This document shows, one piece after another, positions 1 to 64,000 of a stretch of 64,000 bases of DNA. The stretch is from positions 784,038-848,037 of the forward strand of contig NZ_AP024324.1 of NCBI RefSeq assembly GCF_018408855.1, in the 5' to 3' direction. Every line of letters begins with the position of its first letter. Position 1 is the stretch's first letter. The notes below the pieces were generated by a model, which was not told where the DNA came from, ran no database searches, and was given only the letters and a program-made list of their open reading frames with translations. Source of the DNA: Caballeronia sp. NK8. Its GTDB lineage: Bacteria; Pseudomonadota; Gammaproteobacteria; Burkholderiales; Burkholderiaceae. Made by a program: the position numbers and the translations under genes.

Positions 1-138
1 AAGTGTCGTGTGCCATGTCGTCCATGCCTCCAGATGTCGGTATGGAGTCGATTATGTCGACGGCGCCGCGACGACACTATTTGCTTTATGGGATAGACTC
101 ATAGCCGATCCTGATAAAACCAACGGAGACTTCCCGTC

Positions 139-1107
139 ATGGCGCCCGACAAGCCGGACGAGGGCCCGCACTCCGCAGCGCCACCGACGCTGCGCTTCGA
201 CCTCGTCGAACTGGAGACCTTTCTCGCCGTGGTCGAACTGGGCAGTTTCAGTTCCGCCGCCAGACGCCTGCACATCTCGCAGCCTTCCGTGACGGCCCGC
301 GTGCAGCGCCTCGAATCGACCCTGAAGACGCGCCTGCTCGTGCGAACGACGCGTCACGTGGAGCCCACGCCCGCCGGCAAGCGTTTGCGCGAGCACGCCG
401 AAATCGCGTTGCGCGAACTGCGCAAGCTGCTGCAGGAATTCCAGGCCGACGCCGAGGCCGCGCGCCTGCGCGTGGTGGTCGCCGCCACGCCGATGATCTC
501 GGCCGTCATGCTGCCCTCGCTGATCCATTCGTTCTGCCAGCGCTATCCGGACGTGCAGATTCAACTGCGCGATCTGCAATACGAGGATGTCGTCGCGAAG
601 ATCGAAAGCAACGAGGCCGATCTCGCCGTGGTCGCCTTCGACAACGATTCGAGCAAGCTGAGCTTCGAAGCGCTGACCGAGGAGGACATGCTGGTCGTGG
701 TGCCGAAGACACATCCGCTTGCGCAAGCCGGCGAGGTCACGCTGGAGCAGCTCGCGCAAATCCCGCTGATGCTGCTCGACCGCTACTCGATGCTGCGCGA
801 CCGGCTCGCCGATGAATTCACGAAGCGCGGCCTCACGCTGCGGCCGATGCATCACGCCGCCAATCTGAGCACGCTGCTCGGCATGGTGGACGCGGGGCTC
901 GGCGCGACCTTCCTGCCGCGCTCGATGGCCCAGCGCTACGCGCGCGACACTCGCGCCACGCTGCGGGTCGCCGATGTGAGCCTGAGCCGCCGCTTCGGCA
1001 TCCTGCGCGCGCGCGACGCCGACCTGAGCGCGGCCGCCTTGAGCTTCGTGCGGCACTTGCAGGCCAATTTCGGCGCGACGCTCGCGAGCGATGCGTCGCC
1101 GTCCTGA
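139..1107 (+). CDS. LysR-family transcriptional regulator
   Basis: This 322-residue protein has an N-terminal winged helix-turn-helix at about residues 18-77 (LETFLAVVELGSFSSAA, then SQPSVTARVQRLE) and a periplasmic-binding-protein-like effector domain from about residue 105. It is very similar to the LysR protein at 7839-8801 across its whole length, including the shared stretches IHSF, LRDLQYEDV and DAGLGATFLPR. It reads toward the flavin reductase and alcohol dehydrogenase genes on the same strand, so it may control them. The chosen ATG has GGAG a few bases upstream. The family is certain; the effector and targets are unknown. Confidence 0.93.
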   Translation: MAPDKPDEGPHSAAPPTLRFDLVELETFLAVVELGSFSSAARRLHISQPSVTARVQRLESTLKTRLLVRTTRHVEPTPAGKRLREHAEIALRELRKLLQEFQADAEAARLRVVVAATPMISAVMLPSLIHSFCQRYPDVQIQLRDLQYEDVVAKIESNEADLAVVAFDNDSSKLSFEALTEEDMLVVVPKTHPLAQAGEVTLEQLAQIPLMLLDRYSMLRDRLADEFTKRGLTLRPMHHAANLSTLLGMVDAGLGATFLPRSMAQRYARDTRATLRVADVSLSRRFGILRARDADLSAAALSFVRHLQANFGATLASDASPS

Positions 1108-1245
1108 TCCCCTATGAATGCGCGCATCTATCCGTTTCGCCGATCAATCGATCGCGACATCGAAATTGTTCTACGGAGCCCGCGACTCTAAACTCGGGTC
1201 ATGGAGTGCTGATGCCATGCGCTCATCTCATACCGGAGACCTCTC

Positions 1246-1755
1246 ATGACGCTCGAAAACAAACAGACTTTTCGTGACGCGCTTTCGGCTTTCCCGAGCG
1301 GCGTTACCATCGTCTCGACCACCGATGAACAAGGCCGTCACTGGGGCTTTACCGCCAGCTCGTTTTCGTCGGTGTCGATGGACCCGCCGCTCGTGCTCGT
1401 GTGCATCGCCAACAAGGCGGATTCGCACGCCGCGTTCGTCAACGCCCAACGCTATGCGATCAACATCCTGTCGCAAGAGCAGAAGGACGTCGCGATGCAT
1501 TTTGCGCGCAAGGGCGTCGACAAGTTCGGCCCGCACGCGTTTCGCTACGGCACCGGCGACGACCCGCATCCGCCGATGCTGCCGGGCTCGATGGCCTCGC
1601 TCGTGTGCATCGCGCGCGACGTGCACGAAGCAGGCGATCATACTGTGCTGATCGGCGAGATCCAGGACGTCGAACTCGGCGACGCCACGCCGCTCGTCTA
1701 CTACAACCGGGGTTTTCGCAACCTCGAACTCGAAACCGCAGATTCACTTATCTGA
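1246..1755 (+). CDS. flavin reductase (FMN-binding split-barrel) family protein
   Basis: This 169-residue protein has the small-component flavin reductase fold. The FPSGVTIVST segment near residue 15, the GFTASSFSSVSMDPPLVLVCI segment around residues 36-56 and the later FGPHAF region are typical. Such proteins reduce FMN or FAD with NAD(P)H and pass the reduced flavin to a two-component monooxygenase. No monooxygenase gene lies nearby, so the partner must be elsewhere or lost. The alcohol dehydrogenase follows after 9 bp, which indicates an operon. CGGAGA precedes the ATG. The reductase family is well supported; the partner is unknown. Confidence 0.88.
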   Translation: MTLENKQTFRDALSAFPSGVTIVSTTDEQGRHWGFTASSFSSVSMDPPLVLVCIANKADSHAAFVNAQRYAINILSQEQKDVAMHFARKGVDKFGPHAFRYGTGDDPHPPMLPGSMASLVCIARDVHEAGDHTVLIGEIQDVELGDATPLVYYNRGFRNLELETADSLI

Positions 1756-1764
1756 GCGCATCGC

Positions 1765-2925
1765 ATGAACGCTTTCAGCTTCACCACGGTTCCTTCGCTC
1801 GTCGTCGATTACGGCGGCGCGCGGCGTCTCGGCGCGCTCTTGCGCGAGCGCTATCGCGACGAACGCCGGCTCGTGCTCGTCACCGACCGCTTCCTGAATG
1901 AGAGCGGCCTGATCGCGCCGGCGCTCGACAATCTCGCCATGCAAGGCTGGCAAGTCACGGTGATCGACGACGTCGTCGCCGATCCGCCCGATCACGTCGT
2001 GCTCGACGCCGCCGCGCGCGCGAAGGCGAGCGGCGCCGAAATCGTGCTGGGACTCGGCGGCGGCTCGTCGATGGACGTCGCCAAGCTGATCGCCGTGCTG
2101 TGCGCGTCGGCGCAACCGCTTGAAAAGATGTACGGCGTCGGCAACGTCGAAGGTCCGCGTCTGCCGCTCGTGCTGATGCCGACCACCGCGGGCACGGGCT
2201 CCGAAGTCACGGCCATTTCCATCGTGACGACGGGCGCGACCACGAAAAGCGGCGTCGTTTCGCCGGTTCTTTATCCCGATCTCGCGCTGCTCGACGCGGA
2301 ACTCACGCTCGGCCTGCCGCCGCAAGCGACCGCCGCGACCGGCATCGACGCGATGGTGCATGCGATCGAGGCGTACACGTCGGCGCGTCTGAAGAATCCG
2401 CTCTCCGACATGCTCGCGAAGGAAGCGCTGCGTCTGTTGTATGCGAACCTGCTGCCCGCCTGTCGCGATGGCGGGAATCGCGCCGCGCGCGAAGCGATGC
2501 TGCTCGGCGCAACGCTCGCGGGCCAGGCGTTCTCGAATGCGCCGGTCGCCGCGGTGCACGCGCTCGCGTATCCGCTCGGCGGCCATTTCCATGTGCCGCA
2601 TGGTCTGTCGAATGCGCTCGTGCTGATGCATGTGCTGCGCTTCAACGCGCCCGCCGCCGCCGCGCGCTATGCGGAGCTTGCAGATACGCTCGGCTGCGCC
2701 GCCGCCGGTGACAGCGCCGAAGCGAAGACCGAAGCCTTCATTCAGGCGATGCAGACGCTCGTGAACGAGACCGGGATTGCGCGCACGCTGCGCGAGGTGG
2801 GCGTGGAGGAATCGCATCTGCCGATGCTCGCCGCCGACGCGATGAAGCAGCAACGTCTGCTCATCAACAACCCGCGTGAGATGACCGAAGCGGCTGCGCT
2901 CGATATTTACAGGGCCGCGTTATGA
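1765..2925 (+). CDS. iron-containing (type III) alcohol dehydrogenase
   Basis: This 386-residue protein has the family III dehydrogenase layout. An N-terminal nucleotide-binding half carries GLGGGSSMDVAK at about residues 94-105 and a TTAGTGSE stretch near 140. A C-terminal helical half carries metal-binding histidines in DAMVHAIEAY and in VHALAYPLGGHFHVPHG. The family includes butanol and lactaldehyde dehydrogenases and maleylacetate reductase; the length favours a general alcohol dehydrogenase. It is co-transcribed with the flavin reductase, and its stop overlaps the ATG of a ribH remnant (ATGA). The substrate cannot be read from the sequence. Confidence 0.9.
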   Translation: MNAFSFTTVPSLVVDYGGARRLGALLRERYRDERRLVLVTDRFLNESGLIAPALDNLAMQGWQVTVIDDVVADPPDHVVLDAAARAKASGAEIVLGLGGGSSMDVAKLIAVLCASAQPLEKMYGVGNVEGPRLPLVLMPTTAGTGSEVTAISIVTTGATTKSGVVSPVLYPDLALLDAELTLGLPPQATAATGIDAMVHAIEAYTSARLKNPLSDMLAKEALRLLYANLLPACRDGGNRAAREAMLLGATLAGQAFSNAPVAAVHALAYPLGGHFHVPHGLSNALVLMHVLRFNAPAAAARYAELADTLGCAAAGDSAEAKTEAFIQAMQTLVNETGIARTLREVGVEESHLPMLAADAMKQQRLLINNPREMTEAAALDIYRAAL

Positions 2926-3097
2926 ACGGGACCGTGCGCATCGCATTCGTGCAGTCGTGCTGGCATCGCGAGATCGTGGATCAGTGCCGTCATGCGTTCG
3001 AGAACATCTGCGGTTCTTTCACGAGCATATGAGCGTGAAGGGACGGGAAGTGGCGAACGCGTGTGTCGAGACTCTGCAGGTGGCGATGATTGTTTGA
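2922..3097 (+). pseudogene. internally deleted 6,7-dimethyl-8-ribityllumazine synthase (ribH2-like) remnant
   Basis: The ATG overlaps the preceding stop as ATGA and opens a 36-codon frame beginning MNGTVRIAFVQSCWHREIVD, the conserved start of RibH2-type lumazine synthases. The frame then runs out at 3030-3032. In another frame (3005-3094) the sequence reads HLRFFHEHMSVKGREVANAC and continues to a stop at 3095-3097, which matches the RibH C-terminus. The roughly 100 central residues with the catalytic centre are missing, so the gene is dead. It was presumably the third gene of this flavin-linked operon. The identification rests on remembered family motifs at both ends. Confidence 0.72.
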
Positions 3098-3120
3098 CGG
3101 GGGCTGCTCGATGTAAGGAA

Positions 3121-3150
3121 GGCATCCGGCTCCACGCAGGATGCTTTTTT
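3121..3150 (+). terminator. rho-independent terminator after the flavin reductase/alcohol dehydrogenase operon
   Basis: GCATCC at 3122-3127 pairs with GGATGC at 3139-3144 across an 11-nt loop and is followed by six T residues. It lies just after the ribH remnant and ends rightward transcription before the leftward nitroreductase gene. Confidence 0.75.
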
Positions 3151-3157
3151 ATCGCCT

Positions 3158-3745
3158 CTATTCCACCCACCCACCGAACTGCGCAATCCTCTCCAGCGGC
3201 AACCGCGCGCGCGGCGCATGCTCGCGCTCCGCAAGCGCGGTCGGCAGCGACTGCGCATCGCCGTGATGCGCAACCGAAATCATGCTCAGCACCTCATAAC
3301 GCCCAGGAATCGAAAACGCTTCCCGAAACGCATCCGCATCGAGGCCGCTCATCGAATGCGCTGCAAGACCCAGCGCATGCGCCTGCAAAAGCAGCGCCAT
3401 CGCGGCCGCGCCGGCATCGTAGCCTGCGCTCGGATTCTCTGCGCCCTTGGCCGTGAGCGTGTCCGCGAGCACGGCGATCAGCACTTGTGCGTTCGCATTC
3501 CACGATTGATTGAAGGAGATGAGCGTGCCGAACGCACGCCCGAACGCCACGGGATCCGCGGCCTTCTCGAACACGACGAAGCGCCACGGCTGCGCGTTGA
3601 ACGCGGATGGCGCCCAACGCGCCGCTTCGAGCATGGCGATCACATGCGCGTGTTCGACGGCACGGTCCGCATACGCGCGCGGACTCCAGCGCGCGGCGAT
3701 CAGTGGATGAATGGCGATATCGGTCGGGGCTGGTCGATGGGTCAT
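3158..3745 (-). CDS. nitroreductase family protein
   Basis: This 195-residue FMN-dependent nitroreductase-family oxidoreductase has the family start SPRAYADR and the EAARWAPSAFNAQPWRF stretch at about residues 38-54, which contributes to FMN binding. A later region near HSMSGLDADAFREAF completes the fold. Family members reduce nitro groups, quinones or enones with NAD(P)H, and the native substrate is rarely predictable. The start codon overlaps the end of the metallo-hydrolase gene, so it is the last gene of the leftward 3.2-7.7 kb operon. Confidence 0.88.
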   Translation of the reverse strand: MTHRPAPTDIAIHPLIAARWSPRAYADRAVEHAHVIAMLEAARWAPSAFNAQPWRFVVFEKAADPVAFGRAFGTLISFNQSWNANAQVLIAVLADTLTAKGAENPSAGYDAGAAAMALLLQAHALGLAAHSMSGLDADAFREAFSIPGRYEVLSMISVAHHGDAQSLPTALAEREHAPRARLPLERIAQFGGWVE

Positions 3746-4626
3746 GACACGTCCGGATGCCGGAAATCGAAGCCGCCGGGCGTCTCATCGACATAACCGG
3801 CGTGCGGCGCCATGAAATGCCCCGGCAACAGCAGCGCGCGCCGCTCGCAGGTCTGCTCCAGAATCCTTCGGCGCGTCTCGGCGGACTGCTTCTGGTCGAT
3901 GCAGCCGAAGCAGCTCCAGTGCGGATACTTCACCTGAATCGGATGATGCAGGATATCGCCGGTCATCACGGCGTGCGCGTCGTTCGACTTCAGCCAGATC
4001 GCGACATGCCCCGGCGTGTGCCCCGGCGCGGGTTCGAGCGACAGACAGTCCGCGATGTCGGCGTAGTCATCGACGATCAGCGCCTGCCCGGCCTCGATCA
4101 CCGGCAACACGCTGTCCTTGTAGCCGAGAATGTGATGCCCCGTGGATTCCTTCGCGTAGCGGGCCGCCCAGTAGTCGTTCTCGATCTTCGAGAACACGTA
4201 CTTCGCGTTGGGAAACGTCGGCACCCAGCGATCGCCGATGAGCCGCGTATTCCAGCCGATATGATCCGCATGCAGATGCGTGCAAAGCACGTAGTCGATC
4301 TGCTCGGGCGTGGCGCCCGCCGTAGCGAGGCGGTCGAGATACGGCGTCTGCAGATTGCACCAGTCGGGCCGGCCCGGGCGTTCCTTGTCGTTGCCGACGC
4401 AGCCATCGATCAGGATCTTGTGACGCCCGGTATCCAGCAGCCACGAGTGCATGCTGAGCAGCATGCGGCCCGTCGCGGGATCGTAGTGACCGGGCGCGAT
4501 CCACGAGAGATTGTCCGCGACGTCTTGCGGCGTCGCCAGCGGAAAGAACTTCAGAAAGTCGAAGGACGTGTCGACGGTTTCCTGAACCAGCGTCGCCGTT
4601 ACGTGGCCAATCTGGAATCGAATCAC
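3742..4626 (-). CDS. metallo-beta-lactamase-fold hydrolase
   Basis: The gene encodes 294 residues when started at a GTG (4626) that overlaps the stop of the upstream MFS gene. The open frame extends further upstream but only through that gene. The metal-binding signature THLHADHIGW lies near residue 120. Further metal ligands are likely in PGHTPGHVAIW and in the terminal LLPGHFMAPH. The length and the ILIDGCVGND stretch resemble quorum-quenching lactonases and related hydrolases. Its place beside a transporter and the AtuA/DUF4387 pair suggests catabolic ester or lactone hydrolysis. The substrate is unknown. Confidence 0.88.
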   Translation of the reverse strand: MIRFQIGHVTATLVQETVDTSFDFLKFFPLATPQDVADNLSWIAPGHYDPATGRMLLSMHSWLLDTGRHKILIDGCVGNDKERPGRPDWCNLQTPYLDRLATAGATPEQIDYVLCTHLHADHIGWNTRLIGDRWVPTFPNAKYVFSKIENDYWAARYAKESTGHHILGYKDSVLPVIEAGQALIVDDYADIADCLSLEPAPGHTPGHVAIWLKSNDAHAVMTGDILHHPIQVKYPHWSCFGCIDQKQSAETRRRILEQTCERRALLLPGHFMAPHAGYVDETPGGFDFRHPDVS

Positions 4627-5981
4627 GATGCCTGCTCCCCCGACAATCCTGCTGCGACAGGCTGACGTTCCATGCGCGGCTCGCGGTTCGCGCCGTCCTC
4701 CAGCGCGGCAAGCTCGACGCCCGCCGCTTCGCGCAACGGCATGATGCCGAGCACGGAGATCACCGCGGCGAGCACGATATACGCGGCCAGCAACCAGTAA
4801 CCGCCCGCCCACATCACGAACAGCGCGGCGAGGATCGGCGTCGGGCCGCTCCAGATCACGGTCGCGAGCTGATACGCCACCGACACGCCGCTATAGCGTA
4901 TCGCAGCCGGATACTGCTCGCTGATCAGCGCGGGCTGCGCGGACAGCGTGCTGCCCAGACCGAAGACCATCGCGATCGTGATCGCCGTGACGATCACCGG
5001 ATAGCTGCCCGTATCGAGCATCCTGAAGAACGGAAAGATGAACGCGCCGAGGAAGATCATGCCGCCCATGTACACCTTCTTGCGGCCGATGCGATCCGAC
5101 AGCGCGCCGAAGAACGGCTGCGACAACAGTGTGAAGAACGAGCCGATCATCAGCGCGCGAATCGCGAGCGGCTTGCCGATATGCAGGTTCTGCGTCAGAT
5201 AGACGAGCGCATAGACGGAGATCACGAAGAAGCTGGTGTTCTCGGCCGCCTGCGCCGCGACGATCTGCAGCGTGCGTTTCTTCTGGGTGGCGAGCACCGT
5301 GGCGATCGGCATCTTCTCGGCGGTGTGCGAGCGCTGCAGTTTCTGGAAGCTCGGCGACTCGGACACGCGGCGTCGAATGATGAAGCCCACCACGACGAGC
5401 AAGCCCGACAGCAGGAACGGCACGCGCCATCCCCAGGCCGCGAACTGCTCGGCGGTCGTGAGCGCGGTGGTCAGGGCCATCACGCCGGTCGACAGAATCA
5501 GCGCGGCGGAGATGCCCATCTGCGGCCACGCGCCGTAGAAGCCGCGTTTTTTCGCGGGCGAATGCTCGATCACCATCAGCGTCGCGCCGCCCCACTCGCC
5601 GCCTACCGCGAAGCCTTGCAGGAAGCGCAAGGTCGTGAGAAGAATCGGCGCGCCGAGGCCGATGCTCTCGTAAGTCGGCAACAGGCCGATCAGGAAGGTC
5701 ACGCCGCCCATCATCAGCAGGCTCAGCACGAGCATCGCCTTGCGGCCAATGCGGTCGCCGTAATGGCCGAACACGATGCCGCCCACCGGGCGCGCGATGA
5801 AGCCGATCGCAAAACTCGCCAGCGACGCGATCGTGCCGGCGACGGGATCGAACGCCGGAAAGAACAGCTTGTTGAAGATCAGCGCGGCCGCCGATCCGAA
5901 GATGAAGAAGTCGTACCACTCGAGCGTCGCGCCAATCGCGCTGGCGAACGACACTCGCCGGATATCCGAATCGTTGACCAT
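4623..5981 (-). CDS. MFS transporter, metabolite:H+ symporter (MHS) type
   Basis: This 452-residue, 12-helix permease has the MHS-family N-terminus (ASAIGATLEWYDFFIFGSAAA) and the loop 2-3 signature GHYGDRIGRK near residue 90, repeated as LSDRIGRKK in the second half. The FLQGFAVGGEWGGA segment of helix 4 is also typical of MHS carriers such as ShiA and ProP. It presumably imports the substrate degraded by the downstream hydrolase and the upstream AtuA/DUF4387 pair. A GGAGGAGACAAC sequence precedes its ATG. Confidence 0.92.
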   Translation of the reverse strand: MVNDSDIRRVSFASAIGATLEWYDFFIFGSAAALIFNKLFFPAFDPVAGTIASLASFAIGFIARPVGGIVFGHYGDRIGRKAMLVLSLLMMGGVTFLIGLLPTYESIGLGAPILLTTLRFLQGFAVGGEWGGATLMVIEHSPAKKRGFYGAWPQMGISAALILSTGVMALTTALTTAEQFAAWGWRVPFLLSGLLVVVGFIIRRRVSESPSFQKLQRSHTAEKMPIATVLATQKKRTLQIVAAQAAENTSFFVISVYALVYLTQNLHIGKPLAIRALMIGSFFTLLSQPFFGALSDRIGRKKVYMGGMIFLGAFIFPFFRMLDTGSYPVIVTAITIAMVFGLGSTLSAQPALISEQYPAAIRYSGVSVAYQLATVIWSGPTPILAALFVMWAGGYWLLAAYIVLAAVISVLGIMPLREAAGVELAALEDGANREPRMERQPVAAGLSGEQAS

Positions 5982-6035
5982 GTTGTCTCCTCCACTTGCC
6001 TGGGATGGCTGATATGTTTTATTTGACCGGCGCCT

Positions 6036-6368
6036 TCAGACGCCGGGAATCTCGACCGTCAGCAGCGGCGCATGCTGCTGCGCGCCGAACGTGTCGCGCT
6101 CGCCCACGCTGCCCTGCGCCCACGAGCGCTTGAGCGTGAGCTTGAACGCGCGTGCCGGATCGAAGAACATCAGGGTCACGATGTCGTCCTTCGTCACGTT
6201 GTACAGCTTGCAGATCAGCGCTTCGGTCAGCACGCCGCTATGCTTCACGCGTTCATAGAGCGGCGCGTCGTCGAAGATCACGTCGAAGGTGATCTCGAAC
6301 GGGCCGGAGTTCTTGCTGCGTACGACTTTCGCCAGATCGCGCAATGTCTTCGTCTGCGTTGCGTTCAT
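6036..6368 (-). CDS. DUF4387 domain-containing protein
   Basis: This small 110-residue protein matches the DUF4387 family from recall: LRDLAKVVRSKNSGPFEITFDVIF at the start, then LYNVTKDDIVTLMFFDPARAFK and a short tail. DUF4387 proteins are commonly encoded beside, or fused to, AtuA/DUF1446 proteins. Here its start lies 2 bp after the AtuA-like stop, so the two are translated together and probably act as one complex. The biochemical role of the domain is not established. It has no signal peptide and is probably cytoplasmic. Confidence 0.85.
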   Translation of the reverse strand: MNATQTKTLRDLAKVVRSKNSGPFEITFDVIFDDAPLYERVKHSGVLTEALICKLYNVTKDDIVTLMFFDPARAFKLTLKRSWAQGSVGERDTFGAQQHAPLLTVEIPGV

Positions 6369-6370
6369 GT

Positions 6371-7732
6371 TCAGATCTCCACGACTTCAATCGGAAACAG
6401 CGACTCGGCCGAGTCGACCTTCATCACGTGATAGACCGTGAACTTGCACACCGGGCCGATCGGGTTCTCCGGCGGATTGAGCGGGATCGCGAAGTTGCCG
6501 GCCGTCGCCACCTGTCCCGGATATGGCGTGTGCAACACATCGATGCGCACGCTGCTGCAAATCGCATTCGCCAGTTCCTGATTCGCCGCGGTCACCTCGC
6601 CGAGCAGACCGATCTCATGCGGCACCGTGTTCGCGAGCGGCTCGAAGCTGCCCATCACGCCGTTCTTGCCGTACACGTGAAAGTTCAGCGTCGCCTCGCC
6701 CGAGCGCAGTTCGGGATACGTCTCGCGTGCTTCGTCCTCGATGCGCTCGAGAAAGTTATCGATCTGCCCGATCAGGATCGGATCGCGAATCCCGCCGATG
6801 AAAATCGTACGCATACCCACCACGCCCGCGCCTTCGAGTTTCACCGTGTAGTCGTCGGCGGGAATGAAGCGGCTGCCGCGCACGCGCACGGCGCGCTCGG
6901 TGATCTGTTCGTAGGTCGCCTCGCGCAGATCGAGCACACCGCCGGGTCCGGTCAGAAGATCGGGCCGGGTCTTTTCGTAGAGCGTGTGCGCGGCCACCGA
7001 TGCGGGCGTGCAGCGCTCGCGCGGGTTCATCGGTTCGAGGTCGAAGCTGTCGCGGCGGATCGTGGCGAGAATCACCTTGCCTTTCGGCTCGGCGCAATTC
7101 GCGCCGCATTCGACGATCTTGCCCATGTGCCAGTAGATGCCCGGATCGATGCCGTGCAGCATGCACAGGCCGGCGAACGGCGCCGGGTCATACGCGCGGC
7201 CCGCGATGATGATGTCGAGATCCGGATGCTCGCGCAACGCTTTTGCGAACGGCTCCGCGCCCATTTGCGCGACGATGTGCGACGAAGCGCCGATGTCCCC
7301 CGCCTGCAACTCCGGCGCCGATGCACACGACGTGATGCGGCCTTCGCCCAGCGCATCGCGCACGTACGACGGGTCCACGTCCGAATAGATCTTCGCGACC
7401 TTGAAGCGATAGCCCTCGCGCTGCGCGATCTCCGCGATCACATCGACCATGAAGTCCACATGCGCGCGAATGCCCGGGCCGCCTGCCGAGCTGATGTAGA
7501 TCGGAATCTTGCGCGTGGCGCAGGCTTCGAGCATCAGCGAGAGATCGCGCAGATACGCCTCGCGCGTCACCAGGGTCTTGGGCAGGCCGAGCAGATAGGG
7601 GCCGGGGTCGGTGGAACCGCCGTCGACGATCATCGCGTCGGGCTGCTGTTCGATGCCGCGCCAGAAGTCGGCGGCCGGGATGCCGTAGCCCAGAATGCCA
7701 TTGGGCGTCAGGATCTTGATTTCGTCCTTCAT
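6371..7732 (-). CDS. acyclic terpene utilisation AtuA (DUF1446) family protein
   Basis: This 453-residue protein is AtuA-like. It has an N-terminal ILTPNGILGYG, a MIVDGGSTDPGPYLLG stretch near residue 35, and HGIDPGIYWHMGKIVECG around residue 228. AtuA belongs to the citronellol/geraniol degradation gene set in Pseudomonas, but the family is broad and its reaction is unproven. The other atu genes (geranyl-CoA carboxylase) are absent here, so this copy probably acts on another acyl or hydroxy-acid compound with DUF4387. It is the first gene of a leftward operon divergent from the LysR gene at 7839. Confidence 0.87.
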   Translation of the reverse strand: MKDEIKILTPNGILGYGIPAADFWRGIEQQPDAMIVDGGSTDPGPYLLGLPKTLVTREAYLRDLSLMLEACATRKIPIYISSAGGPGIRAHVDFMVDVIAEIAQREGYRFKVAKIYSDVDPSYVRDALGEGRITSCASAPELQAGDIGASSHIVAQMGAEPFAKALREHPDLDIIIAGRAYDPAPFAGLCMLHGIDPGIYWHMGKIVECGANCAEPKGKVILATIRRDSFDLEPMNPRERCTPASVAAHTLYEKTRPDLLTGPGGVLDLREATYEQITERAVRVRGSRFIPADDYTVKLEGAGVVGMRTIFIGGIRDPILIGQIDNFLERIEDEARETYPELRSGEATLNFHVYGKNGVMGSFEPLANTVPHEIGLLGEVTAANQELANAICSSVRIDVLHTPYPGQVATAGNFAIPLNPPENPIGPVCKFTVYHVMKVDSAESLFPIEVVEI

Positions 7733-7810
7733 GAAGTCTCCGTTCCTTTATCGACTGTTGTCGAAATTATCGGGAACGGGACCGTGAAACTCTATTCGCT
7801 TTAGAATATG

Positions 7811-7835
7811 GATTTATAAGCTGGGGTTATAAATC
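7811..7835. promoter_or_regulatory. inverted repeat, candidate LysR operator between the AtuA and LysR genes
   Basis: GATTTATAA at 7811-7819 and TTATAAATC at 7827-7835 form a perfect 9-bp inverted repeat with a 7-bp spacer. It ends 3 bp before the LysR ATG in an AT-rich patch of an otherwise GC-rich divergent promoter. Its position suits autorepression of the LysR gene. Function is inferred. Confidence 0.5.
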
Positions 7836-7838
7836 ACC

Positions 7839-8801
7839 ATGTCGCGTGATGCGCGTTCCGTTACCGCAGAAAGCATCGACCCGATCAGCCTGCGCTTCGA
7901 ACTCGTCGAGCTGGAGACCTTTCTCGCGGTGATCGAACTGGGCAGCTTCAGCGCGGCGGCGAAGAAAATGCACGTGTCGCAGCCGTCCGTGACGAACCGA
8001 GTCCAGCGGCTCGAATCGATGCTGAAGACCAGGCTCGTCGAGCGCACGACGCGGCGCGTGACGGCCACGCCCGACGGCGAAGAACTCGCGCGCCGCGCGA
8101 AACTCGCCCTCGCGGGTTTGCGCGAACTGCTGCTGGACTTCCAGTCGCGGGCAGCGGCGTCGAAGCTGCGCACGGTGATCGCGACCACGCCGATGCTCGC
8201 CGCCGTCGTGCTGCCACAGCTCATCCATTCGTTTCGTCAGGCACATCCGGCGATGCAGATTCAGGTCAGGGACCTGCAATACGAAGATGTGCTCGCATCG
8301 GTCGAATCGGGTCAGGCCGATCTCGCCGTGAGCGCGTTCGAAGACGACTCCAGCACGCTGCGATTCGAGCCGCTCGCGCGGGAGCCGATGCTCGTCGTGC
8401 TGCCGAGAGCGCATCCGCTCGCGGGCGCGCAGCATATCTCGCTCGAACAGCTCGCCGATTTGCCGCTCATGCTGCTCGACCGTTATGCGCTTTTGCAGAC
8501 GCGGCTGTCGGCGGAACTGGCGAAGCGCGGGTTGTCGCTGAGTACGATTCAGCACGCGACCAACGTCGGCACGGTGCTCGGGCTCGTCGATGCGGGTCTG
8601 GGCGCAACCTTCCTGCCGCGCTACATGGCGCAGCGCTATTCGCTCGAATCGCGCGCGACGCTCGACGTGCCCGACATCGACCTGTCGCGCAACTTCGGTG
8701 TACTGGTGCGCGCGAAAGCGGACCTGAATCTGGCCTCGACGCTGTTTCTCGATCATCTGCGCGCGCACTTCGCGGCGACGCTGCACGCCGATTCGGGCTG
8801 A
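7839..8801 (+). CDS. LysR-family transcriptional regulator (paralogue of the one at 139-1107)
   Basis: This 320-residue regulator has an HTH at about residues 18-75 (ELETFLAVIELGSFSAAAKKM, then SQPSVTNRVQRLE) and a substrate-binding domain. It aligns along its whole length with the LysR at 139-1107, more closely than with the other LysR proteins here. It is divergent from the AtuA-like operon, which it probably controls. Its stop abuts the stop of the convergent GntR gene with no spacer. The effector is unknown. Confidence 0.93.
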   Translation: MSRDARSVTAESIDPISLRFELVELETFLAVIELGSFSAAAKKMHVSQPSVTNRVQRLESMLKTRLVERTTRRVTATPDGEELARRAKLALAGLRELLLDFQSRAAASKLRTVIATTPMLAAVVLPQLIHSFRQAHPAMQIQVRDLQYEDVLASVESGQADLAVSAFEDDSSTLRFEPLAREPMLVVLPRAHPLAGAQHISLEQLADLPLMLLDRYALLQTRLSAELAKRGLSLSTIQHATNVGTVLGLVDAGLGATFLPRYMAQRYSLESRATLDVPDIDLSRNFGVLVRAKADLNLASTLFLDHLRAHFAATLHADSG

Positions 8802-9548
8802 CTACTTCGTTGCGCTTTTCGCTTTCTTCGGCGCGCGCGGCGGCACGGTCATCGATGTCATCGCTTCGGGCACGGTCTGTCCGAGCGAGCGAAAGGTCGT
8901 ATCGGTGATGATGCTGCGAAAGGTCTGCTCGGCGAAGTCCGGATCGCCCGACTTCAGCGCCTCGACGAACTCGTGATGATGATGCACGACGCTGCCGCTG
9001 CGCACTTCGTAATTCGCGTTGCCCTGCTGATAGAGCCGCACGAGCGAGCTGATGGAATGCCACGTGGTATGCAGCAGGTCGTTGTCGGCGAGCGTGCAGA
9101 CGAGTTCGTGGAATTCCCAGTCGACATCGCGCAGCGCGGCGGCGTCGTGGCTCGCTTCGGCGCGTTCGAGGTCCGCAAGCGATCGTTCCAGCAGCGCGAT
9201 CACCTCCGGCTCATGACGGCAACGCGCCGCGACGAGCCGCGCCGCGAACCCTTCGAGCACGGCGCGGATGCCCGTCATGCGCACGAAGTCGTCCTGCGAT
9301 ACTTCTGCGACGTAGGTGCCCTTGCCGCGAATGGTGAACACCAGCCCGTTCGCTTCGAGCGACTTGAGCGCCTCGCGTAGCGGCCCGCGGCTCACGCTGA
9401 GCCGCTTGGCCAGTTGCGTTTCGACGATGCGCTCGCCCGCCTTCAGATCGCCCGCGCGGATCGCGCTGACGATGCGGGCTTCGACGAGTTGCGGCAACGA
9501 CTGTTGCTGCGGCAGGTCCCATTTCTGATCGTGTGCGCTCATGGACAT
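8802..9548 (-). CDS. GntR-family (FCD-type) transcriptional regulator
   Basis: This 248-residue protein has an N-terminal GntR winged helix: LVEARIVSAIRAGDLKAGERI, then LAKRLSVSRGPLREALKSLE at about residues 48-67 and the wing NGLVFTIRGKGTYVAE. An all-helical FCD effector domain follows, with the candidate metal-ligand pattern EFHELVCTLADN and a later HHHHEFVEAL. It lies upstream of the leftward CoA transferase / CitE-like lyase genes and is the natural candidate regulator for them. FCD regulators usually respond to organic acids; the ligand here is unknown. Confidence 0.92.
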   Translation of the reverse strand: MSMSAHDQKWDLPQQQSLPQLVEARIVSAIRAGDLKAGERIVETQLAKRLSVSRGPLREALKSLEANGLVFTIRGKGTYVAEVSQDDFVRMTGIRAVLEGFAARLVAARCRHEPEVIALLERSLADLERAEASHDAAALRDVDWEFHELVCTLADNDLLHTTWHSISSLVRLYQQGNANYEVRSGSVVHHHHEFVEALKSGDPDFAEQTFRSIITDTTFRSLGQTVPEAMTSMTVPPRAPKKAKSATK

Positions 9549-9632
9549 GCGCCGTTTTGAGAAGACCCGGGAAGCGGCGCGCGGTGCGCTGTTCGACGCG
9601 CCGGGCCGCTTGAAAAAGGAAGCGGAATCTTA

Positions 9633-10862
9633 TCAGATCGACCCTTCCTCCCTGAGCGTCGCGAGCTGTTCGGTATCGAGGCCGAGCAAGCCGCGATAGA
9701 CCTCGTCATTGTGCTCGCCCAGATCCGGCCCGAGCCAGTCGACGCCGCCCGGCGTCGCGGAAAGACGCGGCACGACGTTCGGTATCGCGAGCTCGCCGAT
9801 ACGCTCGTCCTGCATGTATTTGATGTTCTCGCGCGCCGCGTACTGCGGGTCTTCAAAGATTTCGTCGACGCCATACACCGGACCGCACGGCACCTGAAAC
9901 TGCTCGCAGCGCGCGAGCACTTCGTCGCGCGAAAACTGCGCGGTCCATTCGCCCACGGTGCGATCCACCTCCGCGCGATCGCGCTCGCGGCCCGAAATAT
10001 GCCCCCACTTGCCGGCGCCCGCGACTTCGGGCATCTCCATCGCTTCGGCGAGGCGCGCGAAGATCTTGTCGCTCGTGCAGGCGATCGCGATCCAGCGGCC
10101 GTCTTTGGTCGGATAGTGGCTGTGCGGCACGACGTTCACCGTGCCCGGACCCATGCGCTGACGCACGAAGCCGTTCTGCTGATACGACGGCGCGAGTTCG
10201 TCGAGGATGCGGAAGATCGGCTCGTACAGGCCGATATCGACGAACTGCCCTTCGCCCGTGCGCTCGCGCGCCTGGATCGCGAGCAGCGCGCCGAGCGCGC
10301 CGTAGAGGCCGGCCATGTAGTCGGGAATCGTCGCGGAGCCGGGCGTGACCGGCGGCCGGTCCGGATAGCCCGCGAGAAACGACAGCCCGCCGAACGCATT
10401 GCCGATGCGCCCGAAGCCCGGTCGATCCCGATACGGCCCGGTCTGCCCGAAACCCGAGATGCGTACCATGATGAGCCGCGGATTCACTTCATGCAGCACG
10501 TCCCAGCCGAGGCCCCATTTTTCGAGCGTGCCCGGCTGAAAATTTTCGACGAGGATGTCCGCATCGGCGACGAGCTTCTTCAAGAGCGCCGCGCCGCCGG
10601 GCTTGCGCAGATCGAGCGTGATCGACTTCTTGTTGCGGCATTCCGAGAGCCACGGCAGCGTGACGCCCGCTTTCGTCATCGATCCGAAGCGGCGCAGCGC
10701 GTCGCCCACGTCGGGCAGCTCGGCCTTGATGACCTCCGCGCCGAATTCGCCGAGCTGCGTCGAGCAGAACGGTCCCGCCAGAAAACTCGATACGTCGATC
10801 ACGCGGATGCCGTCGAGGGGACGAACAGTGCGCGTCGTTGATGCGGACGATGAAGCAGTCAT
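9633..10862 (-). CDS. CaiB/BaiF-type CoA transferase
   Basis: The gene encodes 409 residues from the ATG at 10862 (MTASSSASTTRTVRPLDG). The upstream open frame is a shadow of the lyase gene. Class III CoA-transferase features are the opening LDGIRVIDVSSFLAGPF, ADILVENFQPGTLEKWGLG near residue 95, and IPDYMAGLYGALGAL around residue 175, which contains the catalytic aspartate expected in the family. It would move CoA between carboxylic acids, activating a substrate for the neighbouring CitE-like lyases. Its start lies 32 bp after the lyase stop, which suggests one operon. Confidence 0.9.
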   Translation of the reverse strand: MTASSSASTTRTVRPLDGIRVIDVSSFLAGPFCSTQLGEFGAEVIKAELPDVGDALRRFGSMTKAGVTLPWLSECRNKKSITLDLRKPGGAALLKKLVADADILVENFQPGTLEKWGLGWDVLHEVNPRLIMVRISGFGQTGPYRDRPGFGRIGNAFGGLSFLAGYPDRPPVTPGSATIPDYMAGLYGALGALLAIQARERTGEGQFVDIGLYEPIFRILDELAPSYQQNGFVRQRMGPGTVNVVPHSHYPTKDGRWIAIACTSDKIFARLAEAMEMPEVAGAGKWGHISGRERDRAEVDRTVGEWTAQFSRDEVLARCEQFQVPCGPVYGVDEIFEDPQYAARENIKYMQDERIGELAIPNVVPRLSATPGGVDWLGPDLGEHNDEVYRGLLGLDTEQLATLREEGSI

Positions 10863-10894
10863 GCCGATTCTCCGATTCAGATGGTCGAACAGAT

Positions 10895-11788
10895 TCAGGC
10901 CGCGTTCGCGCGCGCGTCGATCTGCGCGGCGAAGTCGAGCACGCGTTGCGCGCGGTACGCGACCGGGTAATCGATGAACGCGCCGTCCAGCCGGATCGAC
11001 GCGACGCCTTCGGCCTCCGCGCGCCTGAACGCCTCGACGACGGCGCGCGCGTGGCCGATCTCGGCAGCGGTCGGCGAGAACGCACGGTTGACCGCATCGC
11101 ACTGCGCCGGATGGATGCACAACTTGCCCTGGAAGCCCATGCCGCGCGCGCGGGCGGCCGAGCGCGCGAGACCGTCGGCGTCGTCCAGACGCACCCATAC
11201 GGTGTCGACCGGCGCCTGCAGTCCCGCCGCGCGCGACGCCAGCACGAGCGCGCTGCGGTAGGTCTGGAGCTCGAACTCGTCGTCGCTCCAGACGAGGTTC
11301 ATGTCGAGACAGAAGTCGCCCGCGCCGAACGCGAAGCGCCTGAGGCGCTGCACCCGCTGCGCAGCCGCGTGGCACAGCGCATCGATGACGGCGAAGCCCG
11401 CGCCCGTCTCGACGATCGGCATCAGTTCGACCGAGTTCGCGTCGAGGCCACGCTCGCGTTCGATCTGCGCGATGAGCCAGTCCGCCGTATGCAGTTGCTC
11501 GACCGATTCGAGCTTCGGGAGCACGATGCCGTCCACGCCACGCGCGACGACCGCCTGCAGATCGCCGAATGCGTACTCGGTGTCGAGCGCGTTGATGCGC
11601 ACGTAACCGCGCGCCCGATGCGCGCGCTGCAGCGCATCGACGACCTGCGCGCGCGTCGCGACTTTCTCGCTGGCGGCGACGGCGTCTTCGAGATCGAGGA
11701 TCGCGGCGTCGACATCGGCGGCGAGCGCTTTCTCGACGCGCCGCGCGTGGTTGCCGGGGACGAACAGGAAGGTGCGGGACAGCGCCAT
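10895..11788 (-). CDS. HpcH/HpaI aldolase/citrate lyase (CitE-like) family CoA-ester lyase
   Basis: The gene encodes about 297 residues from the ATG at 11788, which has AGGAG 8 bp upstream. A start five codons earlier is less likely. The CitE-like core is visible: RTFLFVPGNHARR at the N-terminus, AAILDLEDAVA near residue 40 with the acidic metal ligand, VRINALDT, and GIVLPKLES near residue 100. Such enzymes cleave or form 3-hydroxyacyl-CoA esters (malyl-, citramalyl-, beta-methylmalyl-CoA). The adjacent CoA transferase supports use of a CoA thioester. A second CitE-like gene is at 13224-14096. Confidence 0.88.
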   Translation of the reverse strand: MALSRTFLFVPGNHARRVEKALAADVDAAILDLEDAVAASEKVATRAQVVDALQRAHRARGYVRINALDTEYAFGDLQAVVARGVDGIVLPKLESVEQLHTADWLIAQIERERGLDANSVELMPIVETGAGFAVIDALCHAAAQRVQRLRRFAFGAGDFCLDMNLVWSDDEFELQTYRSALVLASRAAGLQAPVDTVWVRLDDADGLARSAARARGMGFQGKLCIHPAQCDAVNRAFSPTAAEIGHARAVVEAFRRAEAEGVASIRLDGAFIDYPVAYRAQRVLDFAAQIDARANAA

Positions 11789-11799
11789 CGAATAGCTCC

Positions 11800-13227
11800 T
11801 CAAGATTTCTGATTCAATCCGGACTCAAGACTTTCGAGCGACCTGCCGCGCACGTTCGGACCGAGCGCGGCGAGCAGCACCGCCATCACGACATACGCGA
11901 TGCCCACCGACGACACGACATAGAACGGGTTCTTCAACGTGAGCAGCGCGGCCGCGACGGCGAACGGCGTGACGGCCGATGCGAGGCGTCCGATCAGCGC
12001 GGCCGTGCCGAGTCCGCGCAGCCGCACGCCGGTCGGGAGAATTTCGGGGATGTACGTCGCGAAGCCGACCGACGAGATGAAGAAGATCGCCGTGACGAGG
12101 ATCAGGCCCGTGATCATCAGGCCGGACGGCGAGGTCTGCTGCGCATAGGCGACGCCGGCTGCGGCGGCGACCAGCGCGGCGGCGACGAGCGCCCAGCGCC
12201 GCTCGATGCGATCCGCGAGCACGATGCCGAGAAGCGGCCCGAGAAAGCCGCCCATGAAACTCACCGCGGCGAAGGTGAAGGTGTTGCCGAGCGTGAGGCC
12301 GCGCGAGACGAATAGCGTCGGCAGCCAGCTGATCAGCACGAAGAGGCCGGTGAGATGGCAGACGTTGAACACGATCGCCAGCGCGAAGCGGCCGCGCACG
12401 AGCGGCGAAAACAGTGCGTCCCAGCCGAGATGGCGCGCCGGTTCGCGGCCGGGTTCGGCGTCCGGCATCGGCTTGCCCTGACGCACGATCGTCGCTTCGA
12501 TGGCGTCGAGCACGCGCGCGGCTTCCTCGTCGCGCCCGACGGATGCGAGCCAGCGCGGCGATTCCGGCAACAGCCGCTTGTTGGCGAACACGAGCAGCGC
12601 GGGAATCACCGAAAGCAGGAACAGGATGCGCCAGCCCACTTCGACATCCGTGTTCGGCACGATGAGCCGGGCCATCAGCGCGCCGAACGGCAGCCCGCCG
12701 TTCAGCAGTAGCGCGACCGCCGACTGGAAGCGTCCGCGATAGCGCTTCGGCGTGAACTCGTTGAGATAGGCGTAACCGGTGACGGTCACGGTGCCGATCG
12801 CGAAGAGGTTGATCGTGCGAAACGTGAGCAGCATGCCGTAGCTCGTCGCGAGGCCGCAGCCGACGCTCGATAGACTGTACGCAAGCACGGTCGCCTGAAA
12901 GAGCCGCCGCCGTCCGATGCGGTCGCCGAGCAGGCCCGCCGCGATCGAGCCGAACGCCGCCGCGACGAGCGGCACCGAGATGAAGGTCGCCGTGGTCGCC
13001 GGCGTGAGCCAGCCGTGCTTGTGCAGCGCCGGAATCACGAAACCGGTCACGGTGAGGTCGTAGCCGTCGAAGAACATCGCAACGCCCAGGATCGCGAACA
13101 GCACCCAGTGAAAGCGCGCGAGCGGCAGCCGTTCCAGCCGTCCCGCGATGTTCAGCGCGGACGTGGGCGCATCGGCCACGGCGCGCACCTCGGCCTCGTC
13201 ATACGACGCCAGCGTTGCCTGCTTCAT
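11800..13227 (-). CDS. MFS transporter, sugar-porter/aromatic-acid-symporter-like
   Basis: The gene encodes 475 residues from the ATG at 13227, which is preceded by AAAGGAGAAGCTC. The longer upstream frame only shadows the neighbouring lyase. Twelve hydrophobic helices are apparent. Helix 1 is preceded by LPLARFHWVLFAILGVAMFFDGYDL, and the loop 2-3 signature is GLLGDRIGRRR. LNEFTPKRYRGRFQS in the middle and LPESPRWLAS before the central loop are sugar-porter motifs also found in AAHS carriers. It lies between two CitE-like lyase genes, so a dicarboxylic or hydroxy acid is a likely substrate. Confidence 0.9.
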   Translation of the reverse strand: MKQATLASYDEAEVRAVADAPTSALNIAGRLERLPLARFHWVLFAILGVAMFFDGYDLTVTGFVIPALHKHGWLTPATTATFISVPLVAAAFGSIAAGLLGDRIGRRRLFQATVLAYSLSSVGCGLATSYGMLLTFRTINLFAIGTVTVTGYAYLNEFTPKRYRGRFQSAVALLLNGGLPFGALMARLIVPNTDVEVGWRILFLLSVIPALLVFANKRLLPESPRWLASVGRDEEAARVLDAIEATIVRQGKPMPDAEPGREPARHLGWDALFSPLVRGRFALAIVFNVCHLTGLFVLISWLPTLFVSRGLTLGNTFTFAAVSFMGGFLGPLLGIVLADRIERRWALVAAALVAAAAGVAYAQQTSPSGLMITGLILVTAIFFISSVGFATYIPEILPTGVRLRGLGTAALIGRLASAVTPFAVAAALLTLKNPFYVVSSVGIAYVVMAVLLAALGPNVRGRSLESLESGLNQKS

Positions 13228-14096
13228 GAGCTTCTCCTTTGTGCGAACGCCGCGACGTCGAGCATGCGCTGCATGCGCGGAACGAGATCGATCGCGACGA
13301 ATTCGCCATCGACGATGGCCGTGCCCTCGCCGCTCGCTTTCACCGCTTCGAATGCATCGACGATGCGACGGGCGCGCGCGGTCTCCGCATCGGTAGGCGT
13401 GAAGGCGCGGTTGACCGCATCGACCTGCGCGGGATGGAACACGACCTTGCCGCTGAAGCCCAGTTCCTTCGCGCGCAACGCGTCCTCGTGCGTGCCGTGC
13501 GGATCGCGCAGGCCGTGCAGATACGGCGCGTCGATGGCGTCGCAGCCGATCGCGCCCGCCGCCGCGACGATCGTCGAGCGCGCCCACAGCAACGCGGTCG
13601 GCGTGATCGCGGCGCCGGTTTGCATCGTGTAGTCGCCGGAGCCGAAGAAGAACGCGCAGCAACGTGCCGACGCATCGCCGATCGCGAGCGCGTTCAGCAC
13701 GCCGCGCGGCGTTTCCAGCGTGACGATGAGTTGCGGCGAGGCGTCGTGTCGGGCGAGCGCGTCGTCGAGCCAGCGCAACTGGTCCGGCGCTTCGACCTTC
13801 GGCACGAGCAGCGCATCGCAATGCGCGAACGGGATCGCGTCGAGATCGCGCTGACACTCCGCCGTGCCCACCGCGTTGATACGCACGACGCGTTCGCCTC
13901 CGCCAAAATCGAGCGTCGGCATCAGCTTCGCGAGATTCGCGCGCGCTTCGTCGCGGCGCGCAGGCGGCACGCCGTCTTCGAGATCGAAGACGAACGAATC
14001 GACCGCGAGCTTCATCGCGCCCGCCATGCGGTCGGGACGATGCGCGGGCGTGATCAGCATCGAGCGGCGGATCCGGTGCGAGAGGGCGCGCGTCAT
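13224..14096 (-). CDS. HpcH/HpaI aldolase/citrate lyase (CitE-like) family protein
   Basis: This 290-residue protein shares the CitE layout with the gene at 10895-11788. It has RRSMLITPAHRPDRM at the N-terminus, SFVFDLEDGVPPARRDEARANL near residue 35, VVRINAVGT and ALLVPKVEAP. It overlaps the MFS start by 4 bp (ATGA-type) and is the first gene of the leftward run. Its presence suggests a two-step C-C bond cleavage or two substrate specificities. It reads away from the MFS gene at 14455 across a region with a 12-bp palindrome. Confidence 0.87.
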   Translation of the reverse strand: MTRALSHRIRRSMLITPAHRPDRMAGAMKLAVDSFVFDLEDGVPPARRDEARANLAKLMPTLDFGGGERVVRINAVGTAECQRDLDAIPFAHCDALLVPKVEAPDQLRWLDDALARHDASPQLIVTLETPRGVLNALAIGDASARCCAFFFGSGDYTMQTGAAITPTALLWARSTIVAAAGAIGCDAIDAPYLHGLRDPHGTHEDALRAKELGFSGKVVFHPAQVDAVNRAFTPTDAETARARRIVDAFEAVKASGEGTAIVDGEFVAIDLVPRMQRMLDVAAFAQRRSS

Positions 14097-14454
14097 CGCG
14101 GCCTCCGCTGCGTTCGTGACGGGACTAAGAGCACGCGAAAGAGCATTCGATCGTCTCCTGAAGAAGCCCGCCGCGACGTTGTCAGCGAGTCTTTAATTCA
14201 TTCTGTCAAACTGTCGACAGTCGGACGATAGGGGTAAACGCGCCGGAATCCGCTCGCCGCCGATGTCGCGCCAATCGCCGCAACGCCCGCCGCGCAAGGC
14301 TTTGCCGTTTGCCGCCGTGATCGCGATATGCAGCCGATGCATAACAGGTATTCAAGCGTGCGCGCCGCGCTCTCAATACGCTTCACGAAACATCGACCCG
14401 CCGCCCAAGAGCGGGACACCCGTTTCATTCGCCTTGAATCACAGGAGACATTCC
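14097..14454. promoter_or_regulatory. divergent promoter region with a 12-bp palindrome (GntR operator candidate)
   Basis: This 358-bp gap separates the leftward CitE-like gene from the rightward MFS gene. A perfect palindrome, ACTGTCGACAGT, lies at 14210-14221 inside a stretch with further TGTC/GACA half-sites (TTCTGTCAAA just upstream). GntR/FCD proteins often bind short symmetric sites of this kind. The regulator at 8802-9548 is the obvious candidate, but the link is inferred. No gene is seen in the gap. Confidence 0.45.
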
Positions 14455-15849
14455 ATGAGCATCGATGCAATCGACGGCGCGTCCGCGCGTTCCGTCGACG
14501 AAGAAAAGCTGTACAAGAAGCTGCTATGGCGCATCGCGCCGATCCTGTTTCTTTGCCACACGTTCTCGTTTCTGGATCGCGTCAACATCGGCTTTGCGAA
14601 GCTGCAGATGCTCGGCGACCTGAAGATCGACGATTCGGCGTTCGCGCTCGGCGCGAGCATGTTCTTCATCGGCTATATCGCGCTCGAGATTCCGAGCAAC
14701 ATCGTGCTGCACCGGGTCGGCGCGCGGCGATGGATCGCGCGCATCATGCTGACGTGGGGTCTCATCTCGGCGGGCACCATGTTCACCGCCGAACTCGCGC
14801 ATCTGTTCGGCATCCAGAACGCGACCATGTTCTACATCCTGCGTCTCTTGCTCGGATGTTGCGAAGCGGGTTTCTATCCCGGCGTGCTGCTCTATATCAA
14901 CTACTGGTTTCCTTCCGATCGGCAGACGAAGGTGACCTTCGGGCTGCTGCTCGCGCTGCCGACCAGTCTCGTGTTCGGCGGTCCGCTTTCGGGCTGGCTG
15001 ATGCAGCAGTCGCACGGCTGGCTCGGCTACAGCGGCTGGCAATGGATGCTGATGATCGAAGGCATTCCGGCGATGGCGCTCGCGTTCCTCGTGTACTTCG
15101 GCCTCACCGACAAGATCGGTCAGGCGCGCTGGCTCACCGATGCGCAGAAGCGTCTGCTCGAAAGGAACGTCGCCACCGAAAGCGCGCACAAGGAGTTTCA
15201 TTTCGGCGCGGCGCTGCGCGACTATCGCGTGTGGATCTGCGCGGGGATCATCTTCACGTATGCGACGGGCTGGTACGGTTTGTCGTTCTGGTTGCCCTCG
15301 ATCGTGCGCGAATCCGGCGTGAAGGACACGTTCCATATCGGCGTGCTCACCGCGATTCCGTTCGTGTTCGCCGCCGCGACCATGCTCTTCAACGCGTGGC
15401 ATTCGAGCAAGACCGGCGAGCGCCGCTGGCACGCTGCGATACCCGCGTTCGTCGGCGGCGCGGGGCTGATCCTGAGCGCGGTCTTCGCCAACAACGTGCC
15501 GGTCGCGATCGTCTGTCTGTGCTTCGCGGCATCGGGTGTGCTGGGGTTGACGCCGGTGGTCTGGACGTATCCGGGCAGCCTGCTTTCCGGCACGGCCGCG
15601 GCAGCGGGTTTCGCGATGATCAACTCGTTCGGCAGTCTCTCCGGCATCGCGGGTTCGTGGATCACCACCCTGATGAAGCAGATGACCGGCAGCATCAACA
15701 ACGGCACGTATGCGCTCGGCCTCGTGCTGATGTGCACCGGCGTGCTCGTGCTGTGCTTGCCAGCGGCCACCTTCGCGCGCGGCAAGCAACCGCAAAAGCC
15801 AGCCGACGCGAACATCGCAAGCGAAGCGCTGACCGACTCGCCCGCATAA
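14455..15849 (+). CDS. MFS transporter, anion:cation symporter (ACS) type
   Basis: The gene encodes 464 residues from the ATG at 14455, which has ACAGGAGAC upstream. ACS features are KKLLWRIAPILFLCHTFSFLDRVNIGFAK at the N-terminus (start of helix 1), EIPSNIVLHRVGARRWIAR around residue 80, and a GCCEAGFYPGVLLYINYWFP segment near residue 140. The C-terminal half has the second six helices. ACS carriers take up organic anions such as tartrate, phthalate or hexuronates. It heads a rightward cluster with an SDR and a 3-hydroxyacyl-CoA dehydrogenase-like gene. Confidence 0.92.
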   Translation: MSIDAIDGASARSVDEEKLYKKLLWRIAPILFLCHTFSFLDRVNIGFAKLQMLGDLKIDDSAFALGASMFFIGYIALEIPSNIVLHRVGARRWIARIMLTWGLISAGTMFTAELAHLFGIQNATMFYILRLLLGCCEAGFYPGVLLYINYWFPSDRQTKVTFGLLLALPTSLVFGGPLSGWLMQQSHGWLGYSGWQWMLMIEGIPAMALAFLVYFGLTDKIGQARWLTDAQKRLLERNVATESAHKEFHFGAALRDYRVWICAGIIFTYATGWYGLSFWLPSIVRESGVKDTFHIGVLTAIPFVFAAATMLFNAWHSSKTGERRWHAAIPAFVGGAGLILSAVFANNVPVAIVCLCFAASGVLGLTPVVWTYPGSLLSGTAAAAGFAMINSFGSLSGIAGSWITTLMKQMTGSINNGTYALGLVLMCTGVLVLCLPAATFARGKQPQKPADANIASEALTDSPA

Positions 15850-15923
15850 CAGGTATGCAAGCGATGACGCTCGCGGCTCGCTACGCTTGGCGTCGTTCCA
15901 GTCGATCACTAACGGGAGAGTGC

Positions 15924-16685
15924 ATGCTGCCACGGGCGCCGGGGTTTTCCTTGCAGGGCAGACGCGCGCTGATCACGGGCGCGGGACGCGGCATCGGTCT
16001 CGCGGCAGCCGCCGCGCTCGCACAGGCGGGCGCGAGCGTGACGCTCGCCGCGCGATCGGCGGATGAGCTCGAACGCGCCTGCGCGCAGATCGACGCGGAA
16101 GGCGGCCAGAGCCGCCACATCGTGCTCGACGTGACCGACTCGCGCGCCGTGAACGCGGCGATCGACGAAGCCGGGCCTTTCGACATCCTCGTGAACTGCG
16201 CGGGAATGAATCGCCCGAAGCCGCTCGTCGATGTGACGGACGAAGACATCGACGCCATTCTCGATCTCAACGTGAAAGCCGTCTTTCATGTATCGCGCGC
16301 GGTGGCCAAGCGCATGCTGCGCGAAGGTATCGCGGGCTCGATCATCAACGTGTCCTCGCAGATGGGACATGTCGGCAGTCCGAAGCGCACGGTGTATTGC
16401 GCGTCCAAGCACGCGATCGAAGGCATGACGAAGGCGCTCGCGTGGGAACTCGGGCCGCATGGCATTCGCGTGAACACCGTCTGTCCAACCTTCATCGAGA
16501 CCGCGTTCACGGCGAGCATGTTCGATGCGCCCGGCTTTCGCGAATGGGTCACGGAACGGATCGCGCTCGGCCGCGTGGGACGCGTCGAGGAAGTCATGGG
16601 CGCGATCGTGTTTCTCGCCGGCGACGCATCGACGCTCATGACCGGCAGCGCGCTCATGCTCGACGGCGGCTGGACGGCCGCCTGA
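15924..16685 (+). CDS. short-chain dehydrogenase/reductase (SDR)
   Basis: The gene encodes 253 residues from the ATG at 15924, which has GGGAGAG upstream. Upstream open frame is only a shadow of the MFS gene. It is a classical SDR: cofactor motif TGAGRGIG near residue 20, the NCAG motif, catalytic Ser in NVSSQMG and YxxxK in YCASK at about residues 156-160. The C-terminus ends in SALMLDGGWTAA. It probably oxidises a hydroxy acid or reduces a keto acid in the pathway that also uses the following dehydrogenase. Confidence 0.92.
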   Translation: MLPRAPGFSLQGRRALITGAGRGIGLAAAAALAQAGASVTLAARSADELERACAQIDAEGGQSRHIVLDVTDSRAVNAAIDEAGPFDILVNCAGMNRPKPLVDVTDEDIDAILDLNVKAVFHVSRAVAKRMLREGIAGSIINVSSQMGHVGSPKRTVYCASKHAIEGMTKALAWELGPHGIRVNTVCPTFIETAFTASMFDAPGFREWVTERIALGRVGRVEEVMGAIVFLAGDASTLMTGSALMLDGGWTAA

Positions 16686-16716
16686 CACACATCAATCAAT
16701 AGAAGCAGGAAAGACG

Positions 16717-17679
16717 ATGAACGTATCGCAAGTGAATTCCGGCCAGCCGGTGGCGGTGGTCGGCGCGGGCCTCGTGGGCGCGGGATGGGCCATCGCATTC
16801 GCGCGCGCGGGCCTGAACGTGCGGATCTACGACGCCAATCCGCACACCGCATCGGCGGCGCTGCCGTGGGCGGCGAACCAGATCGCGGCGCTGCATCGGC
16901 ATGGACTGATCGATGAAGCGCCCGAAGCCGTCGCCGCGCGGCTCACGCTCGCGGACTCGCTCGCGCAAGCCATCGACGGCGCGGCCTACGTGCAGGAATC
17001 CGTGCTCGAACGCGTCGACGTGAAGCGGCAACTGATGCTCGATCTCGATGAGCTCGCCGACGCGCATGTCGTCATCGGCAGTTCGAGCTCGGGCATCAAG
17101 GCGTCCGACTTCGCCAACGACCTGACGATCTCGCCGCGCGTGCTGATCGCGCATCCGGTCAATCCGCCCTATCTCGTGCCGGTGGTGGAACTGGTGCCGT
17201 CGACACAGACGTCGCCGGACACGATCGCCTTCACGGAGCGTCTCATGCGCGGTATCGGCCAGAGCGTCGTGCATGTGCGCAAGGAGATCGAGGGCTTCGT
17301 GCTGAACCGCCTGCAGGCGGCGCTGCTGCGTGAAGCGTGGGCGCTTCAGCGCGACGGCATCGCGAGTTGCGAGGACATCGACAAGACCGTGCGCGACGGG
17401 CTCGGCTGGCGCTGGTCCTTCATGGGCCCGTTCGAGACGATCGATCTGAATGCGCCAGGCGGGGTTGCCGATTATGCGAACCGGCTGGGGCCGCTTTATC
17501 ACTCCATCGCCCGCTCGCGCACGGAAGACGGTCCGTGGGATGACGCGCTGATCGCGCGCGTCGAACGCGACCGGCGCGCCCATCTCCCCGCCGATGCACT
17601 CGCCGCGCGCCGCGACTGGCGCGACGAACGGCTGATGGCGTTCGCCGCCGTACGCGCGAAAGACGCAGACAACCGCTAG
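16717..17679 (+). CDS. 3-hydroxyacyl-CoA dehydrogenase family protein (lambda-crystallin/L-gulonate dehydrogenase-like)
   Basis: This 320-residue NAD-dependent dehydrogenase has an N-terminal Rossmann fold (VVGAGLVGAGWAIAFARAG) and the YVQESVLERVDVK stretch. A likely catalytic histidine lies in LIAHPVNPPYLVPVVELVP near residue 148. The C-terminal helical domain has EGFVLNRLQAALLREA and WRWSFMGPFETIDLNAPGG. This short single-domain form acts on free L-gulonate, carnitine or 3-hydroxybutyrate-type substrates as well as CoA esters. It starts 31 bp after the SDR with GAAGCAGGAAAGACG upstream and is probably in the same operon. Confidence 0.9.
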   Translation: MNVSQVNSGQPVAVVGAGLVGAGWAIAFARAGLNVRIYDANPHTASAALPWAANQIAALHRHGLIDEAPEAVAARLTLADSLAQAIDGAAYVQESVLERVDVKRQLMLDLDELADAHVVIGSSSSGIKASDFANDLTISPRVLIAHPVNPPYLVPVVELVPSTQTSPDTIAFTERLMRGIGQSVVHVRKEIEGFVLNRLQAALLREAWALQRDGIASCEDIDKTVRDGLGWRWSFMGPFETIDLNAPGGVADYANRLGPLYHSIARSRTEDGPWDDALIARVERDRRAHLPADALAARRDWRDERLMAFAAVRAKDADNR

Positions 17680-17694
17680 CGTCGCGGTCTGACG

Positions 17695-18147
17695 TCAGTC
17701 GGGGATTTCCGGCTCGACCAGTCGCGCCAGTTGAACCAGCGACTCCTGCCAGCCGAGATAGCACATCTCCACGGGAATGACGTCGGGCACGCCTTCCTGC
17801 ACGATGTTGAGTTCGGTGCCGCAGGACACCTGCCGCAACGAGACGGTGACGTGCATCTCGCCGGGCAGGTTCGGATCGTCGAAGCGGTCCGTGTAGCGGA
17901 TCTTTTCGAACGGCACCAGTTCGAGATACTCACCGCCGAACGAGTGGCTATGGCCGGTGCTGAAGTTGCGGAAGGACATCTTGTGCGTGCCGCCCGTGCG
18001 CGCTTCCATCTGATGGACCTGACAGGTGAACCCGTAGGGCGGAAGCCACTTTGCCATCGCGTCGGGTTCGAGGAAGGCGCGATAGATGCGCTCGGGCGTC
18101 GCGCGCAGCACGCGGTGAAGTCGGACGGTACCGGTGGTCGTAGTCAT
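17695..18147 (-). CDS. SRPBCC (AHSA1/START-like) family protein
   Basis: This 150-residue protein has the AHSA1-type hydrophobic-ligand-binding helix-grip fold. LHRVLRATPERIYRAFLEPDAMAKWLPP near the N-terminus and GGEYLELVPFEKIRYTDRFDD in the middle are the usual landmarks. It closes with GWQESLVQLARLVEPE. Members bind small hydrophobic ligands or act as stress proteins; no catalytic role can be read. It is convergent with the dehydrogenase gene and next to the left boundary of the island. Confidence 0.87.
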   Translation of the reverse strand: MTTTTGTVRLHRVLRATPERIYRAFLEPDAMAKWLPPYGFTCQVHQMEARTGGTHKMSFRNFSTGHSHSFGGEYLELVPFEKIRYTDRFDDPNLPGEMHVTVSLRQVSCGTELNIVQEGVPDVIPVEMCYLGWQESLVQLARLVEPEIPD

Positions 18148-18239
18148 GGTGTGTTCGCCTTTCGATGGAATGAGTTGGACACACTTCCACGACGATGCGC
18201 CGATGCCGGAATCGACATCGGCAGGATCAGGGAAAACGC

Positions 18240-18351
18240 TAGTCCTTCGGAAGCCCGAAGTGCGTCATGACGCCGTTCACACCCGACACGTTTTCCGCTG
18301 CGACGCGAAGGACGTTGCCTTCTTCCGCGCTGACGGCAAGCACCGCTTCGC
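18240..18351 (-). pseudogene. displaced 3'-end fragment of the CBS/BON-domain gene (left boundary repeat of the island)
   Basis: Positions 18244-18335 repeat 36054-36145 in the same orientation with 2 mismatches in 92 bp. This is the 3' end of the intact CBS/BON gene at 36049-36735. It encodes VSAEEGNVLRVAAENVSG and the terminal HFGLPKD before a stop. A further 17 bp (18335-18351) match 36226-36242, so about 80 bp are deleted between the two blocks. The fragment has no start and is fused to transposase-like sequence. It fits the displaced end of a gene that was an integration target. Confidence 0.82.
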
Positions 18352-18575
18352 TCTTCAAGCGTTTCGGACTGTCGCCTGATACCGCAGCGCTTCGAGCGTC
18401 TTGGCCTCTTCCGCGAGCGCGGTCGCCGGAACCCGATGCACCCCACGAGGTTTCGACGTCGGAAATCGACTGCGTCGACACGTCCAGCGTCGTCGCCACC
18501 GCGGCAACGCTCTGGTCGGCCTTTAACAGTCGAACCGCCTCCAGCTTGAACTCATGCCCGTTTCCTCTTGCTCGT
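18352..18575 (-). pseudogene. IS3-family transposase OrfA remnant
   Basis: Read leftward, the sequence gives HEFKLEAVRLLKADQSVAAV and continues as ATTLDVSTQSIS, the typical helix-turn-helix start of an IS3-type OrfA. The frame then degenerates. A shifted frame gives EEAKTLEALRYQATVR, which resembles the OrfA leucine-zipper region. It has no intact start, no OrfB and no clear terminal repeats. In one frame it reads straight into the CBS/BON remnant. It marks an old insertion at the left edge of the low-GC island. Confidence 0.65.
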
Positions 18576-19248
18576 ATTCTTGTTTATCCTCGCGTGAAAC
18601 TGGACGCTCACCAAGGCCCTCGATTTTCGAGGGCAAAAGCCCTTAGCACACCAACGCGAATCGGGCTCGCAAAGCCATTGTTGTACCTTCTCGTCGCCCC
18701 GTTCTAGTTCGTGCCATCAACACCGATACTACATGCATCAATCAATTTAACTAGTCTTTATCTGAGATACTAGTATTACTTCGTTTTCCAATAGTCAGCT
18801 CCGTTCCCAAAAGGTTTGGAGCAGATGGCGCCGGACGAGATGGTTTCCCAGGGTAGATCAATAAGCAGCTATGCCGCTATGTCAAAGGTGTTGTTCCTGC
18901 CAAATATATCAAAGACGGTTACGATATTCGATAATATCAACCATGTTACTAAGGATTACCAATTTATAACAAGCATGCCGAAGTTTCTACATCATCGAGG
19001 AATGCTTGCTTGAAGTTTTTCGATGCAAACAAATTTTTAGGAAATCTCCCGTTGCTTTTTACTTCACGAGATTTTTAACGATGACTCCCCTTTTGAGTCC
19101 GGCGTAAAAATAAGCATAACACAAGAACTGTCTGAATAACTCTTAAACCGATCTGACGCGACGACGGTGGCCCAATAGGAGAAATCCGGTTGTTGTGACT
19201 GTGTTTGAAAAAAAGCAAGACGTAGTTTCACAATGAGGATAATAAGAT
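18576..19248. other. AT-richer intergenic region upstream of the epimerase gene
   Basis: Base composition drops sharply here compared with the catabolic genes to the left, marking entry into the island. Just inside, CCTCGATTTTCGAGG at 18618-18632 forms a short perfect hairpin. A 65-codon open frame at 18816-19013 has no recognisable similarity or convincing ribosome-binding site and is not called. The promoter for the 19.2-25.6 kb cluster must lie here, but no element stands out. Confidence 0.4.
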
Positions 19249-20472
19249 ATGCTAAAAATAGGATATGTCATTGGCACTCGACCCGAGGCAGTCAAATGCG
19301 CGCCCCCAATCCTGGCAATGGAAAACGATGCGAGGTTCGAGCCCCTCCTGGTTTCGACCGGCCAGCACGCGGAAATGCTCTATTCCGCGCTGGACATTTT
19401 CGGAATCGTACCTGCCGCCGATCTTAAGGTGATGCGACCGGAACAAACACTTTCTGGAGTTACCGAACGCATTCTGCACGGCTTGGCAGAATTGCCGTTA
19501 ATGTGCGAACTTGACGCGATCATTGTTCATGGTGATACCGCAAGTACCGTCGCCGGGGCAATCTTCGGCTTTCAAAACAAGATTCCCGTCATTCACCTTG
19601 AAGCGGGATTACGTAGCACTCGGCTCGACTCCCCATTTCCCGAAGAGGGTAATCGGCGACTCGTCACGCAGATCAGTTCGTATCATCTCGCGCCCACTGC
19701 TGGAAATTATCTCAATCTGCTTCACGAGGGAATTGCTCCCAATCGCATCGCAATCACGGGAAATACCGTTGTCGACGCATTGTTCAGTTGTGTGCCTAAG
19801 GCGAGGGGCTATCACGATCCGGTGCTGGACGAAATAGAGAACGATCCGCGCCGCGTCGTATTGGCCTCGACGCATCGTCGAGAGTCCTGGCCCAAGCTCC
19901 ATATGCTTGCCGACGCAATGGCAGAAGTCGCGCAGCTGCCAAACGTGCGACTGGTGGTCCCCGTCCATAAAAATCCGGTCGTACGCAAGGCACTTCGTTC
20001 GAGACTCGATGGCCTTCAAAACGTCACATTACTCGAGCCACTACCCTACTTGGGATTTGTGCGACTGATGCTGCGTGCTGATCTAATACTTTCGGACAGC
20101 AGCGGCGCGGAGGAGGAGGGACCGGCGCTAGGCAAACCGACCTTGGTGCTCCGTGATATCAGCGAGCGCGGGGAAGCGATCTCTGCCGGGTCGGCCAAGC
20201 TCGTCGGACGAAGCAAAGAGGAAATCGTCGAGGAAGTCAGCGCTGTTCTGTTCAATGAAGCAGTCTACGAGCGATTCGTCTCCGGAGGTTGTCCCTATGG
20301 CGATGGAGCCGCCTCCGCTCGGGTGCTCGATGCAATAGCACATTTCTTCGGCAAGGGGTCGGCTGCCGAAGCCTATACCGGGAGAAGTCCCAGCATTCGC
20401 GCAAACTCAGAACGCTTCACTCAGGTAGGCGGTGTCGACACCATCCAGAATTTTGCTGGAGCGATTCTTTGA
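19249..20472 (+). CDS. wecB: UDP-N-acetylglucosamine 2-epimerase, non-hydrolysing
   Basis: This 407-residue protein has the WecB/MnaA-type GT-B fold. It begins IGYVIGTRPEAVKCAPP and has VHGDTASTVAGAIFGFQ near residue 87 and PVIHLEAGLRSTRLDSPFPEE with the family's catalytic acidic residues. STHRRESW near residue 206 and LSDSSGAEEEGPALGKP near 285 complete the set. The enzyme interconverts UDP-GlcNAc and UDP-ManNAc in the cytoplasm. It is about 30 residues longer than usual at the C-terminus. It heads an apparent five-gene cluster without any glycosyltransferase, which is odd for an envelope polysaccharide locus. The symbol is by family, not proven orthology. Confidence 0.88.
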   Translation: MLKIGYVIGTRPEAVKCAPPILAMENDARFEPLLVSTGQHAEMLYSALDIFGIVPAADLKVMRPEQTLSGVTERILHGLAELPLMCELDAIIVHGDTASTVAGAIFGFQNKIPVIHLEAGLRSTRLDSPFPEEGNRRLVTQISSYHLAPTAGNYLNLLHEGIAPNRIAITGNTVVDALFSCVPKARGYHDPVLDEIENDPRRVVLASTHRRESWPKLHMLADAMAEVAQLPNVRLVVPVHKNPVVRKALRSRLDGLQNVTLLEPLPYLGFVRLMLRADLILSDSSGAEEEGPALGKPTLVLRDISERGEAISAGSAKLVGRSKEEIVEEVSAVLFNEAVYERFVSGGCPYGDGAASARVLDAIAHFFGKGSAAEAYTGRSPSIRANSERFTQVGGVDTIQNFAGAIL

Positions 20473-21203
20473 ACATTGACGGCCAATGCGAATGGCGACC
20501 GCTTGCATTTTCAAGCGATCGGCTCAGGGCATTTGTGACTTTGGGCAATGGTCCACTTCTTCTCAAAGGACAAGCTATCGTCGTAAATGCAAACGCAAAC
20601 GTGATGAATGTAGAGGGATGGAAACGCGAGCCCCTCCCTTCCATGTCCTCCATCCAACTGCAAGATGTCGTGGTCGATGCCTCGCCGAATCTTCTCTTGC
20701 TTTCACCTTCCGCCGACTTGCGGCCCAGGGACATCATAAAAGACCCAAACTGGACGCAGTTCTGCGGTGGCGACCAGCGGATTAATCTCTGGAGTTCGCC
20801 TCGGGATACGATCGGGGAGGTACTGCTCAACACCGCCGCACTAAGCCACGCAGCAGATGAAAACCCGAGTTCAACGGCCCATTACGAACGGTTCAGCGTC
20901 GTCGCCAATCTCTGGTTCGCTCCAGCGGGAACAGACTGCCTGATTCATCGCGAGCATTCGTTCATCGAGATTCATTCGCAAATCGTTGGCGTAGGTCACA
21001 TGCAGAAGTTCCATTCGCAGAATCACGCGAGTCTGTATGCGGCCGTTGCCCTTGCTCCCGGTGCAACAACCGAACGTCCGTTTTGCGTCGTAAATAATGA
21101 AGGCGCTTTTATTTATCCGTGGCATCAGTACTTCGCAGAGTCAGACTGCATCTGGCTTGCGATTGAATATCACCCACTAAAAAATGGCAATGAACATGCG
21201 TGA
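20469..21203 (+). CDS. AUDH-cupin-like protein (second-domain homologue of aldos-2-ulose dehydratase), hypothetical
   Basis: I chose a TTG start at 20469 that overlaps the epimerase stop (TTGA) with GGAG 7 bp upstream; it gives 244 residues. The open frame continues upstream only through the epimerase gene. The best-conserved part is about residues 155-240: HREHSFIEIHSQIVGVGHMQ, FHSQNHASLYAAVAL, then YPWHQYFAESDCIWLAIEYH. This His/Glu-rich pattern resembles the metal-binding cupin region of fungal aldos-2-ulose dehydratase/isomerase. The next gene resembles that enzyme's beta-propeller. The assignment is from recalled motifs and was not searched. Confidence 0.55.
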   Translation: MNIDGQCEWRPLAFSSDRLRAFVTLGNGPLLLKGQAIVVNANANVMNVEGWKREPLPSMSSIQLQDVVVDASPNLLLLSPSADLRPRDIIKDPNWTQFCGGDQRINLWSSPRDTIGEVLLNTAALSHAADENPSSTAHYERFSVVANLWFAPAGTDCLIHREHSFIEIHSQIVGVGHMQKFHSQNHASLYAAVALAPGATTERPFCVVNNEGAFIYPWHQYFAESDCIWLAIEYHPLKNGNEHA

Positions 21204-22467
21204 CGGCCTCCCTACGCTCCCGATTCCAACGTTTGAGAAGATCATCGTTGCAGATCAACTCCGGGATGGCTATTGGCTTGAAGCACCCGACATCAATCAG
21301 GACGGAAAGCCCGATCTGTTCGGCTATGGACTCTCGCTAGGCGAGATCTATTGGTACGAAAACGAAAGCTGGAAGCGACATCTTGTTGTCGATGGCATTA
21401 ATATGCCAGTTGGAGGAGACTACGCTGACGTGACCGGAAATGGTTATCCGGACATCATCGTCTGTTACGACCTCTATGGAGCCGGCGGCACCCTTTACGA
21501 CGCCAATCCAACGGGCGGCAAGATAGATTGGATTGAAAACCCCGGCCTGGACTTGGCGGCAGGCCGTCGTTGGACCCGACATTACGTCGGCCGTACCACG
21601 GGCATGCACCGGCTCCGAGCAGGGCATTTCACTCAAGAGAAGCGTCTCGAGATAGCCGGCGTTCCGATTGTTCCGCACGGAAATATCCATTCGCTCTTGC
21701 CGATTGTCCTATTTTCCGAACCCGAGAATGTTTCCTCTGCCTCTGAATGGACGAAATCGACAATAGACGACAGTTGCTTTCGTCTTGTACACGGCGCGGA
21801 AAAGAAGCGAGGCCTGATCTCAGGCTCAGATCGAGATTCGCTTCTGCTTGCATCTGACGAGGGCGTGACCTGGCTATATTACGATGCAGAAGCGGAAGGT
21901 TGGAAATCGGTTCTGATCGGTGAAGGAGAACGTACTCAGTTTGAAACGACCGGATTCCGCGGCAGCGGCGATCTCGATGTCGGTCGCATCGGAACGGACC
22001 CTTTTGCTTACGTTGCTGCTGTTGAGCCATTTCACGGCAACACGGTAGCAGTCTATGTTAAGGAGTCCCTTGGGCAGGCGCCCGAGAAGGCCGAATGGAA
22101 ACGTTTCATCCTTGACGTCTTTGGCGATCCAAATGAAAGTGGAGAAGGCCCAGGTCACCAGATCGTATGCGCCGACTTTGACGGTGACGGTGAGGATGAA
22201 TTTCTCGTGGCGCTTCGAGGACCATGGCCATGGCAAGGCGTTTTTTACTATAAGGCGATTGACGTAACCAACGGCATCTTCACCAGATGGCGCGTCTCAG
22301 ACGAATCAGTAGCTCGAATCGCGGTCGCAGATTTTAATGGCGATGGTCGCCTCGACTTCGCAACGATCGCTTATTCCGTTCCAAAATATTTCGTCGCGAA
22401 ACAGGCCCGGGTTGCAGTACACCTGAACACTTTTTCTTCTACCCAGGACCGAAGGGGCAACAAATAA
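21184..22467 (+). CDS. FG-GAP/VCBS beta-propeller protein resembling the AUDH propeller domain
   Basis: This 427-residue protein is a beta-propeller. It has Asp-rich calcium-type loops: DINQDGKPDLFGYG near residue 38, DVTGNGYPDIIV near 84, DFDGDGEDEFLVA near 335 and DFNGDGRLDFATIA near 385. GMHRLRAGHF and VPHGNIHSLLP around residues 140-177 are likely metal-binding histidines. Fungal aldos-2-ulose dehydratase, which turns glucosone into cortalcerone and 1,5-anhydrofructose into microthecin, combines such a propeller with cupin domains. Here propeller and cupin are separate genes overlapping by 20 bp. No signal peptide is seen. Function is inferred. Confidence 0.6.
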   Translation: MAMNMRDGLPTLPIPTFEKIIVADQLRDGYWLEAPDINQDGKPDLFGYGLSLGEIYWYENESWKRHLVVDGINMPVGGDYADVTGNGYPDIIVCYDLYGAGGTLYDANPTGGKIDWIENPGLDLAAGRRWTRHYVGRTTGMHRLRAGHFTQEKRLEIAGVPIVPHGNIHSLLPIVLFSEPENVSSASEWTKSTIDDSCFRLVHGAEKKRGLISGSDRDSLLLASDEGVTWLYYDAEAEGWKSVLIGEGERTQFETTGFRGSGDLDVGRIGTDPFAYVAAVEPFHGNTVAVYVKESLGQAPEKAEWKRFILDVFGDPNESGEGPGHQIVCADFDGDGEDEFLVALRGPWPWQGVFYYKAIDVTNGIFTRWRVSDESVARIAVADFNGDGRLDFATIAYSVPKYFVAKQARVAVHLNTFSSTQDRRGNK

Positions 22468-22651
22468 CCAGAAATATCACCCCGTCTAGTGCGTGTGGCG
22501 CGCTTTCTTGGGCGGGGTGGAGGCATCGAGGCAAAAATTTGAGCAGTGTAGAGCGCGATTTTGCTGCCCGACTGACGACGCAAACCAGGAGGTCGACACG
22601 CGGCGAGAAAATCATTGCGTCAATTCATAAATCAAAAAAGAGGTAACACGG

Positions 22652-23860
22652 ATGACCACGCTACCGAAGGTCTCGGAGCCAAGCGCAAAAATCGGAAGAA
22701 GCGGAAGACTGCCGTCTCTGCCCAGTCTGACGGGCATGCGGTTTATCGGCTCTCTCGTGATCTTTCTCTTTCATGTATCTGTGGTGAATTCACCAATTCC
22801 ACCAAACCTGACAGTCAATCCATTTAAAGATCAGCAAGCGGCGGATTGGTTTGCCTTCGTCTTCGCTCAGCTCGGCTACATGGGCGTATCATTTTTCTTC
22901 ATTCTCACTGGATTCATCATTACCTGGTCGGCATATCCATTTACCGAGTCGAAATGGTTATTCTGGAAGAGAAGAATTGTAAAAATATACCCCAATCATC
23001 TGGTCATCTCACTGCTTGCTTTAGTTCTATTTTCCTGGAACTACACGCCCATATCTACAGCAATAAAGAACACCCTACTGATTCACGCGTTCTTTCCGCA
23101 ATCGAACGTATATGTTAGCGTTAATCCGCCCGCCTGGTCTTTGTGCGTGGACATGCTGTTCTATCTAGCATTCCCGTTTTTGATCAGAAGACTTGCGCCT
23201 CTTTCTGGAAGAGCCATATGGGCCTGGATCGCGGCAGTGACAGCAGTAATCTTCGCGATCCCGCTCATCAACGACGCGCTCATTCCCAATTACCCTAAGT
23301 CACCTATCACCCCAATATCCGCGGATCAGTTTTGGTTCGGCTATATTTTTCCGGTTACCCGGATCTTCGACTTTATATTGGGCGCCCTGCTCGCGAGAAT
23401 CGTAATGTTAGGGCTCTGGCCCCGGCTCGGGATTCTAGCCTCCTCATGTCTTATCATCGCGAGCGCCGTCGCCGCCAAATTCGTGCCTTTCATATACGGC
23501 TTGAACGCGATCACAATAATCCCAATCGCTGCTCTAATCTGCGCCACAGCGACGGCAGATTTCAAAGGAAAATATTTATTTCTGCTCAGGCACAAGACGA
23601 TGCAAAAGCTCGGAGATGTTTCGTTCGGGTTTTATATCTGTCAGGGTATCACCATCTTTTACCTAAGAACACTGCTCGACGGAACTTACAGCATGTGGGC
23701 GTCGGTAGGGCTAATTGCCTGCAGTTTTGTATTAACGCTGTTTGCAGGATGGCTTCTCTATACCGCGATCGAAAGGCCTGCCATGCGGCGCTGGGGACGT
23801 AGCCGACGCGAAATCAGGCCGGATCTGAAGAAGGAACTGGATCCTCTGAAGCCCGTTTAA
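22652..23860 (+). CDS. acyltransferase 3 family (OafA-like) membrane protein
   Basis: This 402-residue integral membrane protein has about ten helices. Family features are the helix-1 stretch LTGMRFIGSLVIFLFHVSVV near residue 27 with the likely catalytic His, GVSFFFILTGFIITW near residue 76, and FWKRRIVKIYPNHL near residue 105 with the conserved basic residues. CVDMLFYLAFPF follows at about 165. Such proteins O-acylate sugars or lipids across the inner membrane. It lies 184 bp after the propeller gene and probably modifies the product or a carrier sugar of this cluster. The acyl donor and acceptor are unknown. Confidence 0.9.
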   Translation: MTTLPKVSEPSAKIGRSGRLPSLPSLTGMRFIGSLVIFLFHVSVVNSPIPPNLTVNPFKDQQAADWFAFVFAQLGYMGVSFFFILTGFIITWSAYPFTESKWLFWKRRIVKIYPNHLVISLLALVLFSWNYTPISTAIKNTLLIHAFFPQSNVYVSVNPPAWSLCVDMLFYLAFPFLIRRLAPLSGRAIWAWIAAVTAVIFAIPLINDALIPNYPKSPITPISADQFWFGYIFPVTRIFDFILGALLARIVMLGLWPRLGILASSCLIIASAVAAKFVPFIYGLNAITIIPIAALICATATADFKGKYLFLLRHKTMQKLGDVSFGFYICQGITIFYLRTLLDGTYSMWASVGLIACSFVLTLFAGWLLYTAIERPAMRRWGRSRREIRPDLKKELDPLKPV

Positions 23861-23990
23861 GCGACGCAATGAAGTACGCGTATTAGAGAACTTCCAAGCC
23901 TCTGAACCGAGGCGCTGCTGGGATTCAAGCAATACCGTGAACGCACCCTCCCCGAGGGCTGAGATTAACTGATATCGATAAGGAATACTC

Positions 23991-25646
23991 ATGACTATAA
24001 ATAGACGAAAGTTCATGGAAGCCGGTCTTGCAACAGTTGGGGCGGGAGCCGTCTTCACCAGGTCGGTCGAGTCGAAGGAGGTGTCGAGTTCTGAGTTTGA
24101 ACGAGGAGCTCGGATCGGATCGGAAGATTCTCGTTTTCCGGATCTCGTTAGCGGAAACAACCAGCGATTTGTTGCCAAACCTGACTATGTACGCATGATC
24201 CGCTCGTCCGAAGATGCTCGGCTCGCGGTTCAGGAAGCAGTTTCGGCGAACAAGCGCGTGTCGATCCGCAGCGGTGGCCATTGTTTTGCGGATTTCGTTT
24301 GTAACCCCTCTGTACAGGTGATCTTGGACATGTCGGAAATGCGAAATGTCTATTTCGATCGGGACGCGATGGCATTCGCTGTCGAGCCGGGTGCTCATTT
24401 GATGGACGTCTACGAGCGCCTTTACAAGGGTTGGGGCGTGACTATACCGGGCGGAATTTGCTATAGCGTAGGCGCCGGCGGGCACGTCGCCGGTGGTGGA
24501 TACGGCCTCCTGTCCAGGGCACACGGCTTGGTGGTGGATCATCTCTGGATGGTGGAAGTGGTCGTCGTCGATCAGATGGGAAAAGCGCGACTCGTGCGTG
24601 CCTCGCGTGACAAAAATGATCCGAATCGGGATCTTTGGTGGGGCCATACGGGCGGCGGAGGAGGCAACTTTGGCGTCGTCACAAAATATTGGTTTCGCTC
24701 GCCGGAAGCACAAGCGCCCGATCGATCAAAGCCGCTTATTTCTCCTCCGTCAACCGTTTTGGTCAGCGCTGTGTCGTTTGACTGGAACGACATGACTGCC
24801 GCTGACTTCTCCAGGATTTTATTGAACTTCGGCGCGTGGCACGAGAAGAATAGCGCGCCGGATTCGCCTTATGCTCGACTATCAAGTCTGTTCAACGTTA
24901 GTCCGCGAGCAACCGGGTCCATGGGCATGTTCACGCAGGTGGACGCAACTATCCCTAATCCAGAAAAGCTGCTTACGGATTACATGAACGCGATTCTCGA
25001 AGGGACGAGCATTGTGCCTAGGCCCACGACCAAGCCCATCGGGGAGATTCGCGCTCTGCCGAATCACTTTGCACCGACCCGGTTGCCTTGGTTGCAGGCT
25101 ACCCGGCTCGTTGGTACGAATAATCCGACCATCACCAATCCAACTTCGCGCGGTGGACACAAATCCGCTTACATGAAGCGAAATTTTACCCCGAAGCAGG
25201 TCGATACCCTTTACAAGGCTATGACTCGCGACGATTTCAACAATCCAGACACGATGCTCGTCTTGTTCTCGTTTGGTGGTCAGGTAAACGCGATGAAGCC
25301 TGAAGATACAGCAAACGTTCAACGAACTTCTGTTTTTAAGATGTGTTTCCAGACATTTTGGCAATCTGAAAGCGAAGACGCATTTTATCTCGGCTGGCTG
25401 CGAAACCTCTATTCTGAGTTTTTTTCCGAGACTGGTGGCGTACCGGTTCCGAATGACCAGGCAGACGGATGTTACATCAATTATCCTGATAGAGACGTCA
25501 GTGATCCGAATTTCAATACTTCTGGCGTTCCGTGGTCAGAGCTTTATTTCAAGGGAAATTATCGTCGGCTTCAGGCGGTGAAGACCAAGTGGGATCCCAG
25601 GAATTTCTTCCGGCACTCACTTTCTATCGAACCCTTAAAGGCATAG
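23991..25646 (+). CDS. Tat-exported FAD-linked oxidase, berberine-bridge/carbohydrate-oxidase type
   Basis: This 551-residue protein has a twin-arginine signal (NRRKFMEAGLATVGAGAVF). The PCMH FAD domain carries IRSGGHCFADF with His97, and GGICYSVGAGGHVAGGGYG with Cys157. A His/Cys pair 60 residues apart is the hallmark of bicovalent FAD attachment, as in gluco-oligosaccharide oxidase. The C-terminal BBE motif is present (YINYPDRD, then YFKGNYRRLQAVKTKWDPRNFF). It should oxidise an alcohol or sugar in the periplasm with O2 as acceptor. As last gene of the cluster it may act on the product of the AUDH-like pair or supply its substrate. Confidence 0.85.
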   Translation: MTINRRKFMEAGLATVGAGAVFTRSVESKEVSSSEFERGARIGSEDSRFPDLVSGNNQRFVAKPDYVRMIRSSEDARLAVQEAVSANKRVSIRSGGHCFADFVCNPSVQVILDMSEMRNVYFDRDAMAFAVEPGAHLMDVYERLYKGWGVTIPGGICYSVGAGGHVAGGGYGLLSRAHGLVVDHLWMVEVVVVDQMGKARLVRASRDKNDPNRDLWWGHTGGGGGNFGVVTKYWFRSPEAQAPDRSKPLISPPSTVLVSAVSFDWNDMTAADFSRILLNFGAWHEKNSAPDSPYARLSSLFNVSPRATGSMGMFTQVDATIPNPEKLLTDYMNAILEGTSIVPRPTTKPIGEIRALPNHFAPTRLPWLQATRLVGTNNPTITNPTSRGGHKSAYMKRNFTPKQVDTLYKAMTRDDFNNPDTMLVLFSFGGQVNAMKPEDTANVQRTSVFKMCFQTFWQSESEDAFYLGWLRNLYSEFFSETGGVPVPNDQADGCYINYPDRDVSDPNFNTSGVPWSELYFKGNYRRLQAVKTKWDPRNFFRHSLSIEPLKA

Positions 25647-25975
25647 TCGGAATTCAAATCAATAGACACCGAAGTCCGATGGGTCGCGTTGTATGCCTGG
25701 AAGCAGGTCCCCAAGTTCATGCTTGTCGGAACTCGCTTTTAATTCGATCGATTTGGGTTCCGTCCGCTCAATTCGACTGTCCGACTACGTTAGGCGCGCG
25801 CCGCGCACATCCATGAATAGTGATGAGGGCTCAAAGGCCCCGCCGACCCGACTCGCTTGAAAAGCGCTCGAGCATTTTTCAAATTGCACGGGATATCTAA
25901 CCGCTAGACCACCGTTATTCGTACCGACAATGAATTTTAGAAAGTTTGAGATGATGATTCTCAGTGAGATGAGTT
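25647..25975. other. intergenic region between the oxidase and the RND pump genes
   Basis: This 329-bp gap presumably holds the end of the sugar cluster and the promoter of the pump operon. No convincing hairpin-plus-T terminator or operator is visible. The short frame at 25532-25816 overlaps the oxidase gene and is not called. Confidence 0.35.
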
Positions 25976-27217
25976 ATGAATAAGCGACTGATCTTGCTTC
26001 TTGCAGCAATCTTGGTCGCCGGCGGTGCGTGGGGTTTGTTGCACGCCCGTGGCGCCCGACCTGATGCTTCAGAAGCGGCTGACATTCTGCCGGAAGTCAG
26101 CGTTGCACACGGCGTGATTCGCGACGTAGACGAGACCGATCACTTCACCGGTCATTTGCAAGCGACGGATACGGTGCAGCTCCGCCCGAGAGTGAACGGC
26201 TACATCAATTCCGTGCACTTTCAGGAAGGCACTCTCGTGAAAAAGAATCAGCTTCTCTTCCAGATTGATCCAGGCCCATACCAAGCGGAAGTCAACCGCA
26301 TCTCCGCGAACCTCGTCCAGGCCCGTGCTGAGCTGGCGCTTGCTCAAGCCAACGCATCTCGCGCAGAGCGCTTGCTCGAACAGCACGCCGTGTCGCATGA
26401 GGAAGCCGAACGGTTGGTTACGGCCGCGCAAAGTGCGAAGGCCCAAGTGGCCGCAACGGTGGCTGCCCTGACCGCGGCTCAACTGAATCTCGGCTATACG
26501 CAGGTCCGCGCACCCATCGATGGCCGCGTCGGCAATGCGTTGATCACCAAGGGCAATCTCGTTACCAGTAGCGACGTGCTGGCGAGCGTGGTTAGTGTGA
26601 ATCCGATCTTCGCCTATTTCGATGTGGATGAGCAAGCCTACTTGCGCCTCTTGCGCGCCCACGGACAGGAAGTTGGTAAAGCCGCCGGTGTGCAAGTGGC
26701 TATGGCGCTGCTTGACGAGACGGGGTACCAGCATCCCGGTCGCGTCGATTTCGTCGATAACCAGTTGCGCACGTCTTCCGGCACTATCCGCTTGCGTGCG
26801 GTATTTGACAACGCTGACGGCGCCTACACCCCCGGACTGTACGTTCGCCTACGCCTGGATGGCGGAAAACGCCAATCGACCATGCTCGTGGACGATCGCG
26901 CAATAGGCACGGATCTCAGCAACAAGTTCGTGTTCGTTGTCGACGCGGACCACAAGGTGAACTACCGGCGAGTCGAGATTGGACCTCTGTTTGCTGGTCT
27001 GCGCGTAATCAAAGATGGTCTCCGTCGCGACGACCTCATCGTTGTCAACGGCATTCAGCGCGTTCGTCCCGGTATCAAGGTGACGTCGGTACCCGTCACA
27101 ATGACCGTCAACCTCGCCAAAGCTGACCAAGCCGAAATTGAAGCGACGGCTAAGCCTCCTGTCGCGTCTTCCGTGCTAGCGAAAGTATCGGCACCAGCGG
27201 AGGTACGCAAGCAATGA
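25976..27217 (+). CDS. RND efflux periplasmic adaptor (membrane fusion) protein, MexE/AcrA-like
   Basis: This 413-residue adaptor has an N-terminal membrane anchor or signal (LILLLAAILVAGGAWGLLHA). The split lipoyl domain appears as LRPRVNGYINSVHFQEGTLVKKNQLLFQIDP and YTQVRAPIDGRVGN, flanking an Ala/Gln-rich coiled-coil hairpin at about residues 100-150. A beta-barrel and membrane-proximal domain follow. It bridges the inner-membrane pump and the outer-membrane channel. The permease gene overlaps its end by 4 bp. Substrates may be antibiotics, solvents or a product of the neighbouring island cluster. Confidence 0.93.
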   Translation: MNKRLILLLAAILVAGGAWGLLHARGARPDASEAADILPEVSVAHGVIRDVDETDHFTGHLQATDTVQLRPRVNGYINSVHFQEGTLVKKNQLLFQIDPGPYQAEVNRISANLVQARAELALAQANASRAERLLEQHAVSHEEAERLVTAAQSAKAQVAATVAALTAAQLNLGYTQVRAPIDGRVGNALITKGNLVTSSDVLASVVSVNPIFAYFDVDEQAYLRLLRAHGQEVGKAAGVQVAMALLDETGYQHPGRVDFVDNQLRTSSGTIRLRAVFDNADGAYTPGLYVRLRLDGGKRQSTMLVDDRAIGTDLSNKFVFVVDADHKVNYRRVEIGPLFAGLRVIKDGLRRDDLIVVNGIQRVRPGIKVTSVPVTMTVNLAKADQAEIEATAKPPVASSVLAKVSAPAEVRKQ

Positions 27218-30200
27218 AGTACATTCCCCGTTTCTTTATCGACAGGCCCATTTTCGCCGGAATACTTTCTGTCCTGCTCGTGATTGCCGGCTCCGTGGCA
27301 GCCTTCAAACTGCCGATCAGCGAGTATCCGGAAATTGTTCCGCCGACAGTGATCGTGACGGCTCACTATCCTGGCGCCAGCCCCGAAGCGATTGCCCAGA
27401 TCGTCGCGACTCCGATTGAAAAGCAGATCAACGGTGTGGAGGGAATGCTCTATACGTCGTCGCAATCAACAAGCGATGGCCAGATGACCTTGACGGTGAC
27501 GTTCGCCTTGGGCACCAATCTGGATGTCGCTCAAGTGCAGGTGCAGAATCGCGTTGCTCAGGCATTGTCGAAACTACCTGCGGAAGTGCAAAGACTTGGC
27601 GTCACCACGGAAAAAAGCTCGCCAGATCTGACCTTGGTAGTGCACCTGGTTTCGCCAGACGGACGCTACGATCAACTCTATCTGGCCAACTACGCCCGGG
27701 TGCATGTGAAGGACGAGTTGTCACGTCTCGATGGCGTAGGCCAGGTGATCTTCTTCGGCTCCGGCGAATACTCCATGCGTATCTGGCTCAACCCCGACCG
27801 CATGGCCGCGCTGAAACTGAACACCGGCGATGTGGTTCGCGCAATCCGTGAGCAAAACGTGGAAGTAGCCGCAGGGTCGCTGAATATGCCGCCCAATTCT
27901 GGTAGTTCGGCCTTTCAACTGAGCGTGAACACCCAGGGCAGGCTCATCGACGAAGAACAATTCCGCGACATCATCGTGCGCAAGGGTCTCGACGACGGCG
28001 TCGTTCACCTGCGCGACGTTGCGCAAGTCGAACTGGGCGCCGATACCTACGCCTTGCGCGCGACCCTCAATGGACTACCCGCTATTGCAATGCCGGTCAG
28101 TCAGCGCCCCGGCGCCAACGCGATCCATGTCGCCGACGAAGTACGCGCGACCATGGAACGCCTGAAGAAAGACTTTCCTCAGGGATTGGAGTACCGCATG
28201 GACTACGACACCACGATCTTCGTGCGTGCCTCGATCGCCGCTGTGGTGCGCACTTTGTTCGAAGCGATCCTGTTGGTCGTTCTCGTGGTGATTCTTTTCC
28301 TGCAGACGTGGCGTGCCTCTGTCATTCCGCTGATTGCCGTGCCGGTGTCGCTGATCGGCACCTTCGCGGTCATGTATGTGGTGGGCTTTTCCCTGAACGC
28401 GTTGTCATTGTTCGGCCTCGTCCTGGCAATCGGAATCGTGGTCGACGACGCAATCGTGGTCGTGGAAAACGTTGAGCGGCATATAGCATCGGGCTTGAGC
28501 CCGCGGGACGCAAGTCGCCAGGCTATGCAGGAGGTAACGAGTCCGATCGTAGCAACCGGTGTGGTGCTATGCGCGGTGTTCGTGCCTGCCGCCTTTGTCA
28601 GCGGTCTCACCGGACAGCTCTACCGCCAGTTTGCTCTGACCATCGCGATCTCCACGGTGATTTCCGCGTTCAACTCGCTGACATTGAGTCCCGCGCTCGC
28701 GGCGATGCTGCTGAAGCCGCACGACGCCCCGAAGGACGCAGTGAGCGTATGGATGGAGCGCCTGTTCGGCTGGCTGTTTCGCCCGTTTAATCGGTTTTTT
28801 GCCGGCGCCACAAACCGGTATGTGCGCTGTGTGCGAGTCATGCTGAGCCGTGGAAAGATCAGCTTGACGTTATATGCAGGCCTGGTCGCACTGGCCGCCT
28901 TTGGGTTCATGAAGGTGCCCACTGGATTCATACCCGCACAAGACAAACTGTTTGTCATGACACTCATCTCGCTTCCAAACGGAGCATCACAAGACCGCAC
29001 AGAAGAGATAACCCGGCGCGTGAGCGAGATTGCCGCCAAACAGCCCGGCGTACAGGAGGTCTTTTCCTTTTCAGGATTGTCGCCGAGCAACTTCACCAAT
29101 AGTACTAATTCATCCATTGTGCCGTTGATCTTGAAGCCGTTCGAAGAGCGTCGCGACCCTTCGCTCTCCGCTAGCGCAATCATCGATTCCTTGAACAAGA
29201 AGTTCGCCTCGATCCAGGACGCCAGCATTGTGGTCGTTCCCCCTCCGTCGGTTCAAGGGCTCGGTACCATCGGAGGCTTCCGCGTGCAGATCGAGGATCG
29301 TGCCGGGCTGGGTTACGCCGAAATGCAGAAACAGCTCGCCACAATCATCCAGAAAGCGGCCGCGCTCCCTGAGCTGACTCCGCTTTTCAGCGGCTTTCAA
29401 GCGAACGTGCCGCAGATCGATATCGACGTGGATCGCGAAAAGGCCAAGGCTCAGGGTGTTGATCTCTCCGACGTGGCAGAAACCATGCAGGCATATCTCG
29501 GCTCACTCTACGTGAATGACTTCAATCGCTTCGGACGCACTTACCAGGTGAACGTTTCCGCGGAGCCGAGCTTTCGTCACGAGCCTGAGGACATCGCTGG
29601 TCTGAAAACGCGCAACGCACAAGGCGAGATGGTGCCTTTGGGATCCTTCATCAATGTTCGCCGGACTGCCGGCCTCGAACGCGCCATGCGCTACAACAGC
29701 TTTCCGACCGCGGAGATCAACGGCGGCCCTGGTCCCGGCTATAGCAGCGGTCAAGCCCAGGCGGCGATGGAGAAACTGCTCAACGAGAATCTGCCCAATG
29801 GTATGAGCTTCGAGTGGACGGAGCTTGCGTACCAGCAGATTTTGGCCGGCAACACCGCAATCCTGATCTTTCCGCTGTGTGTACTGCTGGTGTTCATGGC
29901 GCTGTCGGCCCTGTATGAAAGCTTTTCACTCCCGCTGGCGGTGATCCTGATCGTGCCGATGGTGCTGCTTTCTGCAATCACCGGTGTATGGCTTACCAAA
30001 GGTGACAACAACATCTTCACCCAGATTGGTTTGATCGTCCTCGTAGGCCTGGCCTGCAAGAACGCAATTCTGATTGTCGAGTTCGCGCGCGAAGCCCAGA
30101 TCGAAGGAATGGACCGTCATCAGGCGGTGCTCGAGGCCGCCCGCCTCCGCCTCCGTCCGATTCTGATGACATCGATCGCTTTCATCATGGGCGTGGTTCC

Positions 30201-30390
30201 ATTGGTCACATCGCACGGCGCCGGAGCGGAAATGCGCCATCCGATGGGCGTAGCTGTGTTCGCCGGCATGCTTGGCGTGACGTTTTTCGGTCTGCTTTAT
30301 ACGCCGCTTTTCTATGTCGTCCTGCGCAGTTGGGTCGAGCGCCGCGCGCATCAGCACAAAACCGCGTTCGCCGTGGGAGAGCACCAATGA
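27214..30390 (+). CDS. RND efflux transporter permease, HAE1 family (MexF/AcrB-like)
   Basis: This 1058-residue protein has the full AcrB-type layout. Helix 1 is preceded by the FFIDRPIFAGILSVLLVIAG start. A first large periplasmic loop follows, then helices 2-6 with GIVVDDAIVVVENVER near residue 405, which carries the proton-relay aspartates. A second periplasmic loop and a closing helix bundle complete it. The length is normal and no damage is seen. It uses proton motive force to export hydrophobic or amphipathic compounds through the tripartite complex. Its stop overlaps the start of the channel gene (ATGA). Confidence 0.95.
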   Translation: MKYIPRFFIDRPIFAGILSVLLVIAGSVAAFKLPISEYPEIVPPTVIVTAHYPGASPEAIAQIVATPIEKQINGVEGMLYTSSQSTSDGQMTLTVTFALGTNLDVAQVQVQNRVAQALSKLPAEVQRLGVTTEKSSPDLTLVVHLVSPDGRYDQLYLANYARVHVKDELSRLDGVGQVIFFGSGEYSMRIWLNPDRMAALKLNTGDVVRAIREQNVEVAAGSLNMPPNSGSSAFQLSVNTQGRLIDEEQFRDIIVRKGLDDGVVHLRDVAQVELGADTYALRATLNGLPAIAMPVSQRPGANAIHVADEVRATMERLKKDFPQGLEYRMDYDTTIFVRASIAAVVRTLFEAILLVVLVVILFLQTWRASVIPLIAVPVSLIGTFAVMYVVGFSLNALSLFGLVLAIGIVVDDAIVVVENVERHIASGLSPRDASRQAMQEVTSPIVATGVVLCAVFVPAAFVSGLTGQLYRQFALTIAISTVISAFNSLTLSPALAAMLLKPHDAPKDAVSVWMERLFGWLFRPFNRFFAGATNRYVRCVRVMLSRGKISLTLYAGLVALAAFGFMKVPTGFIPAQDKLFVMTLISLPNGASQDRTEEITRRVSEIAAKQPGVQEVFSFSGLSPSNFTNSTNSSIVPLILKPFEERRDPSLSASAIIDSLNKKFASIQDASIVVVPPPSVQGLGTIGGFRVQIEDRAGLGYAEMQKQLATIIQKAAALPELTPLFSGFQANVPQIDIDVDREKAKAQGVDLSDVAETMQAYLGSLYVNDFNRFGRTYQVNVSAEPSFRHEPEDIAGLKTRNAQGEMVPLGSFINVRRTAGLERAMRYNSFPTAEINGGPGPGYSSGQAQAAMEKLLNENLPNGMSFEWTELAYQQILAGNTAILIFPLCVLLVFMALSALYESFSLPLAVILIVPMVLLSAITGVWLTKGDNNIFTQIGLIVLVGLACKNAILIVEFAREAQIEGMDRHQAVLEAARLRLRPILMTSIAFIMGVVPLVTSHGAGAEMRHPMGVAVFAGMLGVTFFGLLYTPLFYVVLRSWVERRAHQHKTAFAVGEHQ

Positions 30391-31874
30391 GAAACGTCTT
30401 CTGCCTCACCGCGCTAACGACTTTGTTGGCTTTGGCCGGTTGTGTAACCATCGGACCGGATTATCAGTCACCGGCTCCTGCACCGGTAAAAACGCTGCAC
30501 GGTTTCGACGCGTCCATGCAAAATAGCTCCCCGTTCGAGGCGGCCTGGTGGAAACAGTTTGGCGACCCGATCCTGGATGCCCTGATCCAGCGAGCCATGC
30601 AAGACAGTCTTGACCTGGGCATCGCCTTATCTCGTGTGCGCGAATCGCGTGCGCTGCTGAGAGGCACCGAAGCTCATCAGCTACCCACCGTGGACGCTGT
30701 AGGTGCCCTGCAGCGTAGTCGTGAACAACTGGTGGGTCTCGGCCCCACTCCGAAGACCATAGAGACGGCCCAGCTCGGCTTCGATGCAAGCTGGGAGTTG
30801 GATCTGTTCGGCGGCATCCGTCGCGCGGTGGAGGTCTCCGAAGCCAATCTGCAGGCCAGCGAAGCGTCGCTGCGGGATGCCCAAGTCATGGTGATCGCCG
30901 AAGTAGCGCGCAACTACTTCGTGTTGCGCGGGACCCAGCTTCGGATGAACATCGCGCAGCGCGATATCGAAAATCAACGCGATACCTTGAAGCTGATCCG
31001 TGCACGTTATGAAGTTGGACGCAGTTCCGAGCAGGACGTGTCGAGCGCCGCTTCCCGCCTGAGTGGGGTCGAGGCTCAGGTGCCTTTGCTGGAGACTCAG
31101 GCGCAGGCCGCTCAGTTTCGCTTGGCGGTGCTTCTTGGATCACGGCCAGGCGACCTCGATATCGACCTCTCGCCAAAAAGCTTCAGGCCGATTCTGACCA
31201 GTCTTCCGATCGGCGGAGCCGAACAAGTTTTGGCCCGCAGGCCTGATATTCGCATTGCCGAACGCGAGTTGGCAGCGGCGAATGCACGTATCGGCGTAGC
31301 CAAGTCCGAATTCTTCCCGCGTGTCTCACTGGGCGGGTTCATCGGTTTTCTTACCATCGCCGGCGCTGGTTTCGGAGGCGGGCAATTCGGGGGGCCAAAT
31401 TCGCTGGCGTGGTCTTTGGGACCAAGCATTAGCTGGTCCGGACTCAATGTGCAGCGGGCTCGGGCCAATCTGCATGTCAGTGAGGCGCGTGCAGATGCCG
31501 CCCTGGCCAACTATCAGCAAACCGTGCTGCGCGCACTCGAGGAGGTAAGCAACGGCCTGGTCGCCTACAACCAGGAACGCGTCCGGATGGACAGACTGGT
31601 CGAGCAGACTCAGCAGAGCAAACGCGCGGCGGATCTTGCCCGCATCCGCTATTTGGGAGGCGCTACTGATTTCCTGCAACTGCTCGACGCGCAGCGCACC
31701 CAGCTTGCCGCCGAGGATGAATTGGCTCGAACCGAGGCTGCGATCAATATTGATACGGTGGCGATTTACAAGGCGATCGGCGGCGGCTGGGAAGCTTGCG
31801 GCGATGAACGCTGCTCGCAAGTGAGTGCACTTGTATCCAATGGAAGTTCCAAAGCCGCCGGAGTTGGAAGGTAG
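30387..31874 (+). CDS. RND efflux outer-membrane lipoprotein channel (NodT/OprM family)
   Basis: The gene encodes 495 residues from the ATG overlapping the permease stop. A lipoprotein signal ends in ALAGC (LALAGCVTIGPDYQSP), so Cys18 or so is the acylation site. Two repeated coiled-coil/beta hairpin halves follow: LDALIQRAMQDSLDLGIALSRV, then LARRPDIRIAERELAAANARIGVAKSEFFP around residue 285. This forms a trimeric TolC-like duct. A short Cys-containing tail after KAIGGGW is slightly unusual. The three pump genes form one operon. Confidence 0.94.
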   Translation: MRNVFCLTALTTLLALAGCVTIGPDYQSPAPAPVKTLHGFDASMQNSSPFEAAWWKQFGDPILDALIQRAMQDSLDLGIALSRVRESRALLRGTEAHQLPTVDAVGALQRSREQLVGLGPTPKTIETAQLGFDASWELDLFGGIRRAVEVSEANLQASEASLRDAQVMVIAEVARNYFVLRGTQLRMNIAQRDIENQRDTLKLIRARYEVGRSSEQDVSSAASRLSGVEAQVPLLETQAQAAQFRLAVLLGSRPGDLDIDLSPKSFRPILTSLPIGGAEQVLARRPDIRIAERELAAANARIGVAKSEFFPRVSLGGFIGFLTIAGAGFGGGQFGGPNSLAWSLGPSISWSGLNVQRARANLHVSEARADAALANYQQTVLRALEEVSNGLVAYNQERVRMDRLVEQTQQSKRAADLARIRYLGGATDFLQLLDAQRTQLAAEDELARTEAAINIDTVAIYKAIGGGWEACGDERCSQVSALVSNGSSKAAGVGR

Positions 31875-31906
31875 CCGGTCTCGACCAACTCACATTCATG
31901 GACCGA

Positions 31907-32019
31907 AGACCTTGAGCCGCAGGGGTGCAACGGCAATTGCAGTCGCTCACGTATCGACGCACGGAGCGCCCCCATACGGAAATGCCGATTGCAGGACAGC
32001 GCCACACTGCTCAAGGTCT
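31907..32019. repeat. 11-bp inverted repeat between convergent genes
   Basis: AGACCTTGAGC at 31907-31917 is inverted as GCTCAAGGTCT at 32009-32019, separated by 91 bp. It lies between the convergent channel and LysR genes. Possible readings are a terminator-like structure or ends of a tiny decayed element. No target-site duplication is evident. Confidence 0.35.
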
Positions 32020-32070
32020 TTCGAGTCATTCAATTCTGGCGCGTGACGGGAAGCATGGGAGACATGTCTG

Positions 32071-32988
32071 TCATCCAACCCTTCCTTCGACCGTAAGGTA
32101 GTCCAGGAAGAGCCTGAGGCGAGCGGGGAGCTGGGCCGACTTGCCTACGTAGACTGCATGAAACGGTTCGCGCCTGACCGGCAGCGAATCGGGAAGCAAC
32201 GGCACAAGTTGACCGGAGGCCAGTTCACTTCGGATCGTGAACTCTGCGAGCCGCGCGGGCGCTACTCCCGCAAGCGCGAGCCGTCGAATGCCTTCACCGT
32301 CGCTCACTCTCACACGTTCGAGTACTGGCTCCCCCGCCTGAAGCCATTCTCCGCCGGCACGCAGATGGACGAATCCCAGGCGATCCTGAGCCAGGAGTTC
32401 ATCGATGCTTCCGGGCATTCCATGGCGGTCGATCCATGTCGGCGAAGCAACCACGATCAGACGGGTGTCGCCGAGGGATCTCGCGGTCAGATTGGAAGCT
32501 GATAACTCGCCTGCCCGGATCGCGATATCACACCCCTCCTTAAACAAATCTGTAACGATGTCGCTCAGGGTGATATCGATGCTGATATTGCTGTGGTCGC
32601 CGAGAAACTTCCGCAAGATGTGCGCGAGCACGTGAGCAACATAGCTTGCAGAACTGTTTATCCGAATGCGACCGGACGGAACCTTGGTACCGATCGCCTC
32701 ACGCTCTGCCAATTCGATATCGGCGAGAATGCGTCGCACCCGGTCATAGAATTTTTCCCCCTCGGGCGTAAGCCCTACGTGACGCGTCGATCGGCGTAGA
32801 AGCGCGGTTCCAAGCCTGTGCTCCAGCCGACTCATCAGCTTACTCACCCCGGAAGGCGATAAGCCCAGGGCGCGTCCAGCCTGCGAGAATCCACCTCGTT
32901 CAACGACGCTCACGAAAACCGTCATCTCATCTGTTCTGTCCACGTTGTGCGGAGATTCCAGTCTTCTGTTCACAATTGCTTTTCTCAC
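32071..32988 (-). CDS. LysR-family transcriptional regulator
   Basis: This 305-residue LysR has its HTH at about residues 22-78 (EMTVFVSVVERGGFSQAGRAL, then SPSGVSKLMSRLEHRLG). The effector domain begins near residue 108 with RIRINSSASYVAHVLA. It belongs to the large group resembling DmlR/AaeR-type regulators. It is divergent from the SGNH hydrolase / aldo-keto reductase genes and convergent with the RND genes. The divergent pair is the more likely target, but control of the pump (as with MexT) cannot be excluded. Confidence 0.92.
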   Translation of the reverse strand: MRKAIVNRRLESPHNVDRTDEMTVFVSVVERGGFSQAGRALGLSPSGVSKLMSRLEHRLGTALLRRSTRHVGLTPEGEKFYDRVRRILADIELAEREAIGTKVPSGRIRINSSASYVAHVLAHILRKFLGDHSNISIDITLSDIVTDLFKEGCDIAIRAGELSASNLTARSLGDTRLIVVASPTWIDRHGMPGSIDELLAQDRLGFVHLRAGGEWLQAGEPVLERVRVSDGEGIRRLALAGVAPARLAEFTIRSELASGQLVPLLPDSLPVRREPFHAVYVGKSAQLPARLRLFLDYLTVEGRVG

Positions 32989-33413
32989 TGAAGGTCTAAT
33001 ACTTAAAATACATGCAGCTATAATTTTTCCATGTCTTCGAAATAATCCGAACCAGTCTCCATTATCGAATCAAAAACGATTTATCAGTTTTACGGTGCAT
33101 TTATCTTATTATTCAAAACAGTACTAACTAATCTCTACAATATTCGATATTTAAAGCATCTATCTTTCTTTACATGGCGCACCAGATTCGCAAGAGTCTG
33201 CCGTGCATTACTGCCGCCACATGCGTCCGTTTATCGCTTCCCGTCGCCATCGGCTGCAGCCTCATAACGGCGTGATTCATTTTTTAGAATATAACGGTAA
33301 AGCGGTTCATCATGAGGACCGCATGCATATTTCACAAATTTTCATACCTTCGCTCGCCTCCACTGCTGAAGCCTTTTTGAAATATGCGCCAAAGAATCTG
33401 CTAACCGACTCGC
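32989..33413. promoter_or_regulatory. AT-rich divergent intergenic region (LysR / SGNH hydrolase)
   Basis: This 425-bp region is among the most AT-rich parts of the window, with many TA-rich stretches around 33000-33180. It must contain the promoters for the leftward LysR gene and the rightward hydrolase. I see no clear long palindrome and no supported gene; the small frame at 33203-33451 lacks support. Confidence 0.45.
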
Positions 33414-34664
33414 ATGAACGACACCAGCAACAGCCCAACCGAGTCCCTTGAACTCATGTGTTCAAACATTCGATGGACGCCAGCATGGACTGCAAGTCCT
33501 CAGCCTGTGTGGACACACAACTATCCTCTGGACGTCGACATTCCAGCGAATTTGCACGACGTTACAATCCGGCAAATCATCCGCGTGGGATACGGCGGTC
33601 GTCGCATAAGAATCGTTATAAGCAACCGATATGGGAAGCATCCACTCCCACTGGAAGCTGTGCGCGTCGCTCCGTCGGTGCGCGGAGCCCAGATCGATGC
33701 AAGACGAGACAGGAGTGTGATGTTCGGGGGCGAGGCATCCGTGATCATCCCGCCGGACGCAAGTCTCACTAGCGATCCGGTCGATCTGCCCGTCGAACAA
33801 GGCGATGATCTTGCCGTTTCCCTGAGGCTTGTTGCGTCTCCGCCTATCAGCAGTTTTCATTGGGACGGACGTCGTACAGGATACGTTCTATCTGGAGATC
33901 AACTCTCGACAGTAGCCCCGACGATACGCACAACCACTGAACGGCGACTCTTTTTGGCCGCCCTTCTTGTCGAGGCCGTCAACGCTCACGGAGTTGTGGC
34001 AGCATTTGGAGATTCCATAACGGACGGGGCTAACACTAGTATAGATAATGACGCTCGCTGGCCTGACTTTCTGGCCGAAAGAGCGTCGTGCAGAGGCATC
34101 GCTGTCGTGAACGCGGGCATTTCTGGCGCTCGTTTGCTCAGTGACGGCATGGGTGCGAATGCACTCGCGAGACTTGATAACGATGTCATCCGACAGCCAG
34201 GAATCCGCGCTGTCATTTTGCATCTTGGGATCAATGACATCGCATGGCCGGGCACGCCGTTTTCTCCGGAGGAGCCTCCGATGACATTCGAGCGGATGCT
34301 CATCGGGTACCGCACCTTTATCGCGCATGCGCACGCCGCGAATCTGCGCGTGATCGGTGGCACCCTGACGCCGTTCGCGGGAGCGCTCCCTGACACCCCG
34401 ATGGCAGACAACTACTACAGCATCGAAAAAGACAATCTGCGACGCCGCATCAACGACTGGATTCGCAATAGCGGCGCTTTCGACGCAACGATTGACTTCG
34501 ATCGCTTGCTTGAAGACCCTGAACGCCCCGGTCACCTTCTTCCATGCTTTGACGGAGGTGATCATCTTCATCCCAGCGACGAGGGCTGTCGCGCAATGGC
34601 ACATGCGGTCAATCTGGACTCGCTCTTCGAGCGCCGAGTTCCCGATTCGACAACCCACCAATAA
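33414..34664 (+). CDS. SGNH/GDSL-type hydrolase
   Basis: This 416-residue esterase-type hydrolase has block I GDSITDG (nucleophile Ser) near residue 200, block II NAGISGAR (Gly), block III HLGINDIAW (Asn) near 278, and block V DHLHPSDEG (Asp and His) near 385. It has an N-terminal extension of about 190 residues that looks like a beta-rich accessory domain (IRQIIRVGYGGRRIRIVISN). No signal peptide is seen. A start 14 codons downstream (MCSNIRWTP) is possible. It is followed after 10 bp by an aldo-keto reductase, so the pair probably processes an ester and a carbonyl. Confidence 0.9.
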   Translation: MNDTSNSPTESLELMCSNIRWTPAWTASPQPVWTHNYPLDVDIPANLHDVTIRQIIRVGYGGRRIRIVISNRYGKHPLPLEAVRVAPSVRGAQIDARRDRSVMFGGEASVIIPPDASLTSDPVDLPVEQGDDLAVSLRLVASPPISSFHWDGRRTGYVLSGDQLSTVAPTIRTTTERRLFLAALLVEAVNAHGVVAAFGDSITDGANTSIDNDARWPDFLAERASCRGIAVVNAGISGARLLSDGMGANALARLDNDVIRQPGIRAVILHLGINDIAWPGTPFSPEEPPMTFERMLIGYRTFIAHAHAANLRVIGGTLTPFAGALPDTPMADNYYSIEKDNLRRRINDWIRNSGAFDATIDFDRLLEDPERPGHLLPCFDGGDHLHPSDEGCRAMAHAVNLDSLFERRVPDSTTHQ

Positions 34665-34674
34665 GGATTTATAT

Positions 34675-35709
34675 ATGGAATATCGTTACCTTGGAGCATC
34701 TGGCCTGAAGGTGCCCGTACTCAGCCTTGGTGCAGGCACATTCGGCGGAAGCGGACCGCTTTTCGGAGCCTGGGGCACAACGGAAGCTGATGAAGCCCGA
34801 CGGCTTGTGGATATCTGCCTGGAAGCTGGCGTCAACATGTTCGATACCGCCGATGTCTATTCGAACGGGGCATCGGAATCTGTGCTCGGTGAGGCAATAA
34901 AAGGGCGTCGGCAGGCGGTACTGCTTTCTACCAAGATGGGACTGCCCATGGGCGACGGCCCGAATGACGCAGGATGTTCGCGTGCACGGATCATCAAGTC
35001 GGTCGATGACGCGCTGCGGCGCCTGCAGACGGATTACATCGACCTCTTGCAACTCCATGCTTTTGACGTACGCACGCCCGTGGAAGAAGTGGTTTCCACG
35101 CTGGATCAGCTCGTGCGAGACGGCAAGGTCCTGTACACAGGCGTATCCAACTTTTCTGGCTGGCAAGTGATGAAGTCACTTGCGGTTGCCGACCACAATA
35201 GCTGGAACCGCTACGTCGCACATCAAGTTTATTATTCGCTCTTAGGTCGCGATTATGAATGGGAGTTGATGCCACTCGCCGCAGATCAGGGGGTCGGTGC
35301 TCTGGTTTGGAGCCCGCTGGGCTGGGGCCGTCTTACCGGTAAGCTTCGGCGCGGCCAACCTTTGCCGAAAGGCAGCCGCCTGCACGCAACGGCATCGTTC
35401 GGCCCTCCGGTGGAGGACGAACATCTCTACCGCGTTGCAGAAGCATTGGAGGTCGTAGCGCGGGACACGGGTAAGACTGTACCGCAGATCGCGATCAACT
35501 GGCTCATCCAGCGGCCAACCGTCAGCTCCGTCATCATCGGTGCTCGGAACGAAGAACAGCTTCGCCAAAATCTCGGTGCTGTGGGTTGGACCTTGACTCA
35601 AGAGCATATGGCGATACTTGACAGTGCCAGCAGCCTGACGGCACCGTATCCCTATTTCCCATATCAACGTCAGGAAGGTTTCGCTCGACTCAACCCGCCA
35701 CTCTGTTAA
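34675..35709 (+). CDS. aldo/keto reductase
   Basis: The gene encodes 344 residues from the ATG at 34675, which is preceded by AAGGATT. Family motifs are the N-terminal YRYLGASGLKVPVLSLGAGTFGG, FDTADVYSNGASE with the catalytic Asp and Tyr near residues 58-64, LLSTKMGLPMGDG with the Lys, and DYIDLLQLHAFD with the His. The SVIIGARNEEQLRQNL stretch binds NADPH. It resembles the YajO/Tas-like AKR subgroup. It is co-transcribed with the SGNH hydrolase. The substrate is not predictable. Confidence 0.92.
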   Translation: MEYRYLGASGLKVPVLSLGAGTFGGSGPLFGAWGTTEADEARRLVDICLEAGVNMFDTADVYSNGASESVLGEAIKGRRQAVLLSTKMGLPMGDGPNDAGCSRARIIKSVDDALRRLQTDYIDLLQLHAFDVRTPVEEVVSTLDQLVRDGKVLYTGVSNFSGWQVMKSLAVADHNSWNRYVAHQVYYSLLGRDYEWELMPLAADQGVGALVWSPLGWGRLTGKLRRGQPLPKGSRLHATASFGPPVEDEHLYRVAEALEVVARDTGKTVPQIAINWLIQRPTVSSVIIGARNEEQLRQNLGAVGWTLTQEHMAILDSASSLTAPYPYFPYQRQEGFARLNPPLC

Positions 35710-36048
35710 AGGCGACCGCATCAAGAAAATGTCCCGCTCGTTCAGACGCCTTCGTATGAAGCCCGTGCGGGACATCTTGAGCAATCAAGCTACCGAGTAA
35801 ATCGCGATTGGCGTCTCGGTTCATCACGCGGTTTGGCGACCGATTCACCAGCCGTCGGCGCGGGATGGGTGTCAGTGGTCGGCGGGTACCTTCGATTGTA
35901 CAAGTGCTCGCTCCGGCTATCTCGCAGGTGCTGCATAGAGCCTCCTCGCGATTTACCCTTCGTCGCCCCTATCGCGCCGCTTTTTTACTCACTCTCGCAT
36001 CGTGCTTGTATCAACCACTCACCGATTAGCCGCGACGTGCAGCCAGCG
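35710..36048. other. intergenic region at the right edge of the island
   Basis: ATGTCCCGC at 35729-35737 pairs with GCGGGACAT at 35767-35775 and may terminate the hydrolase/reductase operon. The rest, to the stop of the CBS/BON gene, shows no recognisable gene. The right boundary repeat of the island begins at 36054, inside the CBS/BON gene. Confidence 0.4.
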
Positions 36049-36735
36049 TTAAGCCTTCGGAAGCCCGAAGTGCGTCATGACCCCGTTCACACCCGACACG
36101 TTTTCCGCTGCGACGCGAAGGGCGTTGCCTTCTTCCGCGCTGACGATCGGCCCCCACAGATGCACGATGCCGTTCTCGACAGTCACGTTTTCGCTCGCAA
36201 GCGCCCACGGATGTTCCGCGATGGCGGCGAGCACCGCTTCGCGAATCGAATGATCGCTGCCGTCGGTGTCGGCGGGCAGCTCGGGCGCCATCGTCACGAG
36301 CGCGCGGATCAGGTTCGAGCGGCTCACCACGCCGACCACCTTGCCGTCCCGCATGACGGGCACGCGCTTGATGCGCCGCCGTTCGAGCAACTCGGCGATA
36401 TCGGCGACCGGGCACGTTTCAGTGATAGTCGCGACATCGGTGGTCATCACATCGCCGACCTTCCTCGCGTGCTCCTTCACATACTGACTCGCGAGATCGC
36501 GCGTCGATGCGACCAGTTCGAGCCACCACGCGCGTTGCGTGACGCCGGTGCCGATCTCCGCGCGATGCATCAGATCGCCTTCCGTGACCATGCCGAGCAG
36601 ACGGCCCTCCTCGTCGACCACGGGCATGCCGCTGACGCCGGCGAACACCATGGTCCCGGCCGCCTGACGCACCGACATGTCGGGATGAGCGGAAATGATC
36701 TTTTTCGTCATGACGTCGGCAGCGCGCACATTCAT
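36049..36735 (-). CDS. CBS-domain pair plus BON-domain protein
   Basis: This 228-residue protein has two CBS motifs, VMTKKIISAHPDMSVRQAAGT with MPVVDEEGRLLGMVTEGDL, then VMTTDVATITETCPVADIAEL with RVPVMRDGKVVGVVSRSNL, up to about residue 145. A C-terminal BON domain follows (VENGIVHLWGPIVSAEEGNA). Such proteins bind adenine nucleotides through CBS and perhaps membranes through BON. AAGGAG directly abuts the ATG, so a GTG two codons later (36729) may be the real start. Its last 92 bp are duplicated at 18244-18335, making it the likely integration site of the island. Confidence 0.9.
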   Translation of the reverse strand: MNVRAADVMTKKIISAHPDMSVRQAAGTMVFAGVSGMPVVDEEGRLLGMVTEGDLMHRAEIGTGVTQRAWWLELVASTRDLASQYVKEHARKVGDVMTTDVATITETCPVADIAELLERRRIKRVPVMRDGKVVGVVSRSNLIRALVTMAPELPADTDGSDHSIREAVLAAIAEHPWALASENVTVENGIVHLWGPIVSAEEGNALRVAAENVSGVNGVMTHFGLPKA

Positions 36736-36804
36736 CTCCTTGAAGGGAAGGGTCTTCCATTGTCCGGCTTGCCGCGTATTGTGCGCTTGATCCCGGTCAA
36801 GTGC

Positions 36805-37644
36805 TCAGCCAGAATCGCTGTCGAAACCGAACAGCCTGCGCGGCGTTTCCCACTGAATCTGGCGCCGCGTCTGCGCGTCGGGCACGATCTTCTCGAACAG
36901 CGTCAGCAGCGGTCCATAGTCGAGCCGCTCAGGCGCGCGCAGGAACGGCCAGTCGGAACCCCACACGCAGTTCTGCGGCCCGAACGCGCTAAGCAGCGCG
37001 TGGGCGTAGGGCCACGCGTCCTCGTACGGATGCGCTTCACGCGCGTACTTCTGCCAGCCCGACAGCTTGACGCTCGCGCGGCCGCTATCCGCGAGCCGCA
37101 GCAACGCCTGAAAGCCCGGCTGAGCGATCCCCGCGCCGATGTCGGGCCGCCCGCCGTGATCGATCACGAGCGTCGCCGCCTGCCGCGCGAGCCACGGTTC
37201 GAGCGCCGCCATCTGATCCCCGGCGACCTGAACCTGCGCGACCATCCCGAGGTCCGCGAGCGATGCGAACAGCGCGCCCGCTTCTAGCACGGCATCGAGC
37301 CCTTCCATCGCCGGATTGAACGCGACGCCGGCCACGCCCGCGCGATGCAGCGCCGCAAGCTCGCTTCTGGCGATGTCGTTATCGACCACCGCGATGCCGC
37401 GAAAGCGTCCTGCGCAGGTTTCCAGCGCGTCGAGCAGGCAGCGGTTGTCGGTCCGGTAGCCGCTCGTCGGGCCGACGAGCAGCGCATGGCGCACGCCGTA
37501 GGCATCCATCACGCGGACGAGCTGCGCAGCCGTGCCGATCTCCTGCTGCGCCGGCCGATACGGCGTGTCATCGCGATACGGAAAGCGCGCGGGATCGAAT
37601 ACGTGACAGTGGCAGTCGATCTTGTCTTCTTCGAACAGCGTCAT
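36805..37644 (-). CDS. amidohydrolase family (2-pyrone-4,6-dicarboxylate lactonase-like) protein
   Basis: This 279-residue TIM-barrel hydrolase has the metal-site start IDCHCHVFDPARFPY and a YRPAQQEIG segment, then VDNDIARSELAALHRAGVAGVAFN. A LVIDHGGRPD segment near residue 180 and the terminal WGSDWPFLRAPERLDYG, with its catalytic Asp, follow. This arrangement is that of PDC lactonase, 4-sulfomuconolactonase and galactarolactone isomerase. It is the last gene of a leftward operon whose other members suggest sugar-acid or lactone catabolism. The next start is 1 bp upstream. Confidence 0.89.
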   Translation of the reverse strand: MTLFEEDKIDCHCHVFDPARFPYRDDTPYRPAQQEIGTAAQLVRVMDAYGVRHALLVGPTSGYRTDNRCLLDALETCAGRFRGIAVVDNDIARSELAALHRAGVAGVAFNPAMEGLDAVLEAGALFASLADLGMVAQVQVAGDQMAALEPWLARQAATLVIDHGGRPDIGAGIAQPGFQALLRLADSGRASVKLSGWQKYAREAHPYEDAWPYAHALLSAFGPQNCVWGSDWPFLRAPERLDYGPLLTLFEKIVPDAQTRRQIQWETPRRLFGFDSDSG

Positions 37645-37645
37645 C

Positions 37646-38485
37646 TCAGGTTTCCTCTTTCACAAGCGCGGCGTTCCTGTCGACGATGCGCCGCGCCGAG
37701 CCGTACGCGCGCGCGAGCCGAACCTCGGCGGGCAGCGACGGAAACGGCATCTCGACGCTCAACGCCGTATCGGCTGGTAACGCGCGCAACAGCCCGTCGA
37801 GCGGCAGCGCGCCTTCGCCCGGCGGCAGGCGGTCGGCACGCGCTTCATGAATCGCTTCGTCGTCGCTGGCAGGCAGACGCGCGCGCGCATCGCAGAGTTG
37901 CGCGGCGCCGATCCATCCGGACGGCATCGCGGCGACGTCGTCCGGCGTGCCGCCCGAGCGCGACAGATGCAGCGCGTCGACGAGCACGGCGATATTCGGA
38001 TGCGCGACCCGCGCGATCATTGCGCGGGCTTGCGCCAGCGACGCCACATGCCGCCAGCGCATGAATTCCAGATCGATGCGCAAACCGTACGTCCGACCGA
38101 GTTCTGCAAGCGCGGCGAGATGGTCCGCGAGCCGCGCCGGGTCCGGATCGTCGCCCGACACGTTCACGCAGCGCGCACCCAGCGAAGCCGCCGTTTCGAA
38201 GAGTAGCGCAAACGAAGCGGGCACGAGTTCCGGCACGACGGGAATGAACTCGACATCGTGAACCGCGATGCCCTCGCCCGCGAGCGCGTCCTGCAATTCA
38301 CGATGCGCGGCGGTGCCGGGCATCGTCGGCCAGGCAATCGCGCCGGGCACCGCCGGATGCATGCGCAGACCGACCGCAGCGAAACCGGCACGCGCGGCGA
38401 GCCGGACCCACGGCACCGGCGCGACCTCCAGCGCGGTCAGATGCGCGGCGGCGAGCGGCCGCGCGGCGAGTCGAGCGGCGTTCAA
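37646..38485 (-). CDS. sugar phosphate isomerase/epimerase-like TIM-barrel protein
   Basis: I place the start at a TTG (38485) that overlaps the SDR stop as TTGA and has GGGAGG 8 bp upstream; it gives 279 residues. An ATG at 38539 would overlap the SDR gene by 58 bp. The family AP endonuclease-2-like barrel shows LEVAPVPWVRLAARAGFAAVG, IAVHDVEFIPV with the metal-ligand Glu, and CVNVSGDDPDPARLADHLAAL. LRIDLEFMRW and IAVLVDALHLSRSGG supply further ligands. It likely epimerises or isomerises a keto sugar or dehydrates an inosose-type compound. The exact reaction is unknown. Confidence 0.86.
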   Translation of the reverse strand: MNAARLAARPLAAAHLTALEVAPVPWVRLAARAGFAAVGLRMHPAVPGAIAWPTMPGTAAHRELQDALAGEGIAVHDVEFIPVVPELVPASFALLFETAASLGARCVNVSGDDPDPARLADHLAALAELGRTYGLRIDLEFMRWRHVASLAQARAMIARVAHPNIAVLVDALHLSRSGGTPDDVAAMPSGWIGAAQLCDARARLPASDDEAIHEARADRLPPGEGALPLDGLLRALPADTALSVEMPFPSLPAEVRLARAYGSARRIVDRNAALVKEET

Positions 38486-39222
38486 TAGGTGGCCCTCCCG
38501 CCCGTCAGATCGAAGGTGAAGCCCGTCGTGAAGCTGCACGCGGGACTGGCGATCCAGCTCACCATCGCGCCGACTTCATCGATCTGCAGGAAGCGGCCCA
38601 TCGGAATCTTCGCCTTGCTCGCCTCGATATGCTGGTCCGACATCTCGTGGAACAGCTCCGTCTCGACCATCGCCGGCGCGACGCAATTGATCAGCACGTT
38701 GTCGCGCGCCAGCTCCTTCGCGGCGGACTTGGTGAACGCGATCACGCCCGCCTTCGCCGCGGAGTAAGCGCAGATGTACTGCACGCCCTCCTTGCCCGCG
38801 ATCGACGCGACATTGACGATCCGCCCGCCCCCGCGCGCGCGCATATGCGGGATCGCGACGCGGCAGCAGTAGAACACGCTGTTCAGGTCGACGGCCAGCA
38901 CGCGCTGCCACGCATCGACGGGATACTCCCAGCTCGGCACGACGGGACCGTTGATGCCCGCGTTGTTCACGAGGATGTCGACGCGGCCGAGCGCCTCGAG
39001 CGTCGCACCGAATGCGCGTTCGACCGATTCGTACGACGCGACATCGACCGGTTGCAGGTGATCGGGTTCGAAGCCGAGACGCTGTGCGTCGCAGCCGGCG
39101 ATATCGAGATCCCAGATCGCGACGCGCGCGCCGTCGGCTTTCAGCTTGCGGGCGATGCCCAGGCCGATCCCGCGCGCCGCGCCCGTGACGATGGCTACCT
39201 GGCCGTCGAGAGAATGACTCAT
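38482..39222 (-). CDS. short-chain dehydrogenase/reductase (SDR)
   Basis: The gene encodes 246 residues from the ATG at 39222 (MSHSLDGQVAIVTGAARGIG). A longer frame upstream is not supported by a better ribosome-binding site. Motifs are TGAARGIG, the NNAG motif in ILVNNAGINGPV near residue 85, VASIAGKEG with the catalytic Ser, and YSAAK with Tyr/Lys. The C-terminus ends FTFDLTGGRATY. It presumably oxidises a sugar acid or polyol in the pathway with the epimerase and the lactonase-like gene. Confidence 0.91.
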   Translation of the reverse strand: MSHSLDGQVAIVTGAARGIGLGIARKLKADGARVAIWDLDIAGCDAQRLGFEPDHLQPVDVASYESVERAFGATLEALGRVDILVNNAGINGPVVPSWEYPVDAWQRVLAVDLNSVFYCCRVAIPHMRARGGGRIVNVASIAGKEGVQYICAYSAAKAGVIAFTKSAAKELARDNVLINCVAPAMVETELFHEMSDQHIEASKAKIPMGRFLQIDEVGAMVSWIASPACSFTTGFTFDLTGGRATY

Positions 39223-39244
39223 TGAGATGATTTCCCTGCGTGGT

Positions 39245-40585
39245 TCAGTTGGAGGAGGAAGCGGACGCCGCAAACTCGATGCGCCTGATGTCGCCGACGA
39301 CGAAGACATATGAAAGCGCGCCGAGCAGCGTGACGCCCGAGATGAAGGCGAGCGCGTAGACGAACGAGCCGGTCGCGTTGACGATCAGCCCGATCACGAG
39401 CGGCGTCACGATGCCCGCCGCGTTCGCGAACAGATTGAAGATGCCGCCGCTCAGGCCCAGCAGGCCCTTCGGCGCGATATCGGAGACGATCATCCACGCC
39501 AGCGCCGACATCCCTTGCGCGAAGTACGCGACGCACAGAATCGCGATCACCAGGCTGATCGAATCGACATAGTTCGCCAGCACGATGCTCGATGCGGCGA
39601 CGAGACCGGCGATCACCGGCAGCTTGCGCGACCAGTTCAGCGAGATGCCACGGCGCAGCATGGCATCGGAAATCCAGCCGCCCGCGAGCGTCCCGACCGA
39701 CGCGGCGATGAACGGCAGCACCGCGACCATGCCGACCTTGAGCCACGGCATGTGGCGTTCGGTGACGAGATAGGTCGGGAACCAGGTGAGGAAGAACACG
39801 TTGGTCGAATTGCACGCGAACTGGCCGATGCAGATGCCGAGCATGCTGCGGCGGCGCAGGAGCGCGGCGATATCGGCCCAGCGAAAGCGCGTCGCCTGCT
39901 GGCTGCCGTCGACCACGCCGCCGCCGCTCGCGATGTAATCCAGTTCGGCGCGGTTCGCGCGGGTCGACTCATGCGGTTCGCGAAAGCGCATGAGCCAGAC
40001 CGCGCCGAACGCGACCCCGACCGCGCCGACGATGCCGAACAGCGCGCGCCATCCATAGAGATGATCGATCCAGAAAAGCAGCGGGCTCAGGAACGCGAGA
40101 CCGACATATTCGGCGAAGGTGTAGACGCCCGTCGCGCGGGCACGCTCGCTCTGCGGAAACCAGATCGCGACGACGCGGCTGTTGGTCGGAAAGCACGGCG
40201 CTTCGGCGATGCCGATCAGGAGCCGCATGATCAGCAGCGAGACGAAACCCGTCGCGAGCCCTTGCAGCCCGGTGAACAGCGACCACAGCGTCAGCGCGAA
40301 GAAATAGGTCCAGCGGGTGCCGATGCGGTCGAGCATCACGCCGCCCGGAATCTGTGACGCGGTGTAAGTCCACGAGAAAGCGGAGAAGATCACGCCCATC
40401 AGCGCGGGCGTCAGGCCCAGTTCGTGGCTCATGCCGGGCGCCGCGATCCCGGCGACGCTGCGATCGAGGTAGTTGATCATCGTGCCGATCGCGAGCAGCG
40501 CGAGGATGCCGAAGCGCGCCCGGGTGCGCGTCGCGGCGGGCGCGGCGGCGATGGCATCACTTGCCATCGATTGGGTCTGGTTCAT
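39245..40585 (-). CDS. MFS transporter, ACS family (D-glucarate/galactonate-like)
   Basis: The gene encodes 446 residues from the ATG at 40585, which has ATGGAGACACG upstream; an ATG five codons earlier is possible. Features are FGILALLAIGTMINYLDRSVAGIAAP at helix 1, GVMLDRIGTRWTYFFALTLWS, and a GIAEAPCFPTNSRVVAIWFP segment near residue 135. This matches hexuronate, glucarate and galactonate carriers. It is the first gene of the leftward operon, so a sugar acid is a plausible input to the SDR / epimerase / lactonase-like enzymes. Confidence 0.92.
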   Translation of the reverse strand: MNQTQSMASDAIAAAPAATRTRARFGILALLAIGTMINYLDRSVAGIAAPGMSHELGLTPALMGVIFSAFSWTYTASQIPGGVMLDRIGTRWTYFFALTLWSLFTGLQGLATGFVSLLIMRLLIGIAEAPCFPTNSRVVAIWFPQSERARATGVYTFAEYVGLAFLSPLLFWIDHLYGWRALFGIVGAVGVAFGAVWLMRFREPHESTRANRAELDYIASGGGVVDGSQQATRFRWADIAALLRRRSMLGICIGQFACNSTNVFFLTWFPTYLVTERHMPWLKVGMVAVLPFIAASVGTLAGGWISDAMLRRGISLNWSRKLPVIAGLVAASSIVLANYVDSISLVIAILCVAYFAQGMSALAWMIVSDIAPKGLLGLSGGIFNLFANAAGIVTPLVIGLIVNATGSFVYALAFISGVTLLGALSYVFVVGDIRRIEFAASASSSN

Positions 40586-40676
40586 CGTGTCTCCATCCAT
40601 TTGTTTGATGACTGGTATGCCTGGAGATACTAGAGAGATGACAGACCGCTGTCGTATGCCCAGTTTCAGCTAACCT

Positions 40677-40691
40677 ATAACCTTTGGTTAA
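40677..40691. promoter_or_regulatory. LysR-type operator candidate (ATAACC-N3-GGTTAA)
   Basis: ATAACC at 40677-40682 and GGTTAA at 40686-40691 form a symmetric site in the divergent promoter, 25 bp before the LysR ATG. It closely resembles the ATAACC/GGTTAA box I recall for PcaQ-type LysR regulators. The position suits control of both the MFS operon and the LysR gene. Confidence 0.55.
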
Positions 40692-40716
40692 TCACTGATT
40701 CGGAGGCGGAGGAACG

Positions 40717-41625
40717 ATGCGCTTCAAGCTGCGGCAAATGGAAGTGTTTCGCGCGGTGATGCTGACCGGCTCGATCAATGCGGCCTCGAAGATGCTGTAC
40801 GTATCGCAACCGGCAGTCAGCAAGCTCGTCGCGCACACGGAGACGACACTGGGCCTGCGCCTCTTCGAGCGCGCGAAAGGCCGGCTGATCCCGACCGCCG
40901 AGGCGCAGGCGCTCTTTCGCGAAGTGGAGCAGGTCTATCAGGCGGCGCTGCGCGTCGACGAATTCGCGCGGGCGCTCGCGCTCGGGCCGGCGAGTCTTCT
41001 GCGTATCTCGTGCAGCCCGTCGCTTGCGCCCGCGATCGTCGCGCCGGCCATCGTCGAATTGAAACGGCAGTTGCCGGGACTCAGGGTCGACTGGCATACG
41101 ACGCTCATGGCCGACATGCCGCTCGAAGTGCTGAGCAAGACGGTCGATGTCGCGGTGACGTCGCTGCCGATCGAGCATGAGCATCTCGAAGTCGTGCCGT
41201 TCATGCGCGGACGCATGGTGTGCGTGCTGCCGCCGGATCATCCGTTCGCGGCGCGCGAGCGGATCGCGCTCGCGGATCTTAAGAGCGAACCGATGATCCT
41301 CTTCAGGCGCGACATCCCGTTCGGCACGATGATCGCGCGGGCATGCCAGCAGGCCGACGTCGAACTGACCTCCGTGGTCGACGTGACGCGCGCCGATCAG
41401 GCGCTCGCGCTCGTGCGCGGCGGGCTCGGGCTCGCCATCGTCGACGAGTATGCGACCGGCGGCGTGGATTGCGTGGTGCGCCCGCTCGTCGAGGATCTGG
41501 AGATGGTGTCGACGTTCGTCTACTCGAAGTTCTCGCCGCCGTCGCGAAGCGCGATGGCGTTGATGCAGGCCGTCTGCCGCCGCGCCGACGAACTGGGCAG
41601 ACGGATCGGCGGGGTCAATCTTTAG
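40717..41625 (+). CDS. LysR-family transcriptional regulator
   Basis: This 302-residue protein begins LRQMEVFRAVMLTGSINAAS and has the recognition helix stretch SQPAVSKLVAHTETTLGLRLFER. An effector domain from about residue 90 starts LLRISCSPSLAPAIVAPA. The pattern matches the GbpR/PcaQ-like LysR subgroup, which controls sugar or aromatic acid genes. GGAGGCGGAGG lies just before the ATG. It is divergent from the MFS/SDR/epimerase/lactonase operon and probably activates it through the site at 40677-40691. Its 3' end overlaps the next, convergent LysR gene by 4 bp. Confidence 0.93.
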   Translation: MRFKLRQMEVFRAVMLTGSINAASKMLYVSQPAVSKLVAHTETTLGLRLFERAKGRLIPTAEAQALFREVEQVYQAALRVDEFARALALGPASLLRISCSPSLAPAIVAPAIVELKRQLPGLRVDWHTTLMADMPLEVLSKTVDVAVTSLPIEHEHLEVVPFMRGRMVCVLPPDHPFAARERIALADLKSEPMILFRRDIPFGTMIARACQQADVELTSVVDVTRADQALALVRGGLGLAIVDEYATGGVDCVVRPLVEDLEMVSTFVYSKFSPPSRSAMALMQAVCRRADELGRRIGGVNL

Positions 41626-42509
41626 CCAGGCTCGCCAGTCTCCTTCAGCCAGTCCACGAAGTCGCGCATATGCACGGGCTTGTCCGCATCGAGCGGGATC
41701 AGCGCGTAGTAGGTCGAGCCTTTCGCGGTCAGATCGGGAAACGGCATCTGCACGCGGCCGACCGCGCAATCGGTGTCGAGCGTCGGAAAGGGTCCGATGC
41801 CGAAGCCCAGTCCATCGACCACGGCCTGCAGCGTGACGAAGAAGTGATCGAATCGCAACGTGCGGTTGGCGCGCAGCGATGCATGCCCCGCCGCTTCGAG
41901 CCACGCTTCCCAGTCGCCGGGACGGGTCTCGCTCGTCAGCCAGGTTTCGGCGGCCAGTTGCTCCACGCTCAACACGCCGGCGCGCGCGAGCAACGCCGGA
42001 CTCGCGATGACCGTGTTGTGCTCCTGGAACAGCTGCCAGCTCTGGAACTGCCCGCCCGGCGGCACATGGCGGCGGATCGCCAGGTCGAAGCTGCCCCGCA
42101 ACGCCGGCTCGGTCGACATCGCCGTGGAGACGCGCACGTCGACATCCGGATAGCGCTCGGCAAACAGCGGCAACTTCGGGATCAGCCAGCGCATCGCCAC
42201 GGTGGCCGACGCGCTCACGCGAATGACCTTCACGCGCTGATTCTTGCCGTAGCGCTCGGCGGCATCGGCGATGTGATCGAACGCCGCGCTGATCTCACGG
42301 GCGAAAGCGCGCGCGTGCGGCGATGCGACCATGCTCTGGCCGTCGCGCGCGAACAGCGGCTGGCCGAGCCAGTCTTCCAGATTCGCGATGTGGCGGCTGA
42401 TCGCGCCGTGCGTCAGATTGAGCTCGCGCGCGGCGGCGGAATAGCTGCCGGCGCGGGCCGCGACTTCGAACACGCGCAGTGCGTTCAGCGGTGGGAGCTT
42501 GTGTCTCAT
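41622..42509 (-). CDS. LysR-family regulator (GcvA-like), probable phosphonoacetate regulator
   Basis: The gene encodes 295 residues from the ATG at 42509 (MRHKLPPLNALRVFEVAARAG); the longer frame to 42590 starts with an unlikely basic stretch. The HTH includes SYSAAARELNLTHGAISRHIANLE and the effector domain starts near residue 90. It resembles the GcvA group. It is divergent from phnA, which matches the arrangement I recall in Pseudomonas fluorescens 23F, where a LysR protein (PhnR) activates phosphonoacetate hydrolase. The regulatory assignment is by context. Confidence 0.9.
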   Translation of the reverse strand: MRHKLPPLNALRVFEVAARAGSYSAAARELNLTHGAISRHIANLEDWLGQPLFARDGQSMVASPHARAFAREISAAFDHIADAAERYGKNQRVKVIRVSASATVAMRWLIPKLPLFAERYPDVDVRVSTAMSTEPALRGSFDLAIRRHVPPGGQFQSWQLFQEHNTVIASPALLARAGVLSVEQLAAETWLTSETRPGDWEAWLEAAGHASLRANRTLRFDHFFVTLQAVVDGLGFGIGPFPTLDTDCAVGRVQMPFPDLTAKGSTYYALIPLDADKPVHMRDFVDWLKETGEPG

Positions 42510-42553
42510 ATGTGATTTTTTCTGACAGGTATCGCGTCTTTTTTTCGATTGTG

Positions 42554-43831
<1,278 letters not shown>

Positions 43832-43880
43832 CCACGACACCCCGCGAGCGCGACGAAGAATCGCGCCATAAGGAGACATC

Positions 43881-45170
43881 ATGCCCTCGGATACACCCGA
43901 CGTTCTGGATTACGAAAGATCTCGCCGCGAGACCACGCTTGCGCAATACAAATGGCGTGCGCTCGTCGGTGTCACGTTTTGCTATCTGTTTTACTACACC
44001 GGGCGGCAGACGCTCGGCTTCGCGGTCAGCGGCATCCAGCTCGATTACGGGCTGTCGAAGTACGAGATCGGCTGGATCAGCGCGACGATGCTGTGGTGCT
44101 ATGCGGGCGGCCAGTTCATCAACGGCAATCTCGGCGACAAGCTCGGCGGCAAGACGATGATGATCGCGGGCGCGCTGCTCTCGCTCGCGGCCAACTGGCT
44201 GTTCAGCTTCGGTCACACGTTCCTGTTCTTTCTGCTCGCGTGGGGCCTGAACGGCTATTTCCAGTCGATGGGCTTCGCGCCAGGCAGCCGCCTGCTGTCG
44301 AACTGGTGGGGCAGCAAGCATCGCGGTTTCGTGTACGGGGTGTATGTGGGGTTTTCGGGCTTTTCGTCGGTGCTCGCGTATATCCTGCCCGTGCTGATTC
44401 TCGGCTCGATGCATCTCGGCTGGGTCTGGATCTTCCGGCTGGCGCCGCTTTCCATGTTGCTTGGCGCGCTGGTGCTGCTCATCTTCGTCGCGGAACGTCC
44501 TGAGGACAAGCATCTGCCCGCCGTCGACAGACTCGCGCAAGAAGACGCGCCCTCTTCCGCCGGCGACGATCTGAGCAGCGCGCAGCGTTATCTGCTCGTG
44601 CTAAAGAACTGGAAGCTTTACATCACCGGGCTCGCGATCGGGTTTCAGAACGCCGCGCGCTATGCGCTGGTCGTCTGGGTGCCGGTGCATTTTCTCGGTA
44701 TGGACTGGAAGACCTCGACTGCGCTCATCGATCCGAAGTGGATCACGGTGGCGTTGCCGATCGGCATGGCGCTCGGCTCGCTGTCGAACAGCTGGATCTC
44801 CGACGTGCTGTTTCGGGGCAAGCGCTACGTCGCGATCGTCTGCTACATGGTGCTCGCCTCGGTCACGGCGATGTGCATGATGCTCGTTCCGCACGGCAGC
44901 ATGACCGGCGTCGCCCTGCTGTTTCTGTGCGGATTCTTCGTGTTCGGTCCCGCGTCATCGTTCTGGGCGCTGTGCCCCGATCTGTTCGGGCGGCGTGCGG
45001 CAGGCACCGCGACAGGCGTGCTCAACACGATGTCGTACGCGTTCGCGGGCATCGGTGAACCGGTGATCGGACATGTCATCGACGCGACGGGGCAGACCAC
45101 GATCATCTTTCCCATTGTCGCAGGGCTCTGCGCGGCGAGCGCGCTTATGTCGATGCTGATCAAGCGTTGA
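43881..45170 (+). CDS. MFS transporter, organophosphate:phosphate antiporter-like (phosphonoacetate uptake)
   Basis: This 429-residue, 12-helix carrier has the GlpT/UhpT-like start YKWRALVGVTFCYLFYYTGRQTLGFA and a GNLGDKLGGKTMM loop. MGFAPGSRLLSNWWGSKHRG near residue 130 and FVFGPASSFWALCPDLFGRRAAGTATG near residue 355 fit the OPA family, which imports phosphorylated compounds. Its place after phnA, as with the glycerol-3-phosphate-transporter-like gene in the P. fluorescens cluster, supports phosphonoacetate uptake. AAGGAGACATC precedes the ATG. A strong terminator follows at 45189. Confidence 0.88.
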   Translation: MPSDTPDVLDYERSRRETTLAQYKWRALVGVTFCYLFYYTGRQTLGFAVSGIQLDYGLSKYEIGWISATMLWCYAGGQFINGNLGDKLGGKTMMIAGALLSLAANWLFSFGHTFLFFLLAWGLNGYFQSMGFAPGSRLLSNWWGSKHRGFVYGVYVGFSGFSSVLAYILPVLILGSMHLGWVWIFRLAPLSMLLGALVLLIFVAERPEDKHLPAVDRLAQEDAPSSAGDDLSSAQRYLLVLKNWKLYITGLAIGFQNAARYALVVWVPVHFLGMDWKTSTALIDPKWITVALPIGMALGSLSNSWISDVLFRGKRYVAIVCYMVLASVTAMCMMLVPHGSMTGVALLFLCGFFVFGPASSFWALCPDLFGRRAAGTATGVLNTMSYAFAGIGEPVIGHVIDATGQTTIIFPIVAGLCAASALMSMLIKR

Positions 45171-45188
45171 TGTCAGGTCGACAAACGC

Positions 45189-45222
45189 AAAAACCCCACC
45201 TTTGCGGGGTGGGGTTTTTGTT
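45189..45222. terminator. bidirectional rho-independent terminator (phosphonate transporter and rrn operon)
   Basis: AACCCCACC pairs with GGTGGGGTT around a 7-nt loop and is flanked by an A run on the left and a T run on the right. It can therefore end both the rightward transporter transcript and the leftward rrn transcript. Confidence 0.85.
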
Positions 45223-45237
45223 TTACGGCATGAGGAG

Positions 45238-45351
45238 CCTGACGATTACCTACTTTCACACGGGAGCTCCGCACTATCATCGGCGTGGAGTCGTTTCACG
45301 GTCCTGTTCGGGATGGGAAGGGGTGGGACCGACTCGCTATGGTCATCAGGC
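45238..45351 (-). rRNA. rrf: 5S ribosomal RNA
   Basis: Read leftward, the molecule begins GCCTGATGACCATAGCG and contains GGTCCCACCCCTTCCCATCC and a CCGAACAGGACCGTG stretch. It ends with GTAGGTAATCGTCAGGC. This is a complete betaproteobacterial 5S RNA. It is the last gene of the rrn operon, about 135 bp after the 23S gene. The ends are judged to within a few bases. Confidence 0.95.
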
Positions 45352-45486
45352 ATGACTTGTTGTTGAGCGCCTGTGGGCGCACAACCAATCTGGGAAGAAG
45401 CGGTAAAGAATTCGGGTGGCGATTGTCGCACACGCTGTGACTCGCCAGTGCGGGCTCCTGAGGAGGCACAAACACACTGGTTATAG

Positions 45487-48371
<2,885 letters not shown>

Positions 48372-48716
48372 CTATAACGAGTGTGTCTGAGCGATCAGAG
48401 TTAGCGCTTTAGCGCTTACTCTGATCTCATCCCCGCAAGGGGACGACTCATTTCGCTATAGGCTGAGTATTCGCGTTGTGCCGTATTCCAAAGCAATCTT
48501 TCGATCACCTTTTCATACTTGATACAATCACTACCCTGAGCGCTTACTCACACCCATCTCTAAGTGCTTTCAGCAACTCTCTTTACTACTTCTTCCAGAT
48601 TGTTAAAGAACGTTTAGCCGACAAGCGTGTTGCACTGCTTGCAGCATCAACTGGCTATAGTCGCCAATGCTTAAGGTTCGCTGCCGTTTTTAGCAGAACC
48701 CTAAGCATTGAGGACT
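48372..48716 (-). promoter_or_regulatory. rrn spacer between tRNA-Ala and 23S, with a boxA-like antitermination site
   Basis: The spacer is 345 bp. On the leftward strand GTTCTTTAACAATC at 48598-48611 matches the bacterial boxA antitermination element. No further tRNA is present. The ATCAGAGT and ACTCTGAT sequences around 48397-48425 can pair and are part of the 23S processing stem. Confidence 0.7.
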
Positions 48717-48792
48717 TGGTGGAGGATGACGGGATCGAACCGACGACCCCCTGCTTGCAAAGCAGGTGCTCTCCCAGCTGAGCTAATCCCCC
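48717..48792 (-). tRNA. tRNA-Ala (TGC anticodon)
   Basis: Read leftward this 76-nt sequence starts GGGGGATTAGCTCAGCTGGG and has the anticodon loop CTTTGCAAG with TGC. It has GGTTCGATCC in the T arm and an encoded CCA end. The acceptor stem pairs fully. It is the second tRNA of the rrn spacer. Confidence 0.97.
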
Positions 48793-48841
48793 TTCATGGC
48801 CTGACTAGGAACTGTTGCTCCGTCAGCACGCCTCTCTCGGG

Positions 48842-48918
48842 TGGTGGGTCTGGTTGGATTCGAACCAACGACCCCCGCCTTATCAAGACGGTGCTCTAAC
48901 CGACTGAGCTACAGACCC
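48842..48918 (-). tRNA. tRNA-Ile (GAT anticodon)
   Basis: Read leftward this 77-nt sequence starts GGGTCTGTAGCTCAGTCGG and has the anticodon loop CTTGATAAG with GAT. It has the GGTTCGAATCC T arm and an encoded CCA. It lies between 16S and tRNA-Ala, the usual order for this spacer class. Confidence 0.97.
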
Positions 48919-48980
48919 TTAGCCTGTCTTTCTTACAGCCGATAAGCGTGAGCGCTTAATGTTGAAGTGCGAAGCTCGAG

Positions 48981-50514
<1,534 letters not shown>

Positions 50515-50707
50515 AAACCTGTTACTGTTTTTCGGTTCCGTTAAGAACCGGTCGCTCACTCAACGTACTGACGATGATTGTTCATCCTAAGATGAAAAAC
50601 CTTCCTCTGATACTTCGTGTGAGACTCTTGATACTTTTGCTTTTGCTTCAGCCCCGAAAGACTGAAACCGCACTCGCTATCAAGCGCCCACACTTATCGG
50701 CTGTTAG

Positions 50708-50721
50708 TTTTTAAAGAGCAT
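50708..50721 (-). promoter_or_regulatory. boxA antitermination element in the rrn leader
   Basis: Leftward, the sequence TGCTCTTTAAAAA lies about 200 bp upstream of 16S and differs by one base from the E. coli boxA. It is the expected Nus-factor site of an rrn leader. Confidence 0.8.
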
Positions 50722-50795
50722 TGCGCTAAGAATTTGCTTCGCGGGTTATCTGCTTTCGCTTGCTTTCTTGCGCGCCGTCATTCAACGGGAGGCGA

Positions 50796-50845
50796 ATTAT
50801 GCAGACTGATTTTCGTATCGTCAAGCGTCTTTTTTAAAAAACTTA
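50796..50845 (-). promoter_or_regulatory. rrn P1-type sigma-70 promoter with UP element
   Basis: Reading leftward, -35 TTGACG (50819-50824) and -10 CATAAT (50796-50801) are separated by 17 bp. The -10 is followed by a GC-rich discriminator. An A/T tract at 50831-50845 sits where an UP element would be. This is a textbook strong rRNA promoter about 280 bp upstream of 16S. Confidence 0.8.
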
Positions 50846-50903
50846 TCGAGTCAAATTTACCGCGGTCATTCGCGATCCCGCATCGACGCGCTGCGCGCAG
50901 CGC

Positions 50904-51209
50904 TCATCGATGCCCATGCTGCTTGAGAAAACTCATCAGGGCGGCAAACGCCGGTGGCACGCCCGGATCGGCGGCCTCGAGTTCGAGCTTGCCGTCATCC
51001 CCGGCGATGCTGATCCGATAGCTCCGCGCATCCGGCACCGGCTTCTTCGCGCTCGGTCGAGCCGTGCCGCCCTCCGCGCGCGCAGCCGAAACCAGTTTGG
51101 CGAACTCGGCGCTCTCGTCGGGCGACAAACCCGCCGCTTGCACGACGATCGGCCGCGCAAGCCCCGGAAAAAACCCCACCCCGCCTTCGATGAACAATTC
51201 CGCGCGCAT
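50904..51209 (-). CDS. emfourin-like protealysin inhibitor
   Basis: This 101-residue protein starts at the ATG (51209) that overlaps the M4 protease stop as ATGA. It begins MRAELFIEGGVGFFPGLARP and ends LMSFLKQHGHR. It matches emfourin (M4in), the small cytoplasmic inhibitor encoded beside protealysin in Serratia and relatives. It should bind and block the neighbouring M4 protease before secretion. It has no signal peptide. The identification is from recalled family features plus the very tight gene pairing. Confidence 0.8.
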   Translation of the reverse strand: MRAELFIEGGVGFFPGLARPIVVQAAGLSPDESAEFAKLVSAARAEGGTARPSAKKPVPDARSYRISIAGDDGKLELEAADPGVPPAFAALMSFLKQHGHR

Positions 51210-52282
51210 CACAGGACACCAACCTGATGCCACGCCTGAGTGACCGCCTTCGATTCCGCGCTGTTCGTCCCGAACAGCCGATTGGCGTTCGACACGGTGA
51301 GACGCGCGAAACTCTTGAAGCCCGTCGTCGCCTTGATGTGCGAATCGTTCAGCGTCTCATACCAGATGCGCCCCGCCTTTTCCCATGCGTTACCGCCGAT
51401 ATCGAGCGCCGCTAGACAGAACGCGCGATTCGGAATGCCCGAATTGATGTGAACGCCGCCGTTGTCCTGCGTCGTCTGAACATACCCGCTCATGGTCGAC
51501 GGCTGCGGATCCTTGCCGAGCACCGGGTCGTCGTACGCCGTGCCCGGTTCTTTCATGGAGCGCAATGCGACGCCCTTCACGCCCTTCGCAAGCAGCCCCG
51601 CTCCGATCAGCCAGTCGGCCTTATCGGCCGTCTGCTTCAGCGTGTATTGCTTGATCAGCGAACCAAACACATCGGAGACGGATTCGTTGAGCGCGCCCGC
51701 CTGCCCCGAATATGCGAGTTCGGCCGTGTGCTCCGTCACGCCGTGCGTCAGTTCATGGCCGATCACATCGAGCGAGATGGTGAAGCGATTGAAGAGCTCG
51801 CCGTCGCCATCCCCGAAGACCATCTGCTGCGAATTCCAGAACGCGTTGTCGTACTTGTCGCCGAAATGCACCGTGCCGATGAGCGGCATGCCGGCGTCAT
51901 CGATCGAATTGCGTTGAAAGACCTCGAGATAGAACTCGAAGGTATCGCCGAGGCCATCGTATGCTTCGTCGACGCAAGGATCCTTTGTCTTTTTCGCGCC
52001 CTCCGCGCGCACGATGGTCCCCGGCAGTGTCTCCGTATTCTTCGCGGTATAGATGGTCCGGTGCACGACCGGCGCGACGGCGGGCATCTGCCCCGCGCGC
52101 CTGGGCTGGAGCGTCGCGGCCTGCACGGAGCGGAATTGCCGGAACGTATGGTCCGCCGACAGGGTATCGATGGCGAGCGAGCGCTGCTTGGCCGAGCCGT
52201 TTTTCGCGATTGCCGCGAGCATGTGCGGTGGCAAGATGCAATAGATCGAATGAGCGCGCCCTGAGCGGGAACCGATGCACAT
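51209..52282 (-). CDS. M4-family (protealysin-like) metallopeptidase
   Basis: The gene encodes 357 residues from the ATG at 52282, which has AGGAGG 5 bp upstream. The short propeptide carries the protealysin-type CILPPHMLAAI motif at about residues 15-25. The catalytic zinc motif HELTHGVTEH (HExxH) lies near residue 175, and ALNESVSDVFG supplies the third ligand Glu. DNGGVHINSGIPNRAF further on carries the catalytic His. It lacks a classical signal peptide, as protealysins do. It is translationally coupled to the inhibitor gene. Confidence 0.93.
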   Translation of the reverse strand: MCIGSRSGRAHSIYCILPPHMLAAIAKNGSAKQRSLAIDTLSADHTFRQFRSVQAATLQPRRAGQMPAVAPVVHRTIYTAKNTETLPGTIVRAEGAKKTKDPCVDEAYDGLGDTFEFYLEVFQRNSIDDAGMPLIGTVHFGDKYDNAFWNSQQMVFGDGDGELFNRFTISLDVIGHELTHGVTEHTAELAYSGQAGALNESVSDVFGSLIKQYTLKQTADKADWLIGAGLLAKGVKGVALRSMKEPGTAYDDPVLGKDPQPSTMSGYVQTTQDNGGVHINSGIPNRAFCLAALDIGGNAWEKAGRIWYETLNDSHIKATTGFKSFARLTVSNANRLFGTNSAESKAVTQAWHQVGVL

Positions 52283-52530
52283 GATTGCCTCCTGAACGTG
52301 AAAAGGAAGGTGGGAAACCACGCGCGGCGCTTTTCTCCATGTTGCTAATGGGAAAATGAGTGAACCTGTCGATGAAGAAGTCACGTTCGCGCCAGATCAT
52401 CATAGGTACTCCAGATAGTGCCGACACGTCAATCGTTCCGACTGATCCGCTAAATGTCCCGATGCGTGATCGATCCGGACCACGAAAAGCTCCCGATATA
52501 ATCAGCGTTGTCATTCAACCAGGACATCGC

Positions 52531-52929
52531 ATGAAATCAGTCATCGCTCTCATCGCAGCATCCGCTATCGCATCGACCGCGTTCGCCGCCAACAGCATCG
52601 ACAAGTTGCCGTCGGGCGTCGTCGTCGAGCATCTCAAGCAAGGCACCGGTCCGCAACCAACGGCCGACGACATCGTGCGCGTCAATTATCGCGGCACGCT
52701 CGCGAACGGCACCGAGTTCGACAACTCGGAAAAACACGGCGGACCTGCGACATTCCCGCTCGGCCGCGTGATTCCGTGCTGGACCCAGGGCGTGCAGAAG
52801 ATGAAGGTCGGCGGCAAGGCCAAACTGACCTGCCCGGCAGCGACCGCTTACGGCGATCGCGGTGTCGGCGCCATCCCGCCGAACAGCGATCTCACGTTCG
52901 AGGTCGAACTGCTCGGCATCGGCAAGTAA
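52531..52929 (+). CDS. FKBP-type peptidyl-prolyl cis-trans isomerase, exported
   Basis: The gene encodes 132 residues from the ATG at 52531, which has AGGA upstream. A signal peptide (MKSVIALIAASAIASTAFA) ends in an AxA-type cleavage site. The FKBP fold shows VRVNYRGTLANGTEFDNSE, GPATFPLGRVIPCWTQGVQKM and AYGDRGVGAIPPNSDLTFEVEL, which form the active pocket. It is a single-domain periplasmic prolyl isomerase. Two cysteines (PCW and LTCP) could form a disulfide. A strong hairpin follows the stop. Confidence 0.93.
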   Translation: MKSVIALIAASAIASTAFAANSIDKLPSGVVVEHLKQGTGPQPTADDIVRVNYRGTLANGTEFDNSEKHGGPATFPLGRVIPCWTQGVQKMKVGGKAKLTCPAATAYGDRGVGAIPPNSDLTFEVELLGIGK

Positions 52930-52942
52930 TCGAGCCTTAAAA

Positions 52943-52984
52943 CGACGGGACGCGCGACGCGATCAGGCGTCGCGCGTCCCGTCG
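52943..52984 (+). terminator. 18-bp perfect hairpin after the FKBP gene
   Basis: CGACGGGACGCGCGACGC at 52943-52960 pairs perfectly with 52967-52984 around the loop GATCAG. There is no T run, so it may be a rho-assisted terminator or a transcript-stabilising stem. Confidence 0.65.
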
Positions 52985-53102
52985 CACGAACTGCGAGCGT
53001 CGATGTGTAGAATGGCCACGTCCCTAAGCGCAAGGCCCGCCGCATTCATTACGAATAGCTGATAAGAGAGCCGAATCGCAAGACAAATTTAAGGAGACGA
53101 AC

Positions 53103-53828
53103 ATGTGGTTTGTCGGCAAAAGCGAACTGCTCTCTCTGATCCAACATCATTGCCTCGATGAGGTGATGCCCGCCTTCAGCGACCATCGCACGCTTCGCAA
53201 GAACACCATCGTGTATCGCCCGGATGAGTCGAGCGAACACGTCTATTTGCTCAAGAGCGGCAGCGTGAGGCTGTTCCGTCTCACGGAAGACGGGCAGGAA
53301 ATCACGCTCGCGTTCGTCAAGGCAGGCATGATCTTCGGCGACGGCGACGTGCTCAACCAGGCGAACTATTCGCATCACGCTCAGACGCTCGCGCCCAGCA
53401 TGGTCTGCTATATCCGCAAGCGAGACTTCAAGGACCTGCTCGCACGCTACGAGGTCATCAATGAATTCGTGTTACGAAATCATTATTTGCGCTGGCAGGA
53501 AGCGCAGCAGCTCATCGAAAACCTCTCGCTGCACGACGTCAGAAAGCGTCTGACGAACCTTCTCGTGATGTTCGCGGGACAGGTCGGCGCGCCCTGCGAT
53601 TACCTTGAACAGGGCGATGCGATTCTGATCGACCTTCCGATCGCGCAGGACAAGCTCGCGGAATTCATCGGCACGTCGCGTGAGTCGGTGAACCGACATT
53701 TCAGCGATCTCAAGGCCGAAGGACTCGTCGACATGCGCGAGCGCAAGATCGTGCTCACGCCCGCATTCGTCGCGCGTTTCCTCAACAAGGCTCAGCCGAG
53801 CGCGACGCCGGCCCTCGCGTCGCTCTGA
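53103..53828 (+). CDS. Crp/Fnr-family transcriptional regulator
   Basis: This 241-residue protein has an N-terminal cyclic-nucleotide-binding-like jelly roll (EHVYLLKSGSVRLFRLTEDGQ) and a dimerisation helix. A C-terminal winged helix carries QDKLAEFIGTSRESVNRHFSDL near residue 190. It lacks an FNR-type cysteine cluster at the N-terminus. Whether it binds cAMP is unclear. AAGGAGACGAAC precedes the ATG. Its 3' end overlaps the convergent racemase-like gene by 37 bp. Confidence 0.92.
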   Translation: MWFVGKSELLSLIQHHCLDEVMPAFSDHRTLRKNTIVYRPDESSEHVYLLKSGSVRLFRLTEDGQEITLAFVKAGMIFGDGDVLNQANYSHHAQTLAPSMVCYIRKRDFKDLLARYEVINEFVLRNHYLRWQEAQQLIENLSLHDVRKRLTNLLVMFAGQVGAPCDYLEQGDAILIDLPIAQDKLAEFIGTSRESVNRHFSDLKAEGLVDMRERKIVLTPAFVARFLNKAQPSATPALASL

Positions 53829-54475
53829 GCGAGCGCGCGCTTCACGGCGGCCACGCCGCTTTGCGGGCTCGACAGCACCGGCACCGGCAATGCATCGAGC
53901 GTCGGCACGAGCCGCGCCATCGACACTTGCGCGAGCACGATCACATCGACATGATCGGCAAGCTCGACGATCGCGCGTCTGAGGATATCGTCGTGCTTCG
54001 CCCCGTCGCCGGCCAATAGCGCTTCGAACGCGCCCTCGGCGATGCATTCCGTCACGTCCACCTTGCGTTCGTGCTGCACGGCCTTCCTGCGAATCAGACG
54101 CGCCGTCGGCTCGAGCGTGGTCGACACCGTCGCCACGACACCGACACGCGCGCCGAGCGCGCAGGCCTGCTCCGCCATTGCTTCGTCCACCTTGATGATC
54201 GGCGTGCGAATCATGCCGCGCAGCACGTCCGTCGCTTCGCCCACCGACGAGCACGCATTGAGGATGAGGTCCGCGCCCATCGCCTGCGCGTTCGACATAT
54301 AGCTGAAAAGGCGCGCCGTCACTTCGGGCGTCAGGCGGCCGGCGGCCCGCACATCGGCGAGCAGGCTGTCGTCGACGATATTGACGACGCGCGCATCCGG
54401 CAACTGCTGCGCGAATTGCGCCTTCAAAGGCTCGACGGTCACTGGTCCGGTGTGCACTACAACGATCATGGTCAT
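53792..54475 (-). CDS. aspartate/glutamate racemase (hydantoin racemase) family protein
   Basis: This 227-residue protein has the Asp/Glu racemase fold. NACSSVGEATD near residue 81 carries one catalytic cysteine. The second position usually has a cysteine, but here reads VIVLAQVSMARL, so only one catalytic cysteine is evident. This suggests a decarboxylase, isomerase or binding-only role rather than a two-base racemase. It follows the sugar ABC transporter genes after a 27-bp gap and is likely in the same operon. Confidence 0.85.
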   Translation of the reverse strand: MTMIVVVHTGPVTVEPLKAQFAQQLPDARVVNIVDDSLLADVRAAGRLTPEVTARLFSYMSNAQAMGADLILNACSSVGEATDVLRGMIRTPIIKVDEAMAEQACALGARVGVVATVSTTLEPTARLIRRKAVQHERKVDVTECIAEGAFEALLAGDGAKHDDILRRAIVELADHVDVIVLAQVSMARLVPTLDALPVPVLSSPQSGVAAVKRALAQSDARAGVALG

Positions 54476-54502
54476 GACTGGTCCGTATTCGTTCGTGGAT
54501 GA

Positions 54503-56005
54503 TCAGGCGGTGGCGAGCGCCATCACCTTTTCCTGCGATGCTTCGGCGCGACTCAGTTCGCCGCTGATGCGGCCTTCGCGCACGGTCAGGATGCGGTCGC
54601 TCAGCGCAAGCACTTCGAGCAGATCCGATGAAATGACGATCACGCCGATGCCCTGCGCCGCGAGCCTCGCGATGAGCGCATGCACCTCCGCCTTCGCGCC
54701 GACATCGATGCCGCGCGTGGGCTCATCGACGATCAGGACTTTCGGATTGCGCGCCACCCATTTCGCGATGACGATCTTCTGTTGATTGCCGCCGCTCAGG
54801 TTCACGACTTTCTGCTCGACACCCGGCGTCTTGATGCCGAGCATGCGTACGTACTGCTGGCAGCTTTCGCGTTCGCGCGCGTATTGCACGAACTGAAACG
54901 GCGAATAGCGTCGCAGATGCGTGAGGCTGAAGTTCTCGCGCACGCTCATGCCGAGCACGAGGCCTTGCGCCTTGCGATCCTCGGTGACGAAGCCGATGCC
55001 CGCGCGAATCGCATCGTGCGGATTGCGAATCCTGACCGGCGCGCCGTCGATCGAAACCGTTCCGGTCGATGCGCGCATGCCGAAGATCATCTCCATGATC
55101 TCGGTGCGCCCGGAACCGACGAGGCCCGCGATACCCAGCACTTCGCCGCGATGCAGGGTGAAGCCGATATCGCGGATCCGCGCCTCCGCCTTTTTCACCG
55201 GCCTGAGCGACAGGCCGCGAACTTCGAGCACAGGCGTGCCGCTCGCATGCGATTGCGGCTCGCCGTAGAGTTCGCTGAGTTCGCGATCCACCATCTGCCG
55301 CACCAGCGTTTCGCGCGTCACTTGCGCAATCGGCGCGGTGCTTACCGTGCGGCCATCGCGCAAGACCGTCACGCGATCCGCGAGATCGAAGATCTCTTCG
55401 AGACGATGCGAGATGTACACGACCGCGATGCCGCGCTCGCGCAGACGCTTCACGAGGCCGAGCAGCACGCTCGTCTCGTGATGACTCAGCGATGCGGTGG
55501 GCTCGTCCATGATGATCGCCTTCGACTGCGCGCTAAGCGCCTTGGCAATTTCGATCATCTGCTGCTGGCCGACGCTCAGTTCGCTCACGCGCGTGGCAGG
55601 ATCGATGTCCATGTCGATCGTGCGCAACACGTCGCGCGCTTGCGCATACATGCGCGCGCGATCGATGAAGCCGAATCGCGTGCGCGGCTCCTTCGCCAGA
55701 AAGATGTTCTCGCCGACCGTCAGGTTCTCGACCACCGCGAGTTCCTGATAAATGATGTTCACGCCAAGCGCGCGCGCGTGATGGCTGTCGGCGAGCGCGA
55801 CCTCGCGCCCTTCGATGCGGATCGTGCCGCCCGGATCGGGCGCGTACACGCCGGTCAGGATCTTCATCAGAGTACTTTTGCCCGCTCCGTTCTCCCCGGC
55901 GAGCGCGAGCACTTCACCGCGATGAATGTCGAGACTGACGCGCTCGAGCGCCTTCACGCCGGGAAATGTCTTCGAGATATCGCGCATCTCGAGAAAGGGC
56001 GTCAT
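54503..56005 (-). CDS. sugar ABC transporter ATP-binding protein (RbsA-like, two ABC domains)
   Basis: This 500-residue protein has two ABC modules. The N-terminal one has Walker A GENGAGKST near residue 38, signature LSVGQQQMIEIAKAL and Walker B AIIMDEPTASL. The C-terminal one has a degenerate Walker A (GLVGSGRTE), an LSGGNQQKIVIAKW signature and VLIVDEPTRGIDVGAK. This is the carbohydrate uptake CUT2 type. Its start overlaps the binding-protein stop by 4 bp. It powers import through the permease at 56981-57979. Confidence 0.94.
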   Translation of the reverse strand: MTPFLEMRDISKTFPGVKALERVSLDIHRGEVLALAGENGAGKSTLMKILTGVYAPDPGGTIRIEGREVALADSHHARALGVNIIYQELAVVENLTVGENIFLAKEPRTRFGFIDRARMYAQARDVLRTIDMDIDPATRVSELSVGQQQMIEIAKALSAQSKAIIMDEPTASLSHHETSVLLGLVKRLRERGIAVVYISHRLEEIFDLADRVTVLRDGRTVSTAPIAQVTRETLVRQMVDRELSELYGEPQSHASGTPVLEVRGLSLRPVKKAEARIRDIGFTLHRGEVLGIAGLVGSGRTEIMEMIFGMRASTGTVSIDGAPVRIRNPHDAIRAGIGFVTEDRKAQGLVLGMSVRENFSLTHLRRYSPFQFVQYARERESCQQYVRMLGIKTPGVEQKVVNLSGGNQQKIVIAKWVARNPKVLIVDEPTRGIDVGAKAEVHALIARLAAQGIGVIVISSDLLEVLALSDRILTVREGRISGELSRAEASQEKVMALATA

Positions 56006-56943
56006 TTCGTGTAGCTGCCCATGTTGTCCTTCGTCACGACGGTCACGCCGGTGTCGATATCTTTCGACTGCGCCTCCGTGCCCTGAATCTGCGCGACGAG
56101 ATGCTGAACCGCGAGCGAGCCCATCGTGACCGGGCGCTGAACCATGATCCCCTGTATATAACCTTCCTTCAGGCCTTTGAGCGTATCGGGCAAGTCGTCG
56201 AACGCCAGCACTTCGAGCTTGCCCTTCATCGCGCCGAATTCCTTCGTGTTGAGCACCTTCGCCACCGCCGGTCCGCCGACCTGACTCACGCCGAAGATGC
56301 CGCTGAGATTCGGATGCGCGCGCAAAGTCGTCTCGACGACGGACACGCCGCGCGCGAGGTCGTCGTCCGTGCCCTGGGTCTCGACGATCCGGATGCCCGG
56401 ATACTTAGCGAGGCCACGCTTGATGCCCGAGATGCGCTCGTTGAGGTTCACCGCGCCGAGCTGGCCCGTGATGATCGCGACTTCGCCCTTGCCGTTTAAC
56501 GCACGGCCCATCGTGTCGGCCATCGTCTCTCCGGCCTGCACGTTGTTCGTGCCGATGTACATCGAGCGGCCGCTATTGGGAGAATCGGAGTCGTAGGTCA
56601 GCACTTTCACGCCGCTCTTCTCCGCGCGCTTCATCACGCTTTCGACCGACTTCGGCTCGTTCACCGAGATCGCGATGCCGTCCACATGGCGCGAAATCAG
56701 GTCTTCGATGATCTGCACCTGCGTCGAACCTTGCGTGTTCTGCGGCACCACCCATTGGTACTTGACGCCGGCCTTGTCGGCGGCGGTCTGGGCGCCCTTG
56801 TTGCAGTCATCGAAAAACGGCACCGCGACCTTGGGTATCACGGCGACCGAGATGTCCTTCGCGTCCTTCGCGTGCGCGATGCCGGCACACGCGGCCGACA
56901 ATGCGAGCAGCGCGCTCGCGACGATTGTTGGCGTGGGTTTCAT
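56002..56943 (-). CDS. sugar ABC transporter substrate-binding protein (RbsB-like)
   Basis: This 313-residue protein has a signal peptide (ASALLALSAACAGIAHA) and a type I periplasmic-binding fold. DISVAVIPKVAVPFFDDCNKG, the segment VDGIAISVNEPKS near residue 87 and VLTYDSDSPNSGRSMYIGTNN near residue 115 line the sugar pocket in this family. The substrate is probably a pentose or another monosaccharide. It lies between the permease and ATPase genes. Confidence 0.93.
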   Translation of the reverse strand: MKPTPTIVASALLALSAACAGIAHAKDAKDISVAVIPKVAVPFFDDCNKGAQTAADKAGVKYQWVVPQNTQGSTQVQIIEDLISRHVDGIAISVNEPKSVESVMKRAEKSGVKVLTYDSDSPNSGRSMYIGTNNVQAGETMADTMGRALNGKGEVAIITGQLGAVNLNERISGIKRGLAKYPGIRIVETQGTDDDLARGVSVVETTLRAHPNLSGIFGVSQVGGPAVAKVLNTKEFGAMKGKLEVLAFDDLPDTLKGLKEGYIQGIMVQRPVTMGSLAVQHLVAQIQGTEAQSKDIDTGVTVVTKDNMGSYTK

Positions 56944-56980
56944 GCTTCGTCTCCTTTGATTGTTTTCGACCTACACTGCC

Positions 56981-57979
56981 TCAACGACCCTTGCGACGCA
57001 CGCGCCAGATGTCGATGCTCACCGCGATCAGGATCACGCAGCCGGTAATCGCCTGCTGCGCATAGGTATCGATGTTCAGCAGCACCACGCCGTTGGTGAT
57101 GATGCCCGCGAGCGCCGCGCCGATGATCGCGCCCTCCACGCTGCCCGCGCCACCCGACAGACTCGCCCCACCGATTGCCGCCGCCGCGATCACGTCCAGC
57201 TCTGCGCCGAAGCCCGAAGCGGGTTCGGCCGATACGAAGCGCGAGAACGCGATCACGCCCGCCATCGACGCGATGAATCCCGACAGCACGTACACCGTGA
57301 ATTTCACGCGCGCCGTCCGCACGCCCGAGAGGCGCGCAGCGACTTCGTTGCCGCCCGTCGCGTAGACGTGACGACCGAAACGCGTCTGACGCATGACGAT
57401 GGAGAAAATCACGGTCATCGCGAGCAGGATGACCACCGGAAACGGCACGAAGCCGACATAGCCCTGACCGATGAAGGTGAAGGCATCGGGCACATCGGGC
57501 GTGACCGGTACGCCCTTGGTGATGATGTACATGAGCCCGCGTCCGATGGAGAGCGTGCCCAGCGTCGCAATGAAAGGGGGCAACTGGATCCACGTGATCA
57601 TGACGCCGTTGAACGCGCCCACGACGAGCCCGACGGCGAGCCCGCACAGCACTGCGGCGAACGCGCCCAAGCCATGCTGGAACGCGAGCGCGGTAATCAG
57701 CGACGACAGGCCCATCACCGAGCCGACCGACAGATCGATACCGCCCGTGATGATCACGAGCATCATGCCGATCGACATCAGCGCGACGAGCGAGAACGAG
57801 CGGAACACGCCCATCAGGTTGTTGGTGGTGAGAAAGTACGGCGAGAACAGGCTGATGAGCAAACCGACGAGCAGCAGCACCGACAGCACATTCAGTTCGC
57901 GGATGCGCAGACAGGCGTGCAACACGTCCACGGCGCGGGAGTGCTGCGCGGGTTCCTTCTTCGACGATATTGCGCTCAC
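56981..57979 (-). CDS. sugar ABC transporter permease (RbsC-like)
   Basis: The gene encodes 332 residues from a GTG (57979) with AGGAGG about 6 bp upstream; the longer frame lacks support. It has roughly 9-10 helices. The family stretch GMMLVIITGGIDLSVGSVMGL near residue 75 and AAAIGGASLSGGAGSVEGAIIGA near residue 265 are characteristic of CUT2 permeases. It is the first gene of the leftward importer operon, divergent from the epimerase gene at 58179. Confidence 0.92.
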   Translation of the reverse strand: MSAISSKKEPAQHSRAVDVLHACLRIRELNVLSVLLLVGLLISLFSPYFLTTNNLMGVFRSFSLVALMSIGMMLVIITGGIDLSVGSVMGLSSLITALAFQHGLGAFAAVLCGLAVGLVVGAFNGVMITWIQLPPFIATLGTLSIGRGLMYIITKGVPVTPDVPDAFTFIGQGYVGFVPFPVVILLAMTVIFSIVMRQTRFGRHVYATGGNEVAARLSGVRTARVKFTVYVLSGFIASMAGVIAFSRFVSAEPASGFGAELDVIAAAAIGGASLSGGAGSVEGAIIGAALAGIITNGVVLLNIDTYAQQAITGCVILIAVSIDIWRVRRKGR

Positions 57980-58027
57980 CGATGTCCTCCTGTTCAGGAT
58001 GGCGTCGATCTTATGAGCGCACGGGCG

Positions 58028-58117
58028 GCGAAATCTGTGACGCGCGTCATAGTCGCGCATCGGGGTGAACCCGAATCGATACGCACGCGTGGCTATGACG
58101 CGCGTCACAGATTTCGC
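58028..58117. promoter_or_regulatory. 25-bp perfect inverted repeat, paired operator candidate
   Basis: The arm at 58028-58052 (GCGAAATCTGTGACGCGCGT and on to CATAG) is exactly inverted at 58093-58117 with a 40-bp spacer. Each arm contains the 12-bp palindrome TGACGCGCGTCA (58038-58049 and 58096-58107). It lies between the divergent importer and epimerase genes, where a regulator would control both. No regulator gene is adjacent. Confidence 0.75.
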
Positions 58118-58178
58118 GCGCCGAACGGCCCTACGATGGGTTCCGTCTGAAGCGGACTACATCAAAAGGAGCCACAGC

Positions 58179-59072
58179 ATGACGAAGCGAGTGATTGTGA
58201 CCGGCGGCAGCGGACTGGCCGGGAAATGGGTCGTCGAGGATCTGGTCGCGCACGGCTACGAGGTGCTCAACGTCGACCGTGTGCCGATGGCCAAAGCCAC
58301 CGCGCGCACGCTCATCACCGACATCACCGACGCGGGTCAGGTGTTCAACGCGCTCGCGTCGAGTACCACGTCTAAGGAATTCGACGACGACATCGAGCCG
58401 AAGCCGATCGACGCCATCGTGCATTTCGCGGCGATTCCGCGCATTCTCGTCACGACGGATAACGAGGTTTTCCGCATCAACGTGATGGGCACGTACAACA
58501 TCCTCGATGCGGCGTCGAAGCTCGGCATCAGAAAGGTGATCCTGGCGTCGAGCGAAACGACGTACGGCGTCGTGTTCGCGCACCGGCATCGCGACCCGCA
58601 GTATTTTCCGCTCGACGAGGACTATCCCGTCGATCCGATGGACAGTTACGCGACATCGAAAATCATCAACGAGGTGACGGCCAAGGCGTTTCACGCGCGC
58701 ACGGGCGCGGATATCTACTGCTTTCGCATCGGCAACGTGCTCGACCCGGTCGATTATCAGAAGTTTCCGGTCTGGCTGAAGGATCCGGCGTTGAGAAAGC
58801 GCATCGCGTGGAGCTACATCGACGGCCGCGATCTGGCGACGGCTTGCCGGCTTGCGATCGAAAAGGACGGCCTGGGCTTTCAGGTGATGAACGTCGCCGC
58901 CGATGATGTGTCGTCCGATCAGCCGACGGCCGCGCTGGTCGAGCGTTTCTATCCTGGCGTGCCGGTGAAGAAGCAACTGGGAGAGTTCGAAACGCTGCTG
59001 AGCAACGAGAAGCTCAAACGTCTGCTGGGATGGCGGCAGGCTTACCGTTGGCGCGAACAGGTCGCGAAGTAG
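58179..59072 (+). CDS. NAD-dependent epimerase/dehydratase (extended SDR)
   Basis: The gene encodes 297 residues from the ATG at 58179, which has AAAAGGAGCC upstream. Extended-SDR motifs are TGGSGLAGKWVVEDL at the N-terminus (TGxxGxxG), the SSETTYGVVF active-site serine region, and YATSK with Tyr/Lys near residue 166. Family members include nucleotide-sugar epimerases and uronate dehydrogenases. Given the neighbouring sugar importer, it probably oxidises or epimerises the imported sugar. Specificity is not readable. Confidence 0.9.
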   Translation: MTKRVIVTGGSGLAGKWVVEDLVAHGYEVLNVDRVPMAKATARTLITDITDAGQVFNALASSTTSKEFDDDIEPKPIDAIVHFAAIPRILVTTDNEVFRINVMGTYNILDAASKLGIRKVILASSETTYGVVFAHRHRDPQYFPLDEDYPVDPMDSYATSKIINEVTAKAFHARTGADIYCFRIGNVLDPVDYQKFPVWLKDPALRKRIAWSYIDGRDLATACRLAIEKDGLGFQVMNVAADDVSSDQPTAALVERFYPGVPVKKQLGEFETLLSNEKLKRLLGWRQAYRWREQVAK

Positions 59073-59184
59073 AGCGTGCGCGTTTATTGCGAGTTGGTCT
59101 CTCTCGTCGGCACGGCGGAAAATGGCGTCATCGGAGCGCAGCGCCCGCTGCGCTCGTTGCCGGGCTGGCGAACGAGAGACATAT

Positions 59185-59493
59185 ATGAAGAACTCACGGA
59201 AAATCTGGCCGATCTGGTCCGCGTTGATGATCTCGCTCGCCGGCTGTGCGGCAGGCAGCACGTCGGCGGACGGCAGGCATCTGAGCGAGACGCAATGCGG
59301 CGACCTCACCGCGCTGAAAAACAACGCTCCGCCCACACGCGAGCGCAACCTGAGTGAATTGGCGGCGCTGAGGGCGGCCGGGTATGACCCGTCGAGGTTC
59401 TATGACCCGTACTATCCGGATGATCTGCAGGCGGCGCAACGTCAGGTCGATCGGTGGTATCGGGCGGAATGTCGGGCAGTGCGGTCGGAGTGA
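59185..59493 (+). CDS. DUF4148-like lipoprotein
   Basis: This 102-residue protein starts MKNSRKIWPIWSALMISLAG and has a lipobox Cys (LAGCAAG) near residue 21. The C-terminal half (LRAAGYDPSRFYDPYYPDDL, then QAAQRQVDRWY) resembles the DUF4148 proteins common in Burkholderia (AGY-P---YP-DIQAAE pattern). It is probably an outer-membrane-anchored periplasmic protein of unknown role. No partner gene is adjacent. Confidence 0.68.
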   Translation: MKNSRKIWPIWSALMISLAGCAAGSTSADGRHLSETQCGDLTALKNNAPPTRERNLSELAALRAAGYDPSRFYDPYYPDDLQAAQRQVDRWYRAECRAVRSE

Positions 59494-60765
59494 CGGGCGT
59501 GGGGGTGCGTCGATTTATTACGTAATCCTGATTTGTCGGGCGTTGTATTGGGATGATTTTCAATCGTTCGGTGCGGTTTGGCGATGCGTGATAAAGAGCG
59601 ACGCGCGTTCGTGGACGCACCCATTTGCCGCGCCCTCTTTACTTCCGCGGACTTCTAATGCGCGACGTTGTGCCGGTGGGTGCGCTCCAGCAATTCCACT
59701 TCAGGTCCGCTAGTTCCCGTGTGTAGCTCGACTCCGCTCACGTGGCCGCTAGTTCAAGTGCGCCTGACCTCAACATTCCGCGAGTCGAAGAATCGTATCG
59801 AATGCTACAGAAGGCGTTCAACTTGTTACGCACACGGCGATTCGACGCTCGTGGGAGCATTTTGAAGCACTAGGTCAGGCTTGCTCGGTGCCGCGCACTG
59901 ATTTTCCGTGAAACATCCGGTCGACATGCGGGTATCAAACGGCTGAAAGCCTTTCTGCTAGCGGCTCTGGGTCATTGGCGATGTTTGCGCTGATTGTTTC
60001 ACGGCAAGGCGCGACGTGGCGACACGGGCCGTAGCGCGCATCGTCTCGCCCGGCTCCATCGATGACGCGGGCGCCTCGACGCGCCTGCGATGGTCTCCAT
60101 ACAAACTGTGAGGTAGCAACGCTGTTCGTTGCTTCTGTGAGCACCGCAGTGCCGTCGCGGACGATACGGACGAACGCGCCGAATCTAGCGTAGGTGGCTT
60201 TTCGTACCGTTTATGTGGGCTCTTGCAATCTACGGCATTTTTGCCGGCAAGCCTTTTCCTTCGCGCCACTTTTAGTTGACGAGGTTTCGATCGCGTCACG
60301 CTGCAGATTAGCAACTGCGCTCTCGCGCGGGTCAGGCTAGTGGGACAGCGCTATGAGAAACCTCCGCCAACAGACCTGCCTGGCGTGGAAAGCCGGTCAC
60401 AATCAATGCGGTGTTGAGATCTAGGCGTGGACCAGCTTTGGCTGTGGCGGAATGCAAGCGCTCGCAGATAGAGGCGGCGTTTCGGGTGCATCGACAACTG
60501 CGGAGAGGGAAGCGAATCCGCGTCGCAGCGATCGGACGGCGTGTAGTTGTGCCAGTGCGGCCTTTTGCTTCTCTTCTACAACAACGTCGGTTCATCCCGT
60601 GCGCCGCCTGCCGGTCACGAATAAACCAGGACGGATTCTCAGGCATTTCTGCGGTGTGCCCAACATCCTAGGCACCCAACGCGAACGGGCAACGTGGCCG
60701 TTTCGCTTTGGATCGGACCATCGTATGAATGAGTGTGTGGTCTGGGAATTGGAGGTGCGGGAAGG
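59494..60765. other. 1.3-kb region with no recognisable gene
   Basis: No frame here gives a protein I recognise or a convincing ribosome-binding site. Candidate frames on both strands (for example 60332-60646) are Arg/Cys-rich shadow-like sequences. It may be decayed DNA between the sugar locus and the partition locus, or a noncoding part of the origin region. Confidence 0.4.
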
Positions 60766-60784
60766 GTGTCCCAAGTCGGGACAC
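60766..60784. promoter_or_regulatory. parS-like site 1
   Basis: GTGTCCC-AAGTC-GGGACAC is a near-palindrome with 7-bp arms, the first of three copies downstream of parB. It is the expected size and position for a ParB-binding centromere site. ParB specificity is inferred. Confidence 0.65.
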
Positions 60785-60911
60785 TTTCACTGAGTCCGCC
60801 GCGCCGCGAGCGCGTAAGAATCGGTGGCCAATAGCTAGCGCTTTTGACCGTGGCGGGCTAGGGACATCGTTCGAAGTCGTTATTGGATCCCGCCTTGCCC
60901 TCTGCACCACC

Positions 60912-60934
60912 GAGTGTCCCAAGTCGGGACACTC
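60912..60934. promoter_or_regulatory. parS-like site 2
   Basis: GAGTGTCCC-AAGTC-GGGACACTC has perfect 9-bp arms and the same AAGTC centre as the other two copies, and is the best of the three. Confidence 0.68.
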
Positions 60935-60972
60935 TTGACGCCGCTGTCGTCCGCTGAGTTCCACCGCCGTCA

Positions 60973-60991
60973 GCGTCCCAAGTCGGGACAC
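60973..60991. promoter_or_regulatory. parS-like site 3
   Basis: GCGTCCC-AAGTC-GGGACAC is the third copy, with one mismatch in the outer arms. It lies 36 bp beyond the parB stop. Confidence 0.6.
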
Positions 60992-61027
60992 CCCACTCGA
61001 TTGCGCGCTCAAAACGCGCGCCGACGC

Positions 61028-61999
61028 TTAGCCATTGTCCGCAAACAACTGCGTAACCAACTCGCGAATTCGCTTCTCGTTTTCCGCAGTCAGCACGCCC
61101 GCCTTGATTTTCACGGTCAGCCCCGCCGAATCCTTCGTAATCGATCCCGCCTGTGATCCGCCGGAAAAAATCTTGTCGATACTTCGATCGCTCACGCTCG
61201 CGACGGTCTTGCCGGCATCATCCAAAGCCTGCTTGATCGCCTTCCCCAATTTCGACTGATCCAGATCGCCGGCCACAACTTTCGCCCAGAGGCCCTTGGC
61301 AACCTCATGCGCCGCGCCATCCCTTCCACGTAAAACCGACACCACGCCCTCCGCGGCCGTCGCACCCAGCAAGCGAGGTTGCACATCCAGATCCTGAACG
61401 ACAAATTCAGGTAACTCTCCGAACGACAGATATCGATAAAGCTCCGATCGCGAAATTCCCAACGCCTCCGCCATGCGCTTTCGGTTCGGAAATTCCTTTT
61501 CGGTCCGCCGAATCGAACGCGAAATCTCGTAGTCGCACAAATCTTCCCGCGCCACGTTTTCCACAAGCGCCAGCATCGCCATCTCTTCATCAGAAAGTTC
61601 GACCACCAAAACCTTGATCGTCTCTTTCCCGATCATCTTGTGCGCGCGCCAACGCCGCTCGCCCGCTACGATCTGATATCCCGCCCCCACGCGACGCACG
61701 ACGATTGGCTGAACCAGACCCGCCTCGCGAATCGACTCTGCGAGTTGCGCAAGCTTCGCGTCGTTGAAAACCTGCCGAGGCTGCCAAGGATTCGGAACGA
61801 TCTCAGAAACCGACGCTTCCGACGAAGAACCGGCCTTCTCGAGATGCACGATTCGCTGCTGCGCAGCCGCCAATGCCGCCGCCATCCCTGGCGCGGTGCG
61901 CGGACTCGCGGACTTTTCCTGTTGTGGATCGAGCTGGATGTCCTTTGCCGCGCGAACTTCGGCGGTCTTGCTCATCATGCGATCACGAAGGCTGCTCAT
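61028..61999 (-). CDS. parB: ParB partition protein
   Basis: The gene encodes 323 residues from the ATG (61999) that overlaps the parA stop as ATGA. GGAGGG sits about 9 bp upstream, so the start five codons earlier is less likely. Conserved ParB regions are IVPNPWQPRQVFN near residue 65, IVAGERRWRAHKMIG with the GERRxRA motif, and MLALVENVAREDLCDYEISRSI near residue 145. An HTH (MAEALGISRSELYRYLSFGEL) near residue 185 binds parS. It is the centromere-binding protein of the replicon's segregation system, acting with ParA. Confidence 0.94.
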   Translation of the reverse strand: MSSLRDRMMSKTAEVRAAKDIQLDPQQEKSASPRTAPGMAAALAAAQQRIVHLEKAGSSSEASVSEIVPNPWQPRQVFNDAKLAQLAESIREAGLVQPIVVRRVGAGYQIVAGERRWRAHKMIGKETIKVLVVELSDEEMAMLALVENVAREDLCDYEISRSIRRTEKEFPNRKRMAEALGISRSELYRYLSFGELPEFVVQDLDVQPRLLGATAAEGVVSVLRGRDGAAHEVAKGLWAKVVAGDLDQSKLGKAIKQALDDAGKTVASVSDRSIDKIFSGGSQAGSITKDSAGLTVKIKAGVLTAENEKRIRELVTQLFADNG

Positions 62000-63204
62000 T
62001 GTCCGGCCCTCCATTGGGCGACATATTGGTCATCGATCCACTTGCAGTAATCCACCATCGGCTGCTTTACCCGCGCCAAAGTTTTCGCTACCGTTTCCGC
62101 ACGCGATAAATCGAACACCGTCGAGAATGCCAACGCGCCGTTACTCATCACGGAACTCGCCGGAATCTCGGTCGTGTGCAGCCAGTCTCCATAAGCGCGT
62201 TGAGACCAGGAGCGCACGACCGGTGCCGACGATGTCGTCCCGTAATCCACCCTGGAAAGAAGCACCGAAATGAAGTCGTACGTTTTGTCGACTTCGTGCT
62301 GGACGAAACCATTCGCGACTTCCGCGAACAGCGACCAGAACGACACGGAAGAAATAAAGTCGAGGCTCTCCGGCACGAGTGGCATCACCATCGAATCGGC
62401 AGCCATCAGCCCGTTGAGCGTCATATAAGAAAGCGACGGCGCTGTATCGAGAATGATGTAGTCGTACTGCGCACGCAGCGGTTCGATGCCCTTGCGCAGC
62501 ACGGACCAGAATTCGAAATTGGCGTGCGTCTTCTGCGCGGTAGGAAGATGAAACTCGGCATCGTGCAAATAGTTATGTGCCGGAATGACGTCGAGACCGT
62601 CCCAGTACGTAGTCTGCACCTTCGAGGAAAGGCCGCCTTCAATCTCCGGATCGTAGATGAACGGCAGGACGGTATCCTCCCAGGTCACGTCCTTTTCCGC
62701 ATACAGACCACATAGCTCCGAAAGCGATGCTTGTGGATCGAGATCGATCATGAGAACCTTGCGGCCACGCAGACTCAGTCCCTGACCGATACACATCGAT
62801 GTCGTCGTCTTGCACGAGCCGCCCTTGAAGTTCGCCGTGATCAGCACGCGTCCCCGGTGCTCACGTGTCCCCGTGACGAGCGGCGTCTGATAGATATCCG
62901 ATACCTGTTGCACCCAGGCACGGGCATCCTTCAAGGAAAATACGCGTGCGCGACCGGTGCCGTGCGTTTCGCCCGGCGGCAACTCACTGCCTTCCTTGGT
63001 CGCCAGATAGTTGATTTTCTGACGGTCGATCCCGCACATCTCCGATAGTTCGCCTATCGTAAAGAGGGGCGCGGTCTTTCGCGGCCTGGGTGCGAGGATT
63101 TGGTCGCGCAGTTCATTTGTCATCACCGACAAACGTTCGGCGAACTCTCCCAGATTGGAGAGTTTCACCCTTCGATTAATCCCTGGCAGTTCGCTCAAAT
63201 TCAT
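61996..63204 (-). CDS. parA: ParA partition ATPase, type Ia with N-terminal HTH
   Basis: This 402-residue protein has a MerR-like HTH at about residues 46-100 (FTIGELSEMCGIDRQKINYL), as in autoregulating type Ia ParA proteins. The deviant Walker A is KGGSCKTT at 127-134, Walker A' is VLMIDLDPQ at 150-158, and YIILDTAPSLSYMTLNGLMAAD is the Walker B region. The first Lys of KGGxxK(T/S) marks the ParA/MinD class. It segregates the replicon with ParB. An AGGAAG sequence precedes the ATG. Type Ia ParA is typical of large plasmids and chromids. Confidence 0.94.
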   Translation of the reverse strand: MNLSELPGINRRVKLSNLGEFAERLSVMTNELRDQILAPRPRKTAPLFTIGELSEMCGIDRQKINYLATKEGSELPPGETHGTGRARVFSLKDARAWVQQVSDIYQTPLVTGTREHRGRVLITANFKGGSCKTTTSMCIGQGLSLRGRKVLMIDLDPQASLSELCGLYAEKDVTWEDTVLPFIYDPEIEGGLSSKVQTTYWDGLDVIPAHNYLHDAEFHLPTAQKTHANFEFWSVLRKGIEPLRAQYDYIILDTAPSLSYMTLNGLMAADSMVMPLVPESLDFISSVSFWSLFAEVANGFVQHEVDKTYDFISVLLSRVDYGTTSSAPVVRSWSQRAYGDWLHTTEIPASSVMSNGALAFSTVFDLSRAETVAKTLARVKQPMVDYCKWIDDQYVAQWRAGQ

Positions 63205-63259
63205 TCTGATGCTTCCTGTAATGTCGACGGTGAGGCGTTTTATCCACGCTCGCCGCTCT

Positions 63260-63298
63260 TTCTACGGTTTTGGTTCAACTCGGTGTCGAACCGTAGAA
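63260..63298. promoter_or_regulatory. inverted repeat upstream of parA, autoregulation operator candidate
   Basis: TTCTACGGTT at 63260-63269 is inverted as AACCGTAGAA at 63289-63298 across 19 bp. It lies 56-94 bp upstream of the parA ATG, where a ParA-HTH operator is expected. Binding is inferred. Confidence 0.5.
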
Positions 63299-63740
63299 TA
63301 CGCGTGGGCGCGACGGAAAGCCATGGCTATCAGACCAAAATTTGCGTAATGCGGATCGGCGGGCGAAAACTGCTTATTTATCTGAGGCTTGCGCAGTACG
63401 CTTTGAGCGATTTCGACATGCGCCTCGCGGAGTCGATGCCGAATGTGTGCGATGCAGCACGCGTTCTATCGTCGAGCCAACACAAAAGACCTCACCCTTG
63501 GTGAGCCTCTGGCCGCGAACACTCAGCTGTGCTCTGACGCAATCACAATTCACCTCACCCAACAAAGCGACTTTGCGCAGCAACACTGTCCGTTTTCCTG
63601 GCGCGGTCAGTTTCTCGCCTGAAAGCTTCACTCGACGCCGATCTTGCAAAGCGGGTTTGTTCGTTTACTTAAAGAATAAAACTCACCACCACCAACAGCA
63701 CAACCATAACAATCGAAAAATCAATCACTTAGCGATGTAA

Positions 63741-63871
63741 AGTGAGAGATATTGTGTTCGAGGTGCTGTTGATTGAGCGTCAAGGTGATGCGTTTACCAC
63801 GTGACGGTGAGATGCATTGGCGTCGCCGGTGAGATGTTTACGCGTCAGCGGTGAGGGAATTTGTGATGTCC
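63741..63871 (+). repeat. array of about six 22-bp iterons, replication origin candidate
   Basis: The motif GGTGAG or a close variant recurs at 63741 (AGTGAG), 63762 (GGTGCT), 63784 (GGTGAT), 63806, 63828 and 63850. Five of these lie exactly 22 bp apart, and the first is 21 bp before the second. Each of the last five 22-mers has T at position 12. Opposite-strand copies (CTCACC) occur at 63491, 63554, 63682 and 63936. Iterons spaced by two helical turns beside parAB and just before the window edge are typical of an iteron-regulated Rep origin. Confidence 0.7.
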
Positions 63872-63990
63872 CGCTGACCAAAGTGAGGTTTCCTGTGTCA
63901 CGGCCTCGAGAAGGTGAGGTGATGTGTGTTGACAGCTCACCTTGTGCCCGGTACCGTACCGCTCGATACCACGAACCACGGCGCCGAATC

Positions 63991-64000
63991 GGGAGAAGGA
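63991..64000 (+). promoter_or_regulatory. possible ribosome-binding site for a gene starting beyond the window
   Basis: GGGAGAAGGA at the last 10 bases resembles a strong Shine-Dalgarno sequence. Given the iterons to the left, a rightward replication initiator gene probably starts just beyond position 64000. This is inference. Confidence 0.35.

Follow-up and report, generated by a model that had tools for sequence, protein, structure and literature searches.

A WecB-family protein as a proposed entry enzyme from UDP-glucose to 1,5-anhydrofructose in a gene cluster of Caballeronia sp. NK8 and other bacteria

In Caballeronia sp. NK8, a Burkholderia-like bacterium, a compact set of genes probably leads from UDP-glucose through 1,5-anhydrofructose (AF) to a small reactive pyranone, and related clusters are present in many actinomycetes and in some insect-associated bacteria. 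The main reading, held at a probability of roughly 0.55, is that a WecB-family enzyme has been turned into a UDP-glucose lyase that makes AF, founding an AF-to-pyranone cluster in place of a glucan lyase in actinomycetes, Burkholderiaceae, Xenorhabdus, Serratia and Pseudomonas; cyanobacterial and other relatives apparently use the glucan lyase. That the cluster makes a small AF-derived hydroxypyranone is somewhat favoured as well. The pathway is built on homology, predicted fold, synteny and gene exchange, with activity, substrate and product as proposals. The window, that is, the whole 64,000-nt stretch of DNA analysed (NZ_AP024324.1, 784,038..848,037; positions follow the window's own numbering), carries a WecB homolog beside a cupin and a beta-propeller related to the fungal aldos-2-ulose dehydratase (AUDH), in the following order:

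19249..20472, forward strand: WecB-type protein of the non-hydrolysing UDP-GlcNAc 2-epimerase family (TIGR00236), proposed UDP-glucose lyase/AF synthase
20469..21203, forward strand: stand-alone AUDH-type double cupin (fold of the predicted model), proposed dehydratase or tautomerase
21184..22467, forward strand: stand-alone AUDH-type beta-propeller (PF22301, 1.9e-53; 4a7k, 2.9e-71), proposed partner dehydratase/isomerase
22652..23860, forward strand: Acyl_transf_3 membrane acyltransferase (PF01757, 6e-23), proposed to O-acylate the product
23991..25646, forward strand: BBE-family FAD oxidase with a Tat-type N-terminus and bicovalent-flavin motifs (domains and motifs), proposed tailoring oxidase/desaturase
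25976..27217, forward strand: RND membrane-fusion protein (PF16576)
27214..30390, forward strand: RND transporter (PF00873)
30387..31874, forward strand: RND outer-membrane factor (PF02321, 2.1e-43)
32071..32988, reverse strand: LysR regulator (PF00126/PF03466)

The first-pass annotation had read the cupin and the propeller as a split AUDH-like pair, and this has been borne out by profile and PDB matches for the propeller (PF22301 at 181 bits, cut-off 27; 4a7k) and by the predicted fold for the cupin. In Phanerochaete AUDH (PDB 4a7k/4a7y/4a7z), one chain of 900 residues carries both parts, whereas the window has two overlapping ORFs of 244 and 427 aa whose partner is a WecB homolog; the pair is a split homolog and not AUDH proper. 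The propeller is homologous to AUDH over almost its whole length, and the cupin matches the AUDH double-cupin fold through a predicted model, its family profile having no match among PDB sequences. Cupin residues H160, H163, E167, H169, H219 and H235 are invariant in 30/30 aligned sequences, and conservation of the propeller was assessed in 19 sequences, including the window copy. Matches of the propeller to calmodulin were put down to chance resemblance of Ca-binding-type loops.

Among 80 loci compared, with gene content called by tblastn, the epimerase homolog was found in 58, each with a propeller (58/58) and with the cupin. The co-occurrence of cupin and propeller is conserved, and the epimerase homolog is their constant partner and probably the entry enzyme. 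The spread is patchy, with the cluster in 16/246 Streptomyces genomes and 1/58 genomes of the genus to which the window strain belongs; in its family, PF22301 also matched weakly in eight genomes (E 4.7e-5 to 8.5e-4), which fell below the cut-off and were not counted, and no relative was found in the viral contigs searched. Propellers without any such partner in view were seen in Streptomyces (L137, beside ThuA) and on a Persicobacter plasmid, and a sixth Streptomyces propeller (L133) has no cupin within its 3.2 kb.

The epimerase homolog, whose role the first-pass annotation had left unexplained, scores 350.3 bits against TIGR00236 (cut-off 210), and its closest PDB entries are KasQ (7vyy) and E. 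coli WecB (1vgv/1f6d). The WecB catalytic residues D96, E118, E132/E133, H209, E306 and R307 are kept in 57/57 aligned cluster copies (57 of 58, the fragmentary L039 being left out), and since all of these canonical residues are present, plain 2-epimerisation by the cluster protein is possible. The canonical loop DSGG..EEA is replaced by DSSG..EEG, where S285 (57/57) stands against Gly in 12/12 comparison paralogs and G291 (57/57) against Ala in 9/12; this signature is present in all of the best 120 of 6108 homologs, the window copy included. The cluster copies form a clade with an SH-aLRT of 99 and a UFBoot of only 78, the comparison paralogs lying on long branches. S285 and G291 flank a glutamate, E289 of the window copy, equivalent to KasQ E291, which excerpts of the KasQ paper assign to UDP re-addition, and the base Asp is kept. 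According to the same excerpts, WecB chemistry runs via loss of UDP and a glucal, and KasQ, the nearest solved relative, gave no 2-hydroxyglucal from UDP-Glc, which speaks against the lyase reading (PMC8869731).

The strongest of the alternatives, though an unlikely one, takes the homolog for an ordinary epimerase that turns UDP-GlcNAc into UDP-ManNAc. The AUDH-like pair would then work on 2-acetamidoglucal or on a keto sugar derived from an amino sugar, and the outcome would be a modified nucleotide sugar or an amino-sugar pyranone. The family profile and the conserved catalytic residues fit this, as does KasQ, which by the same excerpts has UDP-GlcNAc as substrate and sets 2-acetamidoglucal free when the reaction is run for long (PMC8869731). 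It is opposed by the clade-specific loop, by the two further WecB genes of the window genome, both of canonical type, by a core without a glycosyltransferase, and by in-cluster galU genes, which suggest a supply of UDP-glucose. The latter occur in only 18/58 epimerase loci for which locus DNA was examined (two of these 39-41% identical), and galU was an extra copy in 9/9 genomes checked, these having been picked because the locus has galU. A further point against it is the exchange of the epimerase gene for a lyase-type GH31 gene whose presumed substrates are glucans.

This exchange is seen in cyanobacterial, Paenibacillus and other relatives, where a GH31 lyase-like gene lies beside the cupin; GH31 is present in 18/80 loci and together with the epimerase in none. 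Alpha-1,4-glucan lyases are recognised, in excerpts of a review, by a QDMT nucleophile motif and an Asn equivalent to N459, and their product is given there as the enol of AF (PMC12441222). Both signatures are found in 12 of the 18 GH31 loci, while three distant ones (L077, L078, L080) have QDMT with the Asn motif unseen, L053 has the Asn motif only and two others were too short. In ten aligned bacterial GH31 sequences QDMT is invariant, and so is the Asn that lines up with N459 of 2x2h, the red-algal lyase; glucosidases have Ile there. The best single stretch of the bacterial GH31 profile scores 180.6 bits against 2x2h and 78.5 bits against maltase-glucoamylase, while by whole-sequence E-value maltase-glucoamylase is ahead. 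In 13 genomes of the GH31 or no-partner type, none of the 15 readable epimerase-like matches, out of 17, has the cluster signature; among ten genomes (six epimerase-type, four no-partner), GH31 matches occur in seven and are readable in four (two epimerase-type), each with the glucosidase motif. Because the epimerase-linked cupins form one clade (support 83/93), the exchange was essentially one event. The propeller is absent from 12/18 GH31 loci, and genome-wide in all nine such genomes searched; cupin and propeller are therefore not obligate partners. From how the genes are distributed, it is slightly more likely that AF meets the cupin before the propeller.

The oxidase has FAD_binding_4 and BBE domains, and the His and Cys flavin motifs of a bicovalent FAD oxidase occur in 45/48 oxidase ORFs, the window copy included. 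Its closest PDB entries are TamL, the putative hexose oxidase 2wdw and AknOx, to which it aligns over approximately residues 33-548; it differs from this branch in its Tat-type N-terminus and in a sugar-pyranone setting whose core has no polyketide or peptide genes. Both TamL and AknOx serve for tailoring at a late stage. An order in which the oxidase acts first, making a 2-ketosugar as pyranose oxidase does for the AUDH-like pair to dehydrate, with the epimerase peripheral, would suit its kinship with carbohydrate oxidases and the pyranose-oxidase gene that adjoins the propeller in 4/5 further Streptomyces regions, an arrangement counted in favour of the main reading too. This order is improbable given that the oxidase, found in 48/58 epimerase loci, is missing from ten (locus DNA examined) that keep epimerase, cupin and propeller, that the nearest characterised relatives act late, and that, judged by eye, the Tat-type signal in the window is on the oxidase and on neither cupin nor propeller. 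The gene set seen in the first-pass annotation was confirmed and its interpretation upheld in part, oxidation as the founding step not being supported.

The acyltransferase is likewise found in 48/58 epimerase loci, and MFS genes in 47/58; SDR genes were counted in 39/58, a count that may include unrelated SDRs, and the SDR match in the window is an upstream gene near 15915. In L002, the one other Burkholderiaceae locus fetched, the RND pump is kept downstream, with counterparts 67% (membrane-fusion gene, same place), 87% (transporter) and 64% identical (outer-membrane factor, over 293 residues, where the L002 sequence ends), and membrane-fusion protein and transporter probably serve export. 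Seven proteobacterial loci with the cluster (L002, L003, L004, L019, L055, L066, L072) contain LysR homologs (28-41%); because LysR is a very common family this is weak evidence, and the window gene possibly regulates the cluster. A plasmid copy of the cluster has a StrR-like regulator, a sigma factor and MFS genes. Disposal of keto sugars in a catabolic or protective pathway, with no secreted metabolite being made, is doubtful. It would fit the IolE-like enzymes beside some propellers and the bacterial use of AF reported in excerpts of the review (PMC12441222), but the pumps for export, the regulators of StrR-like and sigma type, the acyltransferase and the patchy spread look like specialised metabolism.

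In the favoured route from UDP-glucose, the WecB homolog would bind UDP-glucose, take H-C2 and eliminate UDP to give 2-hydroxyglucal, which would tautomerise to AF; unlike WecB and KasQ, it is proposed to stop after elimination and has other genomic partners. Cupin and propeller would then, by analogy with AUDH, dehydrate and isomerise AF to an ascopyrone- or microthecin-type pyranone. After RND export (MFS elsewhere), the Tat-exported oxidase may oxidise or desaturate the product, and the acyltransferase may cap a hydroxyl. By comparison of structures, ascopyrone P is 2,3-dihydrokojic acid, and therefore a kojic-acid-type product is possible; the literature searched on kojic acid held nothing on a comparable bacterial pathway. 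The fungal and red-algal AF pathway (alpha-1,4-glucan lyase, AF dehydratase, ascopyrone tautomerase) shares the predicted intermediate and ascopyrone-type products, whereas in the window and actinomycete clusters a nucleotide-sugar enzyme replaces the lyase, and the source would therefore be UDP-glucose instead of starch or glycogen. A small sugar-derived product had earlier been preferred to a polysaccharide, and a polysaccharide or O-antigen role is indeed judged unlikely, given the partner genes and given that the scanned ORFs include no glycosyltransferase. The open-licence papers searched likewise yielded no described bacterial system of this kind, as had been stated.

The kind of route is known from fungi, and the starting enzyme is the unexpected part. 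If the reading is true, it would provide a nucleotide-sugar route to AF in bacteria; excerpts of the review describe AF as made in E. coli by an undefined pathway, and no E. coli copy of the cluster is claimed here, and they call fungal ascopyrone and microthecin antibacterial (PMC12441222). It would also suggest a function for many genes annotated as wecB, 'hypothetical protein' or 'VCBS repeat-containing protein', and would indicate that a family of sugar-derived pyranones, as yet uncharacterised, is widespread.

Five genes lie head to tail in one direction at 19249-25646 of the window, followed by genes for export and regulation:

19249-20472, forward strand, first gene: WecB-family protein (the epimerase homolog)
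second gene: cupin, 244 aa
third gene: beta-propeller, 427 aa
fourth gene: acyltransferase 3
fifth gene: BBE-family FAD oxidase
25976-31874, after the five-gene set: RND pump
opposite strand, after the RND pump: LysR gene

The overlaps among the first three genes are 4 nt and 20 nt. The five genes have a GC content of 49-56%, with 64-65% upstream and 57-60% downstream, and the window's own copy is the sole member of the propeller family in 58 genomes of the genus, in 398 of the family (above cut-off) and in 398 sampled across the whole phylum. This pattern suggests that the set came in by horizontal transfer. A GC-rich block at 11800-18700, with MFS-like ORFs (by eye) and HpcH/HpaI-type lyase, SDR, 3-hydroxyacyl-CoA dehydrogenase-like and AHSA1 genes, is apparently a catabolic set unrelated to this cluster.

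The gene set singled out by the first-pass annotation recurs in other genomes, with epimerase homolog, cupin and propeller together at 58 of 80 loci, window included. The other 79 loci came from a cupin profile scan of genome contigs, so the cupin is present by construction. By tblastn, the epimerase homolog is in 58 loci and a GH31 gene in another 18; no locus has both, 4 have neither, and the propeller is found in all 58 epimerase loci, as opposed to 6 of the 18 GH31 loci. In two MAGs, L074 (Cytophagales) and L076 (Micrarchaeota), the cupin homolog stands in a locus where epimerase, GH31 and propeller all went unmatched. Within the locus DNA examined, where some contigs are short, the 58 epimerase loci carry an acyltransferase (48), FAD oxidase (48), first (47) and second (34) MFS pumps, SDR (39), MmyB-like regulator (35), alpha/beta hydrolase (32), A3 protein (29), LLM monooxygenase (25) and GalU (18); a distinct SDR is present in 9 of the 10 without FAD oxidase. 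In an annotated plasmid copy, the order is galU, streptomycin-type regulator, MFS, SDR, sigma factor, MFS, FAD protein, wecB, hypothetical, VCBS protein, acyltransferase and hydrolase. The A3 protein has about 175 aa and an HHPHL motif (for example L037:8403-8930, minus strand); the one member scanned had no Pfam or NCBIfam match.

The GH31 gene beside the cupin is probably a maker of 1,5-anhydrofructose (AF). Both QDMT(T)P and TNITP are found in 12 of the 18 GH31 genes, L053 has the TNITP-type motif only, the distant L077, L078 and L080 have QDMT with the second motif not seen, and L035 and L042 are too short for motif reading. An Asn in the 10-sequence profile aligns to chain position 448 of the red-algal glucan lyase structure 2x2h, taken as N459 from the offset of nucleophile D553, where maltase-glucoamylase carries Ile. 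One source describes such an Asn as a mark of GH31 lyases, whose product is the enol of AF (PMC12441222). Maltase-glucoamylase, with two catalytic units, has the best total E-value and 2x2h comes second, whereas the best single stretch is that to 2x2h, at 180.6 bits against 78.5 bits for the best one of maltase-glucoamylase. In L077, L078 and L080 (Flavobacteriaceae and alphaproteobacterial MAGs), distant cupin-domain proteins of about 370-390 aa adjoin GH31 genes with QDMTTPS motifs.

Used alone as query, the propeller family matches 16 of 246 Streptomyces genomes; cupin and epimerase adjoin it in 10 and are absent within about 1.5 kb in 6. Longer regions were examined for five of these six, and four hold a pyranose-oxidase gene with an adjoining IolE-like gene and no cupin:

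L134:5316-9262, L135:8391-12360, L136:6825-10784, L138:5824-9683: pyranose oxidase, IolE-like TIM barrel and propeller

All three scanned oxidases lie just above the TIGR02462 cut-off (the fourth was identified by 88% identity), and all three scanned IolE-like genes exceed that of TIGR04379 (the fourth is a 46% match). In the fifth region the neighbour of the propeller is a ThuA gene, and pyranose oxidase gave no match. The oxidase is probably a maker of 2-ketosugar; C2 oxidation is predicted as likely only, since bacterial members of this family can act at other positions. These groups are possibly a bacterial equivalent of the glucosone route of fungi. The Persicobacter plasmid L117 has a propeller (8001-9215) of the type in fungal aldos-2-ulose dehydratase (AUDH) and, 4.7 kb away, an IolE-like gene (13949-14842); its 17 kb gave no match to cupin, epimerase or GH31.

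The AUDH-like pair or its halves accompany probable makers of AF (GH31) or 2-ketosugar (pyranose oxidase). The WecB family is described in the KasQ paper as acting by anti-elimination of UDP to 2-acetamidoglucal (PMC8869731). Were UDP-glucose to undergo the same elimination, the product would be 2-hydroxyglucal, the enol form of AF. The copies in the cluster loci retain the catalytic residues, and all 57 carry S285 and G291, which differ from 12 comparison paralogs; the signature is found in all 120 homologs listed, the best 120 of 6108, window copy included. A Glu beside the equivalent sites has been assigned to UDP re-addition in that paper, where KasQ, the nearest solved relative, did not turn over UDP-Glc, a point against the lyase proposal (PMC8869731). 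From residues alone, lyase and epimerase cannot be told apart. Apart from the cluster copy, two WecB genes of canonical type are present in the window genome, and at least one further full-length galU lies elsewhere in all nine genomes picked because their locus holds galU.

The cupins linked to an epimerase group in a single clade (support 83/93), as do the cluster epimerases (78/99), and the exchange with GH31 would therefore be close to a single replacement rather than many. No DSSG epimerase was found in 13 genomes (9 GH31-type, 4 no-partner), where 15 of 17 epimerase-like matches were readable, all DSGG or DSGT. Of 10 genomes, made up of 6 epimerase-type ones plus those 4 no-partner ones, 7 have GH31 matches; the motif was readable in 4 (2 epimerase-type), all of the glucosidase kind. 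As far as seen, the exclusion holds genome-wide.

The nearest relatives of the window FAD oxidase are TamL, the putative hexose oxidase 2wdw, AknOx, CrmK and GilR. It has a Tat-type NRRKFM stretch at its start and both flavin motifs; an RR motif is found in 20 of 48 called oxidase N-termini, calls which are unreliable. That an RND pump follows the cluster was borne out, in the same order, by L002, the sole other Burkholderiaceae locus examined. An end product of kojic-acid type is a guess from comparing structures. The first-pass annotation knew of no described bacterial system of this kind, and the accessible open-licence literature holds none among the matches listed; a subscription-journal description is possible.

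AUDH is classed among cupin dehydratases in one source (PMC4795551). The propeller is absent from all 9 searched genomes whose GH31-linked cupin has none alongside, and it occurs with an IolE-like dehydratase without the cupin. Both patterns would fit a division of labour in which the cupin dehydrates AF and the propeller isomerises.
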